NCBI RefSeq assembly: GCF_014202755.1
Contig: NZ_JACHHK010000002.1
Coordinates: forward strand, 124,001 to 188,000
Direction: 5' to 3'
DNA: 64,000 nucleotides
Source: Catenisphaera adipataccumulans
GTDB lineage: Bacteria; Bacillota_I; Bacilli_A; Erysipelotrichales; Erysipelotrichaceae
Both the position numbers and the translations under genes were made by a program. Positions 1 to 64,000 of the stretch are shown here, one piece after another (positions within the stretch are counted from its first letter, which is position 1; each line of letters begins with the position of its first letter). The notes below the pieces were generated by a model, which did not search any database, was not told the DNA's origin, and was given only the letters and a program-made list of their open reading frames with translations.

Positions 1-262
1 CATATCGATAGGTGATATAATTGTGGGCAACCGAATAGTATCCTTTTTCCATGATGCCGGTTTCCACCATATCCTGGATCTCTTCGACATTGGCACTGCG
101 CTTCAGATCTTTGCATTGAGCGGCAACCGATTCAGAAATCTCCTGAATGTCTTTTTCGCTCATCGGCGAGTGCGCCGTTGCTTTGTTTGCTTTGCGGATC
201 GCATTGGCAATCTTATCAATGTTGAAATTGACTTCTTCACCGCTTCGTTTGATTACGTTCAT
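1..262 (-). CDS. nrdD: Anaerobic ribonucleoside-triphosphate reductase, N-terminal part (partial)
   Basis: Only the first 87 codons are in the window; the gene runs off the left edge. The reading frame starts at the ATG at 262-260 (minus), 8 nt behind a GGAAGG ribosome site. The translated start MNVIKRSGEEVNFNIDKIA and the following helix rich in K, A and I, ending in an AHNYITYRY segment, is the ATP-cone domain that binds dATP/ATP and sets overall activity of ribonucleotide reductases. An ATP-cone at the extreme N-terminus fits class III NrdD (or class I NrdA/class II NrdJ); NrdR is excluded because it starts with a zinc ribbon. The choice of NrdD rests on resemblance and on the anaerobic lifestyle suggested by the window, so the class remains open. 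Confidence 0.7.
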   Translation of the reverse strand, partial: MNVIKRSGEEVNFNIDKIANAIRKANKATAHSPMSEKDIQEISESVAAQCKDLKRSANVEEIQDMVETGIMEKGYYSVAHNYITYRY

Positions 263-300
263 ATTGTACCTTCCTTCCTAAAAATAAAACGGTATTTTGA

Positions 301-368
301 AATTAGTTGAGGGTTCAACTAATTCAGCTTGCGTACTTTTAGTATACTGATAAAATTTTTTAAATCAA
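301..368 (-). promoter_or_regulatory. nrdD promoter with downstream perfect palindrome
   Basis: On the minus strand TTGATT (368-363) and TATACT (346-341) are 16 nt apart, a good sigma-A promoter. Between the predicted start of transcription (about 334) and the start codon lies a perfect 10-bp inverted repeat, AATTAGTTGA (301-310) and TCAACTAATT (315-324), with a 4-nt centre. Its place just downstream of the promoter suits a repressor operator or a 5' UTR hairpin. It does not match the NrdR-box consensus I know. Confidence 0.6.
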
Positions 369-431
369 CCCTTGAATTTCTATGCCAATTTGCTTTTGCT
401 TTATATAAAATGGAAAACGCAAAATATTTTT

Positions 432-1031
432 TTATTGGATCTCTGTACGGGCATAAATGACCCGCCCGATGATCTGCACCGGCAGTGTTTCAACTTCCTC
501 CGCTGTGAAAATTTTTGTCTCTACATCGGGATTGGCGGCCTCCAATAATAAAAATTTCTGTTTTTTGATGACTCGCTTGACGGAGACTTCTTCATGTCCG
601 ATCAAAACGACCGCGATCGTACCGCTGGGCACGTCGCTGCATGCTTCCACATACAATAAGTCACCATCATGGATCTTCGCATTGATCATCGAGTTGCCGG
701 TCACGCGTAAGAAGTAATCTCCTTTCTTGTAATCTTCTTCGCTGACCGACAAATAGCCTTCCAGATTTTCTTCGGCCAATAAACCATAGCCGGCCTTGAC
801 CACGCCCAATAATGGTTTTTCAAACGCAAACTCTGACATCCGCGTCAGTTCATCCAGATCCAGATGCATCAGGTCTGAGAGCTTTTCCAGCGTATCCGGT
901 GAAACTTTCTTGGTCTGACCGCTGCACCAGCGTGAAACCGTTGATTTGGTCACGCCGATCTGACGGGCGATGTCTTCATTGGTAATGTTGTTCTGTCTTT
1001 TGTACTCCTGCAGGATTTGTTGGATGTTCAT
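432..1031 (-). CDS. LexA/HdiR-like self-cleaving repressor (HTH-XRE + S24 peptidase)
   Basis: A 199-residue transcriptional repressor of the damage-response type. Residues 1-62 form an XRE-type helix-turn-helix (IARQIGVTKSTVSRWCSG); residues ~75-199 are an S24 peptidase fold. The catalytic pair is visible as Ser114 in GNSM and Lys152 in EVSVKRV, and the likely self-cleavage site is Ala80-Gly81 in VKAGYG. By family analogy, RecA filaments would trigger cleavage and release target genes. It is transcribed divergently from the Y-family polymerase at 1140, its most likely target. The ATG at 1031 was chosen because the helix-turn-helix starts right after it and the -10 box TATAAT (1043-1038) is exactly 6 nt upstream, which predicts a leaderless mRNA; a longer frame to 1301 would read back through the promoter and the polymerase gene. 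Confidence 0.88.
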   Translation of the reverse strand: MNIQQILQEYKRQNNITNEDIARQIGVTKSTVSRWCSGQTKKVSPDTLEKLSDLMHLDLDELTRMSEFAFEKPLLGVVKAGYGLLAEENLEGYLSVSEEDYKKGDYFLRVTGNSMINAKIHDGDLLYVEACSDVPSGTIAVVLIGHEEVSVKRVIKKQKFLLLEAANPDVETKIFTAEEVETLPVQIIGRVIYARTEIQ

Positions 1032-1139
1032 ACTTCTATTATACACAAAATATGGAACAAATACAGATGAAAATAAAAAAGTTGCATAAAAGTTGCATAA
1101 ATGGTTGAAAAAATGCATCGCTGTTTCTATAATGAAAGC
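1032..1139. promoter_or_regulatory. Divergent SOS-type promoters with tandem repeat operator
   Basis: Rightward promoter: TTGAAA 1105-1110, 17-nt spacer, TATAAT 1128-1133; the polymerase ATG starts 6 nt later at 1140. Leftward: TATAAT at 1043-1038 (minus), 6 nt before the repressor ATG, with no clear -35. Between them a direct repeat AAGTTGCATAAA occurs twice back to back (about 1079-1101), abutting the rightward -35, and is the best candidate operator. Neither gene has a ribosome site, so both transcripts are predicted to be leaderless. Confidence 0.7.
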
Positions 1140-2396
1140 ATGAAACGAGTCATAGTTCATTCGGATATCAATCATGCATATGCGCAGATCGAAGAGATGA
1201 AGAATCCAGCTTACCGGAAAGTACCGATGGCCGTAGGCGGCAGTGAAGAAAAGCGCAACGGCATCATCCTGGCCAAAAATGACCTGGCCAAGCGTTATCA
1301 CATTCAGACCGGCGAATCACTGCGGGAAGCCCGTGCGAAATGTCCGGATCTGCTGATCGTACATCCGCATTATGAAGAGTATATTTACTATACGGAGAAG
1401 ATCAAGGACATTTACCGGCAGTATACCGACCGGGTGGAATCATTTGGATTGGATGAAGCATGGATGGATCTGACCCATTCCCAACGCCTGTTTGGTGACG
1501 GGGTGCATCTGGCCAGCCGCATCCAGGAAGAGGTGTACCGCAAGACAGGCATGACCGTTTCCATGGGCGTTTCATTCAATAAAGTCTTTGCGAAACTGGG
1601 GTCGGATATGAAAAAGAAGAAAGGCTATATCCTGATCGACGAAGAAAACTTCCGGGATGTGGTCTGGCCGCGGCCGGTCGGTGATCTGTTGATGGTCGGT
1701 CATCGGACGGAGGCCAAGCTGCATCAGATGGGCATCCTGACCATCGGAGATCTGGCCCGGGCGGACGGCACGCTGCTGGTCCGCCGGTTCGGTAAGATCG
1801 GCGGGATGCTGTATCAGTTTGCCAATGGTTTGGATCACAGCGAAGTCAAGCCGGTGGGCTATCAGCGGGAGATCAAGTCGGTCGGCAACGGCAAGACCGT
1901 GGTGCGGGATATCGAAAACCGCGAGCAGCTGTATGAAGTGTTCCGGGTCATTGCGGAATCCGTGGCGGCCCGGCTGCGCGATATTCATTCGAAAGGATCG
2001 GTGGTCTCGGTGTACATGCGCGATACGGGGCTATGTTATATCGGCTTTCAGCAGCGGCTCAGCCAGCCGACCGATCTGGCCGATGAGATCCTGCATACGG
2101 CGATGTTTTTGGCCCGCAAGGATCCGCGCTTCGATGTACGCTACCGCAGCGTCGGGATCCGGGTCTCAGATCTGACCAAGCTTGCTTATGACCAGCCGGA
2201 TTTGTTCAGCGATCCCCGGCGGCGGGAAAAAGAACGTCGGGCCGAAGCGGTCATCGAAGAGATCCGCGGCCGTTATGGCTATCACAGCTGCGGCATGGCA
2301 TCGGTGCAGCTGGATTCGGATCTGACGGATTTTGATCCGAAAGGGACCCACACCATTCATCCGGTCGGATTCCTGGATGGGAGCATTTCATTATGA
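1140..2396 (+). CDS. Y-family translesion DNA polymerase (DinB/UvrX type)
   Basis: A 418-residue error-prone DNA polymerase. It starts MKRVIVHSDINHAYAQIEEM, with the first metal-binding Asp (Asp9) in HSD, and the second acidic motif is in FGLDEAWMD (around residue 105). The palm/finger domain is followed by a helix-hairpin-helix thumb (HRTEAKLHQMGILTIGDLA) and a little-finger domain, and a C-terminal extension ends in PVGFLDG. The C-terminal tail resembles UvrX/YqjW more than classical DinB, so no symbol is given. Its gene is divergent from the S24 repressor and overlaps the next small gene by 4 nt. ATG 1140 is preferred over upstream in-frame ATGs at 1101 and 1113 because these lie inside the promoter. 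Confidence 0.9.
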   Translation: MKRVIVHSDINHAYAQIEEMKNPAYRKVPMAVGGSEEKRNGIILAKNDLAKRYHIQTGESLREARAKCPDLLIVHPHYEEYIYYTEKIKDIYRQYTDRVESFGLDEAWMDLTHSQRLFGDGVHLASRIQEEVYRKTGMTVSMGVSFNKVFAKLGSDMKKKKGYILIDEENFRDVVWPRPVGDLLMVGHRTEAKLHQMGILTIGDLARADGTLLVRRFGKIGGMLYQFANGLDHSEVKPVGYQREIKSVGNGKTVVRDIENREQLYEVFRVIAESVAARLRDIHSKGSVVSVYMRDTGLCYIGFQQRLSQPTDLADEILHTAMFLARKDPRFDVRYRSVGIRVSDLTKLAYDQPDLFSDPRRREKERRAEAVIEEIRGRYGYHSCGMASVQLDSDLTDFDPKGTHTIHPVGFLDGSISL

Positions 2397-2641
2397 TGTA
2401 CAAATACTATATTGATGTGGTGACGCTGGTCGGCAAGGAGGGCCAGCTGCAGCCGCTGTTCGTGCGCTGGCAGGAAAAAACCTATAAGATCGATCAGGTG
2501 CTGGCCAAGCAGGAAAAGTTTTCGCCGGCCGGCGGCTGCGGCGTATGCTACAAATGCCGGTTCGGCAGTCAGATCCGCAACCTTTATTGGGAAAAAGACC
2601 GCTGGTTTCTGGAAAGTGAGGTCAAAGTATCCGATATTTGA
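2393..2641 (+). CDS. Small CxxCxxC protein coupled to the polymerase gene
   Basis: An 82-residue protein of unknown function. Its ATG overlaps the polymerase stop codon (ATGA, 2393-2396), so the two are translationally coupled and probably work together. The sequence is mostly beta-like (YYIDVVTLVGKEG, PLFVRWQEKTYKID) and has a compact cysteine group Cys49, Cys52, Cys55 (CGVCYKC), which could bind zinc or be a degenerate ribbon. The segment after it, RNLYWEKDRWFLE, is aromatic and charged. I do not recognise a named family; the position suggests an accessory factor for translesion synthesis, which is inference from context only. Confidence 0.75.
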   Translation: MMYKYYIDVVTLVGKEGQLQPLFVRWQEKTYKIDQVLAKQEKFSPAGGCGVCYKCRFGSQIRNLYWEKDRWFLESEVKVSDI

Positions 2642-2834
2642 CATAATTCAGGCCGAATCTCACATATTTTCACATGGAAATATGATAAAAGTTTGAATAC
2701 TTTCTTATAGATTATAGATGAACCTAGAACAGGTTCAGACAATTTCTCTCTCCCAAGCATATGAATAAAACAAAAGGCAGTGCTTACCCCACTGCCTTTT
2801 GTGTTCTGAACGAATGTGTTAGAATAAGGATACC
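2642..2834 (+). other. Intergenic stretch with short inverted repeats and terminator
   Basis: No coding potential seen. It contains CATATTT/AAATATG (around 2663-2684), GAACC/GGTTC (around 2719-2735), and a strong terminator: AAAAGGCAGT 2772-2781, 9-nt loop, ACTGCCTTTT 2791-2800. The terminator is 130 nt beyond the preceding stop codon, so either the polymerase transcript has a long 3' UTR or a small RNA is made here. Confidence 0.5.
2772..2803 (+). terminator. Rho-independent terminator
   Basis: A perfect 10-bp stem (AAAAGGCAGT/ACTGCCTTTT) with a 9-nt loop and a T-rich 3' arm. It separates the polymerase operon from ispD. Confidence 0.85.
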
Positions 2835-3479
2835 ATGGAATATAGTGTGATATTGTTGGCGGCCGGACGCGGCGAACGGACGCATCTCGAATATAACAAG
2901 GTTTTTTATACCTTGAACAACGGCAAGACCGTTTTAGATACCGGATTGGATGTTTTTCTAAATGATCCGGACTGCCGCCAGGTGGTGCTGGTTTGTTCAG
3001 CTTATGACTGGAAAGCCATCACCAAGAAATACAGTAAAAATGAACGGATCGTTCTATGCCAAGGCGGTGCGACCCGCCAGGAAAGCGTAGACAAGGGCCT
3101 GCAGAAAGTGACGTATCCATATGTGTTCATTCACGATGCGGCCCGCCCATATATTCAGTTTAAAGAGATCAAAGCGCTGAAGCAGACCTTGGAAACCGAG
3201 GATGCTTGTCTGCTTATGGTGCCGAGCGCCGATACGATCAAGATCGTGGAAGACGGTTATGTCAAGACCACGCCGATTCGTTCGTCGTGTTATTGTGCGC
3301 AGACACCGCAATGTTTTAAGACCGAATTGATCAAACGCTGTTCGGCGCAGGCGCAGCAGGACGGGTTTTCGGCAACCGATGATGCCCAAGTCGTCGAACA
3401 GTACAGTGATGTGCCGATCAAAGTGGTGATCGGCGATATCACGAATCTGAAGATCACATTGCCGATCGATCTGGTTTAG
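2835..3479 (+). CDS. ispD: 2-C-methyl-D-erythritol 4-phosphate cytidylyltransferase
   Basis: A 214-residue IspD that would transfer CMP from CTP to methylerythritol phosphate in the non-mevalonate isoprenoid pathway. The nucleotide-binding start LLAAGRGERTHLEYNKVF, the GGATRQESV segment, the HDAARP signature (about residues 98-103) and the TDDAQVVEQY motif near the C-terminus are all in family order, and the length is slightly below the usual 225-235. The related TarI (CTP:ribitol-5-phosphate cytidylyltransferase) cannot be fully excluded because the families are close. The start codon has a weak AAGGA site 4 nt upstream. The next gene's AGGAGG overlaps this stop codon. Confidence 0.85.
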   Translation: MEYSVILLAAGRGERTHLEYNKVFYTLNNGKTVLDTGLDVFLNDPDCRQVVLVCSAYDWKAITKKYSKNERIVLCQGGATRQESVDKGLQKVTYPYVFIHDAARPYIQFKEIKALKQTLETEDACLLMVPSADTIKIVEDGYVKTTPIRSSCYCAQTPQCFKTELIKRCSAQAQQDGFSATDDAQVVEQYSDVPIKVVIGDITNLKITLPIDLV

Positions 3480-3489
3480 GAGGGCGCTT

Positions 3490-3930
3490 ATGAACTATAC
3501 GGTGTTGGTGCGGATCGATGAACAGGATCCATTTGATTTATCCGCCTTTGATGAAGATGAACGCTGTGTGCAGATCGTTGCGGTCGGTACGGATGAACAA
3601 ATTGTCCGACGGGCAGCCCATCCGCGCGGTAAAACGGTGTACGTGGTGGCTAAAGGGAATGCTCATGAGAATCTGCTGAACGGCCTGAAGGCGGTCACGC
3701 AGGAAAATACCATTGTCTGCCGCAACAGGCAGACAGATCGTGCCTCGATCGACCGTCTGCTGGAGGCGCTGAGCCAGTATCCGGCCATTGACGGCGGGGC
3801 ATGCCGGGCATTTGATACACGGCTGTTGATGTTCTGTCTGCAAAGCGCAATGGAGAAACACGAAAAATTTGAAAATTACGGGGATGTCGTTGCCTTGTAC
3901 GACACACCGATGCAGCCGATTTCCGGATAG
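3490..3930 (+). CDS. Degenerate IspD-like protein, probably non-catalytic
   Basis: A 146-residue protein without a named family. Read beside its neighbour ispD it looks like a shortened, decayed copy: VQIVAVGTDEQI, then GNAHENLLNGLKAV (compare GGATRQESVDKGLQKV), then DTRLLMFCLQSAMEKHEKF (compare KTELIKRCSAQAQQDGF) and NYGDVVALYDTP (compare TDDAQVVEQYSDVP). The N-terminal AAGxG nucleotide loop and the HDAARP motif are missing, so cytidylyltransferase activity is not expected. It starts 10 nt after the ispD stop with an AGGAGG that overlaps that stop (3478-3483), so the two are co-translated. A role as a partner of IspD is possible but not shown. Confidence 0.7.
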   Translation: MNYTVLVRIDEQDPFDLSAFDEDERCVQIVAVGTDEQIVRRAAHPRGKTVYVVAKGNAHENLLNGLKAVTQENTIVCRNRQTDRASIDRLLEALSQYPAIDGGACRAFDTRLLMFCLQSAMEKHEKFENYGDVVALYDTPMQPISG

Positions 3931-3949
3931 CTGGATTTCGGCTTTTTTT
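3914..3949 (+). terminator. Rho-independent terminator
   Basis: AGCCGA (3914-3919) pairs with TCGGCT (3938-3943) with further inner pairing and a run of seven T. The 5' arm lies inside the end of the preceding gene. Confidence 0.7.
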
Positions 3950-3965
3950 CATATCCGCAATGGAG

Positions 3966-3977
3966 TAAAATGGAACT
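3966..3977 (+). promoter_or_regulatory. -10 box 6 nt before the ATPase start codon
   Basis: TAAAAT (3966-3971) is followed by 6 nt and ATG. This is the leaderless layout seen elsewhere in the window. A GGAG at 3962-3965 lies 12 nt before the ATG and could instead act as a distant ribosome site, so this case is less clear than the others. Confidence 0.45.
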
Positions 3978-6305
3978 ATGGATTTAAAGGTAAAGAAATA
4001 TACAAATATCAAGACCGGTTTGAAAAAAGCCGACGTGGCCAAGAATAAAACCAACGAGGTCGAAACCAAGAACAGCCGGTCCTATAAACAGATCGTGCAC
4101 GACAACGTATTCACGCTGTTCAACTTGATCAACCTGATCCTAGGCCTGATGGTCTTTGTGACCGGCTCCTATCGGAACATGCTTTTCGTGCTGCTGGTGC
4201 TGATCAATATGATCATCGGTATCATTCAGGAAATCCGTTCCAAGAATGTGCTGGATGAACTGGCTTTATTGAATGTAAAGAAGGCCAAAGTATTACGTGA
4301 TTCACGTATTGAAGAAATTCCGGCCGAGGAAATCGTGGAAAACGATGTGCTTATCGTTGAACCAGGCGATCAGATGAGCGTCGATGCGGTGGTGCTGGAC
4401 GGCCATGTAGAATGCAACGAATCCATCTTGACCGGTGAATCCGATGCGATTGAAAAAACATTCGGCGATACGCTGATGTCGGGCAGTTTCATCGTTTCCG
4501 GCAAGGCCAAGGCTCAAGCGGTCCGGGTCGGCGATGATACGTATTCGTATTCGATCATGAACCAAGCCAAGCGGGAAAAACGTTATCCGAGCGAACTGCG
4601 TGACAGCATTCAGACCATCATCCGGTTCAGTACGATCATTTTGATCCCGTCCGGTCTGGTGCTTTTATATAAAGAATTGTTCATCGAGCATTTATTGTGG
4701 CAGGAAGCGTTCCTGTCAACGGTCGCTGCCGTGATCGGTATGATCCCGGAAGGCTTGGTACTGCTGACCAGTACGGCATTGGCCATCGGCTCGATCAAGC
4801 TGGCACAGAAAAAGGTACTGATCCAGGAATTGTACTGCATTGAAACACTGGCCCGGGTCGATACATTGTGTCTGGATAAAACCGGTACGATCACCGAAGG
4901 AAAAATGAAAGTGATGCATATCGAATGTCTCGATGATATTACGGAATCCGAGGTCAAGGATATTCTGGCTGAGGTCTATACCGCGCTTGATGACAACAAT
5001 GCGACGGCGCAGGCGATCCGTGAATTTGCGGGCCAACGCGAAGCCGCTGTATCTCATACGATCCCATTTTCCAGTGACCGCAAAGCCAGCGGCGTTGAAT
5101 TCGCGGACGGCAATTGTTTCATTACCGGTGCGTATTCCTTTGTGCAGCAGAACACGGATCCGCAGATCCAGGCAAAGATCGACAGCTATGCGGAACAAGG
5201 GATGCGCGTGATCGTGCTGGCTCATGCTTCGCATCTTTCCGATACGTTAAAAGGAAACCACCGTATTTTAGCGCTGATTTGTATCCAGGACGTACTGCGG
5301 GAAGACATCAAAGAAACGCTGGACTATTTTGAAGACCAAGGTGTCGATATCAAGATCATTTCCGGTGATGATCCGCTGACTGTTACCGCGCTGGCAAAAA
5401 AAGCCGGCGTGCGGGGCCGTCCGGTGGATATGAGCAAGGTCAAGGACATCCCCAAGGCCGTGGAGCGTTATTCGATCTTCGGCCGGGTGACGCCGGAACA
5501 GAAAAAAGAAATGGTGCTGGCATTAAAAGAACAAGGACATACCGTAGCGATGACCGGAGATGGTGTCAACGATGTCATGGCACTGAAGGAAGCAGACTGC
5601 TCGATCGCGATGGGAACCGGTTCGCAGGCAGCCAAGGCCATTTCATCCGTCGTGCTGCTGAACGATCAATTTGATGCCCTGCCTTCGGTCTTACGCGAAG
5701 GCCGCATCGTCATCAACAACATTCAGCGTTCGGCTTCTTTGTTTCTGGTCAAAACGTTGTTCTCTCTGGGCCTGACCTTGATCACGATCTTCTGGCTGTC
5801 AGCTTATCCGTTCAAACCGATCCAGCTGTCGTTGGTTTCCGGTCTGGGCACCGGTATTCCGGGCTTCGTGCTGGCACTGGAGCCAAACGAAGAACGAGTT
5901 CACGGACACTTCCTGCGTCATGTCTTCGGCCGCGCCATTCCAGGGGCAGCCAGCGTGATCCTGTCCGTCGTGATTTGTTATCAGTTTAAAGGCCTGCTGG
6001 GCATGAGCTCGGCACAGCTTTCGACGATCTGCACGATCGTGGCCACATGGAATTCACTGTGCGTTCTGTATACGGTCTGCGAACCAATGACGCGGATCCG
6101 GAACTGGCTGATGACAGCGATGCTGCTGGCGTCGATCATCGGCATGCTCGGCTTCCACGACTTGTTGTATTTGACCGGACTGAGCGTTTGGCAGACGGTC
6201 TATCTGGTCTGCAACATGGCATTGATCCCGGATTTCCTGATCATTGTCAAACATGTTGTGGATAAGACAATTTTAAGAGATGAGGCGCAATATGTATCTG
6301 TATAA
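3978..6305 (+). CDS. Cation-transporting P-type ATPase (CtpE/Exp7-like)
   Basis: A 775-residue integral membrane ATP-driven cation pump. In order: two N-terminal membrane helices (NVFTLFNLINLILGLMVF and the next), the actuator domain with TGES (NESILTGESD), a second helix pair, the phosphorylation motif DKTGT with Asp300, a short nucleotide-binding domain, the hinge motif GDGVND, and a C-terminal bundle of about six helices. The short nucleotide domain and lack of heavy-metal domains or CPC motif argue against a copper or cadmium pump; the arrangement is like the CtpE/Exp7 group linked to calcium or other divalent cations. The ion cannot be read from the sequence. It shares 14 nt with the next small gene. 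Confidence 0.85.
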   Translation: MDLKVKKYTNIKTGLKKADVAKNKTNEVETKNSRSYKQIVHDNVFTLFNLINLILGLMVFVTGSYRNMLFVLLVLINMIIGIIQEIRSKNVLDELALLNVKKAKVLRDSRIEEIPAEEIVENDVLIVEPGDQMSVDAVVLDGHVECNESILTGESDAIEKTFGDTLMSGSFIVSGKAKAQAVRVGDDTYSYSIMNQAKREKRYPSELRDSIQTIIRFSTIILIPSGLVLLYKELFIEHLLWQEAFLSTVAAVIGMIPEGLVLLTSTALAIGSIKLAQKKVLIQELYCIETLARVDTLCLDKTGTITEGKMKVMHIECLDDITESEVKDILAEVYTALDDNNATAQAIREFAGQREAAVSHTIPFSSDRKASGVEFADGNCFITGAYSFVQQNTDPQIQAKIDSYAEQGMRVIVLAHASHLSDTLKGNHRILALICIQDVLREDIKETLDYFEDQGVDIKIISGDDPLTVTALAKKAGVRGRPVDMSKVKDIPKAVERYSIFGRVTPEQKKEMVLALKEQGHTVAMTGDGVNDVMALKEADCSIAMGTGSQAAKAISSVVLLNDQFDALPSVLREGRIVINNIQRSASLFLVKTLFSLGLTLITIFWLSAYPFKPIQLSLVSGLGTGIPGFVLALEPNEERVHGHFLRHVFGRAIPGAASVILSVVICYQFKGLLGMSSAQLSTICTIVATWNSLCVLYTVCEPMTRIRNWLMTAMLLASIIGMLGFHDLLYLTGLSVWQTVYLVCNMALIPDFLIIVKHVVDKTILRDEAQYVSV

Positions 6306-6540
6306 TGTGCAGAAACTGGACCATCGCCAGATCTATGCGGATTTTTTTGAAGAAACGACCAAAGAGCGAGGCTCGATCCGCATGGAACTGGGAGCGAATA
6401 AAGTCATGGAACTCACGTGCAATACCGTGCGGGGCCGCTTTTCGGATAAATTCGATGCCGTCATGATCCAGCTGATCAAGATCGGCACGTCATCGGATTA
6501 TAAGAAAAATAAATTCAAAGAGAAATACATCGTGCGTTAA
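6292..6540 (+). CDS. Small protein of unknown function downstream of the ATPase
   Basis: An 82-residue soluble protein with no family I recognise. The chosen start MYLYNVQKLD has a GAGG ribosome site 7 nt upstream; an alternative in-frame start at 6280 lacks one. The gene begins inside the last codons of the P-type ATPase (14-nt overlap), which implies coupled translation and possibly a link to ion transport. The C-terminus is lysine-rich (YKKNKFKEKYIVR). A terminator follows at once, making the ATPase and this gene a two-gene unit. Confidence 0.65.
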   Translation: MYLYNVQKLDHRQIYADFFEETTKERGSIRMELGANKVMELTCNTVRGRFSDKFDAVMIQLIKIGTSSDYKKNKFKEKYIVR

Positions 6541-6563
6541 GGCTTCAAATGAAGCCTTTTTGT
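6541..6563 (+). terminator. Rho-independent terminator
   Basis: GGCTTC-aaat-GAAGCC followed by T5-G-T3, directly after the stop codon at 6540. Confidence 0.85.
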
Positions 6564-6680
6564 TTGGGAATAGAAAGAAGATCATATGATTTTTAACAAT
6601 CAAATAGGAATGAAAAATATTAATTAATATACAATATTTTAATAAAAATATTGATTCTAAATTCGAGTTCAATGAAATGA

Positions 6681-6740
6681 TTCATAAACGTTATAATAAG
6701 TGATATAATTCTGAATGGTAGAGAGGGAGGGGGTGAAACA
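6681..6740 (+). promoter_or_regulatory. Extended -10 promoter and ribosome site of surface protein A1
   Basis: TTCATA (6681-6686), 17-nt spacer and TGA-TATAAT (6701-6709) form an extended -10 promoter. GAGAGGGAGGGGGTG precedes the GTG start at 6741. The upstream 100 bp are AT-rich with small inverted repeats (CAATATTTT/AAAATATTG) and no gene. Confidence 0.7.
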
Positions 6741-8033
6741 GTGAAAAGCACAATGAAGAGAGTTTCATTGTATGCATTCTTCTTTGTTTGTTTATTTGCC
6801 GGATTCTGTTTTGTGCAGACAAATGCTTATGCATCAACGAACGAAACGACAGAAGGTATAGCATGTGATGTTAACTGTGATACAGAGGAACCGCCGCTGA
6901 CCGATGAAAATCCGCCGGAAGACTTAGAACAACCAATTCTGATCCATAAGATCGATGAAAATGGAAATCAAATTAAAGATGCAGAATTGGAATTGACCGA
7001 TCAAGATGGAAATTCAACAGAGATCGTTACCACAGACGATGCAACGGTCGTGAATTTACCGGATGGTGAATACACGTTGCATGAGAAAAATGCACCGGAT
7101 GGTTATCAAAAATCCGATGATGTTTCATTTCAAGTAAAACCAGTACCGGATCCGCGGACAACGGATGAAAATTTAAAAACATTTAATAAGGGTGCTGGAA
7201 TAAATAGCCGGATCGGCGCTATATCAGACGGCGAAGCTGCCGGTGTATGGATCGATACAGAAGGCTATGGTGCTATTGTTTATCAATTAGAGATGTATTA
7301 TCAGCCATCTGAAGAAGCCGGCGAAACGACTTATACGATTTCGTATATGACAAAAAACAACCGTAATGCATATTATGGCGGTGACAATATGGTTGCTGAC
7401 CCAGAAACAATCGACAGACGCATCGCCTATTTATTGAATTATGGTTATAAAGGAACACCATTTTCTGGTATGAGCCATGCAGAATCGTATGTGGCTACTC
7501 AGATAGCAATCTGGGCAATTTTTCAAGAAATGCCAAGAGAAGCGATACTTAATTTTACTGACGATGAAATTCAAACTGCTCTGAATATTATATATCCACC
7601 AACGAGTGATGGGCAGCCGCTCATTCCTGATTTGACGGTAAATACGTCAAGTATCAGAATTAAAATGAGCGAATTATATAACGATGCTTTGACCAAGGCA
7701 GATCAAGCGAAATATCGCCATTACGTGGTATATTCTTCCTCAATCAGAGGCATGACTTTTTATGGAGAAGGATTCACAGATTATATTTCTTTGGGATTCG
7801 TCACACCAGGACATGTCTTTATGTTAGACTTGCCGGAAGAAACAACAGATACAGAAAAAACAAACACAACGACAACAGAAACAACAAATGATCAAGGTGT
7901 ATATGTACAAGCTGCACAGACAAGCAGAACAGGCGGTGTAAACACAGCAGCCTCAACACAGACAGCTATTTATTTTATGGGTGCCATAGTTGTAATCGGA
8001 GCCGCAATTATGATGAAAAAAGCAACAGAGTAA
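6741..8033 (+). CDS. Group A surface protein A1: Cna-B + thioester-fold domain lacking the cysteine
   Basis: A 430-residue secreted wall protein. An N-terminal signal peptide (hydrophobic residues 9-27, AYA-S cleavage near 32) is followed by a Cna-B-like domain, about 63-133 (Lys70, Glu115, AELELTDQDG, NAPDGYQ), which may carry an internal isopeptide bond. Residues ~165-330 match the TQxA thioester domain: VATQIAIW with Gln254 is present, but the position that carries the thioester Cys in A2 and A3 is Gln182 here (IVYQLE), so no thioester can form. A Thr/Glu-rich linker leads to GVNTA (399-403), a membrane helix and a KKATE tail. The start is GTG at 6741, set by a strong ribosome site; ATG 6753 is the alternative. 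It is the most diverged of the four. Confidence 0.82.
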   Translation: MKSTMKRVSLYAFFFVCLFAGFCFVQTNAYASTNETTEGIACDVNCDTEEPPLTDENPPEDLEQPILIHKIDENGNQIKDAELELTDQDGNSTEIVTTDDATVVNLPDGEYTLHEKNAPDGYQKSDDVSFQVKPVPDPRTTDENLKTFNKGAGINSRIGAISDGEAAGVWIDTEGYGAIVYQLEMYYQPSEEAGETTYTISYMTKNNRNAYYGGDNMVADPETIDRRIAYLLNYGYKGTPFSGMSHAESYVATQIAIWAIFQEMPREAILNFTDDEIQTALNIIYPPTSDGQPLIPDLTVNTSSIRIKMSELYNDALTKADQAKYRHYVVYSSSIRGMTFYGEGFTDYISLGFVTPGHVFMLDLPEETTDTEKTNTTTTETTNDQGVYVQAAQTSRTGGVNTAASTQTAIYFMGAIVVIGAAIMMKKATE

Positions 8034-8060
8034 TAAACGAACAAAATACGTTGTGTAGGA

Positions 8061-8113
8061 AAGAACATCGAAAAAGATGTTCTTTTTTTATGATTTTTGA
8101 GAATCAAAAATCA
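8061..8113 (+). terminator. Terminator after A1 plus second inverted repeat
   Basis: AAGAACATC (8061-8069)/GATGTTCTT (8076-8084) with a T7 tail is a strong terminator. It is followed directly by a perfect AT-rich inverted repeat ATGATTTTT/AAAAATCAT (8089-8113). Confidence 0.8.
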
Positions 8114-8175
8114 TAATATGATATAAAATTATAAAACAAAAGCAAGTTTTTAATAGTTTTAAATTCTTTATACAG

Positions 8176-8213
8176 TGCTATAATAAACACGGATAGAGGA
8201 GGGAGGTGAAACA
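8176..8213 (+). promoter_or_regulatory. Extended -10 promoter of surface protein A2
   Basis: TGC-TATAAT at 8176-8184 with no good -35. The short leader carries GATAGAGGAGGGAGGTGAAACA before the ATG. Confidence 0.65.
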
Positions 8214-9590
8214 ATGAAGAGAGCAGGAATGTATGCGTTCTTTTTCGTATGCTTGTTTACTGGATTTTTCTTTTGCGCAGATAAAGTATCCGCTGCAGCG
8301 TGTACAACATCTTCTGCATGTCCGACGGAAACAACTGTTGATGATTCGCTTCCGGATGATCTGACGCAGCCGGTGATCATTCAGAAAACGGATCCAAATG
8401 GAGCTCAGCTGAGCGATGCTGAACTTAGTGTTGTCGATTCGAACGGAGTCGTTCAGACAAACATTGTCACCACATACAACACGACAACATTGAACCTATC
8501 AAAAGGTGAGTATTTCCTGCATGAGTCCGGTGTACCGGACGGCTACCAGAAAGCCAAGGATATCTGGTTCTCTGTCAATCCGACGGTGGATTCCCGAAAC
8601 GGAAAATACATTTCGACAGATAGTGTTCAGTTTACTGGACTGACCGAAAAAGGCGGCGTGCGGCAGGATACAGAATTTGGAAAGATTGTTTACTGCATCA
8701 ATCCAGAAAAGAAGGGAATGCCAGTTCCGCAGCTTGCGTCTATCAGTCCGATGAGTGTTTCAGACTCTGAATACTTTATCGTTTATGGGAATGCTGATAA
8801 ATTGTCAGCTTGCTGGACTATGTATGAAGATAGTGCTGCTTATGAACAAAAATTGGCAAACTTGAATAAAGAATTTAATTATCTGGTCAATCAAGGATAC
8901 AAAAAACTCGGTGAACCGTTTGAAGGTATGACCGATGCACAGTCGTACGCGGCGACGCAGTTGGCAATCTGGGCAACGTTGGAACCGGGTGTACGTCAAA
9001 TGCAATATGGATTTAATTCCGGATGGGCAATTTGGGATAACCCACAGAACTTTGAATTTAATAATGGAAGCCAAATCTATGGACAAGCTGCAGCGTTTTT
9101 GAATTTTGCTAATTTATTATACAACGATGATCCGGCTATTAATACGTACTACATGAGCGAAGAAAGCAGTACTGATCGTGACACGATTATAGCCAAGGCA
9201 AAAGAATTATTTGAAAATGCGCAGAACGCAGATGAATTGGCGAACACTCAGTATGACCATTACATGCTGTATTATAGTGAACAAGATGGATATTGCGGTA
9301 CTATCTCGGAATATCAGAATTTAATTTCCGCTGCTGCTTCTTCGGATCCGATCACGATCACGATGATCGATGAACCAATTCCGGAAGAAAAAGAAGAAAC
9401 GCCGAAAGAAGAAAAAGAAACACCAAAAGAAGAAAAGAAGACGCCGAAAGCAGAAACAAAGACAGTCAATACACAGACTGTACAAACCAATGGCGTCAAT
9501 ACAGGCACCACAACGAATATGATGATGTGGGCCATGACGGCGATCAGCGCATTAGGTGCTGCGATGTTAATCAAAAAAGAAGCAGAATAA
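8214..9590 (+). CDS. Group A surface protein A2: Cna-B + intact thioester domain adhesin
   Basis: A 458-residue predicted adhesin. Signal peptide 1-28 (cleavage near SAA). Cna-B-like domain ~45-122 with Lys58, Glu104 and Asn122 in the places expected for an isopeptide bond. Thioester domain ~145-380: Cys161 in IVYCIN and Gln249 in YAATQLAIW are the pair that forms an internal thioester able to bond covalently to host amines. A Pro/Glu/Lys repeat linker (EETPKEEKETPKEEK) spans the wall, then GVNTG (427-431), a membrane helix and tail IKKEAE. The domain order, Cna-B before thioester domain, is the reverse of the best-known adhesins. A3 and A4 are close relatives at the N-terminus. Confidence 0.85.
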   Translation: MKRAGMYAFFFVCLFTGFFFCADKVSAAACTTSSACPTETTVDDSLPDDLTQPVIIQKTDPNGAQLSDAELSVVDSNGVVQTNIVTTYNTTTLNLSKGEYFLHESGVPDGYQKAKDIWFSVNPTVDSRNGKYISTDSVQFTGLTEKGGVRQDTEFGKIVYCINPEKKGMPVPQLASISPMSVSDSEYFIVYGNADKLSACWTMYEDSAAYEQKLANLNKEFNYLVNQGYKKLGEPFEGMTDAQSYAATQLAIWATLEPGVRQMQYGFNSGWAIWDNPQNFEFNNGSQIYGQAAAFLNFANLLYNDDPAINTYYMSEESSTDRDTIIAKAKELFENAQNADELANTQYDHYMLYYSEQDGYCGTISEYQNLISAAASSDPITITMIDEPIPEEKEETPKEEKETPKEEKKTPKAETKTVNTQTVQTNGVNTGTTTNMMMWAMTAISALGAAMLIKKEAE

Positions 9591-9610
9591 ACAATTTGTT
9601 CTATAAAATG

Positions 9611-9647
9611 ACCCCCAGAGGTTGGAAAACCAGCCGAAGGGGTTTTT
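9611..9647 (+). terminator. Terminator after A2
   Basis: Outer CCCC/GGGG and inner GGTTGG-aaaa-CCAGCC stems with T5. The same design returns after A3. Confidence 0.8.
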
Positions 9648-9742
9648 ATTATGAGCATGAACAGAATGCTTCATGATTAAATGATTTATAAAAAATAGAT
9701 ATAAATAAAATTTATATAGGCGCTCCATCAATGATTCAAAAA

Positions 9743-9783
9743 TGATATAATACTTGTAAACGGATAGAGAGGGAGGTGAAAAA
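9743..9783 (+). promoter_or_regulatory. Extended -10 promoter of surface protein A3
   Basis: TGA-TATAAT at 9743-9751, then CGGATAGAGAGGGAGGTG before the ATG. The leader matches that of A2 closely. Confidence 0.65.
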
Positions 9784-11121
9784 ATGAATCACAAATTGAA
9801 GAGAGCGTCTTTATTGGTTTTCTTTTTTGTATGTTTGTTCGGCGGATTGTGGATAGCGGCAGGAAACACATATGCTTCCAGCTACCGCCAGCAGCTTGCT
9901 CCGGCGCCGACTGTCGATGATTCCGTTCCGGATGATCTGACGCAGCCGGTGATCATTCAGAAAACAGATCCGAATGGAGCACAGCTGCAAGATGCTGAAA
10001 TTAGTGTTGTTGATTCAAATGGTGTCGTTCAGACGAATATTGTGACTACGTATGATGTGACGACGCTGAATATGTCCAAAGGTGAGTATTTTTTGCATGA
10101 GAGCGGTGCACCGGACGGTTACCAGCAAGCTGAGGATATCTGGTTCTCCGTCAATCCAACGGTAGATTCCCGAAATGGAAAACACATTTCGACAGAGGAT
10201 GTTCAATTTACTGGAATAACAAATCTAGGCGGCGTGCGGCAGGATACGGAATTTGGAAAGATTGTTTATTGTATCAACCCGGAAATAAAAACTTCGAATT
10301 CGGTTGGTGTTGCATCGGTTCAACCAATGAGCGTTGAAGACCCGGAATATTTTATCGTATACGGTTCCAAAGAAAATTTATCGGCTGCTTTGAGCGGTAA
10401 TTCATATAACGATCAGACATTGAATAATTTAAATAGCAAATTTAATTATCTGGTCAATCAAGGATACAAAAAAATTGGCGAACCGTTTGAAGGAATGACG
10501 GATGAACAATCCTACGCTGCAACGCAGTTAGCAATCTGGGCAACGATCCAACCAGAAACTTGCCATATTGATCTGGAGTCTTCAGTTTTAGTTGATGGAT
10601 GGAAGATTTGGGACAATTTAGAGGAATGGAATGGTTATGAGCTGCCACAAGATGATGCCTTTCGTATATTTATCAACAGGCTTTATAACATCAATGTGGG
10701 TCCAGAGTATTTCGACAGTGAAGAAGCAGGCCGTGACATCATTATCGCTAAAGCGAAAGAGTTATTCGAAAATGCACAGAACTCCGATGAACTGGCCAAA
10801 ACGAAATATGACCATTACATGTTATATTATAATGAACAATATGGAAATGGAGAGATACCAGAATTCCAAAATCTGATTTCTGCTGCAGATCCTTCGGATC
10901 CGATCATCGTTACGATGATCGATGAACCGATCCCGGAGGAGCCAGAAGAAACGCCGGAAGAAGAACAAGAGACGCCAAAGAAAGAAAAGAAAACGGTCAA
11001 TGCACAAACGGTGCAAACCAGCGGTGTTCAGACCGGCAGTGCGGTCCATACGATGCTGTGGACCATGATGATGATCAGTGCATTCGGTGCTGCGATGTTC
11101 ATCAAAAAAGAAGCAGAATAA
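9784..11121 (+). CDS. Group A surface protein A3: Cna-B + intact thioester domain adhesin
   Basis: A 445-residue paralogue of A2. Signal peptide 1-31 (NTYA-S). Cna-B-like domain ~46-124 nearly identical to that of A2, with Lys60, Glu106 and Asn124. Thioester pair intact: Cys163 in IVYCIN and Gln249 in YAATQLAIW. The Glu/Pro-rich linker (PEEPEETPEEEQETPKK) is shorter than in A2. It ends with GVQTG (414-418), a membrane helix and IKKEAE. The middle of the thioester domain (residues 170-215 and 255-330) differs strongly from A2, which suggests selection for varied surfaces or binding partners, while the N- and C-termini are held constant. Confidence 0.85.
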   Translation: MNHKLKRASLLVFFFVCLFGGLWIAAGNTYASSYRQQLAPAPTVDDSVPDDLTQPVIIQKTDPNGAQLQDAEISVVDSNGVVQTNIVTTYDVTTLNMSKGEYFLHESGAPDGYQQAEDIWFSVNPTVDSRNGKHISTEDVQFTGITNLGGVRQDTEFGKIVYCINPEIKTSNSVGVASVQPMSVEDPEYFIVYGSKENLSAALSGNSYNDQTLNNLNSKFNYLVNQGYKKIGEPFEGMTDEQSYAATQLAIWATIQPETCHIDLESSVLVDGWKIWDNLEEWNGYELPQDDAFRIFINRLYNINVGPEYFDSEEAGRDIIIAKAKELFENAQNSDELAKTKYDHYMLYYNEQYGNGEIPEFQNLISAADPSDPIIVTMIDEPIPEEPEETPEEEQETPKKEKKTVNAQTVQTSGVQTGSAVHTMLWTMMMISAFGAAMFIKKEAE

Positions 11122-11140
11122 AATAATCTATTTTTACGTG

Positions 11141-11177
11141 AACCCCAAAAGTTGGACAGCCAGCCGGAGGGGTTTTT
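11141..11177 (+). terminator. Terminator after A3
   Basis: CCCC (11143-11146)/GGGG (11169-11172) with an inner GTTGG/CCAGC-type stem and T5; a relative of the terminator at 9611. Confidence 0.8.
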
Positions 11178-11283
11178 CTTTGTTTGAATAGATATGAAAA
11201 ATATAATAAATAAATTAACAAAAAGTGTAATAAAAAGGATATATTAATCAGAGCATTAATATAGTAAAAATTGATGTTATAAG

Positions 11284-11317
11284 ATATAATATCTCTGGAT
11301 GAGAGGGAGGTGAAAAA
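11284..11317 (+). promoter_or_regulatory. -10 box and ribosome site of surface protein A4
   Basis: TATAAT at 11284-11289 (no TG extension here) and GAGAGGGAGGTG before the ATG. The upstream ~100 bp are very AT-rich. Confidence 0.5.
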
Positions 11318-12652
11318 ATGAACCAAAAAATGAAGAGAGTATATTTGTGGGGTTTCTTTTTTGTATGTCTGTTCGGCGGCTTATGGATGACGGCGGGAAA
11401 TACATATGCTTCCAGTTATCATCAGCATCTTAGCCGGCCGGATATAACGGATACATCGGTTCCAAGTGATGTTCAGCAGCCGGTGGTCATCCGGAAAACG
11501 GATCCAAATGGAACACAGCTGCAGGATGCTGAAATCAGTGTTGTCGATTCAAATGGTGTCGTTCAGAAAAATATCGTCACCACATATAAAGCGACGACGC
11601 TGAATATGGCAGAAGGTACATATTTTCTGCATGAGACGGACGCACCGGCCGGTTATCAAAAAGCGGCCGATGTGACATTCAATGTTAAGGTCATACCGGA
11701 CAGCCGGAACGGAGAGACCATTACGATGCAAAGAAACATCACAAATTATGATGCGGAAAACAAATCCAGAATTCAATTCTCTGATGGCGCATGGCACGAT
11801 GCAGAAAATGGTATCCTCTACCAATTTAATTCCGTTTGGGCAGATTGGTTTCGGAATACTCAGGCTGCAGATGCATACTATAGTCAAGAAACCACAGCTG
11901 GTACGTATCTTATTTCTTATGGGACCGAAAATAAATTGAAGTTACTGATGGATAGCCCTGTGTACGAAGGCCGTGACATGGCGGCACTGCAGAAAGAACT
12001 GATTTATTTGATCAATCATGGCTACAATGGGACAGCTTTTAGTGGATTGTCAAATGCGACATCGTATGCAGCGACACAGTTGGCTATTTTCCAGGCAATC
12101 AATGACAGGACCTTTGTGAGTGATGAGGAAATAATGGATCAGTGGAACAACGGCGACGCAAAAGATTATTTGGAACAGTATTTTTTCTTTCGACATCTTG
12201 ATGAGGTTGAAAGTACACTGGATATGGACGCTGCCTTAACCAAAAGTGATGAACTGCTGACGGCTGCGAAGCAGGCTGCTGCAGATGAAAATTACGATCC
12301 TGTCGAATATTACATGTTGTATTTTTATAAAGCGAATGAATCAAATTACGAAAATTATGGTATGTTCCCAGATTGGATCTCCGCTGCCAAGGTCACATCG
12401 ATGGAAGTGATCATGGTGGATGAAAAAGAAGCAACGGAAACTACGGAAACGACAGAAAAAGAAACGCCAAAAGAAGAACAAGAGACACCGAAGGAAGAAA
12501 AAGAAACACCGAAGACAGAAAAGAAAACTGTCAATGCACAGACTGTACAAACCAACGGTGTTCAGACGGGCAGTGCAGTTCATACGATGATGTGGACCAT
12601 AGCGGCCATCAGCGCACTGGGTGCTGCAGCTGCAGTCAGAAAAGAAATGTAA
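11318..12652 (+). CDS. Group A surface protein A4: Cna-B + thioester-fold domain lacking the cysteine
   Basis: A 444-residue group A protein. Signal peptide 1-31 as in A3. Cna-B-like domain ~46-124 close to A2/A3 (Lys60, Glu106; the final strand reads FNVK, so the isopeptide Asn is less certain). The thioester-fold domain keeps YAATQLAIF with Gln254, but the cysteine position is Gln169 (ILYQFN), so the domain cannot make a thioester. It shares this Cys-to-Gln change with A1 although the rest of the domain is quite different. A Thr/Glu/Pro/Lys linker with KEETPKEE-like repeats precedes GVQTG (414-418), a membrane helix and tail RKEM. It is the last of the four tandem group A genes. Confidence 0.83.
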   Translation: MNQKMKRVYLWGFFFVCLFGGLWMTAGNTYASSYHQHLSRPDITDTSVPSDVQQPVVIRKTDPNGTQLQDAEISVVDSNGVVQKNIVTTYKATTLNMAEGTYFLHETDAPAGYQKAADVTFNVKVIPDSRNGETITMQRNITNYDAENKSRIQFSDGAWHDAENGILYQFNSVWADWFRNTQAADAYYSQETTAGTYLISYGTENKLKLLMDSPVYEGRDMAALQKELIYLINHGYNGTAFSGLSNATSYAATQLAIFQAINDRTFVSDEEIMDQWNNGDAKDYLEQYFFFRHLDEVESTLDMDAALTKSDELLTAAKQAAADENYDPVEYYMLYFYKANESNYENYGMFPDWISAAKVTSMEVIMVDEKEATETTETTEKETPKEEQETPKEEKETPKTEKKTVNAQTVQTNGVQTGSAVHTMMWTIAAISALGAAAAVRKEM

Positions 12653-12659
12653 AATAAGA

Positions 12660-12684
12660 AGGACCGGGATCCCGGTTCTTTTTT
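12660..12684 (+). terminator. Terminator after A4
   Basis: GGACCGGGATCCCGGTTC hairpin followed by T6, just after the A4 stop codon. Confidence 0.8.
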
Positions 12685-12709
12685 GAAACAATTTTCATTC
12701 ATTTCATTA

Positions 12710-12738
12710 TTTACAATTTTCTTTCAAGGTGTTACAAT
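12710..12738 (+). promoter_or_regulatory. Promoter of the trp operon
   Basis: TTTACA 12710-12715, 17-nt spacer, TGT-TACAAT with the -10 at 12733-12738. It drives the T-box leader that follows. Confidence 0.75.
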
Positions 12739-12744
12739 TCAATC

Positions 12745-13016
12745 AACAAAACCGTTGAGGCGGAGATAACGTCAGACCAGGACGTACAGAGAGTTCCCGA
12801 TGGTGGAAACGGAACGGACACCGATTTGGCAAATGGACCGCTGAGGGTACAGTGAAAAGGAGATCCCTGAGTATTCTGTAACGTAAGGCCTGCGTCAGAG
12901 GCCGGAAATATGTTTGTATTTCGCAAGCGCACATCGATCGATGTGAATCAAGGTGGCACCGCGGATAATGTTTATTCGTCCTTGACAGAAAAAAGTTTCT
13001 GTCAGGGACTTTTTTC
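12745..13016 (+). ncRNA. T-box leader (tRNA-Trp sensing) of the trp operon
   Basis: A 270-nt leader with the T-box signature AAGGTGGCACCGCGG at 12950-12964. The likely specifier is TGG at 12834-12836 (context AAATGGACCGCTGAG), which would read the anticodon of tRNA-Trp. The terminator is GTCCTTGACAGAAA (12978-12991) pairing with TTTCTGTCAGGGAC (12996-13009), followed by T6. Uncharged tRNA-Trp would stabilise the antiterminator and let RNA polymerase enter trpD. The tryptophan call rests on the TGG codon plus the genes downstream; the stem I fold was not computed. Confidence 0.88.
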
Positions 13017-13045
13017 TTGCGAACAAAAGGAAAGAGGAAAAAAAC

Positions 13046-14068
13046 ATGATCAAAGAAGCAATTGAAAAAATCGTAAACAAAGAAGACTTAACCTATGATG
13101 AAGCGTATACCGTCATGAATGAAATCATGTCCGGTGAAACTTCCCAGACCCAGAATGCTGCCTTCCTGGCCGCGCTGAGCACCAAAAGCGCGCACATGGA
13201 AACCATTGATGAAATCAGCGGCTGTGCGACCGCCATGCGGGAAAAAGCAATCCCATATGACCGCGGCGACATGGACTTGTTAGAGATCGTCGGTACCGGC
13301 GGAGACGGCGCGCACAGCTTTAATATCTCTACAACTGCAGCTCTGGTCTTGGCTGCCGGCGGTGTCAAAGTCGCCAAGCACGGCAATCGGGCAGCCAGCT
13401 CCTTATGCGGCACGGCCGACTGCCTGGAAGCTTTAGGCGTCAACATCAACCAAGATCCAGAAAAAGCGAAACAATGTCTGCAGGAAGCCGGCATGTGCTT
13501 CTTCTTTGCACAGAAATATCATACATCGATGAAATATGTCGGTGCGATCCGTAAGGAATTGGGATTCCGCACCGTCTTCAATATTCTTGGTCCGCTGACG
13601 AACCCAAGCAAACCGAATTACTTTATCCTTGGGGTTTATGACCGCTATCTGGTGGAACCGATCGCCAAAGTACTGGTCAACCTGGGCGTCGAGCGCGGCT
13701 TTGTCGTCTACGGCGAAGATAAGCTGGACGAAGTCAGCATCTCCGCACCGACCCTGGTCTGCGAGATCCGAGACGGCTTCTACCGCACCAGTGAGATCAC
13801 ACCGGAACAATTCGGCTTTGAACGCGGTACCAAAGAGGATATCATCGGCGGCACACCGCAGGAAAATGCTCAGATCACCAAGGACATTCTGTCCGGCAAG
13901 GAACAAGGACCGAAACGCAATGCCGTACTGATGAATGCAGGCTTGGGCTTCTATGTTTATGGTAAATCGGAGACCCCGGAAGCCGGCGTGCAGTATGCCA
14001 AAGAGGTATTGGATTCCGGCAAGGCCATGGCTACCTTGCAGAAGCTGATCGAGGTGTCCAATGCCTGA
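13046..14068 (+). CDS. trpD: Anthranilate phosphoribosyltransferase
   Basis: A 340-residue enzyme that joins anthranilate to PRPP, the second step of tryptophan synthesis. The PRPP/metal-binding loop is visible as [17 protein letters not shown] (around residue 75) and the KHGNRAAS motif follows (around 111), as does GPLTNPSKP in the C-terminal lobe. It is the first gene of the operon behind the T-box and has a GAGGAAA ribosome site. In most Bacillota trpE and trpG would precede it; they are absent here. It overlaps trpC by 8 nt. Confidence 0.95.
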
Positions 14069-14843
14069 AAATATTTTAGTGACGATTGCCGAAGCGGCGA
14101 GACAGCGCGTAGAGATCGCCAAAGAAGCCGTCACACCGGAATCCTTGTGCCGCAAGGCCGAAGCACTGCCCAAATTGAACCACCCGTTTTATCAGGCGCT
14201 GGCCAAACCGGACATTTCCTTTATCTGTGAATGCAAACAAGCATCGCCGTCCAAAGGCCAGATCGTGGAACACTTTCCATACGTAAAGATCGCCGAAGAA
14301 TATGAAGCAGCCGGTGCCGATGCCATTTCGGTGCTCACCGAACCGCAGTGGTTCAAAGGCGGCTTTGATTATTTGCATGAAATCAGTCAGAAGGTATCGA
14401 TCCCATGTTTATGCAAAGACTTTACCATTGATGAATATATGATTGACCAGGCACGGCTGAACGGCGCTGCAGCGGTGCTGCTGATCGTTGCGCTGCTGGA
14501 TGAAGAGACGCTCAGCCGCTATCTGGCCAAGGCCGAAGCGCTGGGAATGGATGCGTTGGTGGAGTGCCATGATGAAAACGAAGTAGCGACAGCCAAACGC
14601 TGCCATGCCCGGATCATCGGCGTCAACAACCGGAATTTGAAAAACTTCAGCGTGGATCCGCACAATTGTCTGCGGCTGCGTGAACAAGTCGGTCATGACT
14701 GTTTGTTTGTGGCCGAAAGCGGCATCAAGAATGCAGCCGATGTACAGGCGCTGCGCCAGGCTGATGTCGATGCCGTGCTGATCGGTGAAACCATGATGCT
14801 GGCGGCGGACAAGACGCAGAAACTGAAGGAATTGAAACAATGA
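14061..14843 (+). CDS. trpC: Indole-3-glycerol phosphate synthase
   Basis: A 260-residue TIM-barrel enzyme that closes the indole ring, the fourth pathway step. Typical signatures are [13 protein letters not shown] (around residue 55), [33 protein letters not shown] and VAESGIK. It starts inside the end of trpD (8-nt overlap; ribosome site GAGGTG) and its TGA overlaps the ATG of trpF. The length is usual for a monofunctional TrpC; it is not fused to TrpF. Confidence 0.95.
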
Positions 14844-15441
14844 TCCGGATCAAGATCTGCGGTCTGCGCCGGCTTGAAGATATCGCGATCGCCAATCGCT
14901 GTCATCCCAATTATGCGGGCTTTATCGTTGATTTTCCGAAAAGCTTCCGCAGTGTAGAGCCGGCTGCTCTGCATACCTTGACCGATCGGCTCGATCCTGC
15001 CATTCCGGCCGTCGGTGTCTTTGTCGATGAAGATCCGGCCGTGATCGAACAATTGGTCAGGACTAATACGATCCAAATGGTGCAGCTGCACGGCCATGAG
15101 ACACCGGCGATGATCCGCACCGTTCAATCATTCGGCGCACCGGTCATCAAAGCCTTTGTGATCCGCAGCGAAGCAGACCTGCAGCCAGCCATTGACAGTC
15201 CGGCCGACGCGATCCTGCTGGATGCCGGTCAAGGCAGCGGCCGTACCTTTGACTGGAGCCTGCTGAAACAGATGGACCGGCCGTTCATCCTGGCCGGCGG
15301 CCTGAACCCGGACAATCTGTCGGAGGCCATTCAAACCCTCCGCCCGGCTGCCGTTGATATCAGCAGCGGGGCTGAGACCAATCAAATCAAAGATGAACAA
15401 AAAATCAAACAATGCATTGCGTTGTGTCGAAAGGAGCAGTT

Positions 15442-15445
<4 letters not shown>
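14840..15445 (+). CDS. trpF: Phosphoribosylanthranilate isomerase
   Basis: A 201-residue small TIM-barrel protein that performs the Amadori rearrangement of phosphoribosylanthranilate, the third pathway step. It begins [15 protein letters not shown] with the catalytic Cys in KICG, and carries [22 protein letters not shown] with the general-acid Asp, and [11 protein letters not shown] for phosphate binding. It overlaps trpC by 4 nt and trpB by 4 nt (ATGA junctions), so the middle of the operon is tightly coupled. Confidence 0.95.
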
Positions 15446-16624
<1,179 letters not shown>

Positions 16625-16632
<8 letters not shown>

Positions 16633-17404
16633 GATCGCAGAAGCATTTGACCACGGCAAAGCGTTCATTCCATTTGTGACATGCGGAGACCCGGATCTAA
16701 ACACAACCAAAGCAATCATCAAAGAACTGCAGGCAGCCGGGGCAGATCTAATTGAATTGGGCATTCCGTTTTCAGATCCGACCGCTGAAGGACCGACCAT
16801 TCAGGAAGCCAATCTGCGCTCGTTATCCAACGGCTGCACCACTGACAAGATCTTTGCGATGGTCAAAGAGATCCGTCAGGAAGTTACCATCCCGATGGTC
16901 TTCATGACCTATGCGAATGTTGTCTTCTCCTACGGCAGCGAACGCTTCATCAAGACTGCCAAGGAAATCGGCATGGACGGCATGATCCTGCCGGATGTAC
17001 CCTATGAAGAAAAAGAAGAATTCCTCGATTTGTGCAAAAAATATGATTTTGATTTGGTTTCATTGATCGCACCGACCAGTGAGGACCGCATCCAGATGAT
17101 CGCCGCCGAAGCAGATGGTTTTGTTTACGTAGTTTCCAGTTTGGGCGTCACCGGCGTACGAAGCAAGATCACGACCGATCTGAAAAGCATGGTTGCCAAG
17201 ATCAAAGCGGCGACGGATATACCGTGTGCCATCGGATTTGGCATCAGCACTCCGGAACAAGCACGGAATATGGCGATGACCGGTGCGGACGGCGTCATTG
17301 TCGGGTCTGCGATTGTTAAGATCATCGCACAATATAAACAAGACGCTCCTCGTTATGTCGGCGAATATGTCCGCTCCATGAAAGAAGCGATCCGCGGTCT
17401 GTAA
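16625..17404 (+). CDS. trpA: Tryptophan synthase alpha chain
   Basis: A 259-residue TIM-barrel subunit that splits indoleglycerol phosphate and passes indole to TrpB through the tunnel. The signature [20 protein letters not shown] contains the catalytic Glu44; the second catalytic position, Asp60 in the Salmonella enzyme (LADG), is Glu55 here (TAEG). Other landmarks are [12 protein letters not shown] and [10 protein letters not shown]. The ATG at 16625 has a GAGAGGA ribosome site. It is the last gene; its stop codon forms part of the operon terminator. Confidence 0.94.
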
Positions 17405-17420
17405 AGACCGCATTTTTTTT
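17394..17420 (+). terminator. trp operon terminator
   Basis: GCGGTCT-gtaa-AGACCGC followed by A-T8; the loop contains the trpA stop codon. Confidence 0.88.
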
Positions 17421-17443
17421 CGACATTCCGTGACGAACGACCG

Positions 17444-17472
17444 TTGTATCCAATGACATTCTTTTTTATGAT
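17444..17472 (+). promoter_or_regulatory. Promoter of the membrane protein/lepB pair
   Basis: TTGTAT 17444-17449, 17-nt spacer, TATGAT 17467-17472. AGGAGA follows before the ATG at 17492. Confidence 0.65.
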
Positions 17473-17491
17473 GGAAGCAGGAGATGATCAA

Positions 17492-18127
17492 ATGACAGCG
17501 CAGAAGAAATGGCATATTGCCAACACGATCTATGGGATCGTCTGGATCTATTCGCTGATCCATAATATCCGTCTGGGCAATGCCAACGGCATTTTCATGA
17601 CCGGGGTCGCTGCCGTGACGCCTTGTCTGATCCCGTTTCTGTTTCACTGCATGCATTGGCAGCCCGTTTATGAAATTTATCTGATCAATACGATCTTTAT
17701 CTTTTTTGCCAGTCTGGGCAGCCCGCTGGGCGGCTACAGTGTCCCAGGCTTTGATAAGGCGCTGCACTTTGTGAGCGGCTTTCTGGTTTTAACGATTGCG
17801 ATGATCTTGTTTTACGGCATCCGCGGCACCGACCGCCTGGAAGATGACCGGACCAAGATCTTGTTTTATGTGTTCATCAATGCCTGCAACATGGCCGGCG
17901 GACTGATCTGGGAATATTATGAATTTATGATGTTGGTGCTGTTCAACAACGATGCGATCAACCACTATACGACCGGAGTTTATGATTCGATCACGGACAT
18001 GATGTGCTCCACCGCCGCCGGTCTGGTGTTGACGTTTTTGATCATCAAAAGAAAGAAACTGGCCGGTTTCTTCCTGCATACGGCGGAACAGTTTTATCAA
18101 ACCAACATTCAAAAGGCGGATCGATGA
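17492..18127 (+). CDS. DUF2238-like integral membrane protein
   Basis: A 211-residue protein with about six membrane helices and short loops. Features seen: GFDKALHFVSGFLVL (charged D..H in a helix), GLIWEYYEF and GVYDSITDMMCSTAAG, a set of conserved acidic and histidine residues typical of the DUF2238 (YjdF-like) group, for which I know no firm function. The start at 17492 has an AGGAGA site; the frame is open further upstream to 17444 but that would begin inside the promoter. Its last codons overlap the next gene (signal peptidase) by 4 nt, so they form an operon. Confidence 0.7.
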   Translation: MTAQKKWHIANTIYGIVWIYSLIHNIRLGNANGIFMTGVAAVTPCLIPFLFHCMHWQPVYEIYLINTIFIFFASLGSPLGGYSVPGFDKALHFVSGFLVLTIAMILFYGIRGTDRLEDDRTKILFYVFINACNMAGGLIWEYYEFMMLVLFNNDAINHYTTGVYDSITDMMCSTAAGLVLTFLIIKRKKLAGFFLHTAEQFYQTNIQKADR

Positions 18128-18570
18128 TGGAAATCCTTCTGCTTTTGTTTGTGCTGATCCTTGTTCACAGATACCCAAGCTTCCGTGTTGACGGCCGAAG
18201 CATGGAACCGAATTTTCACCATTTGGAACGGGTGGTCGCCCGCCGCATGACAGCCGATGCGTCGATCGAACGGTTTGAGGTCGTCATCCTGCGTTTGCAC
18301 GGCGGCCGACGTCTGATCAAACGGATCATCGGTCTGCCCGGCGAGACCGTTGCCTATCAGGACCATCAGCTTTACATCGATGGCTGTCCGTTCACGGAGC
18401 CATTTTCCCATGGTATCACGATGGATTTCGGACCGGTGCAGCTGGATCAGGATGAATATTTTGTGCTGGGGGACAATCGGCCGGCCTCACTTGATTCTCG
18501 AACTTATGGTCCTTTTCACCGAAAAGACATGATTGCGAAGAATGTGCGCAAAAGTTTATGGAAAATGTGA
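18124..18570 (+). CDS. lepB: Signal peptidase I, short form
   Basis: A 148-residue S26 peptidase that would remove signal peptides of secreted proteins at the outer membrane face. One N-terminal membrane helix (EILLLLFVLILV) is followed by the catalytic Ser26 in GRSMEP, Lys66 in RLIKRIIGLPGE, and the box-E motif GDNRPASLDSRTYGP. It is shorter than most Bacillota SipS-type enzymes (about 180), but all catalytic boxes are there. It overlaps the membrane-protein gene upstream by 4 nt. It could process the many signal-peptide-bearing surface proteins of this window, but that is not specific evidence of a link. Confidence 0.88.
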   Translation: MMEILLLLFVLILVHRYPSFRVDGRSMEPNFHHLERVVARRMTADASIERFEVVILRLHGGRRLIKRIIGLPGETVAYQDHQLYIDGCPFTEPFSHGITMDFGPVQLDQDEYFVLGDNRPASLDSRTYGPFHRKDMIAKNVRKSLWKM

Positions 18571-18607
18571 TATGGTAAGGGTGGAAAAAATCATAAAGGA
18601 GGATCGT

Positions 18608-19783
18608 ATGATTCAAAATTTCAATTATTATACGCCGACCCGTGTCGTTTTCGGCAAGGGAACGGAAAACCAGGCGGGCGAACTGGTCAAATCCTATCAA
18701 GCCCGCAAAGTCCTGGTTCACTACGGCAGCCAGCATGCCGTGAAGTCCGGCTTGATCGACCGCATCTGCAAATCATTGAATGAAGCCGGCGTTGAATATG
18801 TGACCTTGGGCGGCGTGGTCCCGAACCCGCGTTTATCCCTGGTCTACAAAGGTATCGATTTATGTAAAAAAGAAAATGTCGACTTCCTGCTGGCGGTCGG
18901 CGGCGGCAGCGTGATCGACTCCACGAAAGCCATCGCTTACGGACTGGCCAATGAAGGCGATGTCTGGGAACTGTATGAACGCAAGAAAAAAGCGACGGGC
19001 TGCTTCCCGCTGGGCGTCGTGCTGACCATTGCCGCATCGGGCTCGGAAATGAGCAACAGTTCCGTCATCACTAAGGAAGACGGCTGGATCAAACGTTCGT
19101 ACAACGATGATATTGCCCGGCCGAAGTTTGCGGTCATGGATCCGGAACTGACCATGTCGCTGCCGGATTATCAGACAGAGTCAGGCTGCACCGATATCAT
19201 GATGCACACGATGGAGCGCTACTTTGTCAACGGCGGTTCGATGGGTTTGACTGATGAGATCGCTCAAGGTCTGCTGCGCACCGTGATGAAAAACGCATTG
19301 ATCCTGCATAAAGATCCGCAGAACTACGAAGCTCGTGCTGAGGTGATGTGGGCCGGCAGTTTATCGCACAACGGTCTGACCGGCTGCGGCATCAAAAAAG
19401 GCGATTTCGTCTGCCACGGTCTGGAACACGAACTGGGAGCGATGTTTGACGTCACGCATGGGGCCGGACTGGCCGCTGTCTGGTCATCCTGGGCACGTTA
19501 TGTGATGCTTGACTGCCTGGATCGGTTTGCGAAATTTGCGGAAACCGTGCTGGATATCCACGACGAATCACCAGAGGAGACGGCAGCAGAAGGCATCGAT
19601 GCGATGGAAGACTTCTTCCACGAGATCGGTATGCCGACTTCATTAAGCGAACTGGGCGTGCATCCGACCGAGGAACAGTTCAACAAGCTGGCCGATGACT
19701 GTTTTGCGCACAACGGCCACAAAGGCAGTGCCAAGGTCATGGACCGGGATGATTATTATAAAATCTATAAAATTGCCGCTTAA
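18608..19783 (+). CDS. Iron-containing alcohol dehydrogenase, butanol dehydrogenase type
   Basis: A 391-residue NAD(P)H-dependent Fe-alcohol dehydrogenase. It starts NFNYYTPTRVVFGKGTE, has GGGSVIDSTKAIA for dinucleotide binding, and the metal ligands are in SGCTDIMMHTMERYF and CHGLEHELGAMFDVTHGAGL. The sequence pattern is that of BDH/YqhD-like enzymes that reduce aldehydes in fermentation or detoxify them. The start has an AAAGGAGG site; the upstream reading frame overlaps lepB and was not used. It stands alone, followed by a new promoter and a small membrane gene. Confidence 0.9.
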   Translation: MIQNFNYYTPTRVVFGKGTENQAGELVKSYQARKVLVHYGSQHAVKSGLIDRICKSLNEAGVEYVTLGGVVPNPRLSLVYKGIDLCKKENVDFLLAVGGGSVIDSTKAIAYGLANEGDVWELYERKKKATGCFPLGVVLTIAASGSEMSNSSVITKEDGWIKRSYNDDIARPKFAVMDPELTMSLPDYQTESGCTDIMMHTMERYFVNGGSMGLTDEIAQGLLRTVMKNALILHKDPQNYEARAEVMWAGSLSHNGLTGCGIKKGDFVCHGLEHELGAMFDVTHGAGLAAVWSSWARYVMLDCLDRFAKFAETVLDIHDESPEETAAEGIDAMEDFFHEIGMPTSLSELGVHPTEEQFNKLADDCFAHNGHKGSAKVMDRDDYYKIYKIAA

Positions 19784-19867
19784 TATGCGTAATATGTATG
19801 TAAAGAGTATGTAAAAATGGGTCCGATACCGATAAAATCATGGTATCCTTTCAGCAGGAGGATGACT

Positions 19868-20134
19868 ATGAGTAAAAAAGACAAATCTTTTAACTATTGG
19901 AGCCTGACTTATCAAGGAAAATATGAACGGACCCGTAAAATGATCCCGCTGGTCATCGTGATTGCGGTCTTAGCACCGTTTTTCACATCCGCTGCCTATG
20001 ACAGCACCGGAGTGGGTATCGTTTTTGATGTGATCCTGATCGTGACTTTGATCCTTCAATTGAGCTACACGAAGAAAAAAGCCATGGCAGAAAGTGATGA
20101 CTTTACCGATGGTTCAGACGACGATGATGATTAA
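19868..20134 (+). CDS. Small membrane protein with acidic tail
   Basis: An 88-residue protein of unknown function. It begins MSKKDKSFNYWSLTYQGKYERT, has two close membrane helices (IPLVIVIAVLAPFFTSAAY and VGIVFDVILIVTLILQLSY), then a basic stop (TKKKA) and a strongly acidic tail (SDDFTDGSDDDDD). AGGAGG lies before the ATG at 19868. A TAAAAT box near 19834 is a candidate -10. The gene is monocistronic with a terminator at once after the stop. Confidence 0.7.
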   Translation: MSKKDKSFNYWSLTYQGKYERTRKMIPLVIVIAVLAPFFTSAAYDSTGVGIVFDVILIVTLILQLSYTKKKAMAESDDFTDGSDDDDD

Positions 20135-20153
20135 AGGCCGCAAGGCCTTTTTT
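20135..20153 (+). terminator. Rho-independent terminator
   Basis: AAAGGCC-gca-AGGCCTTTTTTT, directly after the stop codon. Confidence 0.85.
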
Positions 20154-20237
20154 TCTGAATATAGGACAACAAACATCTGAACCCGGGAGACTGAAAACTT
20201 ACTTGAAATCTATTATTCTATCTATGAGGTGATCATC

Positions 20238-20804
20238 ATGACAGAGATGGAAAAACTGCAGGCCGGACTGCTGTACAGCTTTGACGATCCGGAAGTGGAA
20301 GCAAGAAAGCAAAATGCCGTGAAGATGTGCGAGAAACTGGAACAAGTACCCAGCTGGGACGGGGAACGCCGGGCCGAAGCGACCCGCAAATTGTTCGGTT
20401 CCTGTGCCGGGTCGGTTGCCGTACAGAAAGGATTTGTCTGCGACTGCGGCAAGAACATTCATGTCGGAGATAACTTTACCGCCAATTACCGTGTGACCAT
20501 CTTGGATATTGCGCCGGTCATCATCGGCGACAATGTGATGATCGGACCGGGCTGTGTGCTTTCGACCGTCGGGCATCCGACCGATCCCAAAGGCAGAAGG
20601 CAGCACCTGTCTTTTGCCAAACCGATCCATATTGGCAATGATGTCTGGTTCGGAGCCAATGTTTGTGTCATGCCCGGCGTGACGATCGGCAACAATGTGA
20701 TCGTAGCTGCAGGTGCTGTCGTCACCAAAGACTTACCGGATAACGGCGTCTACGGCGGTGTGCCGGCAAAATTAATTCATGAAATTGAAAACAACGTCGA
20801 ATGA
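20238..20804 (+). CDS. Maltose/galactoside O-acetyltransferase-like hexapeptide-repeat protein
   Basis: A 188-residue left-handed beta-helix acetyltransferase. The N-terminal helical part (MTEMEKLQAGLLYSFDDPEV) is typical of the Maa/LacA/NodL group, and the hexapeptide repeats run through VIIGDNVMIGPGCVLSTVGHP, IGNDVWFGANVCVMPGV and GNNVIVAAGAVVTKD. The catalytic His is in STVGHP. It would acetylate a sugar with acetyl-CoA; the acceptor cannot be read. GAGGTGATC precedes ATG 20238. It shares a bidirectional terminator with the convergent AraC gene. Confidence 0.85.
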   Translation: MTEMEKLQAGLLYSFDDPEVEARKQNAVKMCEKLEQVPSWDGERRAEATRKLFGSCAGSVAVQKGFVCDCGKNIHVGDNFTANYRVTILDIAPVIIGDNVMIGPGCVLSTVGHPTDPKGRRQHLSFAKPIHIGNDVWFGANVCVMPGVTIGNNVIVAAGAVVTKDLPDNGVYGGVPAKLIHEIENNVE

Positions 20805-20822
20805 TTCAGACGTTGTTTTTTG
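20791..20822. terminator. Bidirectional terminator
   Basis: ACAACGTC (20791-20798)/GACGTTGT (20809-20816) with T on one side and A on the other; it covers the ends of both convergent genes. Confidence 0.8.
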
Positions 20823-21771
20823 TTTGATAGCTGCGCGGGGTCTGATGAAAATACGAACGGAAGGCCTTGTAAAAATTGCTGGTATTACTGTAGCCGATGA
20901 TCGCCGCGATCTTTTCAATGGTCATATCGGTATTTTTCAGCAGCAGCTCCGCTTTTTCCATCCGCACTTTTAGAACTGTTTCCGAAAATGTCCGCCCGGT
21001 TTGTTCCGGCAGGATCGAAGAAATATAATTCGGATGATAGCCAAAGTGTTCCGACAGTTCTTTCAATGAGATGTGCTGTGAATGCGTTTCAATATAGTAT
21101 ACGATCTGTTCAGCAAGTGAGGCTTGCTTCGCAGAGCCGTATTCGATATGGTACTGATACGAAATGAACATCATGACCGCCAGGATCAGCGGCTGCACCA
21201 TGATCTGCAGATCCTCTTTATGATCGTGATAGGTCAGGATCAGCGTCTGTAATAACGGCCAGAGCAGAGAGTCTTCCGCAAAAGTCAGGTGGACGTATTC
21301 ATCGGAAAAGCGATTGGTCTGCGGATCAAGGAAAAAGCGGTACATCCCCTGGTCTGCCGCCAGCACTGGCAGATATTTCTCTAAGAAAGCGCCTTTCTGG
21401 ATCAAGATCCCGAGAATGATCACATCCTCGCTTTGATCGCAGCGCAGCGCGTATCCGCTGAATGGCTGACCAATGTAGCAGTCTCCCTGTTTGATCGTGA
21501 TCTTATGATCGTATTTTGCGGACAATGCTTCATAATCGCCCTGCCAGGCAAAATTGAAAAAAAAGAACTCCTGCCGATGGAACGCTTCATGAATGTAATT
21601 GCCTTTAAACGCACAGAGCATCACATCATCATCCGGATCGCCCAGCCATTGGGAGACCAATACATTTTGATGGACCGGATCCGGACGGAAATTCCAGTTC
21701 AGATTTGGAAACGCTTTGCCCAGTTCTTCCAGCGCTTCTTCTGTACGTGCATTTAAATCAGGAATATGCAT
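20806..21771 (-). CDS. AraC-family transcriptional regulator
   Basis: A 321-residue regulator. The N-terminal ~200 residues form a cupin-like sensor region (FHRQEFFFFNFAWQGDYEAL, IKQGDCYIGQPFSGYAL) and the last ~100 residues are the double helix-turn-helix of AraC/XylS proteins (ISLKELSEHFGYHPNYISSIL and IEKIAAIIGYSNTSNFYKAFRSYFHQTPRSYQ). AAGGAG lies before the ATG. It sits 17 nt beyond the HxlR stop on the same strand, so it may be read through from the HxlR promoter. The effector and targets are unknown. Confidence 0.88.
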   Translation of the reverse strand: MHIPDLNARTEEALEELGKAFPNLNWNFRPDPVHQNVLVSQWLGDPDDDVMLCAFKGNYIHEAFHRQEFFFFNFAWQGDYEALSAKYDHKITIKQGDCYIGQPFSGYALRCDQSEDVIILGILIQKGAFLEKYLPVLAADQGMYRFFLDPQTNRFSDEYVHLTFAEDSLLWPLLQTLILTYHDHKEDLQIMVQPLILAVMMFISYQYHIEYGSAKQASLAEQIVYYIETHSQHISLKELSEHFGYHPNYISSILPEQTGRTFSETVLKVRMEKAELLLKNTDMTIEKIAAIIGYSNTSNFYKAFRSYFHQTPRSYQTKNNV

Positions 21772-21788
21772 ATATTCTCCTTTATTTC

Positions 21789-22163
21789 TTATCGATAGTT
21801 ACATTTTTGACACTGTTTCAGAGTATGTTCATTGTCTTCATTATAAAAGATCCCCGACCATTTACAAATGCTCCGAAGGATCGGTACGACGGATCTTCCT
21901 TTCTCTGTCAGTTTATATTCCACATGCGGCGGAATTTCATTGTATTGGATCCGATCCACCAGATCATCCTTGAGCAGTTCCTTTAACGTCGATGCCAGAA
22001 CGGCGTCGGTAATGTTGCTCATTTCATCTCTTAACGTGCTGTACCGAAGGGTCCCCATTTCTGCCAGCACACAGATAATTCTCGACTTCCATTTTCCGCC
22101 GAAAATTTGTAACCCGTACTCTAACGGGCAGCGAATGTCCGATTCCAGTTTATGTTGATACAT
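21789..22163 (-). CDS. HxlR-family transcriptional regulator
   Basis: A 124-residue winged-helix regulator. The HxlR core is clear: CPLEYGLQIFGGKWKSRIICVLAE, LRYSTLRDEMSNITDAVLASTLKEL and VEYKLTEKGRSVVPILRSIC. Cys13 in the RCPLEY segment and a C-terminal cysteine pair (CQKC) could sense redox or aldehyde stress, as in other HxlR proteins. The second ATG (22163) is preferred since GGAGGG ends 6 nt before it; the first ATG (22169) touches the ribosome site. It is divergent from the small monooxygenase-like gene at 22331, its probable target. Confidence 0.87.
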   Translation of the reverse strand: MYQHKLESDIRCPLEYGLQIFGGKWKSRIICVLAEMGTLRYSTLRDEMSNITDAVLASTLKELLKDDLVDRIQYNEIPPHVEYKLTEKGRSVVPILRSICKWSGIFYNEDNEHTLKQCQKCNYR

Positions 22164-22185
22164 GTTCATCCCTCCACGTTCGACT

Positions 22186-22288
22186 TTATTATAATGAACT
22201 GCTTTTAGATCTACAAGTAACTATTAAATTTATTAGTTACTAATAAATTTACGGATATCTTACATTTTCCAAGATGCTCGTATATGAT
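22186..22288. promoter_or_regulatory. Divergent HxlR promoters with perfect palindrome operator
   Basis: Leftward promoter: TTGTAG (22216-22211) and TATAAT (near 22192) 17 nt apart. Rightward: TTACAT 22260-22265, 17-nt spacer, TATGAT 22283-22288. Between them lies a perfect 8-bp inverted repeat AGTAACTA (22216-22223) and TAGTTACT (22234-22241), half-sites spaced by 10 bp; the left arm touches the leftward -35. This is the typical placement for an HxlR operator that limits its own gene and activates or represses the divergent one. Confidence 0.75.
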
Positions 22289-22330
22289 GAGGATGGCTCA
22301 AGAAAGAGCACAAACTAGGAGGTCATTCAA

Positions 22331-22621
22331 ATGAAAGTCAAAGCTTATTTACAAATTACGATGAAAATTGATGAAGAAAATCGCCCGGCGGCCGCAAAGG
22401 TATACAACGATTACAGAGGACCGTTCCTGGAAACCATCCCAGGTGCCCTGACGAAAGATCTTCTCATCCGCGATGAAGATGTTCAGGTATTGCACGGATT
22501 TGACAGTGTAGAACATGCCAAGGCCTATCTTTCAAGCGACCTGTTCAAAAATGATGTATTTGTCGGCTTGAAACCGACCTGGTCGGCGGATCCGGAAGTA
22601 AAGATCTACGAAGTCGCATAA
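22331..22621 (+). CDS. Small dimeric alpha/beta-barrel-like protein (monooxygenase-like)
   Basis: A 96-residue protein. The pattern of an opening strand (MKVKAYLQITMKID), a helix, TKDLLIRDEDVQVLHGFDSVEHAKAYLSS and a closing strand (PEVKIYEVA) is like the ABM/dimeric alpha-beta barrel fold of small quinol monooxygenases and stress proteins. No catalytic residues are certain. It is the sole gene behind an HxlR-type operator, with AGGAGG before the ATG and a terminator straight after. HxlR genes are often divergent from such small oxidoreductase-like genes, which supports a detoxification role, but this is inference. Confidence 0.65.
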   Translation: MKVKAYLQITMKIDEENRPAAAKVYNDYRGPFLETIPGALTKDLLIRDEDVQVLHGFDSVEHAKAYLSSDLFKNDVFVGLKPTWSADPEVKIYEVA

Positions 22622-22630
22622 TTTTCATGG

Positions 22631-22656
22631 CACGCTGCATCTGCAGCGTGTTTTTT
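22631..22656 (+). terminator. Rho-independent terminator
   Basis: CACGCTGCAT/CTGCAGCGTG hairpin followed by T6. Confidence 0.85.
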
Positions 22657-22747
22657 ATTTTGAACAGATATCCAAACCCCCTCAATTTCTTTAATTATCA
22701 CACATAGATTCTTAAGATGAAACGCTGTTTCCTGAAAATTTGCCGCC

Positions 22748-22753
22748 TATAAT
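22748..22753 (+). promoter_or_regulatory. -10 box of the Fe-alcohol dehydrogenase gene
   Basis: TATAAT 22748-22753 with a weak -35 (TGTTTC region). A 40-nt leader ends in TTGGAGG before ATG 22797. Confidence 0.55.
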
Positions 22754-22796
22754 GAAAACAAACGAACCGGAAAAGGTTCGGGAATTGGAGGACAAC

Positions 22797-23960
22797 ATGT
22801 ATCATTTTGATTATTATATGCCGGCGAAAGTATTATTTGGCGCCGGCCGTCTGAACGATCTTCACGATGAAAAACTGCCAGGCCGCCGAGCCTTGATCGT
22901 CACGACAAACGGTACATCTGTGAAGAAATATGGTTACCTGAGCGCACTGGAAACACAGCTTGCCTGGGCAGATGTGGAGTACGTGCTTTTTGATCAGGTC
23001 CGGCCGAATCCGACCCGTGAAAACGTCATGGACGGTGCTGCCATGGCCAAAGAAAACCAGTGTGATTTTGTGATCGCATTGGGCGGCGGTTCCGTGATGG
23101 ACTGCAGTAAGTGCATTGCCCTGATGATGACCAACACGGGAGATATTTGGGATTACAGTCTCTCCGCGGCCGGAGGAAAAAAGAACCCGACGCAGGACGC
23201 TGCCCCGATCGTTGCGATCACCACATCGGCGGGAACGGGTTCTGAAGTCGACATGGCTTCCGTAATTACGAATGATGAAACGCAGGAAAAGACCGGCATC
23301 TTCTTCCCGTCGATGTTCCCGACTTTATCTGTCGTGGATTCGGATCTTATGATGAGCGTGCCGCCGAAGTTCACGGCTTACCAGGGAATGGATGCGTTCT
23401 ATCATGCTGCGGAATCCGTGATCAATAAAAATGAACACCCGATGGGCGAAATGTTTGCGCTCAAAGCGATCGAACTGATTGCCAAAAGCCTGCCAGTTGC
23501 TTATCAGGATGGTTCAAACAAAGAAGCGCGCGCCGATGTCGCCTTGGCAAATACACTGGCCGGTTACTACATGCTCTGTACTTCGCAGCACACGATGGAA
23601 CATGTCATGGGCAGCTTCCATGACGATCTGGCCCACGGTGCCGGTTTGATCATGATCAGCCATGCATATTTTGATTTCTTTGCGCAGCGTCAAGCAGCCG
23701 AAGAACCGATGATCAAAATGGCAAAGGCCATGGGCGTGAAAGATCCAACGTCCGGAAAGGATTTCATTCAGGCATTGGATCACTTGATCGATCAGGTCGG
23801 ATGCAGCGATCTGCGGATGAGCGATGCCGGCATCACGAAAGAAGAGCTGAAAAAATATCCTGCCAAAGTGCACGAGGTATTGGGCGGCGATATTACGGCC
23901 GATCCGCTGCCGTTATCGGACGAAGACTATCTGGCAATTTACAAAGCTAGCTATCGCTAG
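22797..23960 (+). CDS. Iron-containing alcohol dehydrogenase
   Basis: A 387-residue group III alcohol dehydrogenase, a distant paralogue of the one at 18608. It starts MYHFDYYMPAKVLFGAG; nucleotide binding GGGSVMDCSKCIA and TTSAGTGSEVD; metal ligands Asp and His in VVDSDLMMSVPP...GMDAFYHAAES and His in SQHTMEHVMGSFHDDLAHGAG. Because glucitol-type PTS genes follow, it might oxidise a sugar alcohol or handle fermentation aldehydes, but it has its own promoter and terminator, so the link is only positional. ATG 22797 is set by GGAGG; the upstream open frame from 22740 spans the promoter. Confidence 0.88.
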   Translation: MYHFDYYMPAKVLFGAGRLNDLHDEKLPGRRALIVTTNGTSVKKYGYLSALETQLAWADVEYVLFDQVRPNPTRENVMDGAAMAKENQCDFVIALGGGSVMDCSKCIALMMTNTGDIWDYSLSAAGGKKNPTQDAAPIVAITTSAGTGSEVDMASVITNDETQEKTGIFFPSMFPTLSVVDSDLMMSVPPKFTAYQGMDAFYHAAESVINKNEHPMGEMFALKAIELIAKSLPVAYQDGSNKEARADVALANTLAGYYMLCTSQHTMEHVMGSFHDDLAHGAGLIMISHAYFDFFAQRQAAEEPMIKMAKAMGVKDPTSGKDFIQALDHLIDQVGCSDLRMSDAGITKEELKKYPAKVHEVLGGDITADPLPLSDEDYLAIYKASYR

Positions 23961-23968
23961 TGATGATA

Positions 23969-23992
23969 GGGAGCCGGCTGGCTCCCTTTTTT
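23969..23992 (+). terminator. Rho-independent terminator
   Basis: GGGAGCC-ggct-GGCTCCC followed by T6. Confidence 0.88.
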
Positions 23993-23997
23993 CAAGG

Positions 23998-24029
23998 ATG
24001 ATCATGACCGGCATTCCGGTCTGGATCAT
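23998..24029 (+). promoter_or_regulatory. 14-bp inverted repeat upstream of the glucitol PTS genes
   Basis: Arms at 23998-24011 and 24016-24029 match in 12 of 14 positions around a 4-nt centre (GACCGG-catt-CCGGTC core). There is no T-run, so it is more likely an operator or a leader RNA structure than a terminator. The ribosome site AAGGAGGGAG follows before srlA. Confidence 0.5.
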
Positions 24030-24067
24030 AGATTCTATGGTAAATACATAAAGGAGGGAGATTCGTT

Positions 24068-24586
24068 ATGGATGTAATTACCGCGATTGCGCAAGGATTT
24101 ATCGGCTGGTTTACGACCGGCGGTGAAACCTTTACCGGTTGGGTCACTGGTATTATTCCGCAAGTTGTTTGTTTGATGACGTTCATGAATTCGATCGTCA
24201 AATTGGTCGGTGAGAAAAAAGTTGAAGCCGGCGCGCAGAAATTGACCAAGAATGCGATCCTGCGCTATTCATTGTTTCCGCTTTTGGCCGACATGTTCCT
24301 GGCAAATCCGATGTGCTATACGTTCGGACGCTTCGTTGAAGAAAAGTATAAACCGGCCTTCTATGATTCGTGTGTCAGCTTCTTGCACCCGATCACCGGA
24401 CTGTTTCCGCATGCGAATGCAGGGGAACTGTTCGTGTATTTGGGTATTGCCCAAGGTCTGCAGAAAGCCGGCTATGAATTAGGCGGTCTGGCAGTTCGTT
24501 ACTTTATTGTTGGTTTGATCGTGATCACATTGCGCGGCCTGATCACGCAGCGCATTTATTTCCATTTAGCCGGAATTAAAGAGTAG
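24068..24586 (+). CDS. srlA: PTS glucitol/sorbitol transporter subunit IIC
   Basis: A 172-residue membrane protein matching the GutA/SrlA IIC2 subunit of the glucitol PTS: a start with IAQGFIGWFTTGGETFTGWVTGIIP, then CLMTFMNSIVKLVG, LFPLLADMFLANPMCYTFGRF and HANAGELFVYLGIAQGLQ. It would form part of the membrane channel for a phosphorylated hexitol. It is followed at once by the IIBC gene (srlE), whose AGGAGG overlaps its stop codon. No IIA (srlB) or dehydrogenase (srlD) is in the window. The substrate could be another polyol. Confidence 0.88.
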   Translation: MDVITAIAQGFIGWFTTGGETFTGWVTGIIPQVVCLMTFMNSIVKLVGEKKVEAGAQKLTKNAILRYSLFPLLADMFLANPMCYTFGRFVEEKYKPAFYDSCVSFLHPITGLFPHANAGELFVYLGIAQGLQKAGYELGGLAVRYFIVGLIVITLRGLITQRIYFHLAGIKE

Positions 24587-24597
24587 GAGGCGTGAAC

Positions 24598-25620
24598 ATG
24601 GCATACAGAAATATCAAGATCACAAAAGGTTCAGCAGGATTCGGCGGGCCGCTGATCATCGAACCGACAGAAACTCGTAATAAAGTATTGTGCGTTACCG
24701 GACAGACCATCAGCCCGGTCGCAAAAAAGATCGCCGAAATGACAGGCTGTGAACTGGTTGACGGTTTCAAGACCAATGTCCCGGATGAACAGGTGGCGGT
24801 CGCGGTCGTAAACTGCGGCGGTACCGCCCGCTGCGGGGTTTATCCAAGAAAGCACATCATGACGGTCAATGTAGAACCCGTCGGTGCGGTCGGACCGCTT
24901 GCACAATATATCACCGAAGACATCTATGTATCGGATGTCAGTGAAGAAAACTTGAGCTATACCGATGAAACCAATGCTTCTGCCGCAAAATCCGCTGCCG
25001 AAGAATTGGAAGCTGCCGATGCAGCAGGCGATAACGGCCCGAAAACCAAAGATCAGGCCAAAGCCGATGTAGCTGCAGCACAGGAAGGTCAGAAACAGAA
25101 CCTGGTCACTCGTATCGGTGTCGGCGTCGGCCACGTTGTCAATAAATTCTTCGCAGCCGGCCGTGATTCCATCGATATGGTCATCCGCAACATCCTGCCG
25201 TTCATGGCCTTCACTTCGACTTTGTTGGGAATCATTTCCGCAAGTGGATTAGGAAACGTCATCGCCAACACGATCAGTCCGTTCTGCTCCACATTGCCGG
25301 GCATGATCTTCATCTCCTTCATCTGCGGTCTGCCGTTCCTGAGCCCGATCCTGGGTCCAGGTGCCGTCATTGCGCAGGTCGTTGGTACACTGTTGGGTGC
25401 TGAATTCGCAAAGGGCAACATTCCCGCTCAGTATGCATTGCCGGCCTTGTTTGCCATCGATGCACAGGTAGGATGCGACTTCATTCCAGTTGGTCTGTCT
25501 TTAGGAGAAGCAGAACCAGATACCATCGAGATGGGTGTTCCGGCGGTCTTGTACAGCCGTGTCATCACCGGTCCGCTGGCCGTTGTCATTGCGTACTTCT
25601 TCAGCATGGGCCTGTATTAG
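24598..25620 (+). CDS. srlE: PTS glucitol/sorbitol transporter subunit IIBC
   Basis: A 340-residue protein: an N-terminal IIB domain (residues 1-~115) with the phospho-cysteine region CGGTARCGVYPRK, an Ala/Lys-rich linker (~120-165), and a C-terminal membrane domain with about five helices (IRNILPFMAFTSTLLGIISASG, LPGMIFISFICGLPFLSPILGPG). This is the GutE/SrlE architecture. ATG 24598 is used because AGGAGG ends 7 nt before it; a GTG at 24592 is too close. It forms an operon with srlA and is followed by a terminator. Confidence 0.9.
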   Translation: MAYRNIKITKGSAGFGGPLIIEPTETRNKVLCVTGQTISPVAKKIAEMTGCELVDGFKTNVPDEQVAVAVVNCGGTARCGVYPRKHIMTVNVEPVGAVGPLAQYITEDIYVSDVSEENLSYTDETNASAAKSAAEELEAADAAGDNGPKTKDQAKADVAAAQEGQKQNLVTRIGVGVGHVVNKFFAAGRDSIDMVIRNILPFMAFTSTLLGIISASGLGNVIANTISPFCSTLPGMIFISFICGLPFLSPILGPGAVIAQVVGTLLGAEFAKGNIPAQYALPALFAIDAQVGCDFIPVGLSLGEAEPDTIEMGVPAVLYSRVITGPLAVVIAYFFSMGLY

Positions 25621-25628
25621 AATTGGGG

Positions 25629-25662
25629 GGCTGATCTCTGTGATAGGGGATCGGCCTTTTTT
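25629..25662 (+). terminator. Terminator after srlE
   Basis: GGCTGATC (25629-25636)/GATCGGCC (25649-25656) with T6. A TGC-TATGAT extended -10 (25664-25672) for the next gene begins right behind it. Confidence 0.75.
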
Positions 25663-25690
25663 GTGCTATGATGGAACCGGAGGAATCTTT

Positions 25691-26098
25691 ATGAATCAAG
25701 AAGTGGAAGAAGCAATCTGGGCCGGACGACAGGCACAGCGCAGCCTGCAGGAGGCGAAATCCTGTCTCGATCATGCCCGGGGCTGGGGCATTGTCGATCT
25801 GATCGGCGGCAATGAGATCTCCGGCTTAATGAAACATATGAATGTACGCCAGGCCAATCGCGCCTTGAAACGGGCACAGGACGATCTGCAGACTTTCAGC
25901 CGGGAAGCGGCGGATGTACAGGAACTGGTCGGACTGCAGGTGAACATCGGTGGTTTTCTGACCTTTGCGGACTTTTTCCTCGACGGGCTCGTAACGGATA
26001 TATGGGTGCAGTCGAAGATCAAGGATGCACGCCGTCAGGTAGACCAGGCCATTGTGCAGGTCGATCAGATCATGGATCGGCTGCAGGCGATACAATAA
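25691..26098 (+). CDS. Helical protein of unknown function
   Basis: A 135-residue soluble, almost fully helical protein with many Gln, Ala and Asp residues in heptad-like order (EEAIWAGRQAQRSLQEAKS, NRALKRAQDDLQTFSREAADV, RRQVDQAIVQVDQIMDRLQ), so a coiled coil or helical bundle is likely. The central part contains GGNEISGLMKHMNVRQAN and a more hydrophobic GGFLTFADFFLDG. No family is recognised. GGAGG precedes ATG 25691; the gene has its own extended -10 promoter and shares a bidirectional terminator with the convergent genes. Confidence 0.7.
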   Translation: MNQEVEEAIWAGRQAQRSLQEAKSCLDHARGWGIVDLIGGNEISGLMKHMNVRQANRALKRAQDDLQTFSREAADVQELVGLQVNIGGFLTFADFFLDGLVTDIWVQSKIKDARRQVDQAIVQVDQIMDRLQAIQ

Positions 26099-26101
26099 GA
26101 A

Positions 26102-26127
26102 AAAGAGGCTGTTTATACAGCCTCTTT
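26102..26127. terminator. Bidirectional terminator
   Basis: AAAGAGGCTG-tttata-CAGCCTCTTT, serving the convergent genes ending at 26098 and 26126. Confidence 0.85.
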
Positions 26128-26605
26128 ATGCATAGATTTTTTGAAAGACTCGATGGGTCAGCGGGGCCGCGCCGTACATGTTCCAGAAAAATGCGATTGG
26201 AAAATTTTTCAGAACGGTTCCGATCCAGATCGCGATGATCTGTGAAAATGGTGCACCGCCCATCAGAAGATTGAACAAGATCGCAGCGACCATGCTCATG
26301 GTCGGACACATGATCCCGACCGTGCCGGCCTGACGAAGCAGGCGATTGAGGTACGAATTCTCGGTTTTATGCCGATGCATGAAATGGGCTCCGATCCGGT
26401 TGCCCCATAAAGATGAAAACAAGAAGACAAACAATCCCATATACGAGGCTTCCTTGAGGGCCCCGAGAAAAACCGCATTGGGCATCTGACTGAGATCGGT
26501 TCCGTAGCCCATTTTGATCGCGACGTTGAACACTTCCATGCCGTATGCCATGAAATAGGACATCAGCAATCCAAAGACGACACCCTGTGATTTTGTTTTA
26601 GGCAT
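26126..26605 (-). CDS. DUF2798-like membrane protein
   Basis: A 159-residue integral membrane protein with four helices (GVVFGLLMSYFMAYGMEVFN, LGALKEASYMGLFVFLFSSLW, TVGIMCPTMSMVAAILFNLLM, IIAIWIGTVLKNFPIAFFWN). The pattern fits the DUF2798 group, whose role I do not know. It is the last gene of a three-gene operon with the cytidylate-kinase-like protein and the MATE transporter, and overlaps the MATE gene by 8 nt. Confidence 0.7.
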   Translation of the reverse strand: MPKTKSQGVVFGLLMSYFMAYGMEVFNVAIKMGYGTDLSQMPNAVFLGALKEASYMGLFVFLFSSLWGNRIGAHFMHRHKTENSYLNRLLRQAGTVGIMCPTMSMVAAILFNLLMGGAPFSQIIAIWIGTVLKNFPIAFFWNMYGAAPLTHRVFQKIYA

Positions 26606-27992
26606 AGATCCGCTTGCCTTTCTTTTTGGTCAGGCCATTTTCTTCACGGGTCTTGCGCATGTAGTAGACGGCCACGATCGAACCGAGGAATTCCGCAACG
26701 GGGAAACACCACCAGATCATTGTCGTTGGATCGTTCAAGTTTGCCAATGCCATGGCCAGCGGCAGCGGGACGATGATCAGCCGGATCAAAGAGACGATCA
26801 AAGAACGCACGCCGTTGCCCAATGCCTGATAGATGCCCTGATATGCGATGTTCAGACCGGCAAAGAAGTAACCCAGTGAAACGATGCGCATCGCTAAAAC
26901 ACACAATGAGCTCGTTGTACCAGTCAGACCGAACAAGCCGACGATCGCCGATCCGGCGGTCTGCAGCAGGATCATGCCGGCAACCGTCAAGATCACCGTG
27001 TACAAGGTACCATAGAAAATGCCGTCTTGGATACGTTTCTGATCCTGCTTGCCGAAGTTGTAGGAAACGATCGGAATGATCGCATTGTTCATGCCGAAGG
27101 CCGCAAAGTAAACAAATTGCTGGACTTTGTAGTAGACACCGAACGCCGTGACCGCATTCTGCGAGACCCCGCCGAAGATGATATTGATGCCATAGGACAT
27201 GATCGACATCAACGACTGCATGATGATCGCCGGAATTCCGATCTTATAGATATCCCGAATGGCGCTGCGGTCCGGTTTGATATAAGCCAAAGAAGGATCG
27301 ATCTCTGTATTGCGGCGATAATGGAACCACATATCCATGACCAAAGTGACGATCTGACCGATGATCGTCGCCCAGGCAGCACCGGCAACGCCCATCGCCG
27401 GCAGACCGAAGTAACCAAAGATCATGATTGGATCCAGGACGATATTCGTAATGGCACCAGCTAACTGTGCGATCGTCGACAACATCGTGCGGCCGGTACT
27501 TTGGAGCAGTTTCTCGAAGATCATCGAACCGATCGAACCGAACGAAAAAATGCAGCAGATCCGCAGATAGGTACAGGCCATCTCGGAAACGATCGGATCC
27601 GAGGTCTGGGTGCGGAAAAATGCCTCCACGCCGAACAGTCCGAACAAAAAGAAGACCAGGAAGGTACAAATGCCGATCAGGATCGCATTTCCTGCGATCA
27701 GCGACGCCTTTTCCCGTTTCTTTTCACCTAGATATTTTGAAAGCAGCGCATTGACACCGACCCCGGTACCGACGCCGATCGCGATCATGAGCATCTGCAC
27801 AGGATAGGCCAATGTCAGCGCGTTCATTGCCAGATCGCCGATATCGGCAATCGTTGAACTGGTAATGTGTGAAATAAAGTAGGTATCGACAATATTATAG
27901 AAAGCCTGCACCAACATCGATGCGATCATCGGCAGTCCCATCGTCAACATCAGCTTTGGCATCGGCACATAGCCCATCTTGTTTTCCTGCAT
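26598..27992 (-). CDS. MATE-family multidrug/cation efflux transporter
   Basis: A 464-residue transporter with about twelve membrane helices. The start GYVPMPKLMLTMGLPMIASM and the repeat FYNIVDTYFISH in the first half, mirrored after residue 240 by IYKIGIPAIIMQSLMSIMS, are typical of the NorM/DinF-like superfamily, which exports drugs or metabolites by Na+ or H+ exchange. The start codon forms a TAATG junction with the stop of the kinase-like gene, so both are translated together. The tail is basic (LTKKKGKRIYA). The substrate is unknown. Confidence 0.9.
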   Translation of the reverse strand: MQENKMGYVPMPKLMLTMGLPMIASMLVQAFYNIVDTYFISHITSSTIADIGDLAMNALTLAYPVQMLMIAIGVGTGVGVNALLSKYLGEKKREKASLIAGNAILIGICTFLVFFLFGLFGVEAFFRTQTSDPIVSEMACTYLRICCIFSFGSIGSMIFEKLLQSTGRTMLSTIAQLAGAITNIVLDPIMIFGYFGLPAMGVAGAAWATIIGQIVTLVMDMWFHYRRNTEIDPSLAYIKPDRSAIRDIYKIGIPAIIMQSLMSIMSYGINIIFGGVSQNAVTAFGVYYKVQQFVYFAAFGMNNAIIPIVSYNFGKQDQKRIQDGIFYGTLYTVILTVAGMILLQTAGSAIVGLFGLTGTTSSLCVLAMRIVSLGYFFAGLNIAYQGIYQALGNGVRSLIVSLIRLIIVPLPLAMALANLNDPTTMIWWCFPVAEFLGSIVAVYYMRKTREENGLTKKKGKRIYA

Positions 27993-28570
27993 TATTTCAC
28001 CATCCTTTCGATCAGATCGCAGCACATATCAATGCCGATATGGCCGCTGTTCAGGCAGACATCATAATATTTTGCCTGGCCCCATTTCCGATCCGTGTAA
28101 TACCGGTAGTAGGTGATCCGGCGGCGGTCTTTCTTTTCGACCCGGCTCTCGATCGATTCATCACTTTCGCCGTAGACATCCACGATGCGCTTCTGCCGGA
28201 AGGCACGGTCCGCATAAATGAAGGCATGGAACGTATCGGTACGTTCCCGCAGAATATAATCCGCACACCGGCCGACAATGATGCACCGTCCCTGCTCGGC
28301 CAGATTCGTGATGACATTGCGCTGCGCGACATAGAGCTGATCGGACAGACCGCCGCCGTAGTTGTTCCACGCAAACGCGAACCAGCCGCTCTGACTGGCG
28401 TCTTCGCCATGCTCCTCGATATATTGACGGGAGAAATTACTTTGTTCCGCGATCTTCTGCACCAGGTTATAGTCGTAGTACGAATAGCCCAGGCGGGCAG
28501 CCAGTTCCTTGGCAATGGTCCGGCCGCCGCTGCCGAATTCACGCGTAATGGTAATAACGTTGTATTTCAT
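27992..28570 (-). CDS. Cytidylate kinase-like family protein
   Basis: A 192-residue P-loop protein of the cytidylate-kinase-like (AAA_26) family. It begins NVITITREFGSGGRTIAKELAARLG, where GSGGRTIA is a variant Walker A loop, and has the later GRCADYIL and RRRITYYRYYTDRKWG segments typical of this family. Members are common in Bacillota next to transporters; a true CMP kinase role is doubtful. It is the first gene of the operon with MATE and DUF2798 genes and is preceded by a leader with a terminator hairpin. AAGGAGTC lies before the ATG. Confidence 0.8.
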   Translation of the reverse strand: MKYNVITITREFGSGGRTIAKELAARLGYSYYDYNLVQKIAEQSNFSRQYIEEHGEDASQSGWFAFAWNNYGGGLSDQLYVAQRNVITNLAEQGRCIIVGRCADYILRERTDTFHAFIYADRAFRQKRIVDVYGESDESIESRVEKKDRRRITYYRYYTDRKWGQAKYYDVCLNSGHIGIDMCCDLIERMVK

Positions 28571-28587
28571 TTTTGACTCCTTTCAGA

Positions 28588-28687
28588 CAAAAAAACAACG
28601 AGCATTCTTTGACAACCGGATTTACATCCACAAAGAATACTCGTTGTTTCCGAAACGAATTTTAACACAAAAAAATTTGAAATGTAA
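28588..28687 (-). promoter_or_regulatory. Promoter and leader terminator (attenuator) of the kinase-like/MATE operon
   Basis: On the minus strand TTACAT (28687-28682), 17-nt spacer and TAAAAT (28664-28659) form a promoter. The transcript would at once enter a long hairpin: arms 28640-28649 with 28631-28638, and 28593-28602 with 28604-28611 (AAACAACGAG/CTCGTTGTTT and ATTCTTTG/CAAAGAAT), followed by a U-run (plus-strand A7, 28589-28595), only 25 nt before the ribosome site. This is a leader terminator, so read-through must be controlled or inefficient. Confidence 0.75.
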
Positions 28688-28690
28688 GGA

Positions 28691-28718
28691 AAAAATACCG
28701 GCATTTACCGGTATTTTT
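28691..28718. terminator. Bidirectional-looking terminator
   Basis: A perfect 11-bp stem AAAAATACCGG-cattta-CCGGTATTTTT. It probably ends the leftward transcript that comes from ppiB, 165 nt beyond that stop codon. Confidence 0.7.
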
Positions 28719-28884
28719 GTTCCGAAGACCCATGCACAAAGGTTCAAAACCCTAACGGGTAAAATGAATCAATGTACACAGTGTTTCGAAACGGATGCCA
28801 TATACCCTCGTATCATGAATCCAGCGTCATTATTGCAGAATCGATGCTGGAAATCGAGCGATTTGCCCAGAACGAAGGAAAAAT
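28719..28884 (-). other. Unassigned region between ppiB and its terminator
   Basis: No convincing reading frame. It holds several short self-complementary pieces (GGGT/ACCC around 28757-28807; GGTT/AACC around 28741-28751; GGG/CCC around 28750-28759). It may be an unusually long 3' UTR or a structured RNA; I could not match it to a known class. Confidence 0.35.
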
Positions 28885-29370
28885 TTAATCCAGCACCCGG
28901 ATCGACTCGATCACCTGGTCTTTTTTCGGTTTATCCCGCCAGTTGGTCTTCACCGAAGCGATGCGGTCCAGTTCATCAAAGCCTTCGATTACCCGGCCGA
29001 ATGCCGCATACTGACCGTCCAGATGCGGGGCGTCCTGATGCATGATAAAGAACTGGCTGCCGGCCGAATTTGGATCCATGGCACGGGCCATCGAGAGCAC
29101 GCCGCGCACATGTTTCAGATCGTTGTGGAAGCCATTGGCTTCAAATTCCCCTTCAATGGTATAGCCCGGGCCGCCCGTACCGTTGCCGGCCGGATCGCCG
29201 CCCTGGATCATAAAACCCGGAATGACCCGGTGAAAAGTCAGTCCGTCATAGAAATGTTCGTTGATCAGTTTCACAAAGTTTTCTACGGTTTTCGGCGCAG
29301 TTTCCGGATACAACTCGGCTTTCATCACGCCGCCGTCTTTCATTTTGATTTCAATTTCGATCGTTTTCAT
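28885..29370 (-). CDS. ppiB: Cyclophilin-type peptidyl-prolyl isomerase
   Basis: A 161-residue cytoplasmic cyclophilin that would speed proline isomerisation during folding. Signatures are FHRVIPGFMIQGGDPAGNGTGGPGY (read in parts: FHRVIPGFMIQGGDP and GTGGPGY), GVLSMARAMDPNSAGSQFFI and AAFGRVIEGFDELD. No signal peptide is present. It lies 48 nt downstream of the radical SAM gene, behind that gene's terminator, with an AAAGGAAT-like ribosome site. Confidence 0.93.
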   Translation of the reverse strand: MKTIEIEIKMKDGGVMKAELYPETAPKTVENFVKLINEHFYDGLTFHRVIPGFMIQGGDPAGNGTGGPGYTIEGEFEANGFHNDLKHVRGVLSMARAMDPNSAGSQFFIMHQDAPHLDGQYAAFGRVIEGFDELDRIASVKTNWRDKPKKDQVIESIRVLD

Positions 29371-29384
29371 GATGATTCCTTTCT

Positions 29385-29411
29385 AAAAAAGAAACGCCGA
29401 AGCGTTTCTTC
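29385..29411 (-). terminator. Terminator after the radical SAM gene
   Basis: AAGAAACGC (29389-29397)/GCGTTTCTT (29402-29410) with an A-run at 29385-29390 that reads as a T-run on the minus strand. Confidence 0.8.
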
Positions 29412-29417
29412 TGATCA

Positions 29418-30785
29418 CTAATTGTTCAGTCCGTATTTTGCGCGCAGTTCTTCTTTTCGCTTTTCCCACGCTTCATCGGCAACCGGTGTCCAGTTCGCTG
29501 CATACGGATCACATTTTTCTTCCAAATGTTCAGCCGATTCCGGCGACTGTAAGTCGGTCGAATGAGCACCTGTCTCTTTGACCAGACGCGGCAGAACGGT
29601 CGGGTTTTCCAACATCGGGCACGGTTTCAAGTGGTTGTTGTTGAACGGCTGATTGTCGTGGTATGCCTGGAACAATGGGGAACGCAATACCTCGAGCAGC
29701 GATTTCTCGCGGATGTTCGAATCACTGTAGTGGATGAAGACACACGGATCGCAGTCTCCGTTGGCATTGATGTGCAGATAACGACGTCCGCCGGCAATGC
29801 ATCCGCCGACATATTCACCATCGTTCTGGAAATCCAATGCGAACAACGGTTTTTCAACACGGTATTTGCGGATCCGCTTCATCGTTTCCAGACGCTGTTC
29901 CGGGGTCGGCAGCAGTTCCGGCGATGCATCGTTTCCGACCGGCATATAATGGAAGTACCATACATAGAAGGCACCCATCTTCACCATGGCATCCCAGTAT
30001 TCTTCACTGGTGATGGATTCGAAGTTATAACGCGTATAGCAGCAGGAAATTCCGTACGGCAGACCACGGTCCTGCAGTAAGTGCATCGCGTTCATGACTT
30101 TCTTGAAGACGCCGGTTCCGCGGCGGGAATCGGTTGCTTCTTCGAAACCTTCCAAAGAGATGGTCGGGATGAAGTTCTTGACACGAAGCATATCATCGGC
30201 GAATTTCTCGTCGATCAGCGTACCGTTGGTAAACGACAAGAAGATGCAGTCATCGTTCTCTTCGCACAGACGGATGATATCATTTTTACGAACCAGCGGT
30301 TCACCTCCGGTAAAGATATAGAAGTAAACACCCAGTTCACGGCCCTGACGGACAATATCGTTGATTTCATCATAAGTCAGGTTCAGACGGTTGCCGTATT
30401 CAGCGGCCCAGCATCCGGTGCAGTGCAGGTTGCAGGCACTGGTCGGATCCAGCAGGATCGCCCAAGGAATGTTGCAGTTGTATTTCTTGCGCAGTTTTTC
30501 CTGTTTCTTCCAGCCTTTTAATACGGCGTTGCCGAAGAAGTTGACGGCCATCGTATTCAGCAGACCTTCGTCCAAGTGCGTGACACGATCGAAAATAAAA
30601 TCGTGGTACGGATGATCCGGATTTTCAATGGCCTCACGGATATCCTTGCGCTGACGGACAAAATAGCCTTCGGCATATTTATCGGCCCAGTCCATTAATT
30701 TGATCAGGTTCTTTTCCGGATCTTTCTGAACATACTTCATTGTTTGTTCAATTCCGAAACTCTTGATAGTGTCTTTAACGCTCAT
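29418..30785 (-). CDS. Radical SAM protein with C-terminal auxiliary cysteines
   Basis: A 455-residue radical SAM enzyme. The cluster motif CNLHCTGCW (C-x3-C-x2-C) is near residue 117, followed by FTGGEPL and the TNGTLID strand, all classical. C-terminal cysteines (GGCIAGGRRYLHINANGDCDPC and later CPML) resemble a SPASM/Twitch-like auxiliary cluster region. An N-terminal ~90-residue helical extension precedes the core. Substrate unknown; no peptide precursor is seen beside it, so a RiPP maturase role is not supported. It is divergent from the DeoR regulator at 31034, and AAGGAGGAAG precedes the ATG. Confidence 0.85.
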   Translation of the reverse strand: MSVKDTIKSFGIEQTMKYVQKDPEKNLIKLMDWADKYAEGYFVRQRKDIREAIENPDHPYHDFIFDRVTHLDEGLLNTMAVNFFGNAVLKGWKKQEKLRKKYNCNIPWAILLDPTSACNLHCTGCWAAEYGNRLNLTYDEINDIVRQGRELGVYFYIFTGGEPLVRKNDIIRLCEENDDCIFLSFTNGTLIDEKFADDMLRVKNFIPTISLEGFEEATDSRRGTGVFKKVMNAMHLLQDRGLPYGISCCYTRYNFESITSEEYWDAMVKMGAFYVWYFHYMPVGNDASPELLPTPEQRLETMKRIRKYRVEKPLFALDFQNDGEYVGGCIAGGRRYLHINANGDCDPCVFIHYSDSNIREKSLLEVLRSPLFQAYHDNQPFNNNHLKPCPMLENPTVLPRLVKETGAHSTDLQSPESAEHLEEKCDPYAANWTPVADEAWEKRKEELRAKYGLNN

Positions 30786-31033
30786 GTTCTTCCTCCTTAT
30801 GATCTATTTCGTTGCTTTGAATGATTCTCAAATGCCAAATCGGGCAGATCCCCTAATTTGTCATGGTTAATATTACGAGAACCGGATTTTTTTTCCAACG
30901 GGATTAATTCCAGTCTTGACTGAAATTCGAACAAAATCATTGAACTGTCTACCTAAGTGAAAAGGATTCAAATGACTATTTTGAAAATTTGTTCTGATGT
31001 GCTTATAATGTAAAAAACGAAAGGGAATGAATT
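30786..31033. promoter_or_regulatory. Divergent intergenic region with DeoR-gene promoter
   Basis: 248 nt without a gene. A near-consensus promoter for the DeoR gene is TTGAAA 30981-30986, 17-nt spacer, TATAAT 31004-31009. A T8 tract and AT-rich stretches lie on the radical SAM side; its promoter was not pinpointed. Confidence 0.7.
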
Positions 31034-31807
31034 ATGCTTGCCAGAGAACGACAAAACGCTATCGTAGATGAAGTCAACGCCAATGGTTCGGTGCTGGTCA
31101 AGGAACTGGCCGAAAAATACCAAGTGACCGAAGACAGTATCCGGAAGGATCTGACGCTGCTTCAGAAAAAAGGCTTATTGAAAAAAACGTACGGCGGCGC
31201 GGTGAAGGTCCGGGCCAAGATGCACGATTTGTATGTATCACAGCGTATCGGTAAAAACACCCCGGATAAACAAGCCATCGCCAGAGAAGCGATGAAAGTC
31301 ATCGAAAAAGGCGATATGGTCTTTCTGGACTCTTCGACCGCCAATATTGAACTAGCCCGCCTGCTGATTGAAAGCGGCAAGGACGTGACCGTCGTCACCA
31401 ATATGATCGAGATCATGTTGATGTATACCTCCGTGGAACATCAGCGCTTTCTGTTGATCGGCGGCATGCTGAATGATGAAAACGATGCGTTTGTCGGCGA
31501 TTATACCGACCATCAGCTGATGTCGTTTCATTTTGATAAAACGTTTATCGGCACGGTCGGCGTCGATCTGGAGCGCAATGCGGTGTACACGCATAACGTA
31601 CAGAGCGCGATGACCAAGCTCATCGTCATGCAGAATTCAGAAAAGAACTATATCATGCTGGAAACGCGCAAGCTGAATCTATCCGGCAACTATAAGATCG
31701 CTTCGGTGGATGCCTTTGACGGGGCCTTCATGGAAAAGGAACCGGAAGATTGGGCACACAAACAAATGGATCACTATTCGATCGAGTGGCATTACGAACA
31801 TCAATAA
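31034..31807 (+). CDS. DeoR/GlpR-family transcriptional regulator
   Basis: A 257-residue repressor. N-terminal winged helix-turn-helix: RERQNAIVDEVNANGSVLVKELAEKYQVTEDSIRKDL, then the family link KKTYGGAV, and a sugar-phosphate sensor domain with FLDSSTANIELARLL, VVTNMIEIM, LIGGMLND and FIGTVGVDLERNAVYTHN. It likely senses a phosphorylated sugar. It is divergent from the radical SAM gene and near a PfkB kinase, but no clear target operon is adjacent. The ribosome site is AAAGGGAATG. Confidence 0.9.
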   Translation: MLARERQNAIVDEVNANGSVLVKELAEKYQVTEDSIRKDLTLLQKKGLLKKTYGGAVKVRAKMHDLYVSQRIGKNTPDKQAIAREAMKVIEKGDMVFLDSSTANIELARLLIESGKDVTVVTNMIEIMLMYTSVEHQRFLLIGGMLNDENDAFVGDYTDHQLMSFHFDKTFIGTVGVDLERNAVYTHNVQSAMTKLIVMQNSEKNYIMLETRKLNLSGNYKIASVDAFDGAFMEKEPEDWAHKQMDHYSIEWHYEHQ

Positions 31808-31847
31808 TGTCACTTTTCTTTTTATTCTATAGGCAGAGGTGATCAAA

Positions 31848-32231
31848 ATGAATCGTTTTCCAATGGAATCCGTCGTAACGGATAATACGAACATCATGAA
31901 TGCGACCAGTCAGCCGGATGTGTTCTTTGCCTGCCGGAAACTTTACTTTGAGACCATGACCATGCTGACGAACAGCCATTATCTGCCGGAATCCGAGCTG
32001 TCCGGCGCCTTTGCCCGCGACATCGACACCGTGAACCGTTTTATCGACCGGTTCTGGGACGAGACCAGAAAAAAAGCCGGCACCTGTACGGACTGTACCG
32101 ATGTCGACCGTGTCTATCATCATTTTTTCGATAAAATGGATGCATACCAGTATACGATGGATGATACCTGCCGCCGTTACTATAACGACAAGGAGTCCAC
32201 CGGTCCGTTAATCCTTCAGAAGATGCGGTAA
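31848..32231 (+). CDS. Hypothetical protein
   Basis: A 127-residue soluble protein with no recognised family. It begins MNRFPMESVVTDNTNIMNATSQPDVFFACRKL and is helical in prediction by eye, with several aromatic residues and a pair CTDCTDVDRVYHH around residues 89-101 that could bind a metal. GAGGTGATC lies 4 nt before ATG 31848. It is 40 nt behind the DeoR gene on the same strand and ends inside the 3' end of the convergent esterase gene (24-nt overlap). Confidence 0.6.
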   Translation: MNRFPMESVVTDNTNIMNATSQPDVFFACRKLYFETMTMLTNSHYLPESELSGAFARDIDTVNRFIDRFWDETRKKAGTCTDCTDVDRVYHHFFDKMDAYQYTMDDTCRRYYNDKESTGPLILQKMR

Positions 32232-32957
32232 AAAGTAAACGACCTGCTTTTTCCACCAGTACCAGTCATGATCGGCATCCGTGCCCCAGTAATCAAACCA
32301 TGCCGGCACGTGCAGACGTTCGAGCAGCGGCTGCAGCCTGCGCATCGAGTCGGCACAAGGCCGGTCCCATGTCCCCTGGCCGGCGCAGAAGATGATATTG
32401 CGCTGTTGGTATAAGGCAATGTATTCATGGTCGGTCGGCATCCGGTCGAGGAAATAGAGCGGTGTATTCTGGTAAAGCAGATCATCGGACCAGTCGCCGA
32501 AAAACAAATGCGGATCCAGGGCCGGTGACAGTGACAGGACGCCTTGAAACAGATCCGGCCGCCGGAAAAAGGCGATCGCTGCCTGCGTGGCGCCTAAACT
32601 GACGCCGAATACATACGGCCGTGCGTTTTCCGGATTGACGCCGGAAACAAACGGCACGACCTGCTCGACGATATAACGATAGTAGCGTTCCTGCCAAAGC
32701 ATGCGGACATCGGCCGGTTTATCGGCCGCGTTCCAGCTGAGGTCATCGACACTGTCGACGCAGAACAGCTGCACCTGATCGGCCCGGATGGCTTTGGCCA
32801 GCACATCGATCAGGCCGAACGACTCATAGGCATCGGCTTTTGAGCCCTGGGGCGGAAACGCGATCACCGGCATGCCGCCGGTGCCGTAGATGCGGATGTT
32901 CATGTTCCGCTCCAGGTCTTCCCGCCAATACGTAAATTTCCCTGATAAAACTTTCAT
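32208..32957 (-). CDS. Alpha/beta-hydrolase, esterase family
   Basis: A 249-residue enzyme of the putative esterase (EstD/antigen 85-like, PF00756-type) group. The nucleophile elbow is FGVSLGATQAAI (GxSxG) and the C-terminal DADHDWYWWKKQ carries the catalytic His with a nearby Asp. The N-terminal strand NIRIYGTGGMPVIAFPPQGSKA forms the oxyanion side. It has no signal peptide, so it acts in the cytoplasm. ATG 32957 is used because the extended -10 TGC-TATAAT (plus coordinates 32964-32969 for the hexamer) lies exactly 6 nt upstream, predicting a leaderless mRNA; an earlier ATG at 32975 is inside the promoter. Confidence 0.83.
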   Translation of the reverse strand: MKVLSGKFTYWREDLERNMNIRIYGTGGMPVIAFPPQGSKADAYESFGLIDVLAKAIRADQVQLFCVDSVDDLSWNAADKPADVRMLWQERYYRYIVEQVVPFVSGVNPENARPYVFGVSLGATQAAIAFFRRPDLFQGVLSLSPALDPHLFFGDWSDDLLYQNTPLYFLDRMPTDHEYIALYQQRNIIFCAGQGTWDRPCADSMRRLQPLLERLHVPAWFDYWGTDADHDWYWWKKQVVYFLPHLLKD

Positions 32958-32998
32958 GGAGCCATTATAGCACAACGACGGTCACGGCCGTCGTTGTT
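32958..32998 (-). promoter_or_regulatory. Esterase promoter overlapping a hairpin at the end of the PfkB gene
   Basis: TGC-TATAAT (-10 at 32969-32964) lies 6 nt before the esterase ATG. Immediately upstream is the inverted repeat ACAACGACGG (32972-32981)/CCGTCGTTGT (32988-32997), whose loop contains the PfkB stop codon. No T-run follows, so it is not a classical terminator. Confidence 0.6.
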
Positions 32999-33836
32999 TT
33001 ACGTCTTCAAGCGTCGGGATGGAAGGCATGCCGCCGGCTTTTTCTGTAGAAATCGCCGCAGCCAGACCGGCCAGTTCCAGACTTTCCGGCACGGACATCC
33101 TCTGATCCAATCCGTACGCAAAGGCACCATGAAACACATCGCCGGCGCCGGTCGTGTCCAGCGTTTTGGCTTGATAAGCCGGATGCAGCCGTCCGTTATT
33201 GATCCAGCCTTTTTCGCCGACCGTTAAGATCACATGGCGTGCCAAAGGCTGCAGCTGAGCATAAGTTGTTTCATCGGTTTCATGACCAGTGATCTGGGCA
33301 GCGAACTCTTCGCTGCAGATCAGATGATCGACACGTTTCAATAAGTCCATGGAATGCGGCTTGACGCGGTCGCCGTCCCAGACGATTTGCGCATTTGGAT
33401 ACCGCTGCATGGCTTCGCGGCACAACGGCAGCTCATGTCCGTCCATGAGGATCACATCGACGTGTTCCGGCCAGGTCACCGGCAGGACGTGCGCTTCGCT
33501 TAACGGGATGTTCACGATGGTGCGGCTGCCGTTTTGTAGGTTGACCAGAATGCTGCTGGTGCTGGTTTTGGTCTGCTCGTCCACGAGCATCGTTTCGGTA
33601 TGCACGCCGACCTTTGTCAGCGTATCGAGGATCGCCTGGCCGGCGGCATCCTTGCCGATGCGTGCGCATAAATATGTATCGGCATGCCACAGGCCGCATA
33701 AATAAGCCGCATTGGCTGCCGGTCCGCCCATGCAGGAAAAACCGTTGACAGCGCGGCGTTTTTCATTTTCTTTGAGCGGTGAATCGATCGGCAGCACCGT
33801 ATCGTACACCGTCTGTCCTAAACATAAGATCGTCAT
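32982..33836 (-). CDS. PfkB-family carbohydrate kinase
   Basis: A 284-residue ribokinase-type sugar kinase. The N-terminal GGPAANAAYLCGLW motif and the C-terminal DTTGAGDVFHGAFAYGL signature with the catalytic Asp are clear, and a GEKGW segment precedes the ATP site. The substrate sugar or nucleoside cannot be named. On the minus strand TGG-TAATAT (hexamer 33848-33843) lies 6 nt before the ATG at 33836, again a leaderless layout, and no ribosome site is seen. It is followed by the esterase gene, which has its own -10. Confidence 0.87.
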   Translation of the reverse strand: MTILCLGQTVYDTVLPIDSPLKENEKRRAVNGFSCMGGPAANAAYLCGLWHADTYLCARIGKDAAGQAILDTLTKVGVHTETMLVDEQTKTSTSSILVNLQNGSRTIVNIPLSEAHVLPVTWPEHVDVILMDGHELPLCREAMQRYPNAQIVWDGDRVKPHSMDLLKRVDHLICSEEFAAQITGHETDETTYAQLQPLARHVILTVGEKGWINNGRLHPAYQAKTLDTTGAGDVFHGAFAYGLDQRMSVPESLELAGLAAAISTEKAGGMPSIPTLEDVKQRRP

Positions 33837-33842
33837 ACCTAT

Positions 33843-33888
33843 ATATTACCAGATTGTAAATAATCATAGAAAAAATTATAATATGACT
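33843..33888. promoter_or_regulatory. Back-to-back leaderless promoters (PfkB gene and 801-residue protein gene)
   Basis: Leftward: TGG-TAATAT with the -10 at 33848-33843, ATG at 33836. Rightward: TATAAT 33877-33882, then 6 nt (which themselves hold another ATG) and ATG 33889. Only 52 nt separate the two start codons and neither side has a ribosome site. Confidence 0.6.
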
Positions 33889-36294
33889 ATGAAATCATTG
33901 GATCTTATCGAAAATTGGAAGCTTTGTGACTTCCGTTATTGTCCGCAAATTGTGCAGATGCTGATCGTTCATCAAATCTCTGTACACTGGCCGGATGACA
34001 AACTGGCAGAAGCCTGCCGCAAGGTATTTACGCAGCCGGTCTGTGATGAAGTGATGGCTTTGGCCCGTGAACATCGTTCGGCGATCGATCAATGTCAGGG
34101 CATCCATGGCAACAGTGTTTATGTGCTGCTGAATTATGGACTGACCCGTCCGGTCATCAAGGAACATCTGTACGGCCGTGCCGATCTGGAAGATGTGCTG
34201 TTCATGAAACAGGATGAAATCATGCGTACGCTTCATGTATCGGTTTATACAGGCCGCAAGATCATTGCCGCCTGCCGGTTTGCGCTGCATGACTTGGTCG
34301 AAGATGATGTCAAGGCCAAGCAGGATGTCCTGTGCGATGACTTGGAGATCTTCTTTTCCAGCCTGGATGCGCCTGCTGATCTGCAGACGATCAAAGAAGG
34401 CATGCTTTGGCGCAGCGGCGATGCCCTGCTGAACGACCTGCTGAACGACTTGTGTGACAGCCGGATCATTTCCCGCAGCGGGGATCAGTATCAGTATATC
34501 GATAAAAAACCAAGCCTGAGCACGGTCCTTGACCAGATGGAAGATGAAAAGGAACAAAAGGCCGCCGTGCGTCTGCTTTACGGCAAGTCCGTCAGCCGCC
34601 ATCAGGAAGCCATCGCCCGGGCAGCGATCTTTGCGCTGCCGCCGGTCGCGGAAGACAAATACATCGATTTGATCCAAACCTATGATATCAGCGAAACGGT
34701 CTTCTATCAGATCACCAATGCGCTGGAACCGACCTACCGCTACCTGCAGATCCGCTATCCGGTTTCTGAACCAAAACAGCCGGTCACCGGCCGGACCTTA
34801 TCCGGGCCGATCCGTCAGGAACGCACGGTCGATCTAAAAAAACTTCAGAAGTATCTGGAGAAAGAATATTTTCCATACAATGAAACGTGGATCTCCAAGG
34901 AAGATCGTGGTGAATTGTTACGTGAAGTCTGCCGCAGTTTTGACGGCTATTTTTCCAAAGAACAGCTCATTCAGCGGTTCAACGATGTGGTTGCCAAGGT
35001 CCGTCCGGAACGTATGGCACAATGGCGTTTGGATGATTTCCGTGCCGACCGGATCAGCCTGCGGGGATATTTGGTCACTTCGATGAAACGCGGCATTCGT
35101 TATCGGCCGGTCAATGCGGATTTTGTACAGGCGCTGATCGATGATCTGGATATCATGAAATACCGCAATACGGTGCTCTCTGCCAAAAAGCTCTTTGACG
35201 AAGCGCCGAACATCATGGAAAAATACGATATCCGCGATCAATATGAACTGCATTCGATCCTGCGGATCGCCAAGGAGACCTATGCGGTCGAGATCAACCG
35301 CTGGTCCATTGTCCATACGCCGATGATCCAGTTCGGCAGCGGTGATGAAGATCAGATCATCGAAGAAGAGATCCGGCAGCTGGCGCCGATCTCGGTGCAG
35401 AACTTTGTCCGCCGCATGTGCCGGCGTTACGGCTATGATACCGGGACATTTACGAAGTATTTATATAAAAATTTCAGTTCGTATATCCATGACCGCATTC
35501 TCGACTGCGTCGATACCGCGGTGATGGAAAGCGAGGACTATCAGACGTTCAAAGGTATTTTGACCGAGGATTTCTATTTCAGTGAAGACGTCAAAAAGCT
35601 GCTCAAGGAACACGATCTGCCGGCTTCGCTGAACGATCCGTACGTGCTGCGCCGTTTAGGTTATAAATGCCATTCCGGCTATATTTTGAAAGACAAATAC
35701 AATGGTCTGCAGTATTTCCGGCAGCGCATCCTCGATGATCCGGATCTGGTCCTGTCACCGAAATACAATCGAATCTGGTCTTTTGCGTCGGTAGCGAACC
35801 AGATGGAACAGAATCTGGAGATCGTTGAGGTCGACCGCAATGAATACCGCACACCGGCACAGCTAGGTCTGCGGAAAAAGGAACTGCGTACATTTGCGCG
35901 CAATGTGATCAATTACGTCGAAGCCGATACGTATTTCAACGATGCCTCTTTGGCAGCCGACCGCATCGCGCAGAGTGCTTACTCGAATACATTTTATAAA
36001 TCACTGCTGAAATCTGATCCGCAGATCCGGAGCATTTCCATCAACCACGTTTGGGTGTTCAAAAAATCGAAGAAGGATGCCTCGATCGGCGAATTCCTGC
36101 GTTCGATCATCGTGGACCGGATGACGATCAGCGGTTTGTGCACAGTATTGAAAGAACGTTTTGATATCGATATGGAAAAGGGCGAAGTGATGCGCGCTTT
36201 GCGCCAATCCGGCATTTATTACAGCGCCGATACCGAACGCATCTATCGGCAGCGGCCGCCGGAAACCACCTATGCGCAGGAAAGGCTGTTTTAA
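33889..36294 (+). CDS. Large protein of unknown function (801 residues)
   Basis: I do not recognise this protein. It is soluble, helical and rich in charged residues, without signal peptide or membrane helices. Parts look like DNA-binding or winged-helix modules: YGRADLEDVLFMKQDEIMRTLHVSVYTGRKII (around 95-125, resembling a helix-hairpin-helix step), a wing-like SRSGDQYQYIDKKPSLS (around 198), and a last domain with IGEFLRSIIVDRMTISGLCTVLKERFDI and a final wing. A linker with proline and threonine lies near residue 300. ATG 33889 is 6 nt after TATAAT (33877-33882), so the mRNA is probably leaderless; an ATG 6 nt earlier is possible. It shares a 1-nt TAATG junction with the Sel1 gene and may lead the TldD operon. 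Confidence 0.85.
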   Translation: MKSLDLIENWKLCDFRYCPQIVQMLIVHQISVHWPDDKLAEACRKVFTQPVCDEVMALAREHRSAIDQCQGIHGNSVYVLLNYGLTRPVIKEHLYGRADLEDVLFMKQDEIMRTLHVSVYTGRKIIAACRFALHDLVEDDVKAKQDVLCDDLEIFFSSLDAPADLQTIKEGMLWRSGDALLNDLLNDLCDSRIISRSGDQYQYIDKKPSLSTVLDQMEDEKEQKAAVRLLYGKSVSRHQEAIARAAIFALPPVAEDKYIDLIQTYDISETVFYQITNALEPTYRYLQIRYPVSEPKQPVTGRTLSGPIRQERTVDLKKLQKYLEKEYFPYNETWISKEDRGELLREVCRSFDGYFSKEQLIQRFNDVVAKVRPERMAQWRLDDFRADRISLRGYLVTSMKRGIRYRPVNADFVQALIDDLDIMKYRNTVLSAKKLFDEAPNIMEKYDIRDQYELHSILRIAKETYAVEINRWSIVHTPMIQFGSGDEDQIIEEEIRQLAPISVQNFVRRMCRRYGYDTGTFTKYLYKNFSSYIHDRILDCVDTAVMESEDYQTFKGILTEDFYFSEDVKKLLKEHDLPASLNDPYVLRRLGYKCHSGYILKDKYNGLQYFRQRILDDPDLVLSPKYNRIWSFASVANQMEQNLEIVEVDRNEYRTPAQLGLRKKELRTFARNVINYVEADTYFNDASLAADRIAQSAYSNTFYKSLLKSDPQIRSISINHVWVFKKSKKDASIGEFLRSIIVDRMTISGLCTVLKERFDIDMEKGEVMRALRQSGIYYSADTERIYRQRPPETTYAQERLF

Positions 36295-37010
36295 TGGCAG
36301 AAGAATTTAACATGCAGCTGGTCAAACAGCTGAAGGAACAAAAAAAATATACCGAGCTCTACCGGTACTGCCGCACGTATGCGCTGCAGAATAATCTGGA
36401 TGCGATCTGTGAGCTGGCCGGCTGTTTCTATCACGGCTGGGGAACCGCAAAAAATGAGCAGGAAAGCGCCCTGCTGGATTATCAGGCGGCCAAATGCGGC
36501 CATGTGAAATCCATCTATAATTTGGCTGTTGATTATGAACAAGGCATCGGGGTCATGAAAAATCCCGAAAAAGCCAAAGAATTATATGATCTGGCCGCCA
36601 AACAAGGCGATACCGATGCGATGTTCAGCTTGGGCATGTGTTATTTTCATGGTCACGGCACGGCGAAAAGCCTGCGGCAGGCATTGGATTGCTTCAGTGA
36701 AGCAGCCGCCTGCGGCCATGCCCGGGCCCAGTGCGCACTGGGATTCTGCTACCGGGAAGGATTAGGAACCAAGAAGGATCTGATCAAATCGGATTACTGG
36801 CTGAATCTGGCGGCAGATAACGGCAATGCGCTGGCGGCCAAATATGTGGATCGGGATGTTTATAAGGAAGAGATCCACGAGGCGCTGGATTCCATGTTGG
36901 CGGATGCGAAGAACATTGCGCCGCTTTTGAAACAGCACGGTGATGAAATGATCGAGGCGAAGATCGAACGGATCATTGCCTTGTTACGGAAGCATCAGCA
37001 GGAGGCATAG
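36294..37010 (+). CDS. Sel1-like repeat protein
   Basis: A 238-residue protein built of Sel1-like (TPR-type) repeats. The consensus A-x-x-x-L-G-x-x-Y-x-x-G-x-G is seen in AICELAGCFYHGWGTAK, SIYNLAVDYEQGIGVMK, AMFSLGMCYFHGHGTAK and AQCALGFCYREGLGTKK, giving about four to five repeats over residues 35-185, followed by a helical C-terminus. No signal peptide: a cytoplasmic scaffold is likely. Its ATG overlaps the stop of the unknown 801-residue protein (TAATG) and tldD starts 3 nt after its stop, so it couples the two; a partner role is inferred. Confidence 0.88.
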   Translation: MAEEFNMQLVKQLKEQKKYTELYRYCRTYALQNNLDAICELAGCFYHGWGTAKNEQESALLDYQAAKCGHVKSIYNLAVDYEQGIGVMKNPEKAKELYDLAAKQGDTDAMFSLGMCYFHGHGTAKSLRQALDCFSEAAACGHARAQCALGFCYREGLGTKKDLIKSDYWLNLAADNGNALAAKYVDRDVYKEEIHEALDSMLADAKNIAPLLKQHGDEMIEAKIERIIALLRKHQQEA

Positions 37011-37012
37011 AA

Positions 37013-38395
37013 ATGTTAGATCAGGAAATGTTGGAAATGATTCTTTCGCGGGCGATGCAGAGCGAGGCGGATTTCGCGGAAGTTTTTGAAGAAGATACCA
37101 TGTCCGAATCCATTTCGGCTTTGAATGAGAACGTTGAAAAGGTCGATCGGTCCCGGCGGGCCGGCATCGGGATCCGTTTATATCAGGGAAACCGGTCGGT
37201 CTATGGCTACAGTACCGAATGTGACAAAGACTCCTTGTTGGCGTTGGTGGATGAGCTGCGGGACGGTTTTGGCCGGAAGGAGACGAATACGATCGTCGAT
37301 CTGCAGAAGCAGACCTATCCGGCCGATGCCGCTGTCGATCCGGTCGAGGCGCCGCTGCAGGATAAGATCAACTTGATGAAACGGGCGGAACAGACGGCGA
37401 TGGCTTATGATGCGCGGATCGTCAAAGTACAGACCGCCATGGCCAATGTCCGGCAGACCGTTCAAATTGCCAACAGTACCGGTCGGCTGGTGCAGGATAC
37501 CCGGATCCGGACACGCCTGATGGTGCATGCCTATGCGCAGGAAGACGATCGGCTGCGTTCCGGTTTTCATGGACCGGGCGCCGGCAAGGGGCTGGAATTT
37601 TACGAAGAAGCCACACCGGAAGCCATCGCCAAGGAAGCCTGCCGGGTGGCGCTGGTGATGTTGGAGGCGGAAGAATGCCCGTCCGGCCGGATGCCGGTCA
37701 TCATCGACAACGGCTTCGGCGGTGTGATCTTCCATGAAGCCTGCGGCCATTCGCTGGAAGCCACGGCGGTCGCCAAACATCAAAGCGTATTTGCGGACAA
37801 ACTGGGCAAACAGATCGCCAATCGCTGTGTCACGGCGATCGATGACGGTACGATCCCAGGCGCCTGGGGCAGTCAGCACGTTGATGATGAGGGCAATCCG
37901 CAGCAGAAACGGGTCTTGATTTCCCACGGCATTTTGAAATCCTATATGATCGATCAGCTGAACGGCCGCCGCATGGGCATGCCTTCTACAGGCTCCGGCC
38001 GCCGGCAGTCGTACCGGTATGAACCGACCAGCCGCATGTCCAATACCTATATCGCGCCGGGCAAATCGACCATGGCAGAAATGCTTGAAGGCATCGAAAA
38101 AGGGCTTTATGCCAAGAAGATGGGCGGCGGCAGCGTGAATCCGCAGACCGGTGAATTCAACTTTGCGGTCAATGAAGGCTATTTGATCGAAAACGGCAAG
38201 ATCACCAAACCGGTGCGCGGTGCGTCTTTGATCGGCACCGGTGCGGAGATCTTGATGAATATTGATAAGGTCGGTGCCAATGTGGCCCGGGCGCAGGGAA
38301 TGTGCGGCTCGGTCAGCGGCAATATTCCGGTGGATGTCGGACAGCCGACGATCCGGGTCTCGTCGATCACGGTCGGAGGCACCAAGAGTGAGTGA
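37013..38395 (+). CDS. tldD: TldD metalloprotease subunit
   Basis: A 460-residue TldD, the zinc-protease subunit of the TldD/TldE heterodimer that trims unfolded or modified peptides. The metal motif is FHEACGHSLEA (HExxxH, around residue 242), and GSGRRQSYRYEPTSRMSNTYI and GGGSVNPQTGEFNF are family landmarks. The start has GGAGG ahead of it and only 3 nt from the Sel1 stop. The partner TldE is encoded next with an 8-nt overlap, but as part of an HD fusion. In other bacteria the pair matures peptides such as microcins; no peptide substrate gene is evident nearby. Confidence 0.94.
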   Translation: MLDQEMLEMILSRAMQSEADFAEVFEEDTMSESISALNENVEKVDRSRRAGIGIRLYQGNRSVYGYSTECDKDSLLALVDELRDGFGRKETNTIVDLQKQTYPADAAVDPVEAPLQDKINLMKRAEQTAMAYDARIVKVQTAMANVRQTVQIANSTGRLVQDTRIRTRLMVHAYAQEDDRLRSGFHGPGAGKGLEFYEEATPEAIAKEACRVALVMLEAEECPSGRMPVIIDNGFGGVIFHEACGHSLEATAVAKHQSVFADKLGKQIANRCVTAIDDGTIPGAWGSQHVDDEGNPQQKRVLISHGILKSYMIDQLNGRRMGMPSTGSGRRQSYRYEPTSRMSNTYIAPGKSTMAEMLEGIEKGLYAKKMGGGSVNPQTGEFNFAVNEGYLIENGKITKPVRGASLIGTGAEILMNIDKVGANVARAQGMCGSVSGNIPVDVGQPTIRVSSITVGGTKSE

Positions 38396-40133
38396 GGCCG
38401 AAAAGGCACACGCATGGGCGCGGCAGGCACATGCCGGACAAGTCGATCGGGCCGGTGTTCCTTATATCAAACATGCAGAAGCGGTAGCGGAAGCCATGAA
38501 TACGGATCAGGAAAAGGTGGCTGCTTATCTGCATGATGTGCTGGAAGATACCGATACGACCGTTGAAGATCTGAAACAGGCGGGATTTTCGGCCGAGGTC
38601 ATTGAGACGGTCAGGATCCTGACGCGTCAAGACGAATCTTATGAAACCTATATCCAACGGGTCGCCGAGCATCCACTGGCGGCCCGGATCAAGCGGGCAG
38701 ACCTGATCCACAATATGGATCTTAGCCGTCTGCCGGAAGTCAGGCCGAACGACAGGACACGTACGGAAAAATACCGGCGTGCTTTGCGTCAGCTGGAAAG
38801 GAAACATATGAACAAAGAACTGTGGTTTAAGAAAGCGAAAGAAAAAGGCTTTGACGGGCTGGAAATCTATCAGTCTTTTCTGAAGGGAAAAGAAATGACA
38901 TGGTATGAACATGCGATGGATTCCTATACGATCAAACAAAGTACGGACTACTCCATCCGGGCGTTGATCGACGGACATATTGCCAATCTGGCGGCCGAAA
39001 AGATCGACGATCAGGATGCCGATGCCGTTTTGGATGCATTGAAGGAGCAGGCGCAGACGGTGACCGATCCGGATGAAGGCGTGATCCGAAAACCGCTGCC
39101 GGTCAAGCAGACACCGCGGCATCTTATTTGGAAAAAAGCGCCGTCGGCATTGATCAAACAAACGCTGGATGATCTGCAGACGAAGCTGGAAACATATGAT
39201 CCGCGCATTGTTCAGGTTTCTTATCTGGGGTACAGTGAAACCGAAGCCGGACGGTCGATCGTCAATTCCTACGGCATCGATCTGTCCGATCAGGAAGAAG
39301 CGCAGTTTCTGCAGGCCGGCATTGCCGTACAGGAAGGCGATCAGGTCAAGACCGGCGATCTGCTGAAGATCGTACCGGATCTGAGCGCGTTTGATACCGA
39401 TGCGTTCGTGCAGGAACTGGCGGACAAGGCGTTGTTCCGGCTGCAGGGACAGTCGCCGAAAAGCGGCCGGTTCCCGGTGATCTTTGAACGGGAAGCGATG
39501 ACGCAGCTGTTTGCGGCGTTTACCGGCCTGTTCAGCGGGGACTTGATCTATAAAGGAATTTCCCCGATCGCAGGCAAGCAGGGCGAAACGATTTTCTCGG
39601 ATCAGATCACGATCATCGATGATCCGCAGGAACAAGCAGCATTGTCTCAGGCGGATTTTGATGATGAAGGGTGCCCGACACAGAAAACCGTTTTGGTCAA
39701 AGACGGTGTCTTTACGAATATGCTTCTGGATTCCAAGAGTGCCAAGCGGATCGGTGCGGAAAGTACGGGCAACGGCTTTAAGGCCGGTGCCGCTATTTCG
39801 GTCCAGCCGATGAACTGTCAGATCGTTCCGGGCACGGACAGCCTGGAGGAATTGTGTGCGAAGATGCACGATGGCATCGTGGTCACAAGGCTGCAGGGGC
39901 TGCATGCCGGTCTGGATTTTGTCTCCGGCAACTTCAGCCTGCAGTGTTCCGGCTATCTGGTCAAGGATGGGAAAAAGGCGCAGGCGGCGGAATTGATGAC
40001 TGTTGCCGGTAATTTCCTGGATCTGATGAAGCGGGTAAAAGCAGTTGGCAATGATCTGAAATGGGAGTATCATCAAATCATCGCACCAAGTATTTGGTTC
40101 GAAGAATGTGCCGTAAGCGGCGAAGGAGAATAA
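38388..40133 (+). CDS. tldE: HD (ppGpp-hydrolase-like) domain fused to TldE/PmbA
   Basis: A 581-residue fusion. Residues 1-140 are an HD domain of the RelA/SpoT/Mesh1 hydrolase type: VPYIKHAEAVA (His29), AAYLHDVLEDTDTT (His49-Asp50, Glu53-Asp54) and IKRADLIHNM (Asp105, Asn109). Residues 141-581 are a full-length TldE, starting MNKELWFKKAKEKGFDGLEIYQS; as expected for TldE there is no HExxxH. The GTG start at 38388 has GGAGG (38375-38379) 8 nt upstream and overlaps tldD. The internal ATG at 38808 has its own AAAGGAA site, so a separate 441-residue TldE may also be made from the same frame. No stop lies between the two domains. Confidence 0.85.
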   Translation: MSEAEKAHAWARQAHAGQVDRAGVPYIKHAEAVAEAMNTDQEKVAAYLHDVLEDTDTTVEDLKQAGFSAEVIETVRILTRQDESYETYIQRVAEHPLAARIKRADLIHNMDLSRLPEVRPNDRTRTEKYRRALRQLERKHMNKELWFKKAKEKGFDGLEIYQSFLKGKEMTWYEHAMDSYTIKQSTDYSIRALIDGHIANLAAEKIDDQDADAVLDALKEQAQTVTDPDEGVIRKPLPVKQTPRHLIWKKAPSALIKQTLDDLQTKLETYDPRIVQVSYLGYSETEAGRSIVNSYGIDLSDQEEAQFLQAGIAVQEGDQVKTGDLLKIVPDLSAFDTDAFVQELADKALFRLQGQSPKSGRFPVIFEREAMTQLFAAFTGLFSGDLIYKGISPIAGKQGETIFSDQITIIDDPQEQAALSQADFDDEGCPTQKTVLVKDGVFTNMLLDSKSAKRIGAESTGNGFKAGAAISVQPMNCQIVPGTDSLEELCAKMHDGIVVTRLQGLHAGLDFVSGNFSLQCSGYLVKDGKKAQAAELMTVAGNFLDLMKRVKAVGNDLKWEYHQIIAPSIWFEECAVSGEGE

Positions 40134-40135
40134 AC

Positions 40136-40912
40136 ATGCCAGGTAGTTTCAAAAATACCCAGATGCAGGAAGCCATGCGTGCGTTTCAGGAAAACGGTAC
40201 GCCGGAAAATACCCAGCGTTTGATGGAATGTCTGCTGACAACACGGTTGTTGGCGCCGGCCGAATGGGATAAAGATCCGGTGATGGATGAAAACGGACAG
40301 ATGGTTTTTGAACCGGATACGAAGTTTCAATTATTGTTGATCGAAACCGATACCGGCGATCAGTACTTTCCATTGTTTACCGATATGCAGGAGCTGGAAA
40401 AATGGGATAAGAACCATGAGCTGCAGTCGCTGGTCATGGAATTTGATCAATATATTCCGTTTGTGGAAATGGGCAAGGGCCAGGTCAAGGGGATCGTGAT
40501 CGATCCTTATGGAGCCTCGCTGCCGTTTGACAGCGATTTCCTGCTGAATCTGCAGCACCAGACCGATCAGCAGCTCAAGGAAACGACTGTCAAGGAAGGC
40601 GACGATATCCGTGTGCGCAAGCCGGTGCGCAATGTCGACAAATTTGTGGCACGTCTGCGCGAACTGGGCGCGGACAGTCCGGATATCGATGCGATATATT
40701 TAAAAGAGCGGCTGGTCAAAAACAAGCCGAGCCATTGGCTGGTCATTGTCGATATGGAGACGGAAAACACGAAGCTGTTCCAGAAGTTAGGCGAAGGCTG
40801 CCGGGGCATGACCTACGGCAAAGATATGGAATTTGCGTTTGCCAAGACCCAGATCGGTCAGGAACTGATCAAGGATGTGGAGCCGATTTATGTGAAGGAA
40901 CCATCGGAATGA
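40136..40912 (+). CDS. SseB-like protein
   Basis: A 258-residue cytoplasmic protein resembling SseB (enhanced serine sensitivity) proteins: an N-terminal SseB-type domain with LMECLLTTRLLAPAEWDKDP and PLFTDMQELEKWD, a middle GIVIDPYGASLPF, and a C-terminal domain with ESRL-like repeats (DAIYLKERLVKNKPSHWLVIVDMET). The biochemical role of SseB is not established. AAGGAG precedes ATG 40136, 2 nt after the HD-TldE stop, so it is the last gene of that operon. Its 3' end overlaps the convergent TetR gene by 25 nt. Confidence 0.8.
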   Translation: MPGSFKNTQMQEAMRAFQENGTPENTQRLMECLLTTRLLAPAEWDKDPVMDENGQMVFEPDTKFQLLLIETDTGDQYFPLFTDMQELEKWDKNHELQSLVMEFDQYIPFVEMGKGQVKGIVIDPYGASLPFDSDFLLNLQHQTDQQLKETTVKEGDDIRVRKPVRNVDKFVARLRELGADSPDIDAIYLKERLVKNKPSHWLVIVDMETENTKLFQKLGEGCRGMTYGKDMEFAFAKTQIGQELIKDVEPIYVKEPSE

Positions 40913-41457
40913 TGGTTCTTTTCTTTTGTGTAGAGTTTCTCCAACATCTCTGCCGCCTGGGTGCTGATTTCTTCAACGGGTTCGGCAAAGTCGCGGCTGG
41001 CCCACTGGAAGACCAGTGAAACGCAGCCGCCGACCGCAAACTCATGGATATAACGGACTTGATCGCCGGCTTCCTTGCCCCAGTTGACCTGGATGTCTTT
41101 GGCAATGGCCAGAAACCGCTGCTCCAATATGAAGAACAAGTTGTTCCGATAGAGGAGGGCAAGCCGTTCCCGGTACGTCTTGCAGAACAAGAAAAAATAA
41201 TAGCTGTATTCGGCAAAGGTGGGATCTTTCGGACAGTTTTTCAAGAACGACGCAAAGAAAGCGTCCATATTGTATTGCAGGACATCTGCGATCGTTTCGA
41301 AATTGCGGTAAAAGGTCTTGCGGCCGACCCCGGCATGCCGGCATAATTCGGTGACGCTGATGTCGGTATAAGAGCGTGTTTTCATCAAGTCATAGAGACT
41401 GCGGCCGATGAGTGTCTGGGAACGGATGGCGACCGGATTGGTTTGTTTTGTGTACAT
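40888..41457 (-). CDS. TetR-family transcriptional regulator
   Basis: A 189-residue TetR-like regulator. The helix-turn-helix is in RSYTDISVTELCRHAGVGRKTFYRNFETIADVL (residues ~25-55); the C-terminal half is a helical ligand domain with many aromatics (YSYYFFLFCKTYRERLALLY). ATG 41457 was chosen because the family usually has about 20 residues before the first helix; an upstream ATG at 41517, only about 10 nt from the -10, would add 20 residues. It is divergent from glgB and likely binds the palindrome at 41550-41563. Confidence 0.85.
   Translation of the reverse strand: MYTKQTNPVAIRSQTLIGRSLYDLMKTRSYTDISVTELCRHAGVGRKTFYRNFETIADVLQYNMDAFFASFLKNCPKDPTFAEYSYYFFLFCKTYRERLALLYRNNLFFILEQRFLAIAKDIQVNWGKEAGDQVRYIHEFAVGGCVSLVFQWASRDFAEPVEEISTQAAEMLEKLYTKEKNHHSDGSFT
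40898..40922 (+). terminator. Terminator after the SseB-like gene
   Basis: GAACCATC (40898-40905)/GATGGTTC (40911-40918) followed by TTTTCTTTT; the stop codon lies in the hairpin. Confidence 0.75.
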
Positions 41458-41503
41458 GGATTGACCCACTTTCTTTCGTTTTGTATCAGTTGCACCGGAT
41501 GTA

Positions 41504-41563
41504 TTGAATCTGTGCATCCTCAATGCTATTATATCTGTAGATAGAAAGTGACACAAGTGTGTC
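41504..41563. promoter_or_regulatory. Face-to-face TetR/glgB promoters sharing one -10 region, with palindrome
   Basis: Rightward: TTGAAT 41504-41509, 17-nt spacer, TGC-TATTAT 41527-41532. Leftward: TTGTGT (41556-41551), 17-nt spacer, TATAAT (41533-41528). The two -10 boxes overlap almost fully, so only one promoter can be used at a time. A perfect palindrome GACACA-ag-TGTGTC (41550-41563) covers the leftward -35 and lies in the glgB 5' UTR, a good TetR operator. Confidence 0.75.
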
Positions 41564-41578
41564 TTTGAGGAAATTTAC

Positions 41579-43345
41579 ATGAATAAACAAGATTTCTATA
41601 TCGGAAAAGCGTTTGATGCGTACACCTATTTCGGTGCTCATCCGACGGCAGACGGCGTAGTGTTCCGTACCTATGCACCGCAGGCGCAGAAGATCGCGGT
41701 CATCGGTGATTTCACCGATTGGCATGAAGAGGAAATGACGCAGGACGGTCTCAGCGGCATCTGGAGCTTGCTGAACGGCAATGCCAAGGTAGGCCAAAAG
41801 TATAAGTATGTCGTTTACGGTGCCAACGGCCGTGTGGAGCATTGTGATCCGTACGGCTTCGGCATGGAACTGCGCCCGGACTTTGCTTCCGTGATCCGGG
41901 ATCTGTCGTTCGAATTTTCGGATGAAGAATGGATGAAAAAACGTTCCCGGAATTTCGGTGATCCGATGAATATCTATGAGATCCATTTTGGTTCCTGGAA
42001 ACATAAGACCGATGCCAAGGACGGCTGGTATGAATACGATGAATTGGCGGATGACTTGATCGAATACTGCCATCGTCATCATTTTACGCATGTGGAGTTC
42101 ATGCCGCTGAACGAGTATCCGTTCGATGGTTCCTGGGGTTATCAGAGCACGGGCTACTTCAGTCCGACTTCGCGTTACGGGACGGCCCGTCAGCTGCAGA
42201 CGCTGATCGACCGGCTGCACAAAGCGAATATCGGCGCGATCATCGATTTTGTGCCGGCGCATTTTGCGACCGACTCCTATGGCCTGAAACGGTTTGACGG
42301 CAGCGAGCTGTATGAATATCCAGCCAGCGATGTCGGCAACAGCGAATGGGGCACATGCAACTTTATTTATTCCCGTTACGAAGTGTGCAGTTTCCTGCAG
42401 TCGGCGGCGAACTACTGGCTGACGGAATATCATTTTGACGGGATCCGCATGGATGCGGTCAGCCGGCTGATTTATTGGATGGGCGATGAGAACCGCGGCG
42501 TGAATCCGCGCAGCATCGAGTTCATCAAGCGCATGAATGCCGGCTTGCATACATTGCATCCGACAGCGATGTTAATTGCGGAGGATTCCACAGCGTATCC
42601 AAATGTGACAAAACCGGTCGATCAGGACGGTCTTGGCTTTGACTACAAATGGGATCTGGGCTGGATGAACGATACACTGGACTATATCATGAAGACCAGT
42701 GAGGAGCGGAAAAGCTTGTCGGAACGTCTGACCTTCTCAATGTATTACTACTATAATGAGCGCTATCTGCTGCCGCTCAGCCACGATGAGGTCGTCCATG
42801 GCAAACGGACGATCGTGGATAAGATCTACGGAAATTATGAAGAGAAATTTGCGCAGGCGCGTGTCTTGTACATGTATATGATGATGCATCCGGGCAAAAA
42901 GCTGAATTTCATGGGCAATGAGATCGGCATGTTCCGGGAGTGGGATGAAGAAAAAGAACCGGATTGGTTCCTGCTGAAATACCCGATGCATGATTCTTTC
43001 AATAAATATATGCAGGAGCTGGGCCGAATCTATACCAGCACGCCGCAGTTGTATGAATGGGACGATGACAACCAGGGTTTCGAATGGCTGACGATCAATG
43101 AGAACGGAAATAATGTGTTCGGGATCAAACGTTCGTGCGGGGAAGGCAAACCGGTCGCTGCGCTGTTCAATTTCTCGGATCAGAAAGGCCATCATCATGA
43201 TAAGGACAAATGGGTCGTGACGCTGAATTCGGATTGGGAGGAATTCTCCGGATCGACCAAGCGTCCGCCTGCCGATATCAATGTGCCGTCAACGGATGGA
43301 TTTGATTTAGCTCCGTTCAGTGCGTTATACTTAGTAATGGAATAA
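41579..43345 (+). CDS. glgB: 1,4-alpha-glucan branching enzyme
   Basis: A 588-residue GH13 branching enzyme for glycogen-type glucans. An N-terminal CBM48 part (GVVFRTYAPQAQKIAVIGDFTDWHEE) precedes the barrel with EFMPLNEYPFDGSWGYQ, the nucleophile Asp292 in GIRMDAV, the acid Glu335 in IAEDST, and LLPLSHDEVVHGK. It is on the short side (no extra N1 domain). GAGGAAA lies before the ATG. No other glg genes are near, so it may act on imported or stored glucans with enzymes from elsewhere. It is under likely TetR control. Confidence 0.93.
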   Translation: MNKQDFYIGKAFDAYTYFGAHPTADGVVFRTYAPQAQKIAVIGDFTDWHEEEMTQDGLSGIWSLLNGNAKVGQKYKYVVYGANGRVEHCDPYGFGMELRPDFASVIRDLSFEFSDEEWMKKRSRNFGDPMNIYEIHFGSWKHKTDAKDGWYEYDELADDLIEYCHRHHFTHVEFMPLNEYPFDGSWGYQSTGYFSPTSRYGTARQLQTLIDRLHKANIGAIIDFVPAHFATDSYGLKRFDGSELYEYPASDVGNSEWGTCNFIYSRYEVCSFLQSAANYWLTEYHFDGIRMDAVSRLIYWMGDENRGVNPRSIEFIKRMNAGLHTLHPTAMLIAEDSTAYPNVTKPVDQDGLGFDYKWDLGWMNDTLDYIMKTSEERKSLSERLTFSMYYYYNERYLLPLSHDEVVHGKRTIVDKIYGNYEEKFAQARVLYMYMMMHPGKKLNFMGNEIGMFREWDEEKEPDWFLLKYPMHDSFNKYMQELGRIYTSTPQLYEWDDDNQGFEWLTINENGNNVFGIKRSCGEGKPVAALFNFSDQKGHHHDKDKWVVTLNSDWEEFSGSTKRPPADINVPSTDGFDLAPFSALYLVME

Positions 43346-43350
43346 TTGCC

Positions 43351-43387
43351 GATGAGGGCTGTGTGCATGCACAGCTCTTTTTTTGTG
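43351..43387 (+). terminator. Terminator between glgB and the GATase gene
   Basis: GAGGGCTGTG-tgcatg-CACAGCTCTT with T7. It ends one base before the GAGGAGG ribosome site of the next gene and no promoter fits between them. Confidence 0.8.
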
Positions 43388-43399
43388 AGGAGGATGCGT

Positions 43400-44113
43400 A
43401 TGAAACCAATCATTGGCGTGCTGTCTTTGTATGACCAGGAAAGGGAAAGTATCTGGATGCTGCCGGGGTATATGGCCGGCATCACGACTGCCGGCGGCAT
43501 TGCCCTGCAGGTTCCGCTTACGATCACACCGGCGGACTGGCAGCAGATCGCCGGTATGTTCGACGGTTTTCTGTTTACCGGCGGACAGGATATTGATCCG
43601 TTTTTATACGGTCAACATAAAGAGGGCTCAGGAGAACTTTGCGGGCAGCGGGATCAAACAGAGACGATGATTTATCGCTATGCGGCGGCTCTGGACCTGC
43701 CAATCCTGGGAATCTGCCGGGGCATACAGTGGATCAACGTCATGGAGGGCGGCACGTTGTATCAGGATCTGCCGAAGGAAAGACCGTCAGCGATCGATCA
43801 TCATATGCATCCGCCGTATGACCGCACCGCTCATCAGGTGACCGTTGTCCCCAATTCGCCGCTGGATCGTCTGTGGCATGCTCAAAAGAAAGGAGTAAAT
43901 AGTTATCACCATCAGGGAGTCTATGAGCTGGCAGATTCTTTGCGGGCCATGGCATATGCGGAAGATGGTCTGATCGAAGCCGTCTATCATCCGGAGCATT
44001 CGTTTCTTTGGGGCGTGCAGTGGCATCCGGAGTTCAGTTTTCAAAGCGATCCGGATCAGCTGTCTATTTTCCGTATTTTTGTTCAAGCATGCAGACAGAG
44101 AAAGCGCCGTTGA
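43400..44113 (+). CDS. Class I glutamine amidotransferase-like hydrolase (PuuD type)
   Basis: A 237-residue gamma-glutamyl hydrolase of the peptidase C26 / PuuD family. The nucleophile Cys is in GICRGIQWINV, the catalytic His-Glu in GVQWHPEFSF, and the start PIIGVLSLYDQ and FTGGQDIDPFLYG are family features. Substrates may be gamma-glutamyl-GABA or similar conjugates. ATG 43400 follows GAGGAGG; the open frame up to 43346 runs through the glgB terminator and was not used. It seems to depend on read-through of that terminator or a promoter inside glgB. Confidence 0.88.
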   Translation: MKPIIGVLSLYDQERESIWMLPGYMAGITTAGGIALQVPLTITPADWQQIAGMFDGFLFTGGQDIDPFLYGQHKEGSGELCGQRDQTETMIYRYAAALDLPILGICRGIQWINVMEGGTLYQDLPKERPSAIDHHMHPPYDRTAHQVTVVPNSPLDRLWHAQKKGVNSYHHQGVYELADSLRAMAYAEDGLIEAVYHPEHSFLWGVQWHPEFSFQSDPDQLSIFRIFVQACRQRKRR

Positions 44114-44126
44114 TGCGGCGCTTTTT
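44101..44126 (+). terminator. Terminator after the GATase gene
   Basis: AGCGCCG-ttgatg-CGGCGCT followed by T5; the stop codon lies in the loop. Confidence 0.85.
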
Positions 44127-44269
44127 GTATGCAATCATGAAGAAAAATTTTTTGTGTTTCTATTTTTATAGACTGTCTATGTTTGAATATGTCATCTATA
44201 TATAAAATCAAATTACTTAAGTGAAAAGAAATATAAAATATATAAATATAATGAGATAAATACGATGGA
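44127..44269. other. AT-rich spacer before the group B array
   Basis: About 140 nt of very AT-rich DNA (runs such as ATATAAAATATATAAATATAATG) without a gene. Similar AT-rich tracts precede the other group B genes and may act as UP-like elements or recombination-prone spacers. Confidence 0.4.
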
Positions 44270-44325
44270 TGATATAATGGAAGTGGCCTATAGAGGGGGT
44301 CAAAAAGGAGAAGGGAGGTGTAACA
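44270..44325 (+). promoter_or_regulatory. Promoter and stem-loop leader of group B gene B1
   Basis: TGA-TATAAT (44270-44278), then 11 nt and the leader element GGCCTATAGAGGGGGTC (44285-44301), then GGGAGGTGTAACA before the ATG. No -35 is seen. Confidence 0.75.
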
Positions 44326-47016
44326 ATGTTAGTAAAGCATAATTCTGTTTTAAAGTGGATCGCGTTGTTTTTTTGTTTGACTGCTTGTTTCTTCTGTTTT
44401 CGGATGACAGCGTTTGCCGAGGAGATCCAGCCCGTCGATGATCCGGCTGTTGTTTTAAATCAAGAAACTGACAACACAGCTCAGCAAAGCGTCCAGACGG
44501 AGGCTGTTGCAGAAACGGAGCAGAATGTTCCGGCAGCAGAAAATACAACAATAGAATCTAGTGATGCAGAAACGAGCGAGACCGCAGCAGCGAATGATAG
44601 CACAGAAGAATCGGGCACAGTGGAAACAACAGACACTGAGACTGTTGAAAAAGGCGACCATGTTTACGATACGGAAAACAGCTTTGGATTTAATCATTTG
44701 GGTTATGAAAATAAAGACGCGGTTAGTCAGCAAACTTTACTCGACTTCCTGTTGTATTACTCGATTTACAAAAATGGAGACATGGGTGTCATTGCAAAAT
44801 CGAAAAATATTCTTGCTTATACACCGGCAGAAGGTACGAACCCTAATGATTACAACATTTTCTTAACGCCATATAGCGTTATGCGCTTGTACTTACAAGA
44901 TGAAATTCTAAAGTGGGGTCAACAGCACGGAAAAGACTGGACGAAGAATACTCTGATAAAGAATTTTACTTTTGATTTGAAGACTGCAACTTATTTTTAT
45001 AACGAAAACGGTGAGCCAGTCAATTTTTTGTTGTATAATTCGGAATCGATATTATTTAATTACTGGATCAATAATATCGAAAAACCGAAAGATATTAAAT
45101 CCGATATAACAGCAGATCACGTAATATTTACAGTCAGAAATAATTACTGGCCGTTCAATGATGAAAGTGATGAACGGATTTGTCCTTTCAGCAATTTACC
45201 TAGGCTGGATATGATACAAGGTGCAGGATTGATGCATTTTGATCCAAATTACAGAGGTATACTGAATGTTGAATATAAGCAGGAAGTACTATGTATCTTT
45301 GAGGTCGATGGACAGAAGTATGAAATCTTGATCCATAATCCGGAAGATGTTGCGAAGTTCGTCGTTGATGATGGCATCACGAAAAATAACAAATCTGAAT
45401 CATCGGATGCTGATATGAACGCCGAGATCAAGACAACAGATCACAATGGTAATACCACGGTTCATTCCAGTTCAGAGAATAAAACAATTACTGGTGTGGT
45501 TCGCGGCGATCAGATCACTTATATGATCAATATTGATTTGTCTACAGAAACAGAAATGTTGTTAAAACTGTATCAGGGCATTGCTTTGCAGAATCATTTT
45601 TCATTTGATTATTCTGATGCAGCGAAGCAATTCGTGGATGATCACGGTTTGTCACTCAGTCGGTTTTGCCCAAGTTGGATCGAGGATTCTGATTATAAGC
45701 CATTTTATCCGATCATTGAGTTTACATTCACATTGCCAAAGGACAAGGACGGCAATGGTAACTATGATTTGATCGTTGATGAAGAGGCGCTGAAAAATGT
45801 CCAGCTGATCCAGAAAGATGGAACGCCTTTATGGCGGCTGGATCCGTCCATGACAAAATATGATCCTAAATCAAGAGAATTGAAATTTTATGCCTATTTG
45901 TCGCCGGACCAAATTGCTCAGAGTTTTGCCGAAAAAATAAATACAAGAGATATGGTCCCGCAATTTGATCATGAGAAAGCACTGGCTTTATTGAATTCGA
46001 TGATCGGTGATCATTTGACGGCGGTCATTTCCGGCGTGCGTGTGTCTGACTTGGCAGAAATTGGAAAACCATTTACCGTAAAGGCAAAGGTTTCTGGTTC
46101 CTTGGATTATAAAAACAGTTATGTAATGGAGATTTCGGACCACGGAGTGCCAGGTGCGAAACCAAATCCAGGCGGAGACTTTGAAGATGCAGATGCAGGC
46201 TGGGACGAGGATGTTTCCTATCAATCAGCCCGCCGCGCAGTCAGAATGCTTCGTGCAGTGGCTGCAGCTTCCGCAGAAGGCACTTATACAGAAGATGATC
46301 TTTATTCACCACTGAATGTTTCTGATTACGATCTGCATCAATTGCTGTTCGGTCATTTTGCCTGGACCCATTTACAGGATCCGTCCACAAAAGACGTTAT
46401 CCAGACAGAAGACAATTCCGAAGAATTCTGGTATACCGTGATCATTCCGTCACTGGATATCACAAAAGAAGTCGAAGGGATCAACACAGATCAGGAGTTC
46501 AATTTTGAACTGAAACTGGATGATGCAGCTATGGCAGGACCGTTCAACGGTACGACCTACAATGCCGAACTGCATGAAAACGGTACAGTTCAAAACATTG
46601 CGGTCAGCTTTAATAATGGAACGGCAACGTTCAAATTGAAGAATGGTCAGACCATCCGCATTATTGTTCCGTTCGATACGCACTTCACATTACAAGAGAC
46701 CGATCATAACGGCTATTTTGTTACGATCGACAAGAACGGAAACAGGATCCTCAGTGATACGCTGAAAGGCGTCATTGAATCCTACACAAGCCTGGAAGAG
46801 ATCGAAGAAAACAAGAATGCCTATACGTTTACAAATGAGTATGAAGAACCGGAGCAACCGGAAGAACTAAAAGAAGAATCGAAAGAAGAACAGCAAGAAG
46901 AAAACGTAGAGGAAACAAGAAGCACAGGCGTACAGACCGGTGTGATGACACAGACCGGCATGTGGATGGTGCTTGCCCTGGCAAGTATCGTGATCCTGCA
47001 CAAACAACGTGCGTAA
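44326..47016 (+). CDS. Group B pilin-like surface protein B1
   Basis: An 896-residue secreted wall protein. Signal peptide 1-31 (AFA-EE). Residues ~35-110 are a low-complexity Glu/Thr/Ala/Asn region. Residues ~112-340 form a variable domain I do not recognise, starting EKGDHVYDTENSFGF. Residues ~340-640 hold two conserved blocks (GQKYEILIHNP, TITGVVRGDQITY; TFTLPKDKDGNGNYDL, LTAVISGVRVSDLAE) that look like beta-rich pilin D2-type domains. Residues ~700-840 resemble the FctA/Spy0128 isopeptide pilin domain with Lys714, Glu791 and Asn837 as the likely bond set. Then a Glu-rich stalk, GVQTG (868-872), a membrane helix and HKQRA. First of five paralogues. Confidence 0.82.
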   Translation: MLVKHNSVLKWIALFFCLTACFFCFRMTAFAEEIQPVDDPAVVLNQETDNTAQQSVQTEAVAETEQNVPAAENTTIESSDAETSETAAANDSTEESGTVETTDTETVEKGDHVYDTENSFGFNHLGYENKDAVSQQTLLDFLLYYSIYKNGDMGVIAKSKNILAYTPAEGTNPNDYNIFLTPYSVMRLYLQDEILKWGQQHGKDWTKNTLIKNFTFDLKTATYFYNENGEPVNFLLYNSESILFNYWINNIEKPKDIKSDITADHVIFTVRNNYWPFNDESDERICPFSNLPRLDMIQGAGLMHFDPNYRGILNVEYKQEVLCIFEVDGQKYEILIHNPEDVAKFVVDDGITKNNKSESSDADMNAEIKTTDHNGNTTVHSSSENKTITGVVRGDQITYMINIDLSTETEMLLKLYQGIALQNHFSFDYSDAAKQFVDDHGLSLSRFCPSWIEDSDYKPFYPIIEFTFTLPKDKDGNGNYDLIVDEEALKNVQLIQKDGTPLWRLDPSMTKYDPKSRELKFYAYLSPDQIAQSFAEKINTRDMVPQFDHEKALALLNSMIGDHLTAVISGVRVSDLAEIGKPFTVKAKVSGSLDYKNSYVMEISDHGVPGAKPNPGGDFEDADAGWDEDVSYQSARRAVRMLRAVAAASAEGTYTEDDLYSPLNVSDYDLHQLLFGHFAWTHLQDPSTKDVIQTEDNSEEFWYTVIIPSLDITKEVEGINTDQEFNFELKLDDAAMAGPFNGTTYNAELHENGTVQNIAVSFNNGTATFKLKNGQTIRIIVPFDTHFTLQETDHNGYFVTIDKNGNRILSDTLKGVIESYTSLEEIEENKNAYTFTNEYEEPEQPEELKEESKEEQQEENVEETRSTGVQTGVMTQTGMWMVLALASIVILHKQRA

Positions 47017-47023
47017 GAAGTAC

Positions 47024-47053
47024 ACGGCATCGAATTATCGATGCCGTTTTTTT
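47024..47053 (+). terminator. Terminator after B1
   Basis: ACGGCATCGA/TCGATGCCGT with T6-7. Nearly the same hairpin follows all five group B genes at the same distance from the stop codon. Confidence 0.88.
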
Positions 47054-47146
47054 ATTGAAACATACAAGGAAGAAAATGTGATTGACTGAGATCGATTAAG
47101 CAAACATAAATAAAAAAAATATTAATAAAGATATAGAAATCATAGA

Positions 47147-47202
47147 TGATATAATGGAAATGATCCATAGAGAGGGTCAAAAAATAGAGGGGAGGTGAAA
47201 TT
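47147..47202 (+). promoter_or_regulatory. Promoter and stem-loop leader of B2
   Basis: TGA-TATAAT 47147-47155; stem GATCC/GGGTC at 47162-47178; GGGGAGGTGAAATT before the ATG. Confidence 0.75.
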
Positions 47203-49926
47203 ATGCAATTAAAGCGTAATTCTGTTTTGAGGTGGATCGCGTTGTTTTTCTGTCTTGCGGCTTGTTTCTTCTGTTTCCGTATGACAGCATTCGCCGAGGA
47301 GACACAGTCTGCTGATGATCCGACCGTTGTTTTGGATCAGGAAACAGACAATGCAGTACAGCAGAGTACACAAAAAGAAAAAAGCATTCAAGAAACAGAA
47401 AGCAGTTCGTTATCAACTATAAATGAAACTGCGGAAACGAATGACTCTGACAAGGCGGCAGTTTCAGAGGAAACAGGAGTGAAAAAAGCGTCCACTCCAA
47501 TAACGACAGCATCTGTCGCAGAAACTGAAACAGTTGAAAAAGGTGATCATGTCTATAACACAGAAATCAGCTCTGGATCAAATCGACTGGGCTATGTGAA
47601 TGTAGATCCAGACAGTGAGCAGCGTTTGATTGATTATTATTTGAGTGCCTCATACTATGTGTCCGGAAATACAATTGTCGCGGCAAAATCGAAAAATATT
47701 ATTGCATATATCGTTCCGCAAGGTAAGGATGCAAAAAATTACAATGTTTTTCTTTCAACCGATAGTACGTTACATCTTGATCTTACAGAGGAAATTCTGA
47801 AATGGGGACAGGAACATGGAAAAAACTGGACAAAGGAAACATTGATAAAAAACTTTTCTTTTGACTTTAAAGCTGGGGCTTACTTTTATGACGAAAATGG
47901 AAAACCAGTCAACTTCATCGATCTTTCATTACCGTATTATGTCACAAATCCGTATGATTCGGGAGAACCATGGATCGACTTTTATTTCCTGAATTCATTT
48001 GACTGGAATGACTGGCGGCGAAATGAAGATCAGTCTGTAGATAGAGAAGCGGATCACATCGCCGTCGAACTCAACAATAATTCATTGCGGAAGAACGGAG
48101 AAGATCTATTAACATGTTCACTGGACGATCTGCCGTACATATCTGCTGAAGCGAATCCTGCAGGAATTCATTTTGATCCAAATTACAGAGGCATATTAAA
48201 TGTTGAATTGATCCATCAATTCACCTGTAAGTTTGAGATTGACGGCCAGAAGTATGAAATTTTAATTCATAATCCGAAAGATGTTGAGCAGTTTATTGTT
48301 GAGGACGGAACTGTAAAAAGTGAAGAAATGAATACTTCAGATGCGGACATGCGCGCCGAAATCAAGACGACGGATCAAGACGGTACAACTACGATTCGTT
48401 CCGATTCAGAGAATGAAACGATTACCGGCGTGGTCCGCGGCGATCAGATCACCTATAAGATCGATCTCGATCTGTCTGCGGAAAGAGAAATGTTGTTTAA
48501 GCTGTATCAAGGCATAGCTTTAGAGTACGCGTTTGATGCCGAGTTTTCCGAAGAAGTTCAGCAGTTTTTTGAGGATCACCGAATGGTTTTACCTTGGCTG
48601 TATATAAGCGGTCAGCCGAACAGGAAAGCGATTGAATTTTATCCGACAATTACATTTACGTTCACATTACCGAAGGATAAGGATGCAAATGGTAATTATG
48701 ATTTGATCGTTGATGAAGACGCATTAAAGAATGTTCAGCTGATCCAGGAAAACCCAAACGGTTCGCCTTTATGGCAGCTGGATCCGTCCAAGACGCAATA
48801 TGATGCAGTAAACCGGATATTGACTTTTACTGCTTATTTATCACCAGATGAAATTGTTCAGGATTTTATTAAAATTGGTGATGATAAAATATTTTATCTT
48901 GAGCATGAAAAAGTGTTGACATTGATAAATTCAATGATCGACAGTAAATTGACCGCTGTCATTTCCGGCGTGCGTGTGTCTGACTTGGCAGAAGTGGGAA
49001 AACCGTTCACTGTAAAAGCGAAGGTCTCTGGGTCTTTGGACTATATAAATGATTATCTTATAATTCTTGCTGATCCTCCTGCTCCTGCTGCAAAACCGAA
49101 CCCGGGCGGAGACTTTGAAGATGCAGATGCAGGCTGGGACGAGGATGTTTCCTATCAATCAGCCCGCCGCGCAGTCAGAATGCTTTGTGCAGTGGCTGCA
49201 GCTTCCGCAGAAGGCACTTATACAGAAGATGATCTTTATTCACCACTGAATGTTTCTGATTATGATCTGCATCAATTGCTGTTTGGTCATTTTGCCTGGA
49301 CCCATTTACAGGATCCGTCCACAAAAGACGTTATTCAATCAGAAGACAACTCTGAAGAATTCTGGTACACCGTGATCATTCCGTCGCTGGATATCACGAA
49401 AGAAGTCGAAGGGATCAACACAGATCAGGAATTCAATTTTGAACTGAAACTGGATGATGCAGCTATGGCAGGACCGTTCAACGGCACGACCTACAATGCC
49501 GAACTGCATGAAAATGGTACAGTTCAAAACATTGCGGTCAACTTCAAGAACGGTGTGGCAACATTCAAATTGAAGAATGGTCAGACCATCCGCATTATTG
49601 TTCCGTTCGATACGCACTTCACGTTAAGAGAGACCGATCATAACGGCTACTTTGTTACGATCGACAAGAACGGAAACAGGATCTTCAGTGATACGTTAAG
49701 TGGTATCATTGAATCCTACACAAGCCTGGAAGATATCGAAGCAAACAAGAATGCCTATACGTTTACAAATGAGTATGAAGAACCGGAACAACCGGAAGAA
49801 CCAAAAGAAGCAAACGTAGAGGAAACAAGAAGCACAGGCGTACAGACCGGTGTGATGACACAGACCGGCATGTGGATGGTGCTTGCCCTGGCAAGTATCG
49901 TGATCCTGCACAAACAACGTGCGTAA
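47203..49926 (+). CDS. Group B pilin-like surface protein B2
   Basis: A 907-residue paralogue of B1. Signal peptide as in B1 with AFA-EE. The low-complexity region and the variable domain (~120-345) differ most from the others (SGSNRLGYVNVDPDSEQRL and a unique WIDFYFLNSFDWNDW). Conserved blocks GQKYEILIHNP, GVVRGDQITYK and GVRVSDLAEVGKPF follow. FctA-like domain with Lys733, Glu810 and Asn856. The stalk is the shortest of the five family tails together with B3-B5, then GVQTG (879-883). From the DFEDADAGWDED segment to the end it is almost identical to B1 at the DNA level. Confidence 0.82.
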   Translation: MQLKRNSVLRWIALFFCLAACFFCFRMTAFAEETQSADDPTVVLDQETDNAVQQSTQKEKSIQETESSSLSTINETAETNDSDKAAVSEETGVKKASTPITTASVAETETVEKGDHVYNTEISSGSNRLGYVNVDPDSEQRLIDYYLSASYYVSGNTIVAAKSKNIIAYIVPQGKDAKNYNVFLSTDSTLHLDLTEEILKWGQEHGKNWTKETLIKNFSFDFKAGAYFYDENGKPVNFIDLSLPYYVTNPYDSGEPWIDFYFLNSFDWNDWRRNEDQSVDREADHIAVELNNNSLRKNGEDLLTCSLDDLPYISAEANPAGIHFDPNYRGILNVELIHQFTCKFEIDGQKYEILIHNPKDVEQFIVEDGTVKSEEMNTSDADMRAEIKTTDQDGTTTIRSDSENETITGVVRGDQITYKIDLDLSAEREMLFKLYQGIALEYAFDAEFSEEVQQFFEDHRMVLPWLYISGQPNRKAIEFYPTITFTFTLPKDKDANGNYDLIVDEDALKNVQLIQENPNGSPLWQLDPSKTQYDAVNRILTFTAYLSPDEIVQDFIKIGDDKIFYLEHEKVLTLINSMIDSKLTAVISGVRVSDLAEVGKPFTVKAKVSGSLDYINDYLIILADPPAPAAKPNPGGDFEDADAGWDEDVSYQSARRAVRMLCAVAAASAEGTYTEDDLYSPLNVSDYDLHQLLFGHFAWTHLQDPSTKDVIQSEDNSEEFWYTVIIPSLDITKEVEGINTDQEFNFELKLDDAAMAGPFNGTTYNAELHENGTVQNIAVNFKNGVATFKLKNGQTIRIIVPFDTHFTLRETDHNGYFVTIDKNGNRIFSDTLSGIIESYTSLEDIEANKNAYTFTNEYEEPEQPEEPKEANVEETRSTGVQTGVMTQTGMWMVLALASIVILHKQRA

Positions 49927-49933
49927 GAAGTAC

Positions 49934-49962
49934 ACGGCATCGATGATTCGATGCCGTTTTTA
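49934..49962 (+). terminator. Terminator after B2
   Basis: ACGGCATCGA/TCGATGCCGT hairpin followed by T4-5. Confidence 0.85.
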
Positions 49963-49992
49963 AATGATCGATCTTTCAAAACATTTCATAAA

Positions 49993-50026
49993 CAGAAAAA
50001 GCGCCGTTGGGTCGGCGCTTTCTCTG
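49993..50026 (-). terminator. Terminator of the hsp20 operon
   Basis: On the minus strand GAAAGCGCCG-acccaa-CGGCGCTTTTTC. It separates the convergent B2 gene from the hsp20 genes. Confidence 0.8.
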
Positions 50027-50054
50027 CATATTAGGAAAGGAAGAGATTAGAAAA

Positions 50055-50456
50055 TTACTCGATGGAAATATACTGTTTCGTCTGTTCGATCTTCTGTGCT
50101 TCTGTCGGCAGCGTGATCTTCAATTCACCGTTGTCGAACGAAGCTTTGATGTCGCTTTGTTTATAGCGATCACCAATGTAGAAGCTTCTCGAGAACGTTC
50201 CTTCATAACGCTCTTTGCGGATCACACGTCCTTTGTCATCCGATTCATCGTTATGACTGTTGCGTGTTGCCGTGACGGTCAATGTACCGTCATTCAGTTC
50301 GATTTTGACATCTTCTTTTTTAAAGCCCGGCATTTCCATGTTCAGTTCATAGTTGCCGTCTTTCTCACGAATATCTGTCTTTAACATGCCGTTGGATGGG
50401 CTGACATAGTCATTAAATAAATCGTTGAAAAATCCAAATCCCGGATAGTATCTCAT
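50055..50456 (-). CDS. Small heat-shock protein (Hsp20), third gene of the operon
   Basis: A 133-residue alpha-crystallin-type chaperone that binds unfolding proteins under stress. It starts MRYYPGFGFFNDLFNDYV, the crystallin domain covers about 32-128 (DGNYELNMEMPGFKKEDVKIEL, GTFSRSFYIGD, FDNGELKITLP). The C-terminal I-x-I oligomer motif appears as YISIE. AAGGAGG precedes ATG 50456. It is the most divergent of the three tandem copies and is co-transcribed with them from the CIRCE-controlled promoter. Confidence 0.92.
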   Translation of the reverse strand: MRYYPGFGFFNDLFNDYVSPSNGMLKTDIREKDGNYELNMEMPGFKKEDVKIELNDGTLTVTATRNSHNDESDDKGRVIRKERYEGTFSRSFYIGDRYKQSDIKASFDNGELKITLPTEAQKIEQTKQYISIE

Positions 50457-50469
50457 AATATTGCCTCCT

Positions 50470-50862
50470 TTATTCAATCGCAATGTATTGCTTCTGATCT
50501 TCTACTTTTGCTGCCTGTGTCGGTAACGTAATCTTCAATTCACCGTTGTCAAACGAAGCCTTGATATCGCTTTGTTTGTAGCCGTCGCCGATATAGAAGC
50601 TTCTCGAGCAAGTGCCGGAGTAGCGTTCCTTACGAACAACGCGTCCTTGATCATCCTTTTCTGAAGAATCAGAAGACTTGTTGGCGGTGATGTTCAAATA
50701 ACCGTCTTTCAGTTCGATCTGAATGTCTTCTTTGCGGTAGCCTGGTACTTCCATGTTCAATACATAGTTACCGTCTTTCTCATGGATATCAGTTCTTAAC
50801 AGATTCGAGTCTGTCGAGAAAAAGTCATCAAATAAATGAAAATGATCTGGATAATACATCAT
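50470..50862 (-). CDS. Small heat-shock protein (Hsp20), second gene of the operon
   Basis: A 130-residue Hsp20. It starts MMYYPDHFHLFDDFFSTDS, with the crystallin domain (DGNYVLNMEVPGYRKEDIQIEL, SRSFYIGDGYKQSDIKASFDNGELKITLP) and the end YIAIE. It is very close to the third copy in the second half (SDIKASFDNGELKITLPT shared), which points to recent duplication or gene conversion. AAAGGAGG precedes the ATG at 50862; the second Met one codon later could also serve. Spacing to its neighbours is about 13 nt on either side. Confidence 0.92.
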   Translation of the reverse strand: MMYYPDHFHLFDDFFSTDSNLLRTDIHEKDGNYVLNMEVPGYRKEDIQIELKDGYLNITANKSSDSSEKDDQGRVVRKERYSGTCSRSFYIGDGYKQSDIKASFDNGELKITLPTQAAKVEDQKQYIAIE

Positions 50863-50875
50863 ATGAATTCCTCCT

Positions 50876-51271
50876 TTATTCAATTTCGATATACTGTTTC
50901 GGTTCTTCAACCTTTTCAACTTTACTTGGCAAAGTGATCTTCAGTTCGCCGTTGTCAAAGACTGCCTTGATATCTTCCTGCTTGTAACCATCGCCGATGT
51001 AGAAGCTTCTTGAGCAGCTGCCTTCATAACGTTCCTTGCGAAGGAGCTTGCCGTTTTCGTCTTTTTCATCGTTGTTCTGTTTATGCGTAGCAGATATGGT
51101 CAGATAGCCATCGTCCAGAGAAATCTTTACATCTTCTTTCTGATAGCCCGGCATTTCCATGTTCAAAAGATAATTTCCGTCTTTTTCCGTGATATCGGTT
51201 TTCATGAAACCTCTTGGCTGCGTAAATAAGTCATCAAACAAATCAAAGTGATTTAATTCTGGATATAACAT
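50876..51271 (-). CDS. Small heat-shock protein (Hsp20), first gene of the operon
   Basis: A 131-residue Hsp20, first behind the promoter. It starts MLYPELNHFDLFDDLFTQP, with the crystallin domain (DGNYLLNMEMPGYQKEDVKISL, SRSFYIGDGYKQEDIKAVFDNGELKITLP) and the end YIEIE. AGGAGGTG precedes ATG 51271. Its promoter region holds two CIRCE-like elements, so HrcA control is expected. The operon is inserted, in the opposite direction, between group B genes B2 and B3. Confidence 0.93.
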   Translation of the reverse strand: MLYPELNHFDLFDDLFTQPRGFMKTDITEKDGNYLLNMEMPGYQKEDVKISLDDGYLTISATHKQNNDEKDENGKLLRKERYEGSCSRSFYIGDGYKQEDIKAVFDNGELKITLPSKVEKVEEPKQYIEIE

Positions 51272-51290
51272 ATTAACACCTCCTAGATGA

Positions 51291-51360
51291 TTAGCACTCT
51301 TACCTTTCATCTGCTAATACTATAGCACACTTTTTAGCAGTGTCAACACTTAAGTGCTAA
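51291..51360 (-). promoter_or_regulatory. hsp20 promoter flanked by two CIRCE-like operators
   Basis: Leftward promoter: TTGACA (51346-51341), 16-nt spacer, TGC-TATAGT (-10 at 51324-51319). CIRCE-like 1: TTAGCACTC (51291-51299), N9, ATCTGCTAA (51309-51317). CIRCE-like 2: TTAGCAGTG (51334-51342), N9, AAGTGCTAA (51352-51360). Both keep the exact 9-nt spacing of the HrcA operator TTAGCACTC-N9-GAGTGCTAA; each has one good and one weaker half. Copy 2 covers the -35, copy 1 lies just downstream of the -10. Confidence 0.88.
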
Positions 51361-51460
51361 TTTTTTTTAAAAGATTTTTTTATTGGTATGTTATGATGGA
51401 AAATTAAATTTAAATATAATGCCGAATCTTAAAAAGATATATATAAACAATACATTTATA

Positions 51461-51517
51461 TGATATAATATTTATGATCCATAGAGAGGGGTCAAAGAGA
51501 AGAAGGGAGGTGTAACT
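51461..51517 (+). promoter_or_regulatory. Promoter and stem-loop leader of B3
   Basis: TGA-TATAAT 51461-51469; GATCC/GGGTC leader stem at 51476-51493; GGGAGGTGTAACT before the ATG. The ~100 bp before it are AT-rich and hold no gene. Confidence 0.75.
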
Positions 51518-54286
51518 ATGTTAGTAAAGCGTAATTCTGTTTTAAGGTGGATCGCATTGTTTTTCTGTCTTGCGGCTTGTTTCTTCTGTTTCCGGATGGC
51601 TGCATTTGCCGAGGAAACACAGTCTGTAGATGATCCGGCTGTTGTCCTGAATCAGGAAACAGACAATACAACACAGCGGGATGAACAGACGGAGGCTGTT
51701 TCAGAAAAGGAGCAGAATGTTCCGACAGCCGAAACCAGTACATCTACAGAAGTCAGTGATGCAGAAACGATTGATACTGCGGCGGCTGATACTGAAACTG
51801 CGAATGATACCACAGAGGAATCAGATACGGCGAAAGCAGCAGAAACTGAGAATGTTGAAAAAGGTGACCGTGTTTACGATACGGAAAACAGTTTCGGATT
51901 TGTCTTTATAGGTTATATGAATACAGACACAGTTAGTAAGCAAAGATTAGCTGATTATTTATTGTATTCTTCATGTTACAAACAAGGAAATGTTTATGTT
52001 TTTACTAAATCGAATAACATTCTTGTCTATGCTGTCCCAGAGGGTGAGAGCCCGGAAGTTTACAATCTTTTCGCTCCCCCATATTCTGGATTAAGACTGG
52101 ATTTAACATCTGAAATTCTTAAATGGGGACAGGAGCATGGAAAAAACTGGACAATGGAAACATTGGTAAAGGATTTTACATTTGATTTGAAGACTGGACT
52201 GTATTTTTATGATGAAAATGGAAATCCGATCGATTTTTTCGACTTATCACTGCCTGATGCACAGCAGGAGCCATATGTTGGTTATTGGACAAATAGTTCT
52301 TATAATCTGACACCACATGAAGACCGCAAATTTGACAAAACAGGAGATCATTTGGTATTTACGGCCGAAAATAATTACTGGTCGCTGGCTGATGAAAACG
52401 GCTTAATGAACTGCCCATTACAATATCTAAACGGACTTGAGTTTATACAAGGCACATCGTTTGTTAATTTTAATCCGACTTATAATGGCAAACCTTTCAG
52501 AGGTTTACTGAATGTGGAAGCCAGACAGGAAATATTATGCAAATTTGAGATCGATGGACAGAAATATGAAATTTTGATTCATAATCCGAAAGATGTCTCA
52601 CAATTTGTCGTTGAAGACGGAATCCCAACCGGAAAAGAAGACAAAACCTCAGATGCGGATATGAATGCCGAGATCAAAACAACGGATAAAAATGGCAAAA
52701 TCACGATTCGCTCTAATTCAGAGAACAAAACGATTACCGGCGTAGTTCGCGGAGATCAAATCACTTACAAGATCGATATCGATCTTTCTTTGGAAAGAGA
52801 GATGCTGCAGAAATTGTATCAAGGCATTACTCTATATTGCTACAATCTTGGTGGAGATTATTTGGATGAAGTTAAGCAAATTGCCAAAGAACACAACATC
52901 GCTCTGCCTAATCTGTATATGAATACTTTCCGTGATTTGTCAAAGACTGAGGATTTTACTGAATTTTATCCGTCCATTAAGTTTACATTCACATTACCGG
53001 ATGACAAGGATGCCAACGGCAACTATGATCTGATCGTTGATGAAGATGCATTGAAGAATGTTCAGTTGATTCAGACAAATAACTCTAACAAGAAATATCC
53101 ATATCCGAAGGATTCGAATCCTTTATGGCGGCTGGATCCGTCCCAGACGGAATACAATGCAGAGAAACGGGAACTGACTTTTGTCGCTTTTATATCACCG
53201 GATCAAATCGTTCAGGATTTTATCAAAAAAGAAAATGAAGATACCCAGAAAACAGAGAAGGTACCATATTTCGATCAAGAAAAAGCAATGGCTTTATTGG
53301 ATTCGATGATCGGTGATCAATTGACCGCAGTCATTTCCGGCGTGCGTGTATCTGACTTAGCAGAAGTAGGAAAACCATTGACCGTGGAAGCGAAAGTTTC
53401 CGGATCATTGAATTATATGAATGGTTTTAGGGAATCGATTATTGGTCAGTCAGCACCTTTAGGTGCAAAACCGAATCCGGGCGGAGACTTTGAAGATGAA
53501 GACGCAGGCTGGGATGAGGATGTTTCCTATCAATCTGCCCGCCGTGCTGCCAAGGTATTCCGTGCGATGGCTGCTGCTTCAGAACAGGAAAGTTTATATC
53601 AGCCATTGAATATTTCTGATTATGACCTGAGTCAGCTGTTGTTTGGTCATTTTGCCTGGACCCATTTACAGGATCCGTCCACAAAAGACGTTATCCAATC
53701 AGAAGACAACTCTGAAGAATTCTGGTACACCGTGATCATTCCGTCGCTGGATATCACGAAAGAAGTCGAAGGGATCAACACAGATCAAGAGTTCAATTTT
53801 GAACTGAAACTGGATGATGCAGCTATGGCAGGACCGTTCAACGGCACGACCTACAATGCTGAACTGCATGAAAACGGCACAGTCAAAAACGTTGCGGTCA
53901 ACTTCAAGAATGGTGTGGCAACATTCAAATTGAAAAATGGTCAGACCATCCGCATTATTGTTCCGTTCGATACGCACTTCACATTAAGAGAAACCGATCA
54001 TAACGGCTACTTTGTTACGATCGACAAGAACGGAAACAGGATCCTCAGTGATACGTTAAGCGGCGTCATTGAATCCTACACAAGCCTGGAAGATATCGAA
54101 GCAAACAAGAATGCCTATACGTTTACAAATGAGTATGAAGAACCGGAACGACCGGAAGAATCAAAAGAAGAGAACGTAGAGGAAACAAGAAGCACAGGCG
54201 TACAGACCGGTGTGATGACACAGACCGGCATGTGGATGGTGCTTGCCCTGGCAAGTATCGTGATCCTGCACAAACAACGTGCGTAA
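51518..54286 (+). CDS. Group B pilin-like surface protein B3
   Basis: A 922-residue group B protein, the longest. Signal peptide 1-31, then a long Glu/Thr/Ala region. Its variable domain (~130-350) is close to that of B4 (SNNILVYAVPEGESPE, KDFTFDLKTGLYFYDENG shared), so B3 and B4 form a sub-pair. Conserved blocks GQKYEILIHNP, GVVRGDQITYK, TFTLPDDKDANGNYDL and GVRVSDLAEVGKP follow, with an insertion of NNSNKKYPYPKDSNP near residue 525. FctA-like domain with Lys748, Glu825, Asn871; GVQTG (894-898), membrane helix, HKQRA. Confidence 0.82.
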   Translation: MLVKRNSVLRWIALFFCLAACFFCFRMAAFAEETQSVDDPAVVLNQETDNTTQRDEQTEAVSEKEQNVPTAETSTSTEVSDAETIDTAAADTETANDTTEESDTAKAAETENVEKGDRVYDTENSFGFVFIGYMNTDTVSKQRLADYLLYSSCYKQGNVYVFTKSNNILVYAVPEGESPEVYNLFAPPYSGLRLDLTSEILKWGQEHGKNWTMETLVKDFTFDLKTGLYFYDENGNPIDFFDLSLPDAQQEPYVGYWTNSSYNLTPHEDRKFDKTGDHLVFTAENNYWSLADENGLMNCPLQYLNGLEFIQGTSFVNFNPTYNGKPFRGLLNVEARQEILCKFEIDGQKYEILIHNPKDVSQFVVEDGIPTGKEDKTSDADMNAEIKTTDKNGKITIRSNSENKTITGVVRGDQITYKIDIDLSLEREMLQKLYQGITLYCYNLGGDYLDEVKQIAKEHNIALPNLYMNTFRDLSKTEDFTEFYPSIKFTFTLPDDKDANGNYDLIVDEDALKNVQLIQTNNSNKKYPYPKDSNPLWRLDPSQTEYNAEKRELTFVAFISPDQIVQDFIKKENEDTQKTEKVPYFDQEKAMALLDSMIGDQLTAVISGVRVSDLAEVGKPLTVEAKVSGSLNYMNGFRESIIGQSAPLGAKPNPGGDFEDEDAGWDEDVSYQSARRAAKVFRAMAAASEQESLYQPLNISDYDLSQLLFGHFAWTHLQDPSTKDVIQSEDNSEEFWYTVIIPSLDITKEVEGINTDQEFNFELKLDDAAMAGPFNGTTYNAELHENGTVKNVAVNFKNGVATFKLKNGQTIRIIVPFDTHFTLRETDHNGYFVTIDKNGNRILSDTLSGVIESYTSLEDIEANKNAYTFTNEYEEPERPEESKEENVEETRSTGVQTGVMTQTGMWMVLALASIVILHKQRA

Positions 54287-54293
54287 GAAGTAC

Positions 54294-54322
54294 ACGGCAT
54301 CGATGATTCGATGCCGTTTTTT
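54294..54322 (+). terminator. Terminator after B3
   Basis: ACGGCATCGA/TCGATGCCGT hairpin followed by T5-6 and CTATGG, the same bases that lead into the cca and rmuC promoters at the next two copies. Confidence 0.87.
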
Positions 54323-54393
54323 CTATGGAAGAAATATTGAGAAGATTTGTAAAGGAACATCATATTATTTTTAAAATATTATAAAAATTATGG

Positions 54394-54448
54394 TGTTATA
54401 ATAAAAATGATCCATAGAGAGGGTCAAAAAATAGAGGGAGGTGAAATT
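54394..54448 (+). promoter_or_regulatory. Promoter and stem-loop leader of B4
   Basis: TGT-TATAAT 54394-54402; GATCC/GGGTC stem 54409-54425; GGGAGGTGAAATT before the ATG. Confidence 0.75.
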
Positions 54449-57160
54449 ATGCAAGTAAAGCGTAATTCTGTTTTGAGGTGGATCGCGTTGTTTTTCTGTC
54501 TTGCGGCTTGTTTCTTCTGTTTCCGGGTGACAACGTTTGCCGAAGAGACACAGTCTGCCGATGATCCGGCTGTTGTTTTAAATCAAGAAACAGACAATAC
54601 AGCACAGCAGGATGCACAGACGGAGGCTGTTTCAGAAACGGAGCAGAATGTTTCGACAGCAAAAACCAGTACATCTACAGAAGCCAGTGATGCAGATACG
54701 ATTGATACTGCGGCGGCTGATACTGAAACTGCGAATGATACCACAGAGGAATCAGATACGGCAGAAGCGACAGAAACTGAGAATGTTGAAAAAGGTGACC
54801 GTGTTTACGACACGAAAAACAGTTTCGGATATGTCTATTTAGGTTATGCAAGTAAAGACGCAGTTAGTAAACAACAATTATTCGATATGTTTTTGTATTA
54901 TTCATACTATAAACAAGGAAATGTTTATGTTTTTACTAAATCGAATAACATTCTTGTCTATGCTGTTCCAGAGGGTGAGAGCCCGGAAGATTACAATGCT
55001 TTCACTACCCCATATTCCGAATTAGAATTGGATTTAACATCTGAAATTCTTAAATGGGGACAGGAGCATGGAAAAAATTGGACAAATGAAACATTGGTAA
55101 AGGATTTTACATTTGATTTGAAGACTGGACTGTATTTTTATGATGAAAATGGAAATCCGATCGATTTTTTCGACTTTTCAATTCCTTACGCAAAGCCGTA
55201 TATTAATTATTGGACATATGGTTATTTTACTCTGACATCGGACAGAAAATTTGACACAACAAAGAATAGCGTGATATTCACAGCTGAGAATAATTACTGG
55301 TCGTTGGCGGATGAAAACGGCTTTATGAGCTGTCCAATACAATATTTATCCAGTTTTGGTTTTATACAGGAACCGTCACTTGTTCATTTCAATCCATCTT
55401 ACAATGGCAAACCTTTCAGAGGCTTATTGAATGTGGAATACAGACAGGAAGTGTTATGTACCTTTGAAATCGACGGACAGAAATATGAAATTCTGATCCA
55501 TAATCCGAAAGATGTCACACAATTTGTCGTTGAAGACGGAATCCCAACCGGAAAAGAAAACACAAAATCCGATGCGGATATGAATGCCGAGATCAAGACA
55601 AAGGATCAAAATGGGAAAACCACGATTCGCTCTAATTCAGAGAACGAAACGATTACCGGCGTAGTTCGCGGAGATCAGATCACTTATAAGATCAATATCG
55701 ATCTTTCTTTGGAAAGAGAGATGTTGCAGAAATTGTATCAAGGCATTGCTCTATATTGCAATTTTGATGGAAATTATTCGGATGAAATTCGGCAAATTGC
55801 CAAAGAAAACAATATCGCTCTGCCTATGCCGTATATTTTTTCTTACCGTCTTGATACGCCAAATACTGAGTATACTGCCTTTTATCCATCTATCACGTTT
55901 ACATTCACATTGCCGGATGACAAGGATGCAAACGGTAACTATGATCTGATCGTTGATGAAGAGGCACTGAAGAATGTACAGCTGATCCAAGAAGATGGAA
56001 CACCGTTATGGTGTCTGGATCCGTCCCAGACAAAATATGATGCAGAGAAACGGGAACTGACTTTTGTCGCTTATATATCACCGGATCAAATCGTTCAGGA
56101 TTTTATTGAAATCGAAGAGAACGGAGTCAAGAAAAAAGTACCACATTTCGATCAGGAAAAAGCGCAGGCTTTATTGGATTCGATGATCGGTGACCAATTG
56201 ACTGCAGTCATTTCCGGCGTACGTGTGTCTGACTTGGCAGAAGTCGGAAAACCATTTACCGTGAAAGCGAAAGTTTCCGGATCATTGGATTATAAGAATG
56301 GCTTTGAACTATCGCTTATTGGTCAACCCGTATCAGGTGCGAAACCGAATCCGAGCGGCGGCTTCGAAGATGAAGATGCAGGCTGGGACGATGAAGTTTC
56401 CTATCAATCAGCCCGCCGCGCAGCAAAGGTATTCCGTGCGATGGCTTCTGCTTCAGAACAGGAAAGTTTATATCAGCCATTGAATGTTTCTGATTATGAT
56501 CTGCATCAGCTGCTGTTTGGTCATTTTGCCTGGACCCATTTACAGGATCCGTCCACAAAAGACGTTATCCAGACAGAAGACAATTCCGAAGAATTCTGGT
56601 ACACCGTGATCATTCCGTCACTGGATATCACGAAAGAAGTCAAAGGAATCAACACAGATCAGGAATTCAATTTCGAACTGAAACTGGATGATGCATCTTT
56701 GGCAGGACCGTTCAACGGTACGACCTACAATGCCGAACTGCACGAAAACGGCACAGTCAAAAACGTTGCGGTCAACTTCAAGAACGGTGTGGCAACATTC
56801 AAATTGAAGAATGGTCAGACCATCCGCATTATTGTTCCGTTCGATACGCACTTCACATTAAGAGAAACCGATCATAACGGCTACTTTGTTACGATCGACA
56901 AGAACGGAAACAGGATCCTCAGTGATACGCTGAGAGGCGTCATTGAATCCTACACAAGCCTGGAAGATATCGAAGCAAACAAGAATGCCTATACGTTTAC
57001 AAATGAGTATGAAGAACCGGAACGACCGGAAGAATCAAAAGAAGAGAACGTAGAGGAAACAAAAAGCACAGGCGTACAAACCGGTATGATGACACAGACC
57101 GGCATGTGGATGCTGCTTGCCCTGGCAAGTATCGTGATCCTGCACAAACAACGTGCGTAA
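54449..57160 (+). CDS. Group B pilin-like surface protein B4
   Basis: A 903-residue group B protein. Signal peptide MQVKRNSVLRWIALFFC... with TFA-EE cleavage; low-complexity region nearly the same as B3; variable domain a sister of B3 but with a distinct stretch (PYAKPYINYWTYGYFTL). Conserved middle blocks as in the others. FctA-like domain with Lys729, Glu806 and Asn852. Stalk, GVQTG (875-879), membrane helix and HKQRA. ATG 54449 is set by GGGAGGTG; the frame is open back to 54407 by chance and would include the leader hairpin. Its downstream flank carries the cca promoter. Confidence 0.82.
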   Translation: MQVKRNSVLRWIALFFCLAACFFCFRVTTFAEETQSADDPAVVLNQETDNTAQQDAQTEAVSETEQNVSTAKTSTSTEASDADTIDTAAADTETANDTTEESDTAEATETENVEKGDRVYDTKNSFGYVYLGYASKDAVSKQQLFDMFLYYSYYKQGNVYVFTKSNNILVYAVPEGESPEDYNAFTTPYSELELDLTSEILKWGQEHGKNWTNETLVKDFTFDLKTGLYFYDENGNPIDFFDFSIPYAKPYINYWTYGYFTLTSDRKFDTTKNSVIFTAENNYWSLADENGFMSCPIQYLSSFGFIQEPSLVHFNPSYNGKPFRGLLNVEYRQEVLCTFEIDGQKYEILIHNPKDVTQFVVEDGIPTGKENTKSDADMNAEIKTKDQNGKTTIRSNSENETITGVVRGDQITYKINIDLSLEREMLQKLYQGIALYCNFDGNYSDEIRQIAKENNIALPMPYIFSYRLDTPNTEYTAFYPSITFTFTLPDDKDANGNYDLIVDEEALKNVQLIQEDGTPLWCLDPSQTKYDAEKRELTFVAYISPDQIVQDFIEIEENGVKKKVPHFDQEKAQALLDSMIGDQLTAVISGVRVSDLAEVGKPFTVKAKVSGSLDYKNGFELSLIGQPVSGAKPNPSGGFEDEDAGWDDEVSYQSARRAAKVFRAMASASEQESLYQPLNVSDYDLHQLLFGHFAWTHLQDPSTKDVIQTEDNSEEFWYTVIIPSLDITKEVKGINTDQEFNFELKLDDASLAGPFNGTTYNAELHENGTVKNVAVNFKNGVATFKLKNGQTIRIIVPFDTHFTLRETDHNGYFVTIDKNGNRILSDTLRGVIESYTSLEDIEANKNAYTFTNEYEEPERPEESKEENVEETKSTGVQTGMMTQTGMWMLLALASIVILHKQRA

Positions 57161-57214
57161 GAAGTACACGGCATCGATAACTCGATGCCGTTTTTTCTAT
57201 GGTATAATGTTTCC
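57161..57214 (+). promoter_or_regulatory. B4 terminator fused to the cca promoter
   Basis: ACGGCATCGA (57168-57177)/TCGATGCCGT (57182-57191) and T6 end B4. It runs straight into TGG-TATAAT (57200-57208) placed 6 nt before the cca ATG. The block 57161-57220 matches 61446-61505 (before rmuC) at all but one position. Confidence 0.85.
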
Positions 57215-58537
57215 ATGGAATTACCGCAGTACATACGATCCATTATTAAACAATTGAACACAGCTGGGTATCAGGCATATGTGGTCGGCGGCAGTGTACG
57301 GGATGCTTTATTGGGGAAAAAACCTCATGATTATGACGTTACGACCGATGCCCGTCCGGAACAGATCATCAATCTGTTTGACCATACAGCACCGACCGGC
57401 ATCAAGCATGGCACTGTAACTGTATTAAGTGAACAGCCTGTAGAAGTGACAACGTTCCGCACAGAATCACAATACCATGATCATCGCCATCCGGACCATG
57501 TTGCGTTTGTTTCAAATCTGAAAGAAGATCTTGCCCGCAGGGATTTTACGGTGAACGCTATGGCGTATCATCCGCAAAGCGGTCTGATCGATCCGTTCGG
57601 CGGTCAGGAAGACTTGAAAAAGAAGCAGATCCGCTGTGTGGGAGATCCGCGGCAGCGTTTTGAGGAAGATGCCCTGCGCTTGATGCGCGCGCATCGTTTT
57701 GCCGCTCAGCTGGATTTTACCATTGAAGAAGAAACCGCAAAGGCCATCGAAGAATGCGCAAATACGATCTGTTATGTGTCTGTGGAACGCATTCGTGAAG
57801 AACTGTTTAAGATTCTGCGATATAATGCCTATGAAATTGAAAATATGACAAAGTTATTGTCAAATTGGATGCCAGAATTGGAGACGTGCAAAGCGTGTGA
57901 ACAGAATACGCCTTGGCACAATGCCAATGTGCTTCATCATATTCTTGCATCCGTTACATACCTCAACCCTTTTGATGAGACATTGGCATTGACTTTGTTA
58001 TGTCACGATCTAGGCAAGCCCGCATGTAAGACGACAGTAGACGGCATCGACCATTTTAAAGGTCATCCGCTTGTCAGTGCACAGATTGCTAAACGAATCT
58101 GCCGGGATCTCAAATGTACCCGCAGACAGCAGGAAGTGATCCCGTTGCTTGTGCGTTACCACGATGTTAAAATGAAAGACCCATTAGGCGTGGTCTTCCG
58201 TTTTCGGGTCCAGTACCAATGGGACGATGAAAGAATGCAGCAGCTGCTGGAAGTGAAGCGCTGCGATTTGATGGCGCATTCTGAATTCGGACGGCGCAGT
58301 CTCCGCCTGCTTGACCGGCTGAAAGAAGTATACCAAGAATGCTTGGAACAAAGGCCGATGACATTACAGGAACTGGCCATCGACGGCAGTGACGTCAGCC
58401 GTGCCGGATTTCAAGGCAAAGAGATCCGCAATGTCCTGCAGAACTGCCTGGAATATTGTTTCTATCATCCAGATCAAAACAATCGGGAATTTTTATTGCC
58501 GTATATCGAGCAGGATCCATGGAAACTATCCTCTTAA
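57215..58537 (+). CDS. cca: CCA-adding tRNA nucleotidyltransferase
   Basis: A 440-residue enzyme that builds or repairs the CCA end of tRNAs. The nucleotidyltransferase head has GGSVRDALLGKKPHDYDVTTDA with the two metal-binding Asp, then RRDFTVNAMAYHP and RLMRAHRFAAQLDF for template-free NTP choice; an HD-type domain (LLCHDLGKPACKT) follows. ATG 57215 is 6 nt after TATAAT with no ribosome site, so a leaderless mRNA is predicted. The gene lies alone between two group B genes of the same direction and its promoter is part of a duplicated flank. Confidence 0.93.
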   Translation: MELPQYIRSIIKQLNTAGYQAYVVGGSVRDALLGKKPHDYDVTTDARPEQIINLFDHTAPTGIKHGTVTVLSEQPVEVTTFRTESQYHDHRHPDHVAFVSNLKEDLARRDFTVNAMAYHPQSGLIDPFGGQEDLKKKQIRCVGDPRQRFEEDALRLMRAHRFAAQLDFTIEEETAKAIEECANTICYVSVERIREELFKILRYNAYEIENMTKLLSNWMPELETCKACEQNTPWHNANVLHHILASVTYLNPFDETLALTLLCHDLGKPACKTTVDGIDHFKGHPLVSAQIAKRICRDLKCTRRQQEVIPLLVRYHDVKMKDPLGVVFRFRVQYQWDDERMQQLLEVKRCDLMAHSEFGRRSLRLLDRLKEVYQECLEQRPMTLQELAIDGSDVSRAGFQGKEIRNVLQNCLEYCFYHPDQNNREFLLPYIEQDPWKLSS

Positions 58538-58657
58538 TTATGTTTTTTCTTGAAGAGACCGTAAGACTTTGTAAAATCAGCACCAATGTGCTGATTTTTT
58601 TATGATTATTAATAATATGTAAAAAAGAAGTAGTATTGATGTTATATAAAAAATAGA
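58538..58657 (+). other. Short spacer after cca
   Basis: Holds a terminator-like hairpin TCAGCAC-caat-GTGCTGA followed by T7 (about 58577-58601), then AT-rich DNA. No gene seen. Confidence 0.65.
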
Positions 58658-58712
58658 TGGTATAATAGATTTGACCTATAGAGAGGGTCAAAGAGAGAAG
58701 GGAGGTGTAACG
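58658..58712 (+). promoter_or_regulatory. Promoter and stem-loop leader of B5
   Basis: TGG-TATAAT 58658-58666; stem GACC/GGTC within 58673-58689; GGGAGGTGTAACG before the ATG. The A-U pair replaces the other copies' variation and keeps the stem. Confidence 0.75.
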
Positions 58713-61445
58713 ATGTTAGTAAAGCGTAATTCTGTTTTAAGGTGGATGGTGTTGTTCTTCTGTCTTGTGGTTTGTTTCTTCTGTTTCCGTGTTGCAGCAT
58801 TTGCCGAGGAGACCCAGTCCGTTGATGATCCGGCCGTTGTTCTGAATCAGGAAACCGACAGTACAGCACAGCAGGATGCACAGACGAAAGCTGTTTCAGA
58901 AACGGAGCAGAAAGCTCCTGCAGCAAAAACCAGTACATCGACAGCTATCAATGATGCAGAGACGAGTAAGACTGCGGCAGCGAATGATGCTACAGAACAA
59001 CCGGTTACTGAACAAGCAGCTGCAGAGAGCCAAACTGTTGAAAAAGGTGATCAAGTTTACAGCACCGAAAAAAGTCGTGGATTTGTTTATATAGGTTACA
59101 AGAGTAAAGATTCAGTCAGTCAGCAAAATATCCGCAATGATTTACTGTATTCCTCATATTATCGTTATGGGGATTTTGGTGTCCTGGCAAAATCGAAAAA
59201 TATTATTGCCTATATTGTTCCAGCGGGTGATGATCCGAAACTTTACAACAATTTATTCATTCCAAATTCTGGTTTTGCTTTAGAGGTGCCAGATGAAATT
59301 CTTTTGTGGGGACAGCAGCATGGAAAAAACTGGACAAAAGATACATTGATAAAAAATTTTATTCTTGATTATAGAATCAAAATATATTTTTATGATGAAA
59401 ATGGAAATCCAGTCGACTTCATTGATCGTCCGCAAGAACATGGGATGGATTCAGACGATTGGAATCAAGTGGACAAAAGTAGTTTTCATTATGAGATATA
59501 TAATGAATATATCCATGTACCAAGCAAAAACGAAACAGATTTAGATATTGCGGCGGATCATTTGATATTTACTGCTGTAAATAACTATTATCAGGATAGT
59601 GCCGGTTCGAAAACTTGCAGGATTGGAGAAATGACACAGGTTAATAAATTTGGCTCAAGATTTCTAGAGTCTGTCTTTTTCCCGTGGTTTCATTTCAATC
59701 CAAATTACAGAGGTAAACTGAATATTGAATTTAGACAGGAAGCTTTATGCAAATTTGAGATTGATGGGCAGAAGTACGAAATTTTATTCCACAACCCGCG
59801 AGATGTTGCGGAGTTTGTCGTAGAAGACAATACCACAAAAAATGACCGTACCGATGCATCAAATGCAGATATGAACGCCGAGATCAAAACAACAGACCAA
59901 AACGGTAAAACCACAGTTCGTTCTAATTCAGAAAACGAAACAATTACTGGCGTAATTCGCGGAGATCAAATCACTTACAATATCAATATTGATCTTTCTA
60001 CCGAAAGAGAAATGCTGCTCAAACTGTATCAAGGTATTGCATTACACAACAATCCGGATGCCAAATATTCGGATAAAGCTCTGGAACAGGCGGAAAAACT
60101 TCATATAACTCTGTCTCAGTTAATTTATTGGGCTTTTAGTAATGATGAGGAAAACAAACTATTCCACCCAACGATTACATTTACGTTCACGTTGCCAAAA
60201 GACAAAGACGCAAACGGAAACTATGATTTGATTGTTAATGAAGATACACTGAAGAATGTTCAGTTGATCCAGGAAAATCCGAATGGATCGCCTTTATGGC
60301 AAATCGATCCATCTGAAACAACTTACAATGCGAATCTTAGGGAGTTAAAGTTTACAGCTTATTTATCGCCGGATCAAATCATTCAGGATTTCGATGAAAG
60401 TAAAGATGATTTAGAGGAATGGTATGCATCCGTTCTGAAACTTTTAAACTCGATGATCGGCAGTAAACTGACTGCGGTCATTTCAGGCGTGCGTGTGTCT
60501 GATTTGGCAGAGGTCGGAAAACCATTTACCGTGAGAGCTAAGGTCTCTGGGTCTTTGGATTATACGAAAAGTTATGAATTATTAGTTGGGCCGACACATC
60601 CTGTTGGTGCGAAACCGAATCCGGGCGGCGGCTTCGAAGATGCGGACGCAGACTGGGACGACGAAGGTTCTTTTAAATCAGCCCGACGCGCGGTCAGAAT
60701 GTTCCGCGCAATGGCCGCTGCTTCTGCAGATGATGCCTATACAATGAATGATCTGTATTCAGTATTGGATTCAACAGATTATGATTTCCATCAATTACTG
60801 TTCGGTCATTTTGCCTGGACCCATTTACAGGATCCGTCCACAAAAGACGTTATCCAGACAGAAGACAATTCCGAAGAATTCTGGTACACCGTGATCATTC
60901 CGTCACTGGATATCACAAAAGAAGTCAAAGGAATCAACACAGATCAAGAGTTCAATTTTGAACTGAAACTGGATGATGCATCTTTGGCAGGACCATTCAA
61001 CGGCACGACCTACAATGCCGAACTGCATGAAAACGGTACAGTCCAGAACGTTGCGGTCAACTTCAAGAACGGTGTGGCAACATTCAAATTGAAGAATGGT
61101 CAGACCATCCGCATTATTGTTCCGTTCGATACGCACTTCACGTTAAGAGAAACCGATCATAACGGCTACTTCGTTACGATCGACAAGAACGGAAACAGGA
61201 TCCTCAGTGATATGCTGAGAGGCGTCATTGAATCCTACACGAGCCTGGAAGATATCGAAGAAAACAAGAATGCCTATACGTTTACAAATGAGTATGAAGA
61301 ACCGGAACGACCGGAAGAATCAAAAGAAGAGAACGTAGAGGAAACAAGAAGCACAGGCGTACAGACCGGCATGATGACACAGACCGGCATGTGGATGGTG
61401 CTTGCCCTGGCAAGTATCGTGATCCTGCACAAACAACGTGCGTAA
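58713..61445 (+). CDS. Group B pilin-like surface protein B5
   Basis: A 910-residue group B protein and the most diverged in its first two thirds. Signal peptide MLVKRNSVLRWMVLFFC..., AFA-EE. Variable domain (~120-350) with unique stretches (DRPQEHGMDSDDWNQVDKS). Conserved blocks GQKYEILFHNP, GVIRGDQITYN, TFTLPKDKDANGNYDL, GVRVSDLAEVGKPF. FctA-like domain with Lys736, Glu813 and Asn859; GVQTG (882-886), membrane helix, HKQRA. The last ~230 codons and the terminator are nearly identical to B4 in DNA. ATG 58713 follows GGGAGGTG. Confidence 0.82.
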   Translation: MLVKRNSVLRWMVLFFCLVVCFFCFRVAAFAEETQSVDDPAVVLNQETDSTAQQDAQTKAVSETEQKAPAAKTSTSTAINDAETSKTAAANDATEQPVTEQAAAESQTVEKGDQVYSTEKSRGFVYIGYKSKDSVSQQNIRNDLLYSSYYRYGDFGVLAKSKNIIAYIVPAGDDPKLYNNLFIPNSGFALEVPDEILLWGQQHGKNWTKDTLIKNFILDYRIKIYFYDENGNPVDFIDRPQEHGMDSDDWNQVDKSSFHYEIYNEYIHVPSKNETDLDIAADHLIFTAVNNYYQDSAGSKTCRIGEMTQVNKFGSRFLESVFFPWFHFNPNYRGKLNIEFRQEALCKFEIDGQKYEILFHNPRDVAEFVVEDNTTKNDRTDASNADMNAEIKTTDQNGKTTVRSNSENETITGVIRGDQITYNINIDLSTEREMLLKLYQGIALHNNPDAKYSDKALEQAEKLHITLSQLIYWAFSNDEENKLFHPTITFTFTLPKDKDANGNYDLIVNEDTLKNVQLIQENPNGSPLWQIDPSETTYNANLRELKFTAYLSPDQIIQDFDESKDDLEEWYASVLKLLNSMIGSKLTAVISGVRVSDLAEVGKPFTVRAKVSGSLDYTKSYELLVGPTHPVGAKPNPGGGFEDADADWDDEGSFKSARRAVRMFRAMAAASADDAYTMNDLYSVLDSTDYDFHQLLFGHFAWTHLQDPSTKDVIQTEDNSEEFWYTVIIPSLDITKEVKGINTDQEFNFELKLDDASLAGPFNGTTYNAELHENGTVQNVAVNFKNGVATFKLKNGQTIRIIVPFDTHFTLRETDHNGYFVTIDKNGNRILSDMLRGVIESYTSLEDIEENKNAYTFTNEYEEPERPEESKEENVEETRSTGVQTGMMTQTGMWMVLALASIVILHKQRA

Positions 61446-61499
61446 GAAGTACACGGCATCGATAACTCGATGCCGTTTTTTCTATGGTATAATGTTTTC
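61446..61499 (+). promoter_or_regulatory. B5 terminator fused to the rmuC promoter
   Basis: ACGGCATCGA (61453-61462)/TCGATGCCGT (61467-61476), T6, then TGG-TATAAT (61485-61493) 6 nt before the rmuC ATG. It is a near-perfect copy of the block before cca. Confidence 0.85.
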
Positions 61500-62399
61500 A
61501 TGGAAATTGTCATTTTGATCATCTTAGTTATCATTATGGTCTGCCTGATCCTGCTGATCGGAATGCTCCGGACGCAGAACGAACGCCAGATCCAAATGGG
61601 CATGACCCATCAGGAAACCCGTGACCGCCAGGAAAGCGAAGAGAAAATGCTCATGAACTTATCCAATCAGGTCGTTTCAATGCGCCGGGAACAGGCGGCT
61701 GCTTCCCAGACGACCGACCGCGTGTACGAAGATATTCAGCGCATGAATCGCGTGATGACCAATACGAAATCCCGCGGCAGCTGGGGCGAGTATCAGCTGA
61801 ACATGCTGCTGGATGTATATGTCGGGCATCAGAAGCAAATCTATGAAACCCAGTATCATCTGGCCAACGGGAAGATCGCGGATGTTGCTCTGCATCTGCC
61901 CGACAGTTCAAAGGTGTTGTGCATCGATGCGAAGTTTCCGATGGAGAACTTTGAGAAAGGCAATGAAAAAGAATTTGCGCGAAATGTAAAAAAACATATC
62001 CACGACGTTGCGGAAAAATACATCACCCCGCAGACCGCGGACCAAGCCTTGTTGTTTATTCCCAGCGAGGCTGTTTACCAATATATCTGTTCTGAGGCGA
62101 CCGATCTGCTCAATGAGGCGCTGACCAGCCACGTGCTGCTGACCTCACCGACGACCCTGGTCGGCGTCCTTTATACACTGATGGAATCAACGCGGGATTT
62201 CTACCGTGCCGAACATATGAAAGAAATCGAGAAAAACATTCTTGCCCTGCTGGAAGATGCAGATCGCTTGTGTGAACGCAGCGAAAAGGCAGAAAAATCA
62301 TTGCGTGCGCTGACGGAGCACTTTCATAAAGTATCCGTCTCTGCCGGTAAGATCGCCGGCCGCATGCATGCACTTGCGGAAGGAGAAACAGACGAATGA
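61500..62399 (+). CDS. rmuC: RmuC-family DNA recombination protein
   Basis: A 299-residue protein. An N-terminal membrane helix (EIVILIILVIIMVCLILLIG) and a coiled-coil stretch (to ~100) precede the nuclease-like RmuC core: SRGSWGEYQLNMLLD, VLCIDAKFPMENF, ALLFIPSEAVYQYI and LLTSPTTLVGVLYTL. RmuC limits inversion at short repeats in E. coli. It is shorter than the E. coli protein (475). The start follows TATAAT by 6 nt without a ribosome site (leaderless). It overlaps the macro-like gene by 4 nt and heads a co-directional run of four genes. Confidence 0.92.
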   Translation: MEIVILIILVIIMVCLILLIGMLRTQNERQIQMGMTHQETRDRQESEEKMLMNLSNQVVSMRREQAAASQTTDRVYEDIQRMNRVMTNTKSRGSWGEYQLNMLLDVYVGHQKQIYETQYHLANGKIADVALHLPDSSKVLCIDAKFPMENFEKGNEKEFARNVKKHIHDVAEKYITPQTADQALLFIPSEAVYQYICSEATDLLNEALTSHVLLTSPTTLVGVLYTLMESTRDFYRAEHMKEIEKNILALLEDADRLCERSEKAEKSLRALTEHFHKVSVSAGKIAGRMHALAEGETDE

Positions 62400-62926
62400 T
62401 CACAACCATGAAAGGCAATCTCACCGGGCTGGATTTTGACATCATCGTCGATCCCAATGATGAGACACTGACTGCTGATGTCAATTCAGTCAGCCGAAAA
62501 ATATTTCGGGAAGCAGGCTATGAAATGAGCATGCACTGCCGCAATTTGGATGGCTGTGCTGTTGGGCATGCCAAAATGACGCTGGGTTTTCGTCTGCCTT
62601 CGCTGGCCGTCATCCATATGGCCGTGCCGCACTATATTGACGGCGAACACAACGAAGACATCTATCTGGAAGCGTGCTACTGGAATACCATGTGCATGGC
62701 CTATGAATTTATGGAACACAATCACATGGAAAAAGTGCACATCGCCTTTCCGGACCTGCCGACTTATCCATACCACTTTCCGCGGGAGGAAGCCTGCCGG
62801 ATCGCGGTAGATGCCGTCAACCGCATCCAGCGGGAATATCCGGACACCCAGGCCGTCCAGGTTTCATTCATCTGTGACGATGAACAGAGCTACCTGGTCT
62901 ATAAGAAGGAGCTGAGGAGTCGATGA
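62396..62926 (+). CDS. Macro-domain-like protein (ADP-ribose binding)
   Basis: A 176-residue protein whose middle matches the macro domain in pattern: GCAVGHAKMTLGFRLPSLAVIHMAVPHY, LEACYWNTMCMAYEFM and VHIAFPDLPTYPYHFPREEACRIAVDAV correspond to the G..K.T.GY.LP..iiH, the L..cy..L and the IAFP...GYP..eAA.ia segments of O-acetyl-ADP-ribose deacetylases. The N-terminal N-A-A-N catalytic loop is not obvious (VNSVSRKIFREAG), so activity is uncertain; it may be a binder of ADP-ribose or nucleotides. It overlaps rmuC and the methyltransferase gene by 4 nt each. Confidence 0.7.
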   Translation: MITTMKGNLTGLDFDIIVDPNDETLTADVNSVSRKIFREAGYEMSMHCRNLDGCAVGHAKMTLGFRLPSLAVIHMAVPHYIDGEHNEDIYLEACYWNTMCMAYEFMEHNHMEKVHIAFPDLPTYPYHFPREEACRIAVDAVNRIQREYPDTQAVQVSFICDDEQSYLVYKKELRSR

Positions 62927-63447
62927 GATCCGCCGTGGAGCAGTCGCACGCCTTTCTCAGACCGGTGCTCCATGCGCAGGCAGTCTGCATCGATGCTACG
63001 CTGGGAACCGGTCGGGATACGGCTTTCTTTCTGGCCTGCGGCGCCCGTAAAGTCTATGCCTATGAAATTCAGGAAGATGTCTTTCAGACGACCATGCGGC
63101 AATTTGATCAGAGGGTCATCGGCCGGTGTCATTCGCATGAATACATCGATGAGATCGAAGAACCTGTTGATGCCGTGATCTTTAACTTCGGCTATTGTCC
63201 CGGACATGATCCGGCGATCATGACCCAACCGGAAACCAGCCGGATCGCGGTCAGAAAAGCGGCCGATCGGCTGCGCCTAAAAGGACGCATGGCCCTGGTC
63301 TTCTATCCGCATCCGCAGGGAAGAGCAGAGGCTGAAACCATCGAAACCATGCTTCATACCTGGCCGCTCGATCAGTTTCAGATCGTGAAGGTCCGATCCT
63401 TTCATCCGGATGCGCCGTATTGGATCGGCATCGAAAAGAGGCGATAA
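62923..63447 (+). CDS. mnmM: tRNA wobble-uridine methyltransferase (MnmM/YtqB type)
   Basis: A 174-residue class I SAM-dependent methyltransferase. The SAM loop is CIDATLGTGRDTAFFL and the family landmark is FNFGYCPGHDPAIMTQPETS, as in YtqB-type proteins, known to add the methyl group in mnm5(s2)U at the tRNA wobble position. The C-terminal GRMALVFYPHPQGRAEAETIE is also typical. The first ATG overlaps the previous stop codon by 4 nt. The SRAP gene begins 1 nt after its stop. Confidence 0.87.
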   Translation: MRSAVEQSHAFLRPVLHAQAVCIDATLGTGRDTAFFLACGARKVYAYEIQEDVFQTTMRQFDQRVIGRCHSHEYIDEIEEPVDAVIFNFGYCPGHDPAIMTQPETSRIAVRKAADRLRLKGRMALVFYPHPQGRAEAETIETMLHTWPLDQFQIVKVRSFHPDAPYWIGIEKRR

Positions 63448-63448
63448 T

Positions 63449-63991
63449 ATGTGCGGACAATTTCATTTAACCAAAGAAAACGCAGTCTGGATCCGTCATC
63501 GGTTCCCCTTCCGCGGCCGGAACTACACGACGGGCAACGTGTACCCAGGCAATCGGGCCCTGCTCTTGATGAAAGACAAAGAGATTTTTTCTTGTGAAAA
63601 AGAATGGGGATTCGATCTGTACGGCAAACGCATCATCAATGCGCGCAGTGAAACCGCAAGTGAAAAGAAACTGTTCAAAGACAGTCTGGCCCGGCGGCGC
63701 TGTCTGGTCGTCGCAGATGCGTTCTATGAATGGGATGCCGCCCATCAGAAAGTCACTTTCTACCGCCCGGAGGAACGAATGTATTTAGGCGGAGCGGTCA
63801 GCGGAGATCGTTTTGTGATCCTCACGCAGGCGCCGAATGACTCGGTCGCACCGGTGCATGATCGGATGCCTGTGGTCCTGCGCGAAGCGCAGATTCAGGA
63901 CTGGTTCGAAGACAATTATCAGGAAATCATACAATCTGAAAAGCCGGGCTTTGAAATCGACCGGCCTTACCACCAACAAGCTTTGTTTTAA
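63449..63991 (+). CDS. SOS-response-associated peptidase (SRAP/HMCES/YedK)
   Basis: A 180-residue SRAP protein that shields abasic sites in single-stranded DNA by a covalent link through Cys2. The start MCGQF places the catalytic Cys right after Met1; NARSETASEK, LVVADAFYEWD and PVHDRMPVVL are family motifs. It is shorter than E. coli YedK (222). The ATG is preceded by AAGAGGCGATA. It ends 9 nt before the right edge of the window and is the second DNA-damage gene set of the window besides the polymerase/S24 pair. Confidence 0.92.
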   Translation: MCGQFHLTKENAVWIRHRFPFRGRNYTTGNVYPGNRALLLMKDKEIFSCEKEWGFDLYGKRIINARSETASEKKLFKDSLARRRCLVVADAFYEWDAAHQKVTFYRPEERMYLGGAVSGDRFVILTQAPNDSVAPVHDRMPVVLREAQIQDWFEDNYQEIIQSEKPGFEIDRPYHQQALF

Positions 63992-64000
63992 GAAAGGAAC

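Follow-up and report, generated by a model that had tools for sequence, protein, structure and literature searches.

Do the five genes at positions 33889-40912 of the window, by which we mean the whole 64,000-nucleotide stretch of DNA analysed here, belong together, and why would the genes of the peptidase TldD/E keep such company? The parts of this locus are of known kinds and it is their combination that is unusual: most of all the fusion of an alarmone hydrolase to TldE with zero linker and, next to it, the presence of a member of a defence-island family in a peptidase operon.

One operon around tldD, tldE and sseB

The first-pass annotation had described an operon-like unit encoding a large 801-residue protein, a Sel1 scaffold, TldD, an HD domain joined to TldE and an SseB-like protein. 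By checking the open reading frames and their junctions, we could confirm this arrangement, with five same-strand genes at 33889-40912 (+) following each other at spacings of -1, +2, -8 and +2 nt between opposite-strand flanks and promoter- and terminator-like ends. The identities of Sel1, TldD, HD plus TldE and SseB were likewise confirmed by their domain families.

32982-33836, - strand: PfkB-family kinase gene, divergent left flank of the operon
33854-33882, + strand: promoter-like site TTGTAA-17-TATAAT (consensus scan only; 10/12 match, tied best of the region)
33889-36294, + strand: large gene, 801 aa; start ATG 33889, alternative ATG 33883
36294-37010, + strand: Sel1-repeat gene, 238 aa; 1-nt overlap with the large gene, TAATG
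37013-38395, + strand: tldD; 2-nt gap after sel1
38388-40133, + strand: HD-tldE; 8-nt overlap with tldD, GTGAGTGA
38808-40133, + strand: TldE part of HD-TldE, 441 aa; PmbA_TldD_3rd E=2e-68, 1vl4 E=1e-55
40136-40912, + strand: sseB; 2-nt gap after HD-tldE; PF07179 and PF14581
40894-40922, + strand: terminator-like hairpin and T tract at the end of sseB (consensus scan only)
about 40888-41556, - strand: TetR-type regulator gene, convergent right flank of the operon

Plausible Shine-Dalgarno sequences precede genes 2-5 (sel1, tldD, HD-tldE and sseB). The promoter consensus scan returned 12 promoter-like sites against 8.3 expected, and TATAATATG is also found 5' of the large-gene orthologue of another genome (G050). 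Since the large gene's ATGs follow TATAAT immediately, the predicted transcript may be nearly leaderless. That the five genes form one operon is well supported, and they are probably carried on a single transcript. Moreover, the gene order is conserved in other genera, so that the operon arrangement is more than chance. The window is part of a 400-kb contig in a 2.0-Mb assembly of a gut bacterium.

The window TldD carries the zinc motif HEACGH at residues 241-246 and a Cys431 that aligns to the GVCG of E. coli TldD, which it matches with E=1.9e-93 (5nj5_A). In the TldE part, HExxxH is absent, as expected for the TldE paralogue. A TldD with HExxxH and a C-terminal Cys, and a TldE without HExxxH, are therefore common to the window, where the two genes are adjacent, and to E. 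coli TldD/TldE (PmbA; PDB 5nj5), whereas the window TldE has an N-terminal HD domain and its operon adds a large winged-helix protein, Sel1 and SseB. SseB itself has the N- and C-terminal domains (E=3e-25 and 4e-18) common to the SseB family (PF07179/PF14581), and its gene adjoins a peptidase gene, here within the tldDE operon. E. coli sseB also adjoins a peptidase gene, pepB. As for the chamber, TldD/E degrades unfolded peptides that are fed into it through a pore and acts on toxin and antitoxin peptides, maturing microcin B17 and degrading CcdA41, while the role of its genes has been called elusive (PMC5810440), although this peptidase is very widespread.

An alarmone hydrolase domain at the start of TldE

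The first 140 residues of HD-TldE, and the site at which they meet TldE, have the following layout.

38388-38807, + strand: small-alarmone-hydrolase (HD_4) domain, residues 1-140 of HD-TldE; Pfam HD_4, HDVLED at 49-54
38795-38802, + strand: candidate internal ribosome-binding site GGAAAGGA, predicted from the sequence before the old tldE ATG 38808

By aligning this domain with nine relatives and with 7smg, we found it to be of the full length of standalone relatives, with its H, HD, ED and D metal/catalytic motifs intact. Its best solved relative is 7smg, a (p)ppApp hydrolase (E=2.2e-27). The full-length HD_4 domain and all of its motifs are thus common to the small alarmone hydrolases and (p)ppApp hydrolases (7smg; XccSAH, PMC9765508), but these are standalone, single-domain proteins whereas the window HD is fused end-to-start to TldE. 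Alarmone hydrolysis is accordingly a putative activity of the HD domain; since the related bacterial hydrolase XccSAH acts on (p)ppApp, (p)ppGpp and NADPH alike (PMC9765508), its substrate cannot be assigned from sequence. A search of the window genome for a second copy of this HD type gave none, and only a long RelA/SpoT-like frame.

In relatives, tldE begins within the end of tldD, with an 8-nt overlap (ATGAATAA). The window HD begins at exactly that overlap and runs in frame, with zero linker, into the ancestral tldE start ATGAACAAA at 38808. The HD-TldE fusion was found in no other genome of a 115-genome family sample, of 80 genomes of the order with a strong TldE match, or of 123 phylum-sample genomes with a match (samples that share genomes, the window genome being counted in every one). 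Similarly, no description of a TldE-HD fusion was found in the literature searched, which was covered in part.

A fusion seen in a single genome raises the question of whether HD-TldE is a natural single protein. Instead, a one-base error could join two overlapping genes, or internal initiation at ATG 38808 could yield HD and TldE separately. Removing a single base from the short A run before CATATG would produce an ATGA overlap, and this, together with GGAAAGGA before the old start, makes a frame error or separate TldE production possible. In addition, HD ends at the exact length of its standalone relatives, and tldE retains its own start codon. However, the reading frame stays open and the alignment with relatives holds up to the junction, the critical run consists of three A only, and the region holds no other signs of frame errors. 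We therefore regard this explanation, in its two forms taken together, as unlikely and read HD-TldE as probably one protein. A natural TldE-alarmone hydrolase fusion would be a concrete hint of a possible link between TldD/E and nucleotide stress signalling.

The large protein and its family

The first-pass annotation had ascribed DNA-binding-like modules to the 801-residue protein and had proposed to predict its structure. Taken alone, the protein gave no acceptable match in Pfam, NCBIfam, PADLOC and PDB sequence searches. Its AF2 model (mean pLDDT 76.5, pTM 0.39, with an unreliable placement of the units relative to each other) bears out the claim, as it consists of a chain of winged-helix-like units, built from repeated helix-helix-helix-hairpin units, and neither sequence nor model contained a detectable enzyme domain.

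34300-34503, + strand: best supported winged-helix unit, residues 138-205 (VIA-align Z about 9-10)
34540-34638, + strand: degenerate sigma-70 region-4-like stretch, residues 218-250 (alignment)

With the whole model, Foldseek returned no match under E 0.001. Winged helices were seen only on re-alignment, mostly at residues 136-205, to which this comparison was largely confined; with VIA-align, residues 138-205 align to the winged helices of cullin, SelB, MCM and bacterial regulators. Together, these data suggest a tandem winged-helix protein, which may bind nucleic acids.

The large protein is homologous to a family with alphaCTD/sigma-70-r4-like HTH domains, at 18-24% identity over its length and with E values as low as 3e-50 in single genomes. 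Distant relatives (18-27% identity) have a sigma-70 region 4 with TRERVRQI and often RNA polymerase alphaCTD-like domains, and plasmid records call members "sigma factor-like helix-turn-helix DNA-binding protein". By Pfam and alignment, a recognisable sigma-70 region 4 HTH is absent from the window protein: the corresponding stretch falls about 12 residues short of that of its orthologues and misses the (T/S)R(E/A)RVxQI recognition helix, whereas the orthologues of G050 and of a third genome, G012 (both at 42% identity to the window protein), retain a diverged version of it. No sign of a simple frameshift was seen at this place in a three-frame reading of the DNA. Judged by its sequence, the window protein is a divergent member of the alphaCTD/sigma-4 family with a shortened HTH core. 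In the literature searched, of which coverage was partial, we found no description of the wider alphaCTD/sigma-4/winged-helix family, with its variable defence cassettes, as such.

Beyond the three orthologues, relatives lie mostly beside defence genes. The neighbouring genes encode Sau3AI/MutH endonucleases, SNF2-type helicases matching PbeA models, RloB/AAA_21, HEPN_Swt1 proteins, HIRAN proteins, a Schlafen-type helicase, a BrxP match and a PAPS-reductase-domain protein. On Enterococcus plasmids, a family member stands in a three-gene cassette with a protein of ~405 aa and a helicase. The plasmid protein WP_002362439.1 is of similar length to the window protein and homologous to it over the C-terminal half (23-27% identity), but it has a recognisable sigma-4 HTH and is followed by the ~405-aa protein and a SNF2-type helicase, whereas the window protein has the shortened HTH and no such partners. 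Some neighbours of family members are ordinary metabolic genes. No relative of tldD, tldE or sel1 turned up close to the other members that we examined. As for viruses, viral contigs held nothing related to the three close orthologues and one full-length distant relative, and no relative was found in phages.

Could the large protein then still belong to an anti-phage defence module, in which TldD/E would trim or release a peptide effector or sensor? The neighbours of the family elsewhere (Sau3AI/MutH, RloB/AAA, PbeA-like SNF2 helicases, HEPN_Swt1 and BrxP), the Enterococcus plasmid cassettes and the action of TldD/E on toxin and antitoxin peptides (PMC5810440) all fit such a module. At this locus, however, no nuclease, helicase, HEPN or modification gene lies beside the large gene, and no defence genes were found in the operon or in the immediate flanks examined. 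Furthermore, the window protein is without a PADLOC match, the core of its sigma-4 HTH is shortened, and no small peptide gene was noticed in the operon. We hence consider a module still active in defence very improbable. Judging from these neighbourhoods, we read the window protein as a family member that left the defence setting. It would be a possible co-option of a family tied to defence islands into a chromosomal peptidase operon.

Gene order in relatives and a possible division of labour

The neighbouring Sel1 protein consists of tandem Sel1 repeats in three stretches (Pfam Sel1 E=2.4e-27), and an orthologue of it was found in the window genome and G050 only. In both, the large gene and sel1 meet in the same way, with AGGAAAGG within the large gene and stop and start codons that share 1 nt (TAATG or TGATG), although the proteins of the two genomes are 41-42% identical; this points to a conserved translational coupling of the two genes.

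To survey gene neighbourhoods, another check that the first-pass annotation had named, we searched 315 genomes of the order by profile and found a full-length orthologue of the large protein in three, namely the window genome, G050 and G012. These carriers represent three genera of Erysipelotrichaceae, the other genomes with the same large gene being Faecalitalea sp. UBA4312 and a MAG from the rumen that bears the label Erysipelothrix. The order is thus not unique to one genome, as two further genera hold the large gene at the tldDE locus; it stands at the tldD-tldE locus in 3/3 carriers, in one of them across a contig break. In G050 the order is large-sel1-nanE-tldD-tldE, with no sseB at the locus. 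In G012, large-nanE ends one contig and nanE-tldD-tldE-sseB opens another, nanE being cut between them, and there is no Sel1. Since G012 is without Sel1 and G050 without sseB at the locus, the gene set is not fixed.

We also surveyed 30 tldDE loci of the family, a set that excludes the window and includes G050 and G012. sseB lies 3' of tldE in half of them (15/30) and nanE 5' of tldD in 10/30, and many members of the family have the tldD-tldE(-sseB) core but neither the large gene nor Sel1. This survey indicates that tldD-tldE, frequently accompanied by sseB and nanE, is the older unit, to which a few genera more likely added the large gene and Sel1 later. Because the tldD-tldE-sseB core so widely occurs on its own, the joint regulated-proteolysis or stress system of five proteins that had been proposed is possible but unproven, and no pattern of joint loss links the large protein to the peptidase.

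What the sequence gives directly is the gene order and spacing, the protein families, the catalytic motifs of TldD and HD, the conserved junction between the large gene and sel1, and a locus present in three genera. From these we propose, with confidence about evenly divided, that the locus is one operon made of a tldD-tldE-sseB housekeeping core and two added sets of parts. First, the large tandem winged-helix protein and its coupled Sel1 partner would have been recruited upstream, from a family otherwise tied to defence islands. Second, a complete small alarmone hydrolase would have been inserted in frame at the tldE start codon. The TldD/E chamber would take in and trim unfolded peptides, while HD, made in a fixed ratio with the peptidase, would remove an alarmone or a related 3'-phosphorylated nucleotide. 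The winged-helix protein would bind nucleic acids without enzymatic activity of its own, and Sel1 would be its protein-docking partner. Any physical contact between these parts is conjectural, and the winged-helix protein would be tied to TldDE more probably by shared expression than in a fixed complex. A more ambitious version, which we hold to be a long shot, is that HD-TldE couples alarmone turnover to the TldD/E chamber and that the co-opted winged-helix protein with Sel1 brings nucleic-acid-associated substrates or controls the operon. If true, such an alarmone-coupled peptidase would be a stress-linked peptide-clearance system not previously described.

Alternatively, the large protein and Sel1 could be functionally unrelated to TldD/E and SseB, sharing a promoter position with them in a single lineage, in a chance neighbourhood kept by descent. 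In agreement with this, tldDE loci are without the large gene except in three genomes, and other loci often have upstream nanE (10/30), the gene of an unrelated sugar-phosphate enzyme. With three orthologues only, the association of the large gene with tldDE may be one inherited event: in a tree of TldD plus TldE, on which the window sits on a long branch, a single clade of the three carriers is not rejected (p-AU 0.37), nor is it shown, and the carriers are compatible with one clade. Against such hitch-hiking, the large gene has kept the same place in three genera despite divergence to 42% identity, and its translational coupling with sel1 is conserved. Moreover, the window has lost nanE between Sel1 and tldD, so that both are now closer. 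We therefore consider hitch-hiking a possible but somewhat doubtful explanation, and retain the operon with recruited parts as our working model. NanE, which lies between Sel1 and tldD in G050, was also weighed as a possible component but set aside as a loosely associated gene, absent from the window operon; NanE matches occur elsewhere in the genome, outside the operon.

Ends of the tldD/HD-tldE operon

Within 33854-33889, the ATG of the large gene, which encodes the 801-aa tandem winged-helix protein, immediately follows a TATAAT, as it does in the orthologue of G050, another Erysipelotrichaceae genome. The large-gene transcript could possibly lack a leader. At the other end, the 3' ends of sseB and of the TetR-type gene that converges on it share ~25 nt (40888-40912). 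For the HD domain of HD-TldE, the nearest relative that we found was the HD part of a 332-aa NUDIX-HD fusion encoded at L076:2598-3596 (55%).

Gene neighbours of distant relatives

On Enterococcus plasmids (L090:7753-13448 and L091:7621-13296), we observed a three-gene cassette encoding a sigma-4-like HTH protein, an unknown protein of ~405 aa and a SNF2-type helicase. This HTH protein had matches in 48 Enterococcus plasmid records, and the cassette looks like an unnamed defence module.

Two further loci (L009:4733-12493 and L138:2322-9790), which belong to two distinct families, bring together a Sau3AI/MutH endonuclease, a sigma-4-like protein, an unknown protein of ~400 aa and a large SNF2-type helicase. 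In Lachnospiraceae MAGs (L088:205-5773 and L089:3266-9090), HEPN_Swt1, alphaCTD/sigma-4 and HIRAN proteins are encoded closely one after another. Finally, on an IMG/VR viral contig (L106:3983-10710), a PAPS-reductase-domain protein adjoins a 1449-aa alphaCTD/sigma-4 protein.

Follow-up and report, generated by a model that had tools for sequence, protein, structure and literature searches.

The window, that is, the whole stretch of 64,000 nucleotides analysed here, contains the tldD gene on the forward strand (37013–38395), encoding a protein of 460 aa with the metal motif HEACGH. It is preceded by the gene of a Sel1-repeat protein (36294–37010, same strand) and followed by a single open frame (38388–40133, same strand) that starts with GTG, ends with the stop codon at 40131–40133 and encodes a protein of 581 aa. 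The latter consists of an HD domain of 140 aa (38388–38807, residues 1–140), predicted to be an Aph-type (p)ppApp hydrolase, and the complete TldE (PmbA) with its native ATG (38808–40133, 441 aa, residues 141–581), with neither a stop codon nor a linker between them. The next gene on the same strand, encoding an SseB-family protein (40136–40912), has counterparts directly behind tldE in relatives (42% and 35% identity). The fusion of an HD hydrolase and full-length TldE in one frame had been proposed in an earlier sequence-only reading, and it is confirmed, as the frame is open through all 581 codons. The HD residues H29, H49-D50, E53-D54 and D105 are at the positions given in that reading, and R21 and N109 were located as well.

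Pfam finds HD_4 at residues 7–84 and the TldE C-terminal domain at residues 359–578 of the fused protein, the TldE central domain being slightly below the cut-off. The locus has the features of a TldD/TldE system, with a full-length TldE and an adjoining TldD carrying HExxxH. Like TldE/PmbA (5nj5, 1vl4) and its TldD partner, it has tldD directly upstream and the SseB-family gene downstream; unlike them, its TldE carries the 140-aa HD domain at the N-terminus and starts 420 nt from tldD.

In relatives, tldE directly follows tldD. This arrangement was seen in the 11 relatives inspected first. Each of the 29 closest relatives lacks an HD gene at this place and has tldD and tldE overlapping by 8 nt, ATGAATAA. 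A GGAGG-type motif is situated there inside tldD, eight bases ahead of the tldE ATG. The window has the same motif at the same place (GGAGG, 38375–38379, forward strand, spacer of 8 nt), where it serves the HD domain instead of tldE, and the HD start overlaps the tldD stop by 8 nt, GTGAGTGA (38388–38395, forward strand), in the same slot. Since the HD GTG exactly fills this slot, the HD gene took over the old tldE start at the border. Further, given the direct tldD/tldE overlap in the relatives and the same SseB-family gene after tldE, the point of entry was exactly at this border. The native TldE start, ATG AAC AAA (MNK, as in the relatives), is now 420 nt downstream of the old slot. The codon usage of the HD part, measured as likeness to the long genes of the genome, is 0.28 per codon, compared with 0.38 for tldD and 0.41 for tldE; it is less genome-like than these two, though still inside the range of ordinary genes.

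The HD domain had been labelled Mesh1-like. This label is not correct in detail: the domain belongs to the short Aph type and has Asp in its Q-x-D-[KR] motif. Its top match by sequence among solved structures is 7smg, a hydrolase of (p)ppApp (E 2.3e-27, residues 5–140); (p)ppApp is a toxic alarmone. The matches to Rel proteins (E 6e-11) and Mesh1 (E 5e-6) are weaker. The AF2 model of the domain (pLDDT 96.6) superimposes on 7smg with TM 0.95 and rmsd of 0.9 Å, and on Mesh1 with TM 0.78. As 7smg is closer both by sequence and by TM, we reject the Mesh1 identity. Mesh1 and other small alarmone hydrolases share the HD superfamily and the metal-binding residues with the window domain, but they are longer, about 180–210 aa, and match it more poorly (TM 0.70–0.85; E 5e-6 or weaker).

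The alignment of 34 HD homologues has fifteen invariant positions, which include all metal and catalytic residues, among them H29, H49, D50, E53, D54, D105 and N109. The family motif Q-x-D-[KR]-x-G is represented in the window by Q18-V-D20-R21-A-G23. The Q-x-D-[KR] part is present in 96 of 105 Aph-like loci, versus 7 of 55 more distant HD loci, and may set the base specificity. With an HD fold of about 140–150 aa, the full-length match to 7smg and intact catalytic residues, the domain is most likely an Aph-type (p)ppApp hydrolase, its substrate being assigned by similarity only. It agrees with the Aph1/7smg family in length, fold, catalytic residues and the Q-x-D-[KR] motif, with 39% identity; the Aph1 of Bacteroides caccae (7smg) is credited to Ahmad et al. 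2023, PNAS, in PMC12226406. The Aph family is described as one of immunity enzymes reversing the (p)ppApp made by Apk2 toxins (PMC12226406, PMC11699363). The known Aph1 enzymes are free-standing and encoded beside Apk2 toxins in prophages (PMC12226406, PMC11699363), whereas the window domain is fused to TldE and has no toxin nearby.

Indeed, no Apk2-like toxin was found beside the HD domain, its neighbours being the Sel1-repeat gene, tldD, tldE and the sseB-like gene. With no recognised toxin next to it, the domain is an orphan. Nor was a (p)ppApp-synthetase toxin recognised in the genome, which has Rel and two ordinary-looking small alarmone synthetases (L131, L132); its RelA_SpoT domains are on contigs other than that of the HD domain.

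The TldE part has retained its own start. A ribosome-binding site and ATG exactly at the domain border had been noted from the sequence, and both are borne out: the Shine-Dalgarno motif AAGGA (38798–38802, forward strand) lies 5 nt before the ATG at 38808. The TldE proteins of relatives begin at the same methionine, M141 of the fused protein, which is invariant. In this genome, 44% of 151 long-ORF starts have a Shine-Dalgarno match of at least 5 nt before them, as opposed to 2.1% of the internal in-frame ATGs (n = 2,094); a genuine start at 38808 is thereby favoured about 21-fold. Thus the internal start exceeds the chance expectation. As for the claim that one gene makes two TldE forms, the second start is plausible by the Shine-Dalgarno statistics, and the two products themselves are predicted. 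Given GGAGG at the 38388 start and AAGGA at the ATG, it is plausible that the long HD-TldE and free TldE are both made.

The fusion is rare. A TldE passing the cut-off of E < 1e-40 is present in 83 of the 272 family genomes surveyed. The full-length TldE frames in this survey are about 437–493 aa, and that of the window, 624 aa, is the sole fused one. A search for the same fusion in relatives had been suggested; it yielded none in the 82 other TldE-bearing genomes. A further 160 HD loci, drawn from public genomes and from viral contigs, have no TldD or TldE nearby, and a genome-wide scan returned no close relatives of the whole fused protein. The fusion is thus known from one genome, the relatives returned including none of the same genus. 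Two separate genes in relatives, which the sequence-only reading had named as evidence against the fusion, are what is seen in every relative examined; this shows that the fusion is lineage-specific, rather than unreal. Hence HD-TldE is a lineage-specific new pairing of two known families.

We further considered the HD family in other contexts. When 315 genomes of the order were searched with a profile, 86 loci scored at least 100 bits, most of them free-standing genes of about 145 codons. Frames of at least 230 aa were observed at 13 of these 86 loci, compared with 2 of about 155 for RidA, a protein of similar size taken as the control of the fusion rate (p 4e-5). Reading of the sequences confirmed nine of the 13 long frames as extended proteins (p 0.002). 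Another candidate control, MGS (PF02142), was dropped, as it is a domain of large enzymes. According to Pfam, the partners include NUDIX (L062:2598–3596, 332 aa; from a relative), whose HD comes nearest to the window domain of all homologues (55%), microbial PARG (L084, G058:C40), GNAT (L086, G089:C192) and a RlmI-like SAM methyltransferase with PUA (L070, G094:C155). A guanine-deaminase-like amidohydrolase (L071, G258:C1) is fused to a more distant HD. Long C-terminal extensions without a family assignment are present at L072, L085, L166, L201 and L327, and that of L201, by eye, resembles an endonuclease/exonuclease/phosphatase domain. An N-terminal extension of about 50 aa ('YLIDRKCGNRIYR..LDPF.NEW') recurs on the HD proteins of one genus (L074, L076–L080, L082) and has no Pfam match.

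Viral contigs commonly carry relatives of the HD domain, with at least 521 candidates. Identity to the window domain reaches 51% among the Aph-type HD genes on viral contigs (L266–L345). Five genomes of a single genus have an HD gene that overlaps the start of a methyltransferase gene, and in G094 the two are in one frame via one extra base, as aligned by eye, the methyltransferase start being lost. The HD neighbours form a mixed set: 111 proteins contain 182 Pfam families, none with more than three members, and no conserved toxin neighbour was found among these proteins. With its scattered contexts, mixed neighbours and occurrence in viruses, the HD domain behaves like a small mobile gene, inserting into operons and occasionally becoming fused.

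Starting from the observed frame, insertion point, intact catalytic residues, fold, family and start-site statistics, we consider it probable that an Aph-type gene was inserted at the tldD/tldE border, that both the fusion and free TldE are made, and that the HD domain is an orphan (p)ppApp module, the role of TldE being unchanged. A complete (p)ppApp-hydrolase gene would have entered exactly at the border in this lineage, its GTG taking over the 8-nt overlap and the Shine-Dalgarno motif that drive tldE in relatives. As the HD domain has no stop codon, ribosomes coupled from tldD would make HD-TldE, and the retained ATG and Shine-Dalgarno motif of TldE would still allow for the free protein. 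Expressed from a borrowed housekeeping operon, the domain would most likely be an orphan module of detoxification or immunity that hydrolyses the 3'-pyrophosphate of (p)ppApp, and TldE would most likely keep its ordinary role with TldD, the two activities being presumably independent. The likeliest function is removal of (p)ppApp by an independent activity that is expressed with the tldDE operon, alongside two forms of TldE.

An alternative is that a real fusion arose recently and is selectively neutral, the HD stop having been removed by a one-base indel in the genome itself; the fused protein would be tolerated, and free TldE made from the internal start would do the work. This agrees with the retained internal start, with the fact that no other TldE is fused, and with the HD-methyltransferase fusion of G094, seemingly produced by a like event, an extra base at the overlap. 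However, the HD start in the old slot of tldE fits an in-frame domain insertion equally well, and we regard the neutral indel as rather unlikely. The extra base could also be an assembly error near the end of the HD domain, as the sequence-only reading allowed for in mentioning a hidden stop. The HD domain would then stop at TGA 38809–38811, and the products would be separate, but translationally coupled proteins. This TGA is in the +1 frame and exactly overlaps the TldE ATG (ATGA, 38808–38811, forward strand), so that one base fewer would make an ordinary ATGA pair; short ATGA-type overlaps are usual between the HD gene and the methyltransferase gene that follows it in relatives, and tldE is a separate gene in all relatives examined for it. 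On the other hand, the HD alignment is in frame to its last residues, and HD fusions with other partners are seen in several independent assemblies. Moreover, a frame-break scan with a codon model trained on the genome, filtered for opposite-strand shadows and edges, left one credible break in 464 kb (the window and another 20 stretches of 20 kb each), at a sensitivity of about 60% (69 of 116 planted 1-nt deletions recovered). In the window's genome, the surviving break affects a primase-like phage gene (L096:7110; G000:C2 near 215,110). Comparison with the proteins of a relative yielded no split genes in the 25 kb that could be aligned, a length too small to carry weight. Since frame breaks are rare in the assembly, a hidden indel at the junction is unlikely. 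The chance of an error within the 15-nt junction is small, but the fact that the site was selected for looking fused raises it, and overall we find an error distinctly unlikely.

The sequence-only reading had linked the alarmone level to peptide trimming: the HD domain would sense or remove an alarmone to control TldD/TldE. In the model of the fused protein, the last HD helix (123–139) passes into the first TldE helix (143–152) without a linker, and the domains would therefore be physically close; the model was built from a TldE-only alignment and its HD part is poor, so the domain arrangement is read at the short junction only. However, the fusion occurs in one of 83 TldE-bearing genomes, the HD neighbours are random-looking and have no theme, and with all its catalytic residues kept the domain has the look of an enzyme and not of a sensor. 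As the family is found in many other places, usually alone or with unrelated partners, a specific alarmone–peptidase link is unsupported, no sign of selection for coupling with TldE is seen, and we consider such coupling very improbable.

Returning to the Aph-type module inserted at the tldD/tldE border, the other fusions allow for a more general, and tentative, possibility: the Aph domain might be a transferable protective module, joined in frame again and again to unrelated housekeeping proteins (TldE, NUDIX, PARG, GNAT, the RlmI-like methyltransferase, the amidohydrolase) and making the cell constitutively resistant to (p)ppApp toxins; HD-TldE, with its two starts, would be one such case. 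The Aph enzymes known so far are free immunity proteins beside toxins. The presence of the domain on housekeeping enzymes of several kinds, with no toxin, suggests that operon insertion and gene fusion can spread (p)ppApp protection. This recurrent fusion is the more interesting lead, and HD-TldE offers a clean test case, a single gene with two possible starts and two activities that can be separated.

Follow-up and report, generated by a model that had tools for sequence, protein, structure and literature searches.

How do two unrelated genes, cca and rmuC, come to start from almost the same 60 bp, each directly behind a member of an array of surface-type genes (B1 to B5)? An earlier note on the window (the whole stretch of DNA analyzed, 64,000 nucleotides) held that a duplication or conversion tract had run across a promoter and start codon and that cca owed its promoter to the array. 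We reexamined the two junctions, the genome that carries them, and the same genes in related genomes. The features are collected in Table 1.

Table 1. Features of the array, cca, and rmuC (positions within the window)
Feature	Position	Strand	Remark
B1	44326-47016
B2	47203-49926
B3	51518-54286		between hsp20 triplet and cca
T6-CTATGG behind B3	54317-54328	+	possible remnant of cca promoter block
B4, surface-type protein, directly upstream of cca	54449-57160	+	between hsp20 triplet and cca
Terminator hairpin and T6 downstream of B4	57168-57196	+	same hairpin behind B1 to B5
Predicted leaderless promoter of cca: extended -10 element TGGTATAAT, then 6 nt before ATG	57200-57214	+	counterparts at cca in array-free relatives
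cca, tRNA nucleotidyltransferase/poly(A) polymerase family, 440 aa	57215-58537	+	PF01743
Proposed fossil rmuC start, ATGGAAACTATCCTCTTAATT..., at the cca end	58519-58551	+
Terminator after cca, between proposed fossil start and B5 promoter	58573-58604	+
B5 promoter TGGTATAAT and leader with Shine-Dalgarno sequence	58658-58712	+	common to B1 to B5
B5, array gene inserted between cca and rmuC	58713-61445	+
Terminator hairpin and T6 downstream of B5	61453-61481	+	same hairpin behind B1 to B5
Copied cca-type predicted leaderless promoter before rmuC	61485-61499	+
rmuC, 299 aa, native start ATGGAAAT (MEI)	61500-62399	+	PF02646
Two genes overlapping rmuC end to end	62396-62926, 62923-63447	+	conserved after cca-rmuC in relatives

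The shared block behind B4 and B5

We compared the 60 bp that follow the B4 stop codon (57161-57220) with those that follow the B5 stop codon (61446-61505) and found one mismatch, a C/T difference at 57213/61498, as the earlier note had described. From 5' to 3', the block consists of the tail after the stop codon, a terminator hairpin, T6-CTA, the extended -10 element TGGTATAAT, 6 nt, and ATGGAA; beyond ATGGAA the two sequences are unrelated. The hairpin is strong (-17.8 kcal/mol; z, -6.1). TATAAT-N6-ATG lies at 57203 for cca and at 61488 for rmuC, which places the -10 element within 5 to 8 nt of both start codons. The terminator is found behind all five array genes, but it continues into a promoter behind B4 and B5 only; the B1 and B2 flanks diverge past the terminator and lack the promoter block. 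We also found the first part of the block behind B3, again as previously reported, and the two bases after its T6-CTATGG are AA, which is also compatible with ATGGAA. When we searched the whole genome for further copies of the block, the five array ends were the only sites returned.

The pattern TGNTATAAT-N6-ATG occurs at 16 sites in this genome, compared with 0 for the reversed pattern, and each of the 16 sits at an open reading frame of 128 codons or more. At these promoters the expected transcript start falls at the start codon, so that the genes are predicted to be leaderless. The genes at these sites presumably include mutS, folC, and rRNA/tRNA modification genes, which we named by sight of the sequence. 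Terminators also run straight into leaderless promoters at three other loci (L143, L144, and L151). Among the 16 sites, the B4/B5 pair agrees at 23 of 26 nonconsensus positions, and the other 119 pairs agree at 15 or fewer. The likeness of the two blocks exceeds chance and far exceeds that among the genome's other promoters of the same type. Judged from this agreement, homology of the B4 and B5 flanks is supported. The ATGGAA at the end of the block is weak evidence of copying, because it is the usual rmuC start in array-free relatives and because an unrelated leaderless gene of this genome (L149) also starts CCATGGAATTACCG, like cca.

Several observations concern the promoter type more generally. 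A search of 41 related genomes showed a clear excess of TGNTATAAT-N6-ATG over the reversed pattern in most of them. In four of the genomes (G240, G047, G039, and G041), an exact 18-mer of the leaderless type recurs many times per genome; one such sequence, TGGTATAATTTAGCTATG, is found about 17 times in G240. These recurrences suggest mobile elements with leaderless genes. L149 (G000:C3:304300) starts with TCCATGGAATTACCG, 15 bases that cca shares; this agreement appears to be coincidental.

Some of the Firmicutes have been reported to contain leaderless genes in which a -10 box immediately precedes the start codon (Zheng et al. 2011, PMC3160421). As in those genes and in the leaderless genes of Deinococcus-Thermus (PMC12340547), TATAAT stands 6 nt before ATG, often with an extended TG, and leaves no room for a Shine-Dalgarno sequence. 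Unlike in those cases, the promoter here was probably duplicated with a neighboring gene and would now serve a second operon.

cca and rmuC in relatives without the array

We next consider cca and rmuC in other genomes. The array proteins were absent from all 272 other genomes of the family searched. In 17 relatives from 8 genera, cca and rmuC are codirectional neighbors, which points to an ancestral adjacency. The two genes neighbor or overlap each other within one operon, and in four relatives (G060, G210, G001, and G212) the rmuC ATG overlaps a W codon near the cca end. Most of the loci examined carry the same two genes behind rmuC as here. In the scanned relatives, rmuC is mostly read from the cca operon. 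Here, the two genes behind rmuC would depend on its predicted promoter.

A perfect TATAAT 6 to 7 nt upstream of an in-frame cca ATG was found in 9 of 31 scanned relatives (G060, G289, G205, G207, G210, G020, G215, G240, and G242). All comparison genomes belong to other genera, the nearest at 62 to 66% identity in cca; a cca scan of GTDB for relatives of the same genus returned distant genera only. G060 and G289, the two relatives highest in cca identity, both have the leaderless cca promoter. In a tree of 26 cca proteins, this genome (G000) pairs with G060 (89/97) and lies near G289 and G210, and all three of these neighbors have a leaderless promoter at cca. Over the whole tree, the promoter type at cca changes at least 4 to 5 times. 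Compared with the cca promoter here, that of G060 scores 11 and an unrelated leaderless promoter from this genome scores 14.5, so that the first is no more similar than the second; orthology of the cca promoter therefore rests on position and type rather than on sequence.

We then looked for a leaderless TATAAT promoter at the rmuC start in 12 relatives and found it in none. rmuC in the relatives mostly starts ATGGAAAT or similarly, so that ATGGAA is usual there without the array. The comparison of both loci in array-free relatives, which had been proposed as a check, therefore gave a split answer, with the promoter type present at cca and absent at rmuC. This distribution is most simply explained if the type is ancestral at cca and derived at rmuC. 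Since nine array-free relatives have a leaderless cca promoter, birth of the cca promoter from the array, as in the earlier note, is not supported. The idea of a duplication or conversion across a promoter fares better: a promoter was carried to rmuC, but the tract need not have crossed the rmuC start codon, because rmuC natively begins with ATGGAA. Most simply, the block is the promoter of cca, which traveled with an array gene to rmuC, and not an array promoter given to both genes.

The hsp20 triplet adjoins cca both here (50055-51310) and in G060 (L086 12037-13273), in the same relative orientation. Array genes flank the triplet on both sides here but not in G060.

The insertion point and a proposed history

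We consider it probable that the cca/rmuC overlap received a duplicate of an array gene and of the cca promoter, joined there at CATGGAA, that rmuC thereby kept a promoter, and that conversion between B4 and B5 followed. In the ancestor, cca and rmuC would have overlapped in one operon, with a leaderless extended -10 element just upstream of the cca ATG. Array genes (B4, and perhaps B3 earlier) would have settled directly upstream of this promoter. An array gene, its terminator, and the adjoining cca promoter would then have been copied into the cca/rmuC overlap, either by tandem duplication of a unit running from the array gene through the cca promoter and cca to the rmuC start, with the second cca lost afterward between CATGGAA repeats, or by a single template-switching event joined at CATGGAA, with the same outcome. 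The copied cca promoter would have landed exactly before rmuC, and a remnant of the former rmuC start would have been left to decay at the cca end. Because the copied promoter stands before rmuC, rmuC and the genes behind it would stay transcribed despite the B5 terminator.

The cca end is consistent with this history. CATGGAA occurs at three places: the cca start, the cca end (the old rmuC start), and the present rmuC start. The 3' end of cca reads GATCCATGGAAACTATCCTCTTAA (..DPWKLSS*), with ATGGAAA at 58519, its ancestral place, and the gene retains CCATGGAAA where the rmuC ATG of relatives overlaps the W codon. ATGGAAA is thus present on both sides of the insertion, at 58519 and 61500, with moderate similarity beyond it. 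Read in the cca frame, the cca end gives WKLSS* and the present rmuC start gives WKLSF*; read in the rmuC frame, 58519 gives METILLIMFFL and the real rmuC gives MEIVILIILVI. Of the 475 ATGGAA sites of the contig (C2) other than the rmuC start itself, the one at 58519 matches that start best, with 15 of 26 bases agreeing after ATGGAAA, and it is one of the 27 of these sites whose first stop lies at the same offset. About 0.0014 (0.14%) of genomic windows match equally well, and cca coding constrains the initial bases of the proposed fossil. The match is moderate by itself, and its weight thus comes from its position. From its sequence and place, ATGGAAA at 58519 looks like a fossil, the former rmuC start left behind upon the entry of B5.

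We also looked for a parent locus for the left end of the B5 insertion (58552-58650), which includes the terminator after cca, and found no clear source; only the shared B promoters matched. The part upstream of B5 weakly resembles the hsp20-B3 intergenic region (z, about 3.5), but this value comes from simple shuffles and several tests, and we do not rely on it. No homology that would mark a duplication scar was detected between the regions upstream of B3 and of B4 (z, 0.2).

All five array proteins have a signal peptide-like N terminus, a DUF7601 domain, and a C-terminal membrane segment. The genes (44326-61445) are mosaics with similar 5' ends, very similar last 700 bases, and strongly variable middles, and the closest full-length pair is B3/B4. 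Their leaders (44270-44325, 47147-47202, 51461-51517, 54394-54448, and 58658-58712) are shared, each behind an extended -10 element, and all five contain the inverted repeat TGAYCYATAGAGAGGGTCA, or a close version, upstream of the Shine-Dalgarno sequence, a possible RNA hairpin or operator.

Between B4 and B5, the middles are about 40 to 80% alike, 15 of the last 461 coding bases differ (about 3%), and the flank differs at 1 of 60. The high regional identity and its abrupt end past ATGGAA are the pattern of gene conversion. The proposed fossil is far more diverged than the flank, which, together with the divergent middles, suggests an old insertion and a recent conversion. Such conversion between the 3' ends of B4 and B5 would have preserved the near identity of the two terminator-promoter blocks; in part, tighter constraint on the block could account for it instead.

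The copying may instead have run in the reverse direction, from rmuC to cca. rmuC would have had or gained a leaderless promoter after B5 entered, and conversion from the B5-rmuC junction would have rewritten the B4-cca junction, including the ATGGAA of cca. This would fit the native ATGGAA of rmuC and the cca start found here (TGGTATAATGTTTCCATGGAA; MELP), since cca in relatives mostly starts MKLP, MYLP, or MVLP. We regard this direction as unlikely, because the relatives have such a promoter at many cca starts and at none of the 12 rmuC starts scanned, and because a single base change turns K into E at cca codon 2 and ATGGAATTACCG also begins another gene here. A promoter that belonged to the array flank and was delivered to both genes, as the earlier note proposed, would fit the terminator and promoter in one homologous block and the partial copy at B3. 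However, the B1 and B2 flanks lack it, and the same promoter type is found at cca in array-free relatives; we find this origin very unlikely. Collapsed or misjoined repeats could have produced the order B4-cca-B5-rmuC in a 14-contig assembly of a repetitive array, for which the compared genomes are all of other genera. Nevertheless, an assembly error has little chance of being the explanation, given the wide divergence among the middles of the five genes, the single-base differences between the joints, and a proposed fossil start that is in keeping with a real insertion. Independent gain of a consensus leaderless promoter by cca and rmuC behind the same terminator would draw on how common the type is here and on the other terminators that run into such promoters, but it is refuted in practice by the 23 of 26 agreeing positions of the B4/B5 pair against 15 in the next best.

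Known systems and meaning

Multigene surface-protein families undergo concerted evolution by gene conversion. The array shares with them conserved 5' and 3' modules, variable middles, and near-identical ends. In contrast to those families, the homogenized tract here leaves the family and enters the promoters of housekeeping genes, and no expression-site switching is shown. Tandem duplication can also join a gene to a new promoter and so activate it; one example is PMC11111574. In that example, as in the history favored here, a duplication sets a promoter before another gene, but here it would preserve expression of the cut-off tail of an operon instead of activating a silent gene. Literature searches on a cca-rmuC operon, and on operons split with duplication of a promoter, returned nothing close.

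Transfer of the cca promoter with B5 would mean that a gene array can enter a housekeeping operon and leave it expressed, when the incoming segment carries a duplicate of that operon's promoter joined at the start codon. Leaderless promoters lend themselves to such transfer because promoter, start point, and start codon fit into about 20 bases and can move as one unit. The locus also calls for caution, as near-identical promoters beside paralogous genes need not stem from the paralogues. We suggest tentatively, as a possibility short of an even chance, that ongoing conversion between B4 and B5 keeps the promoter of cca and that of rmuC and its followers identical. If so, the surface-gene family would be a vehicle by which a housekeeping promoter is copied, spread, and made to coevolve.
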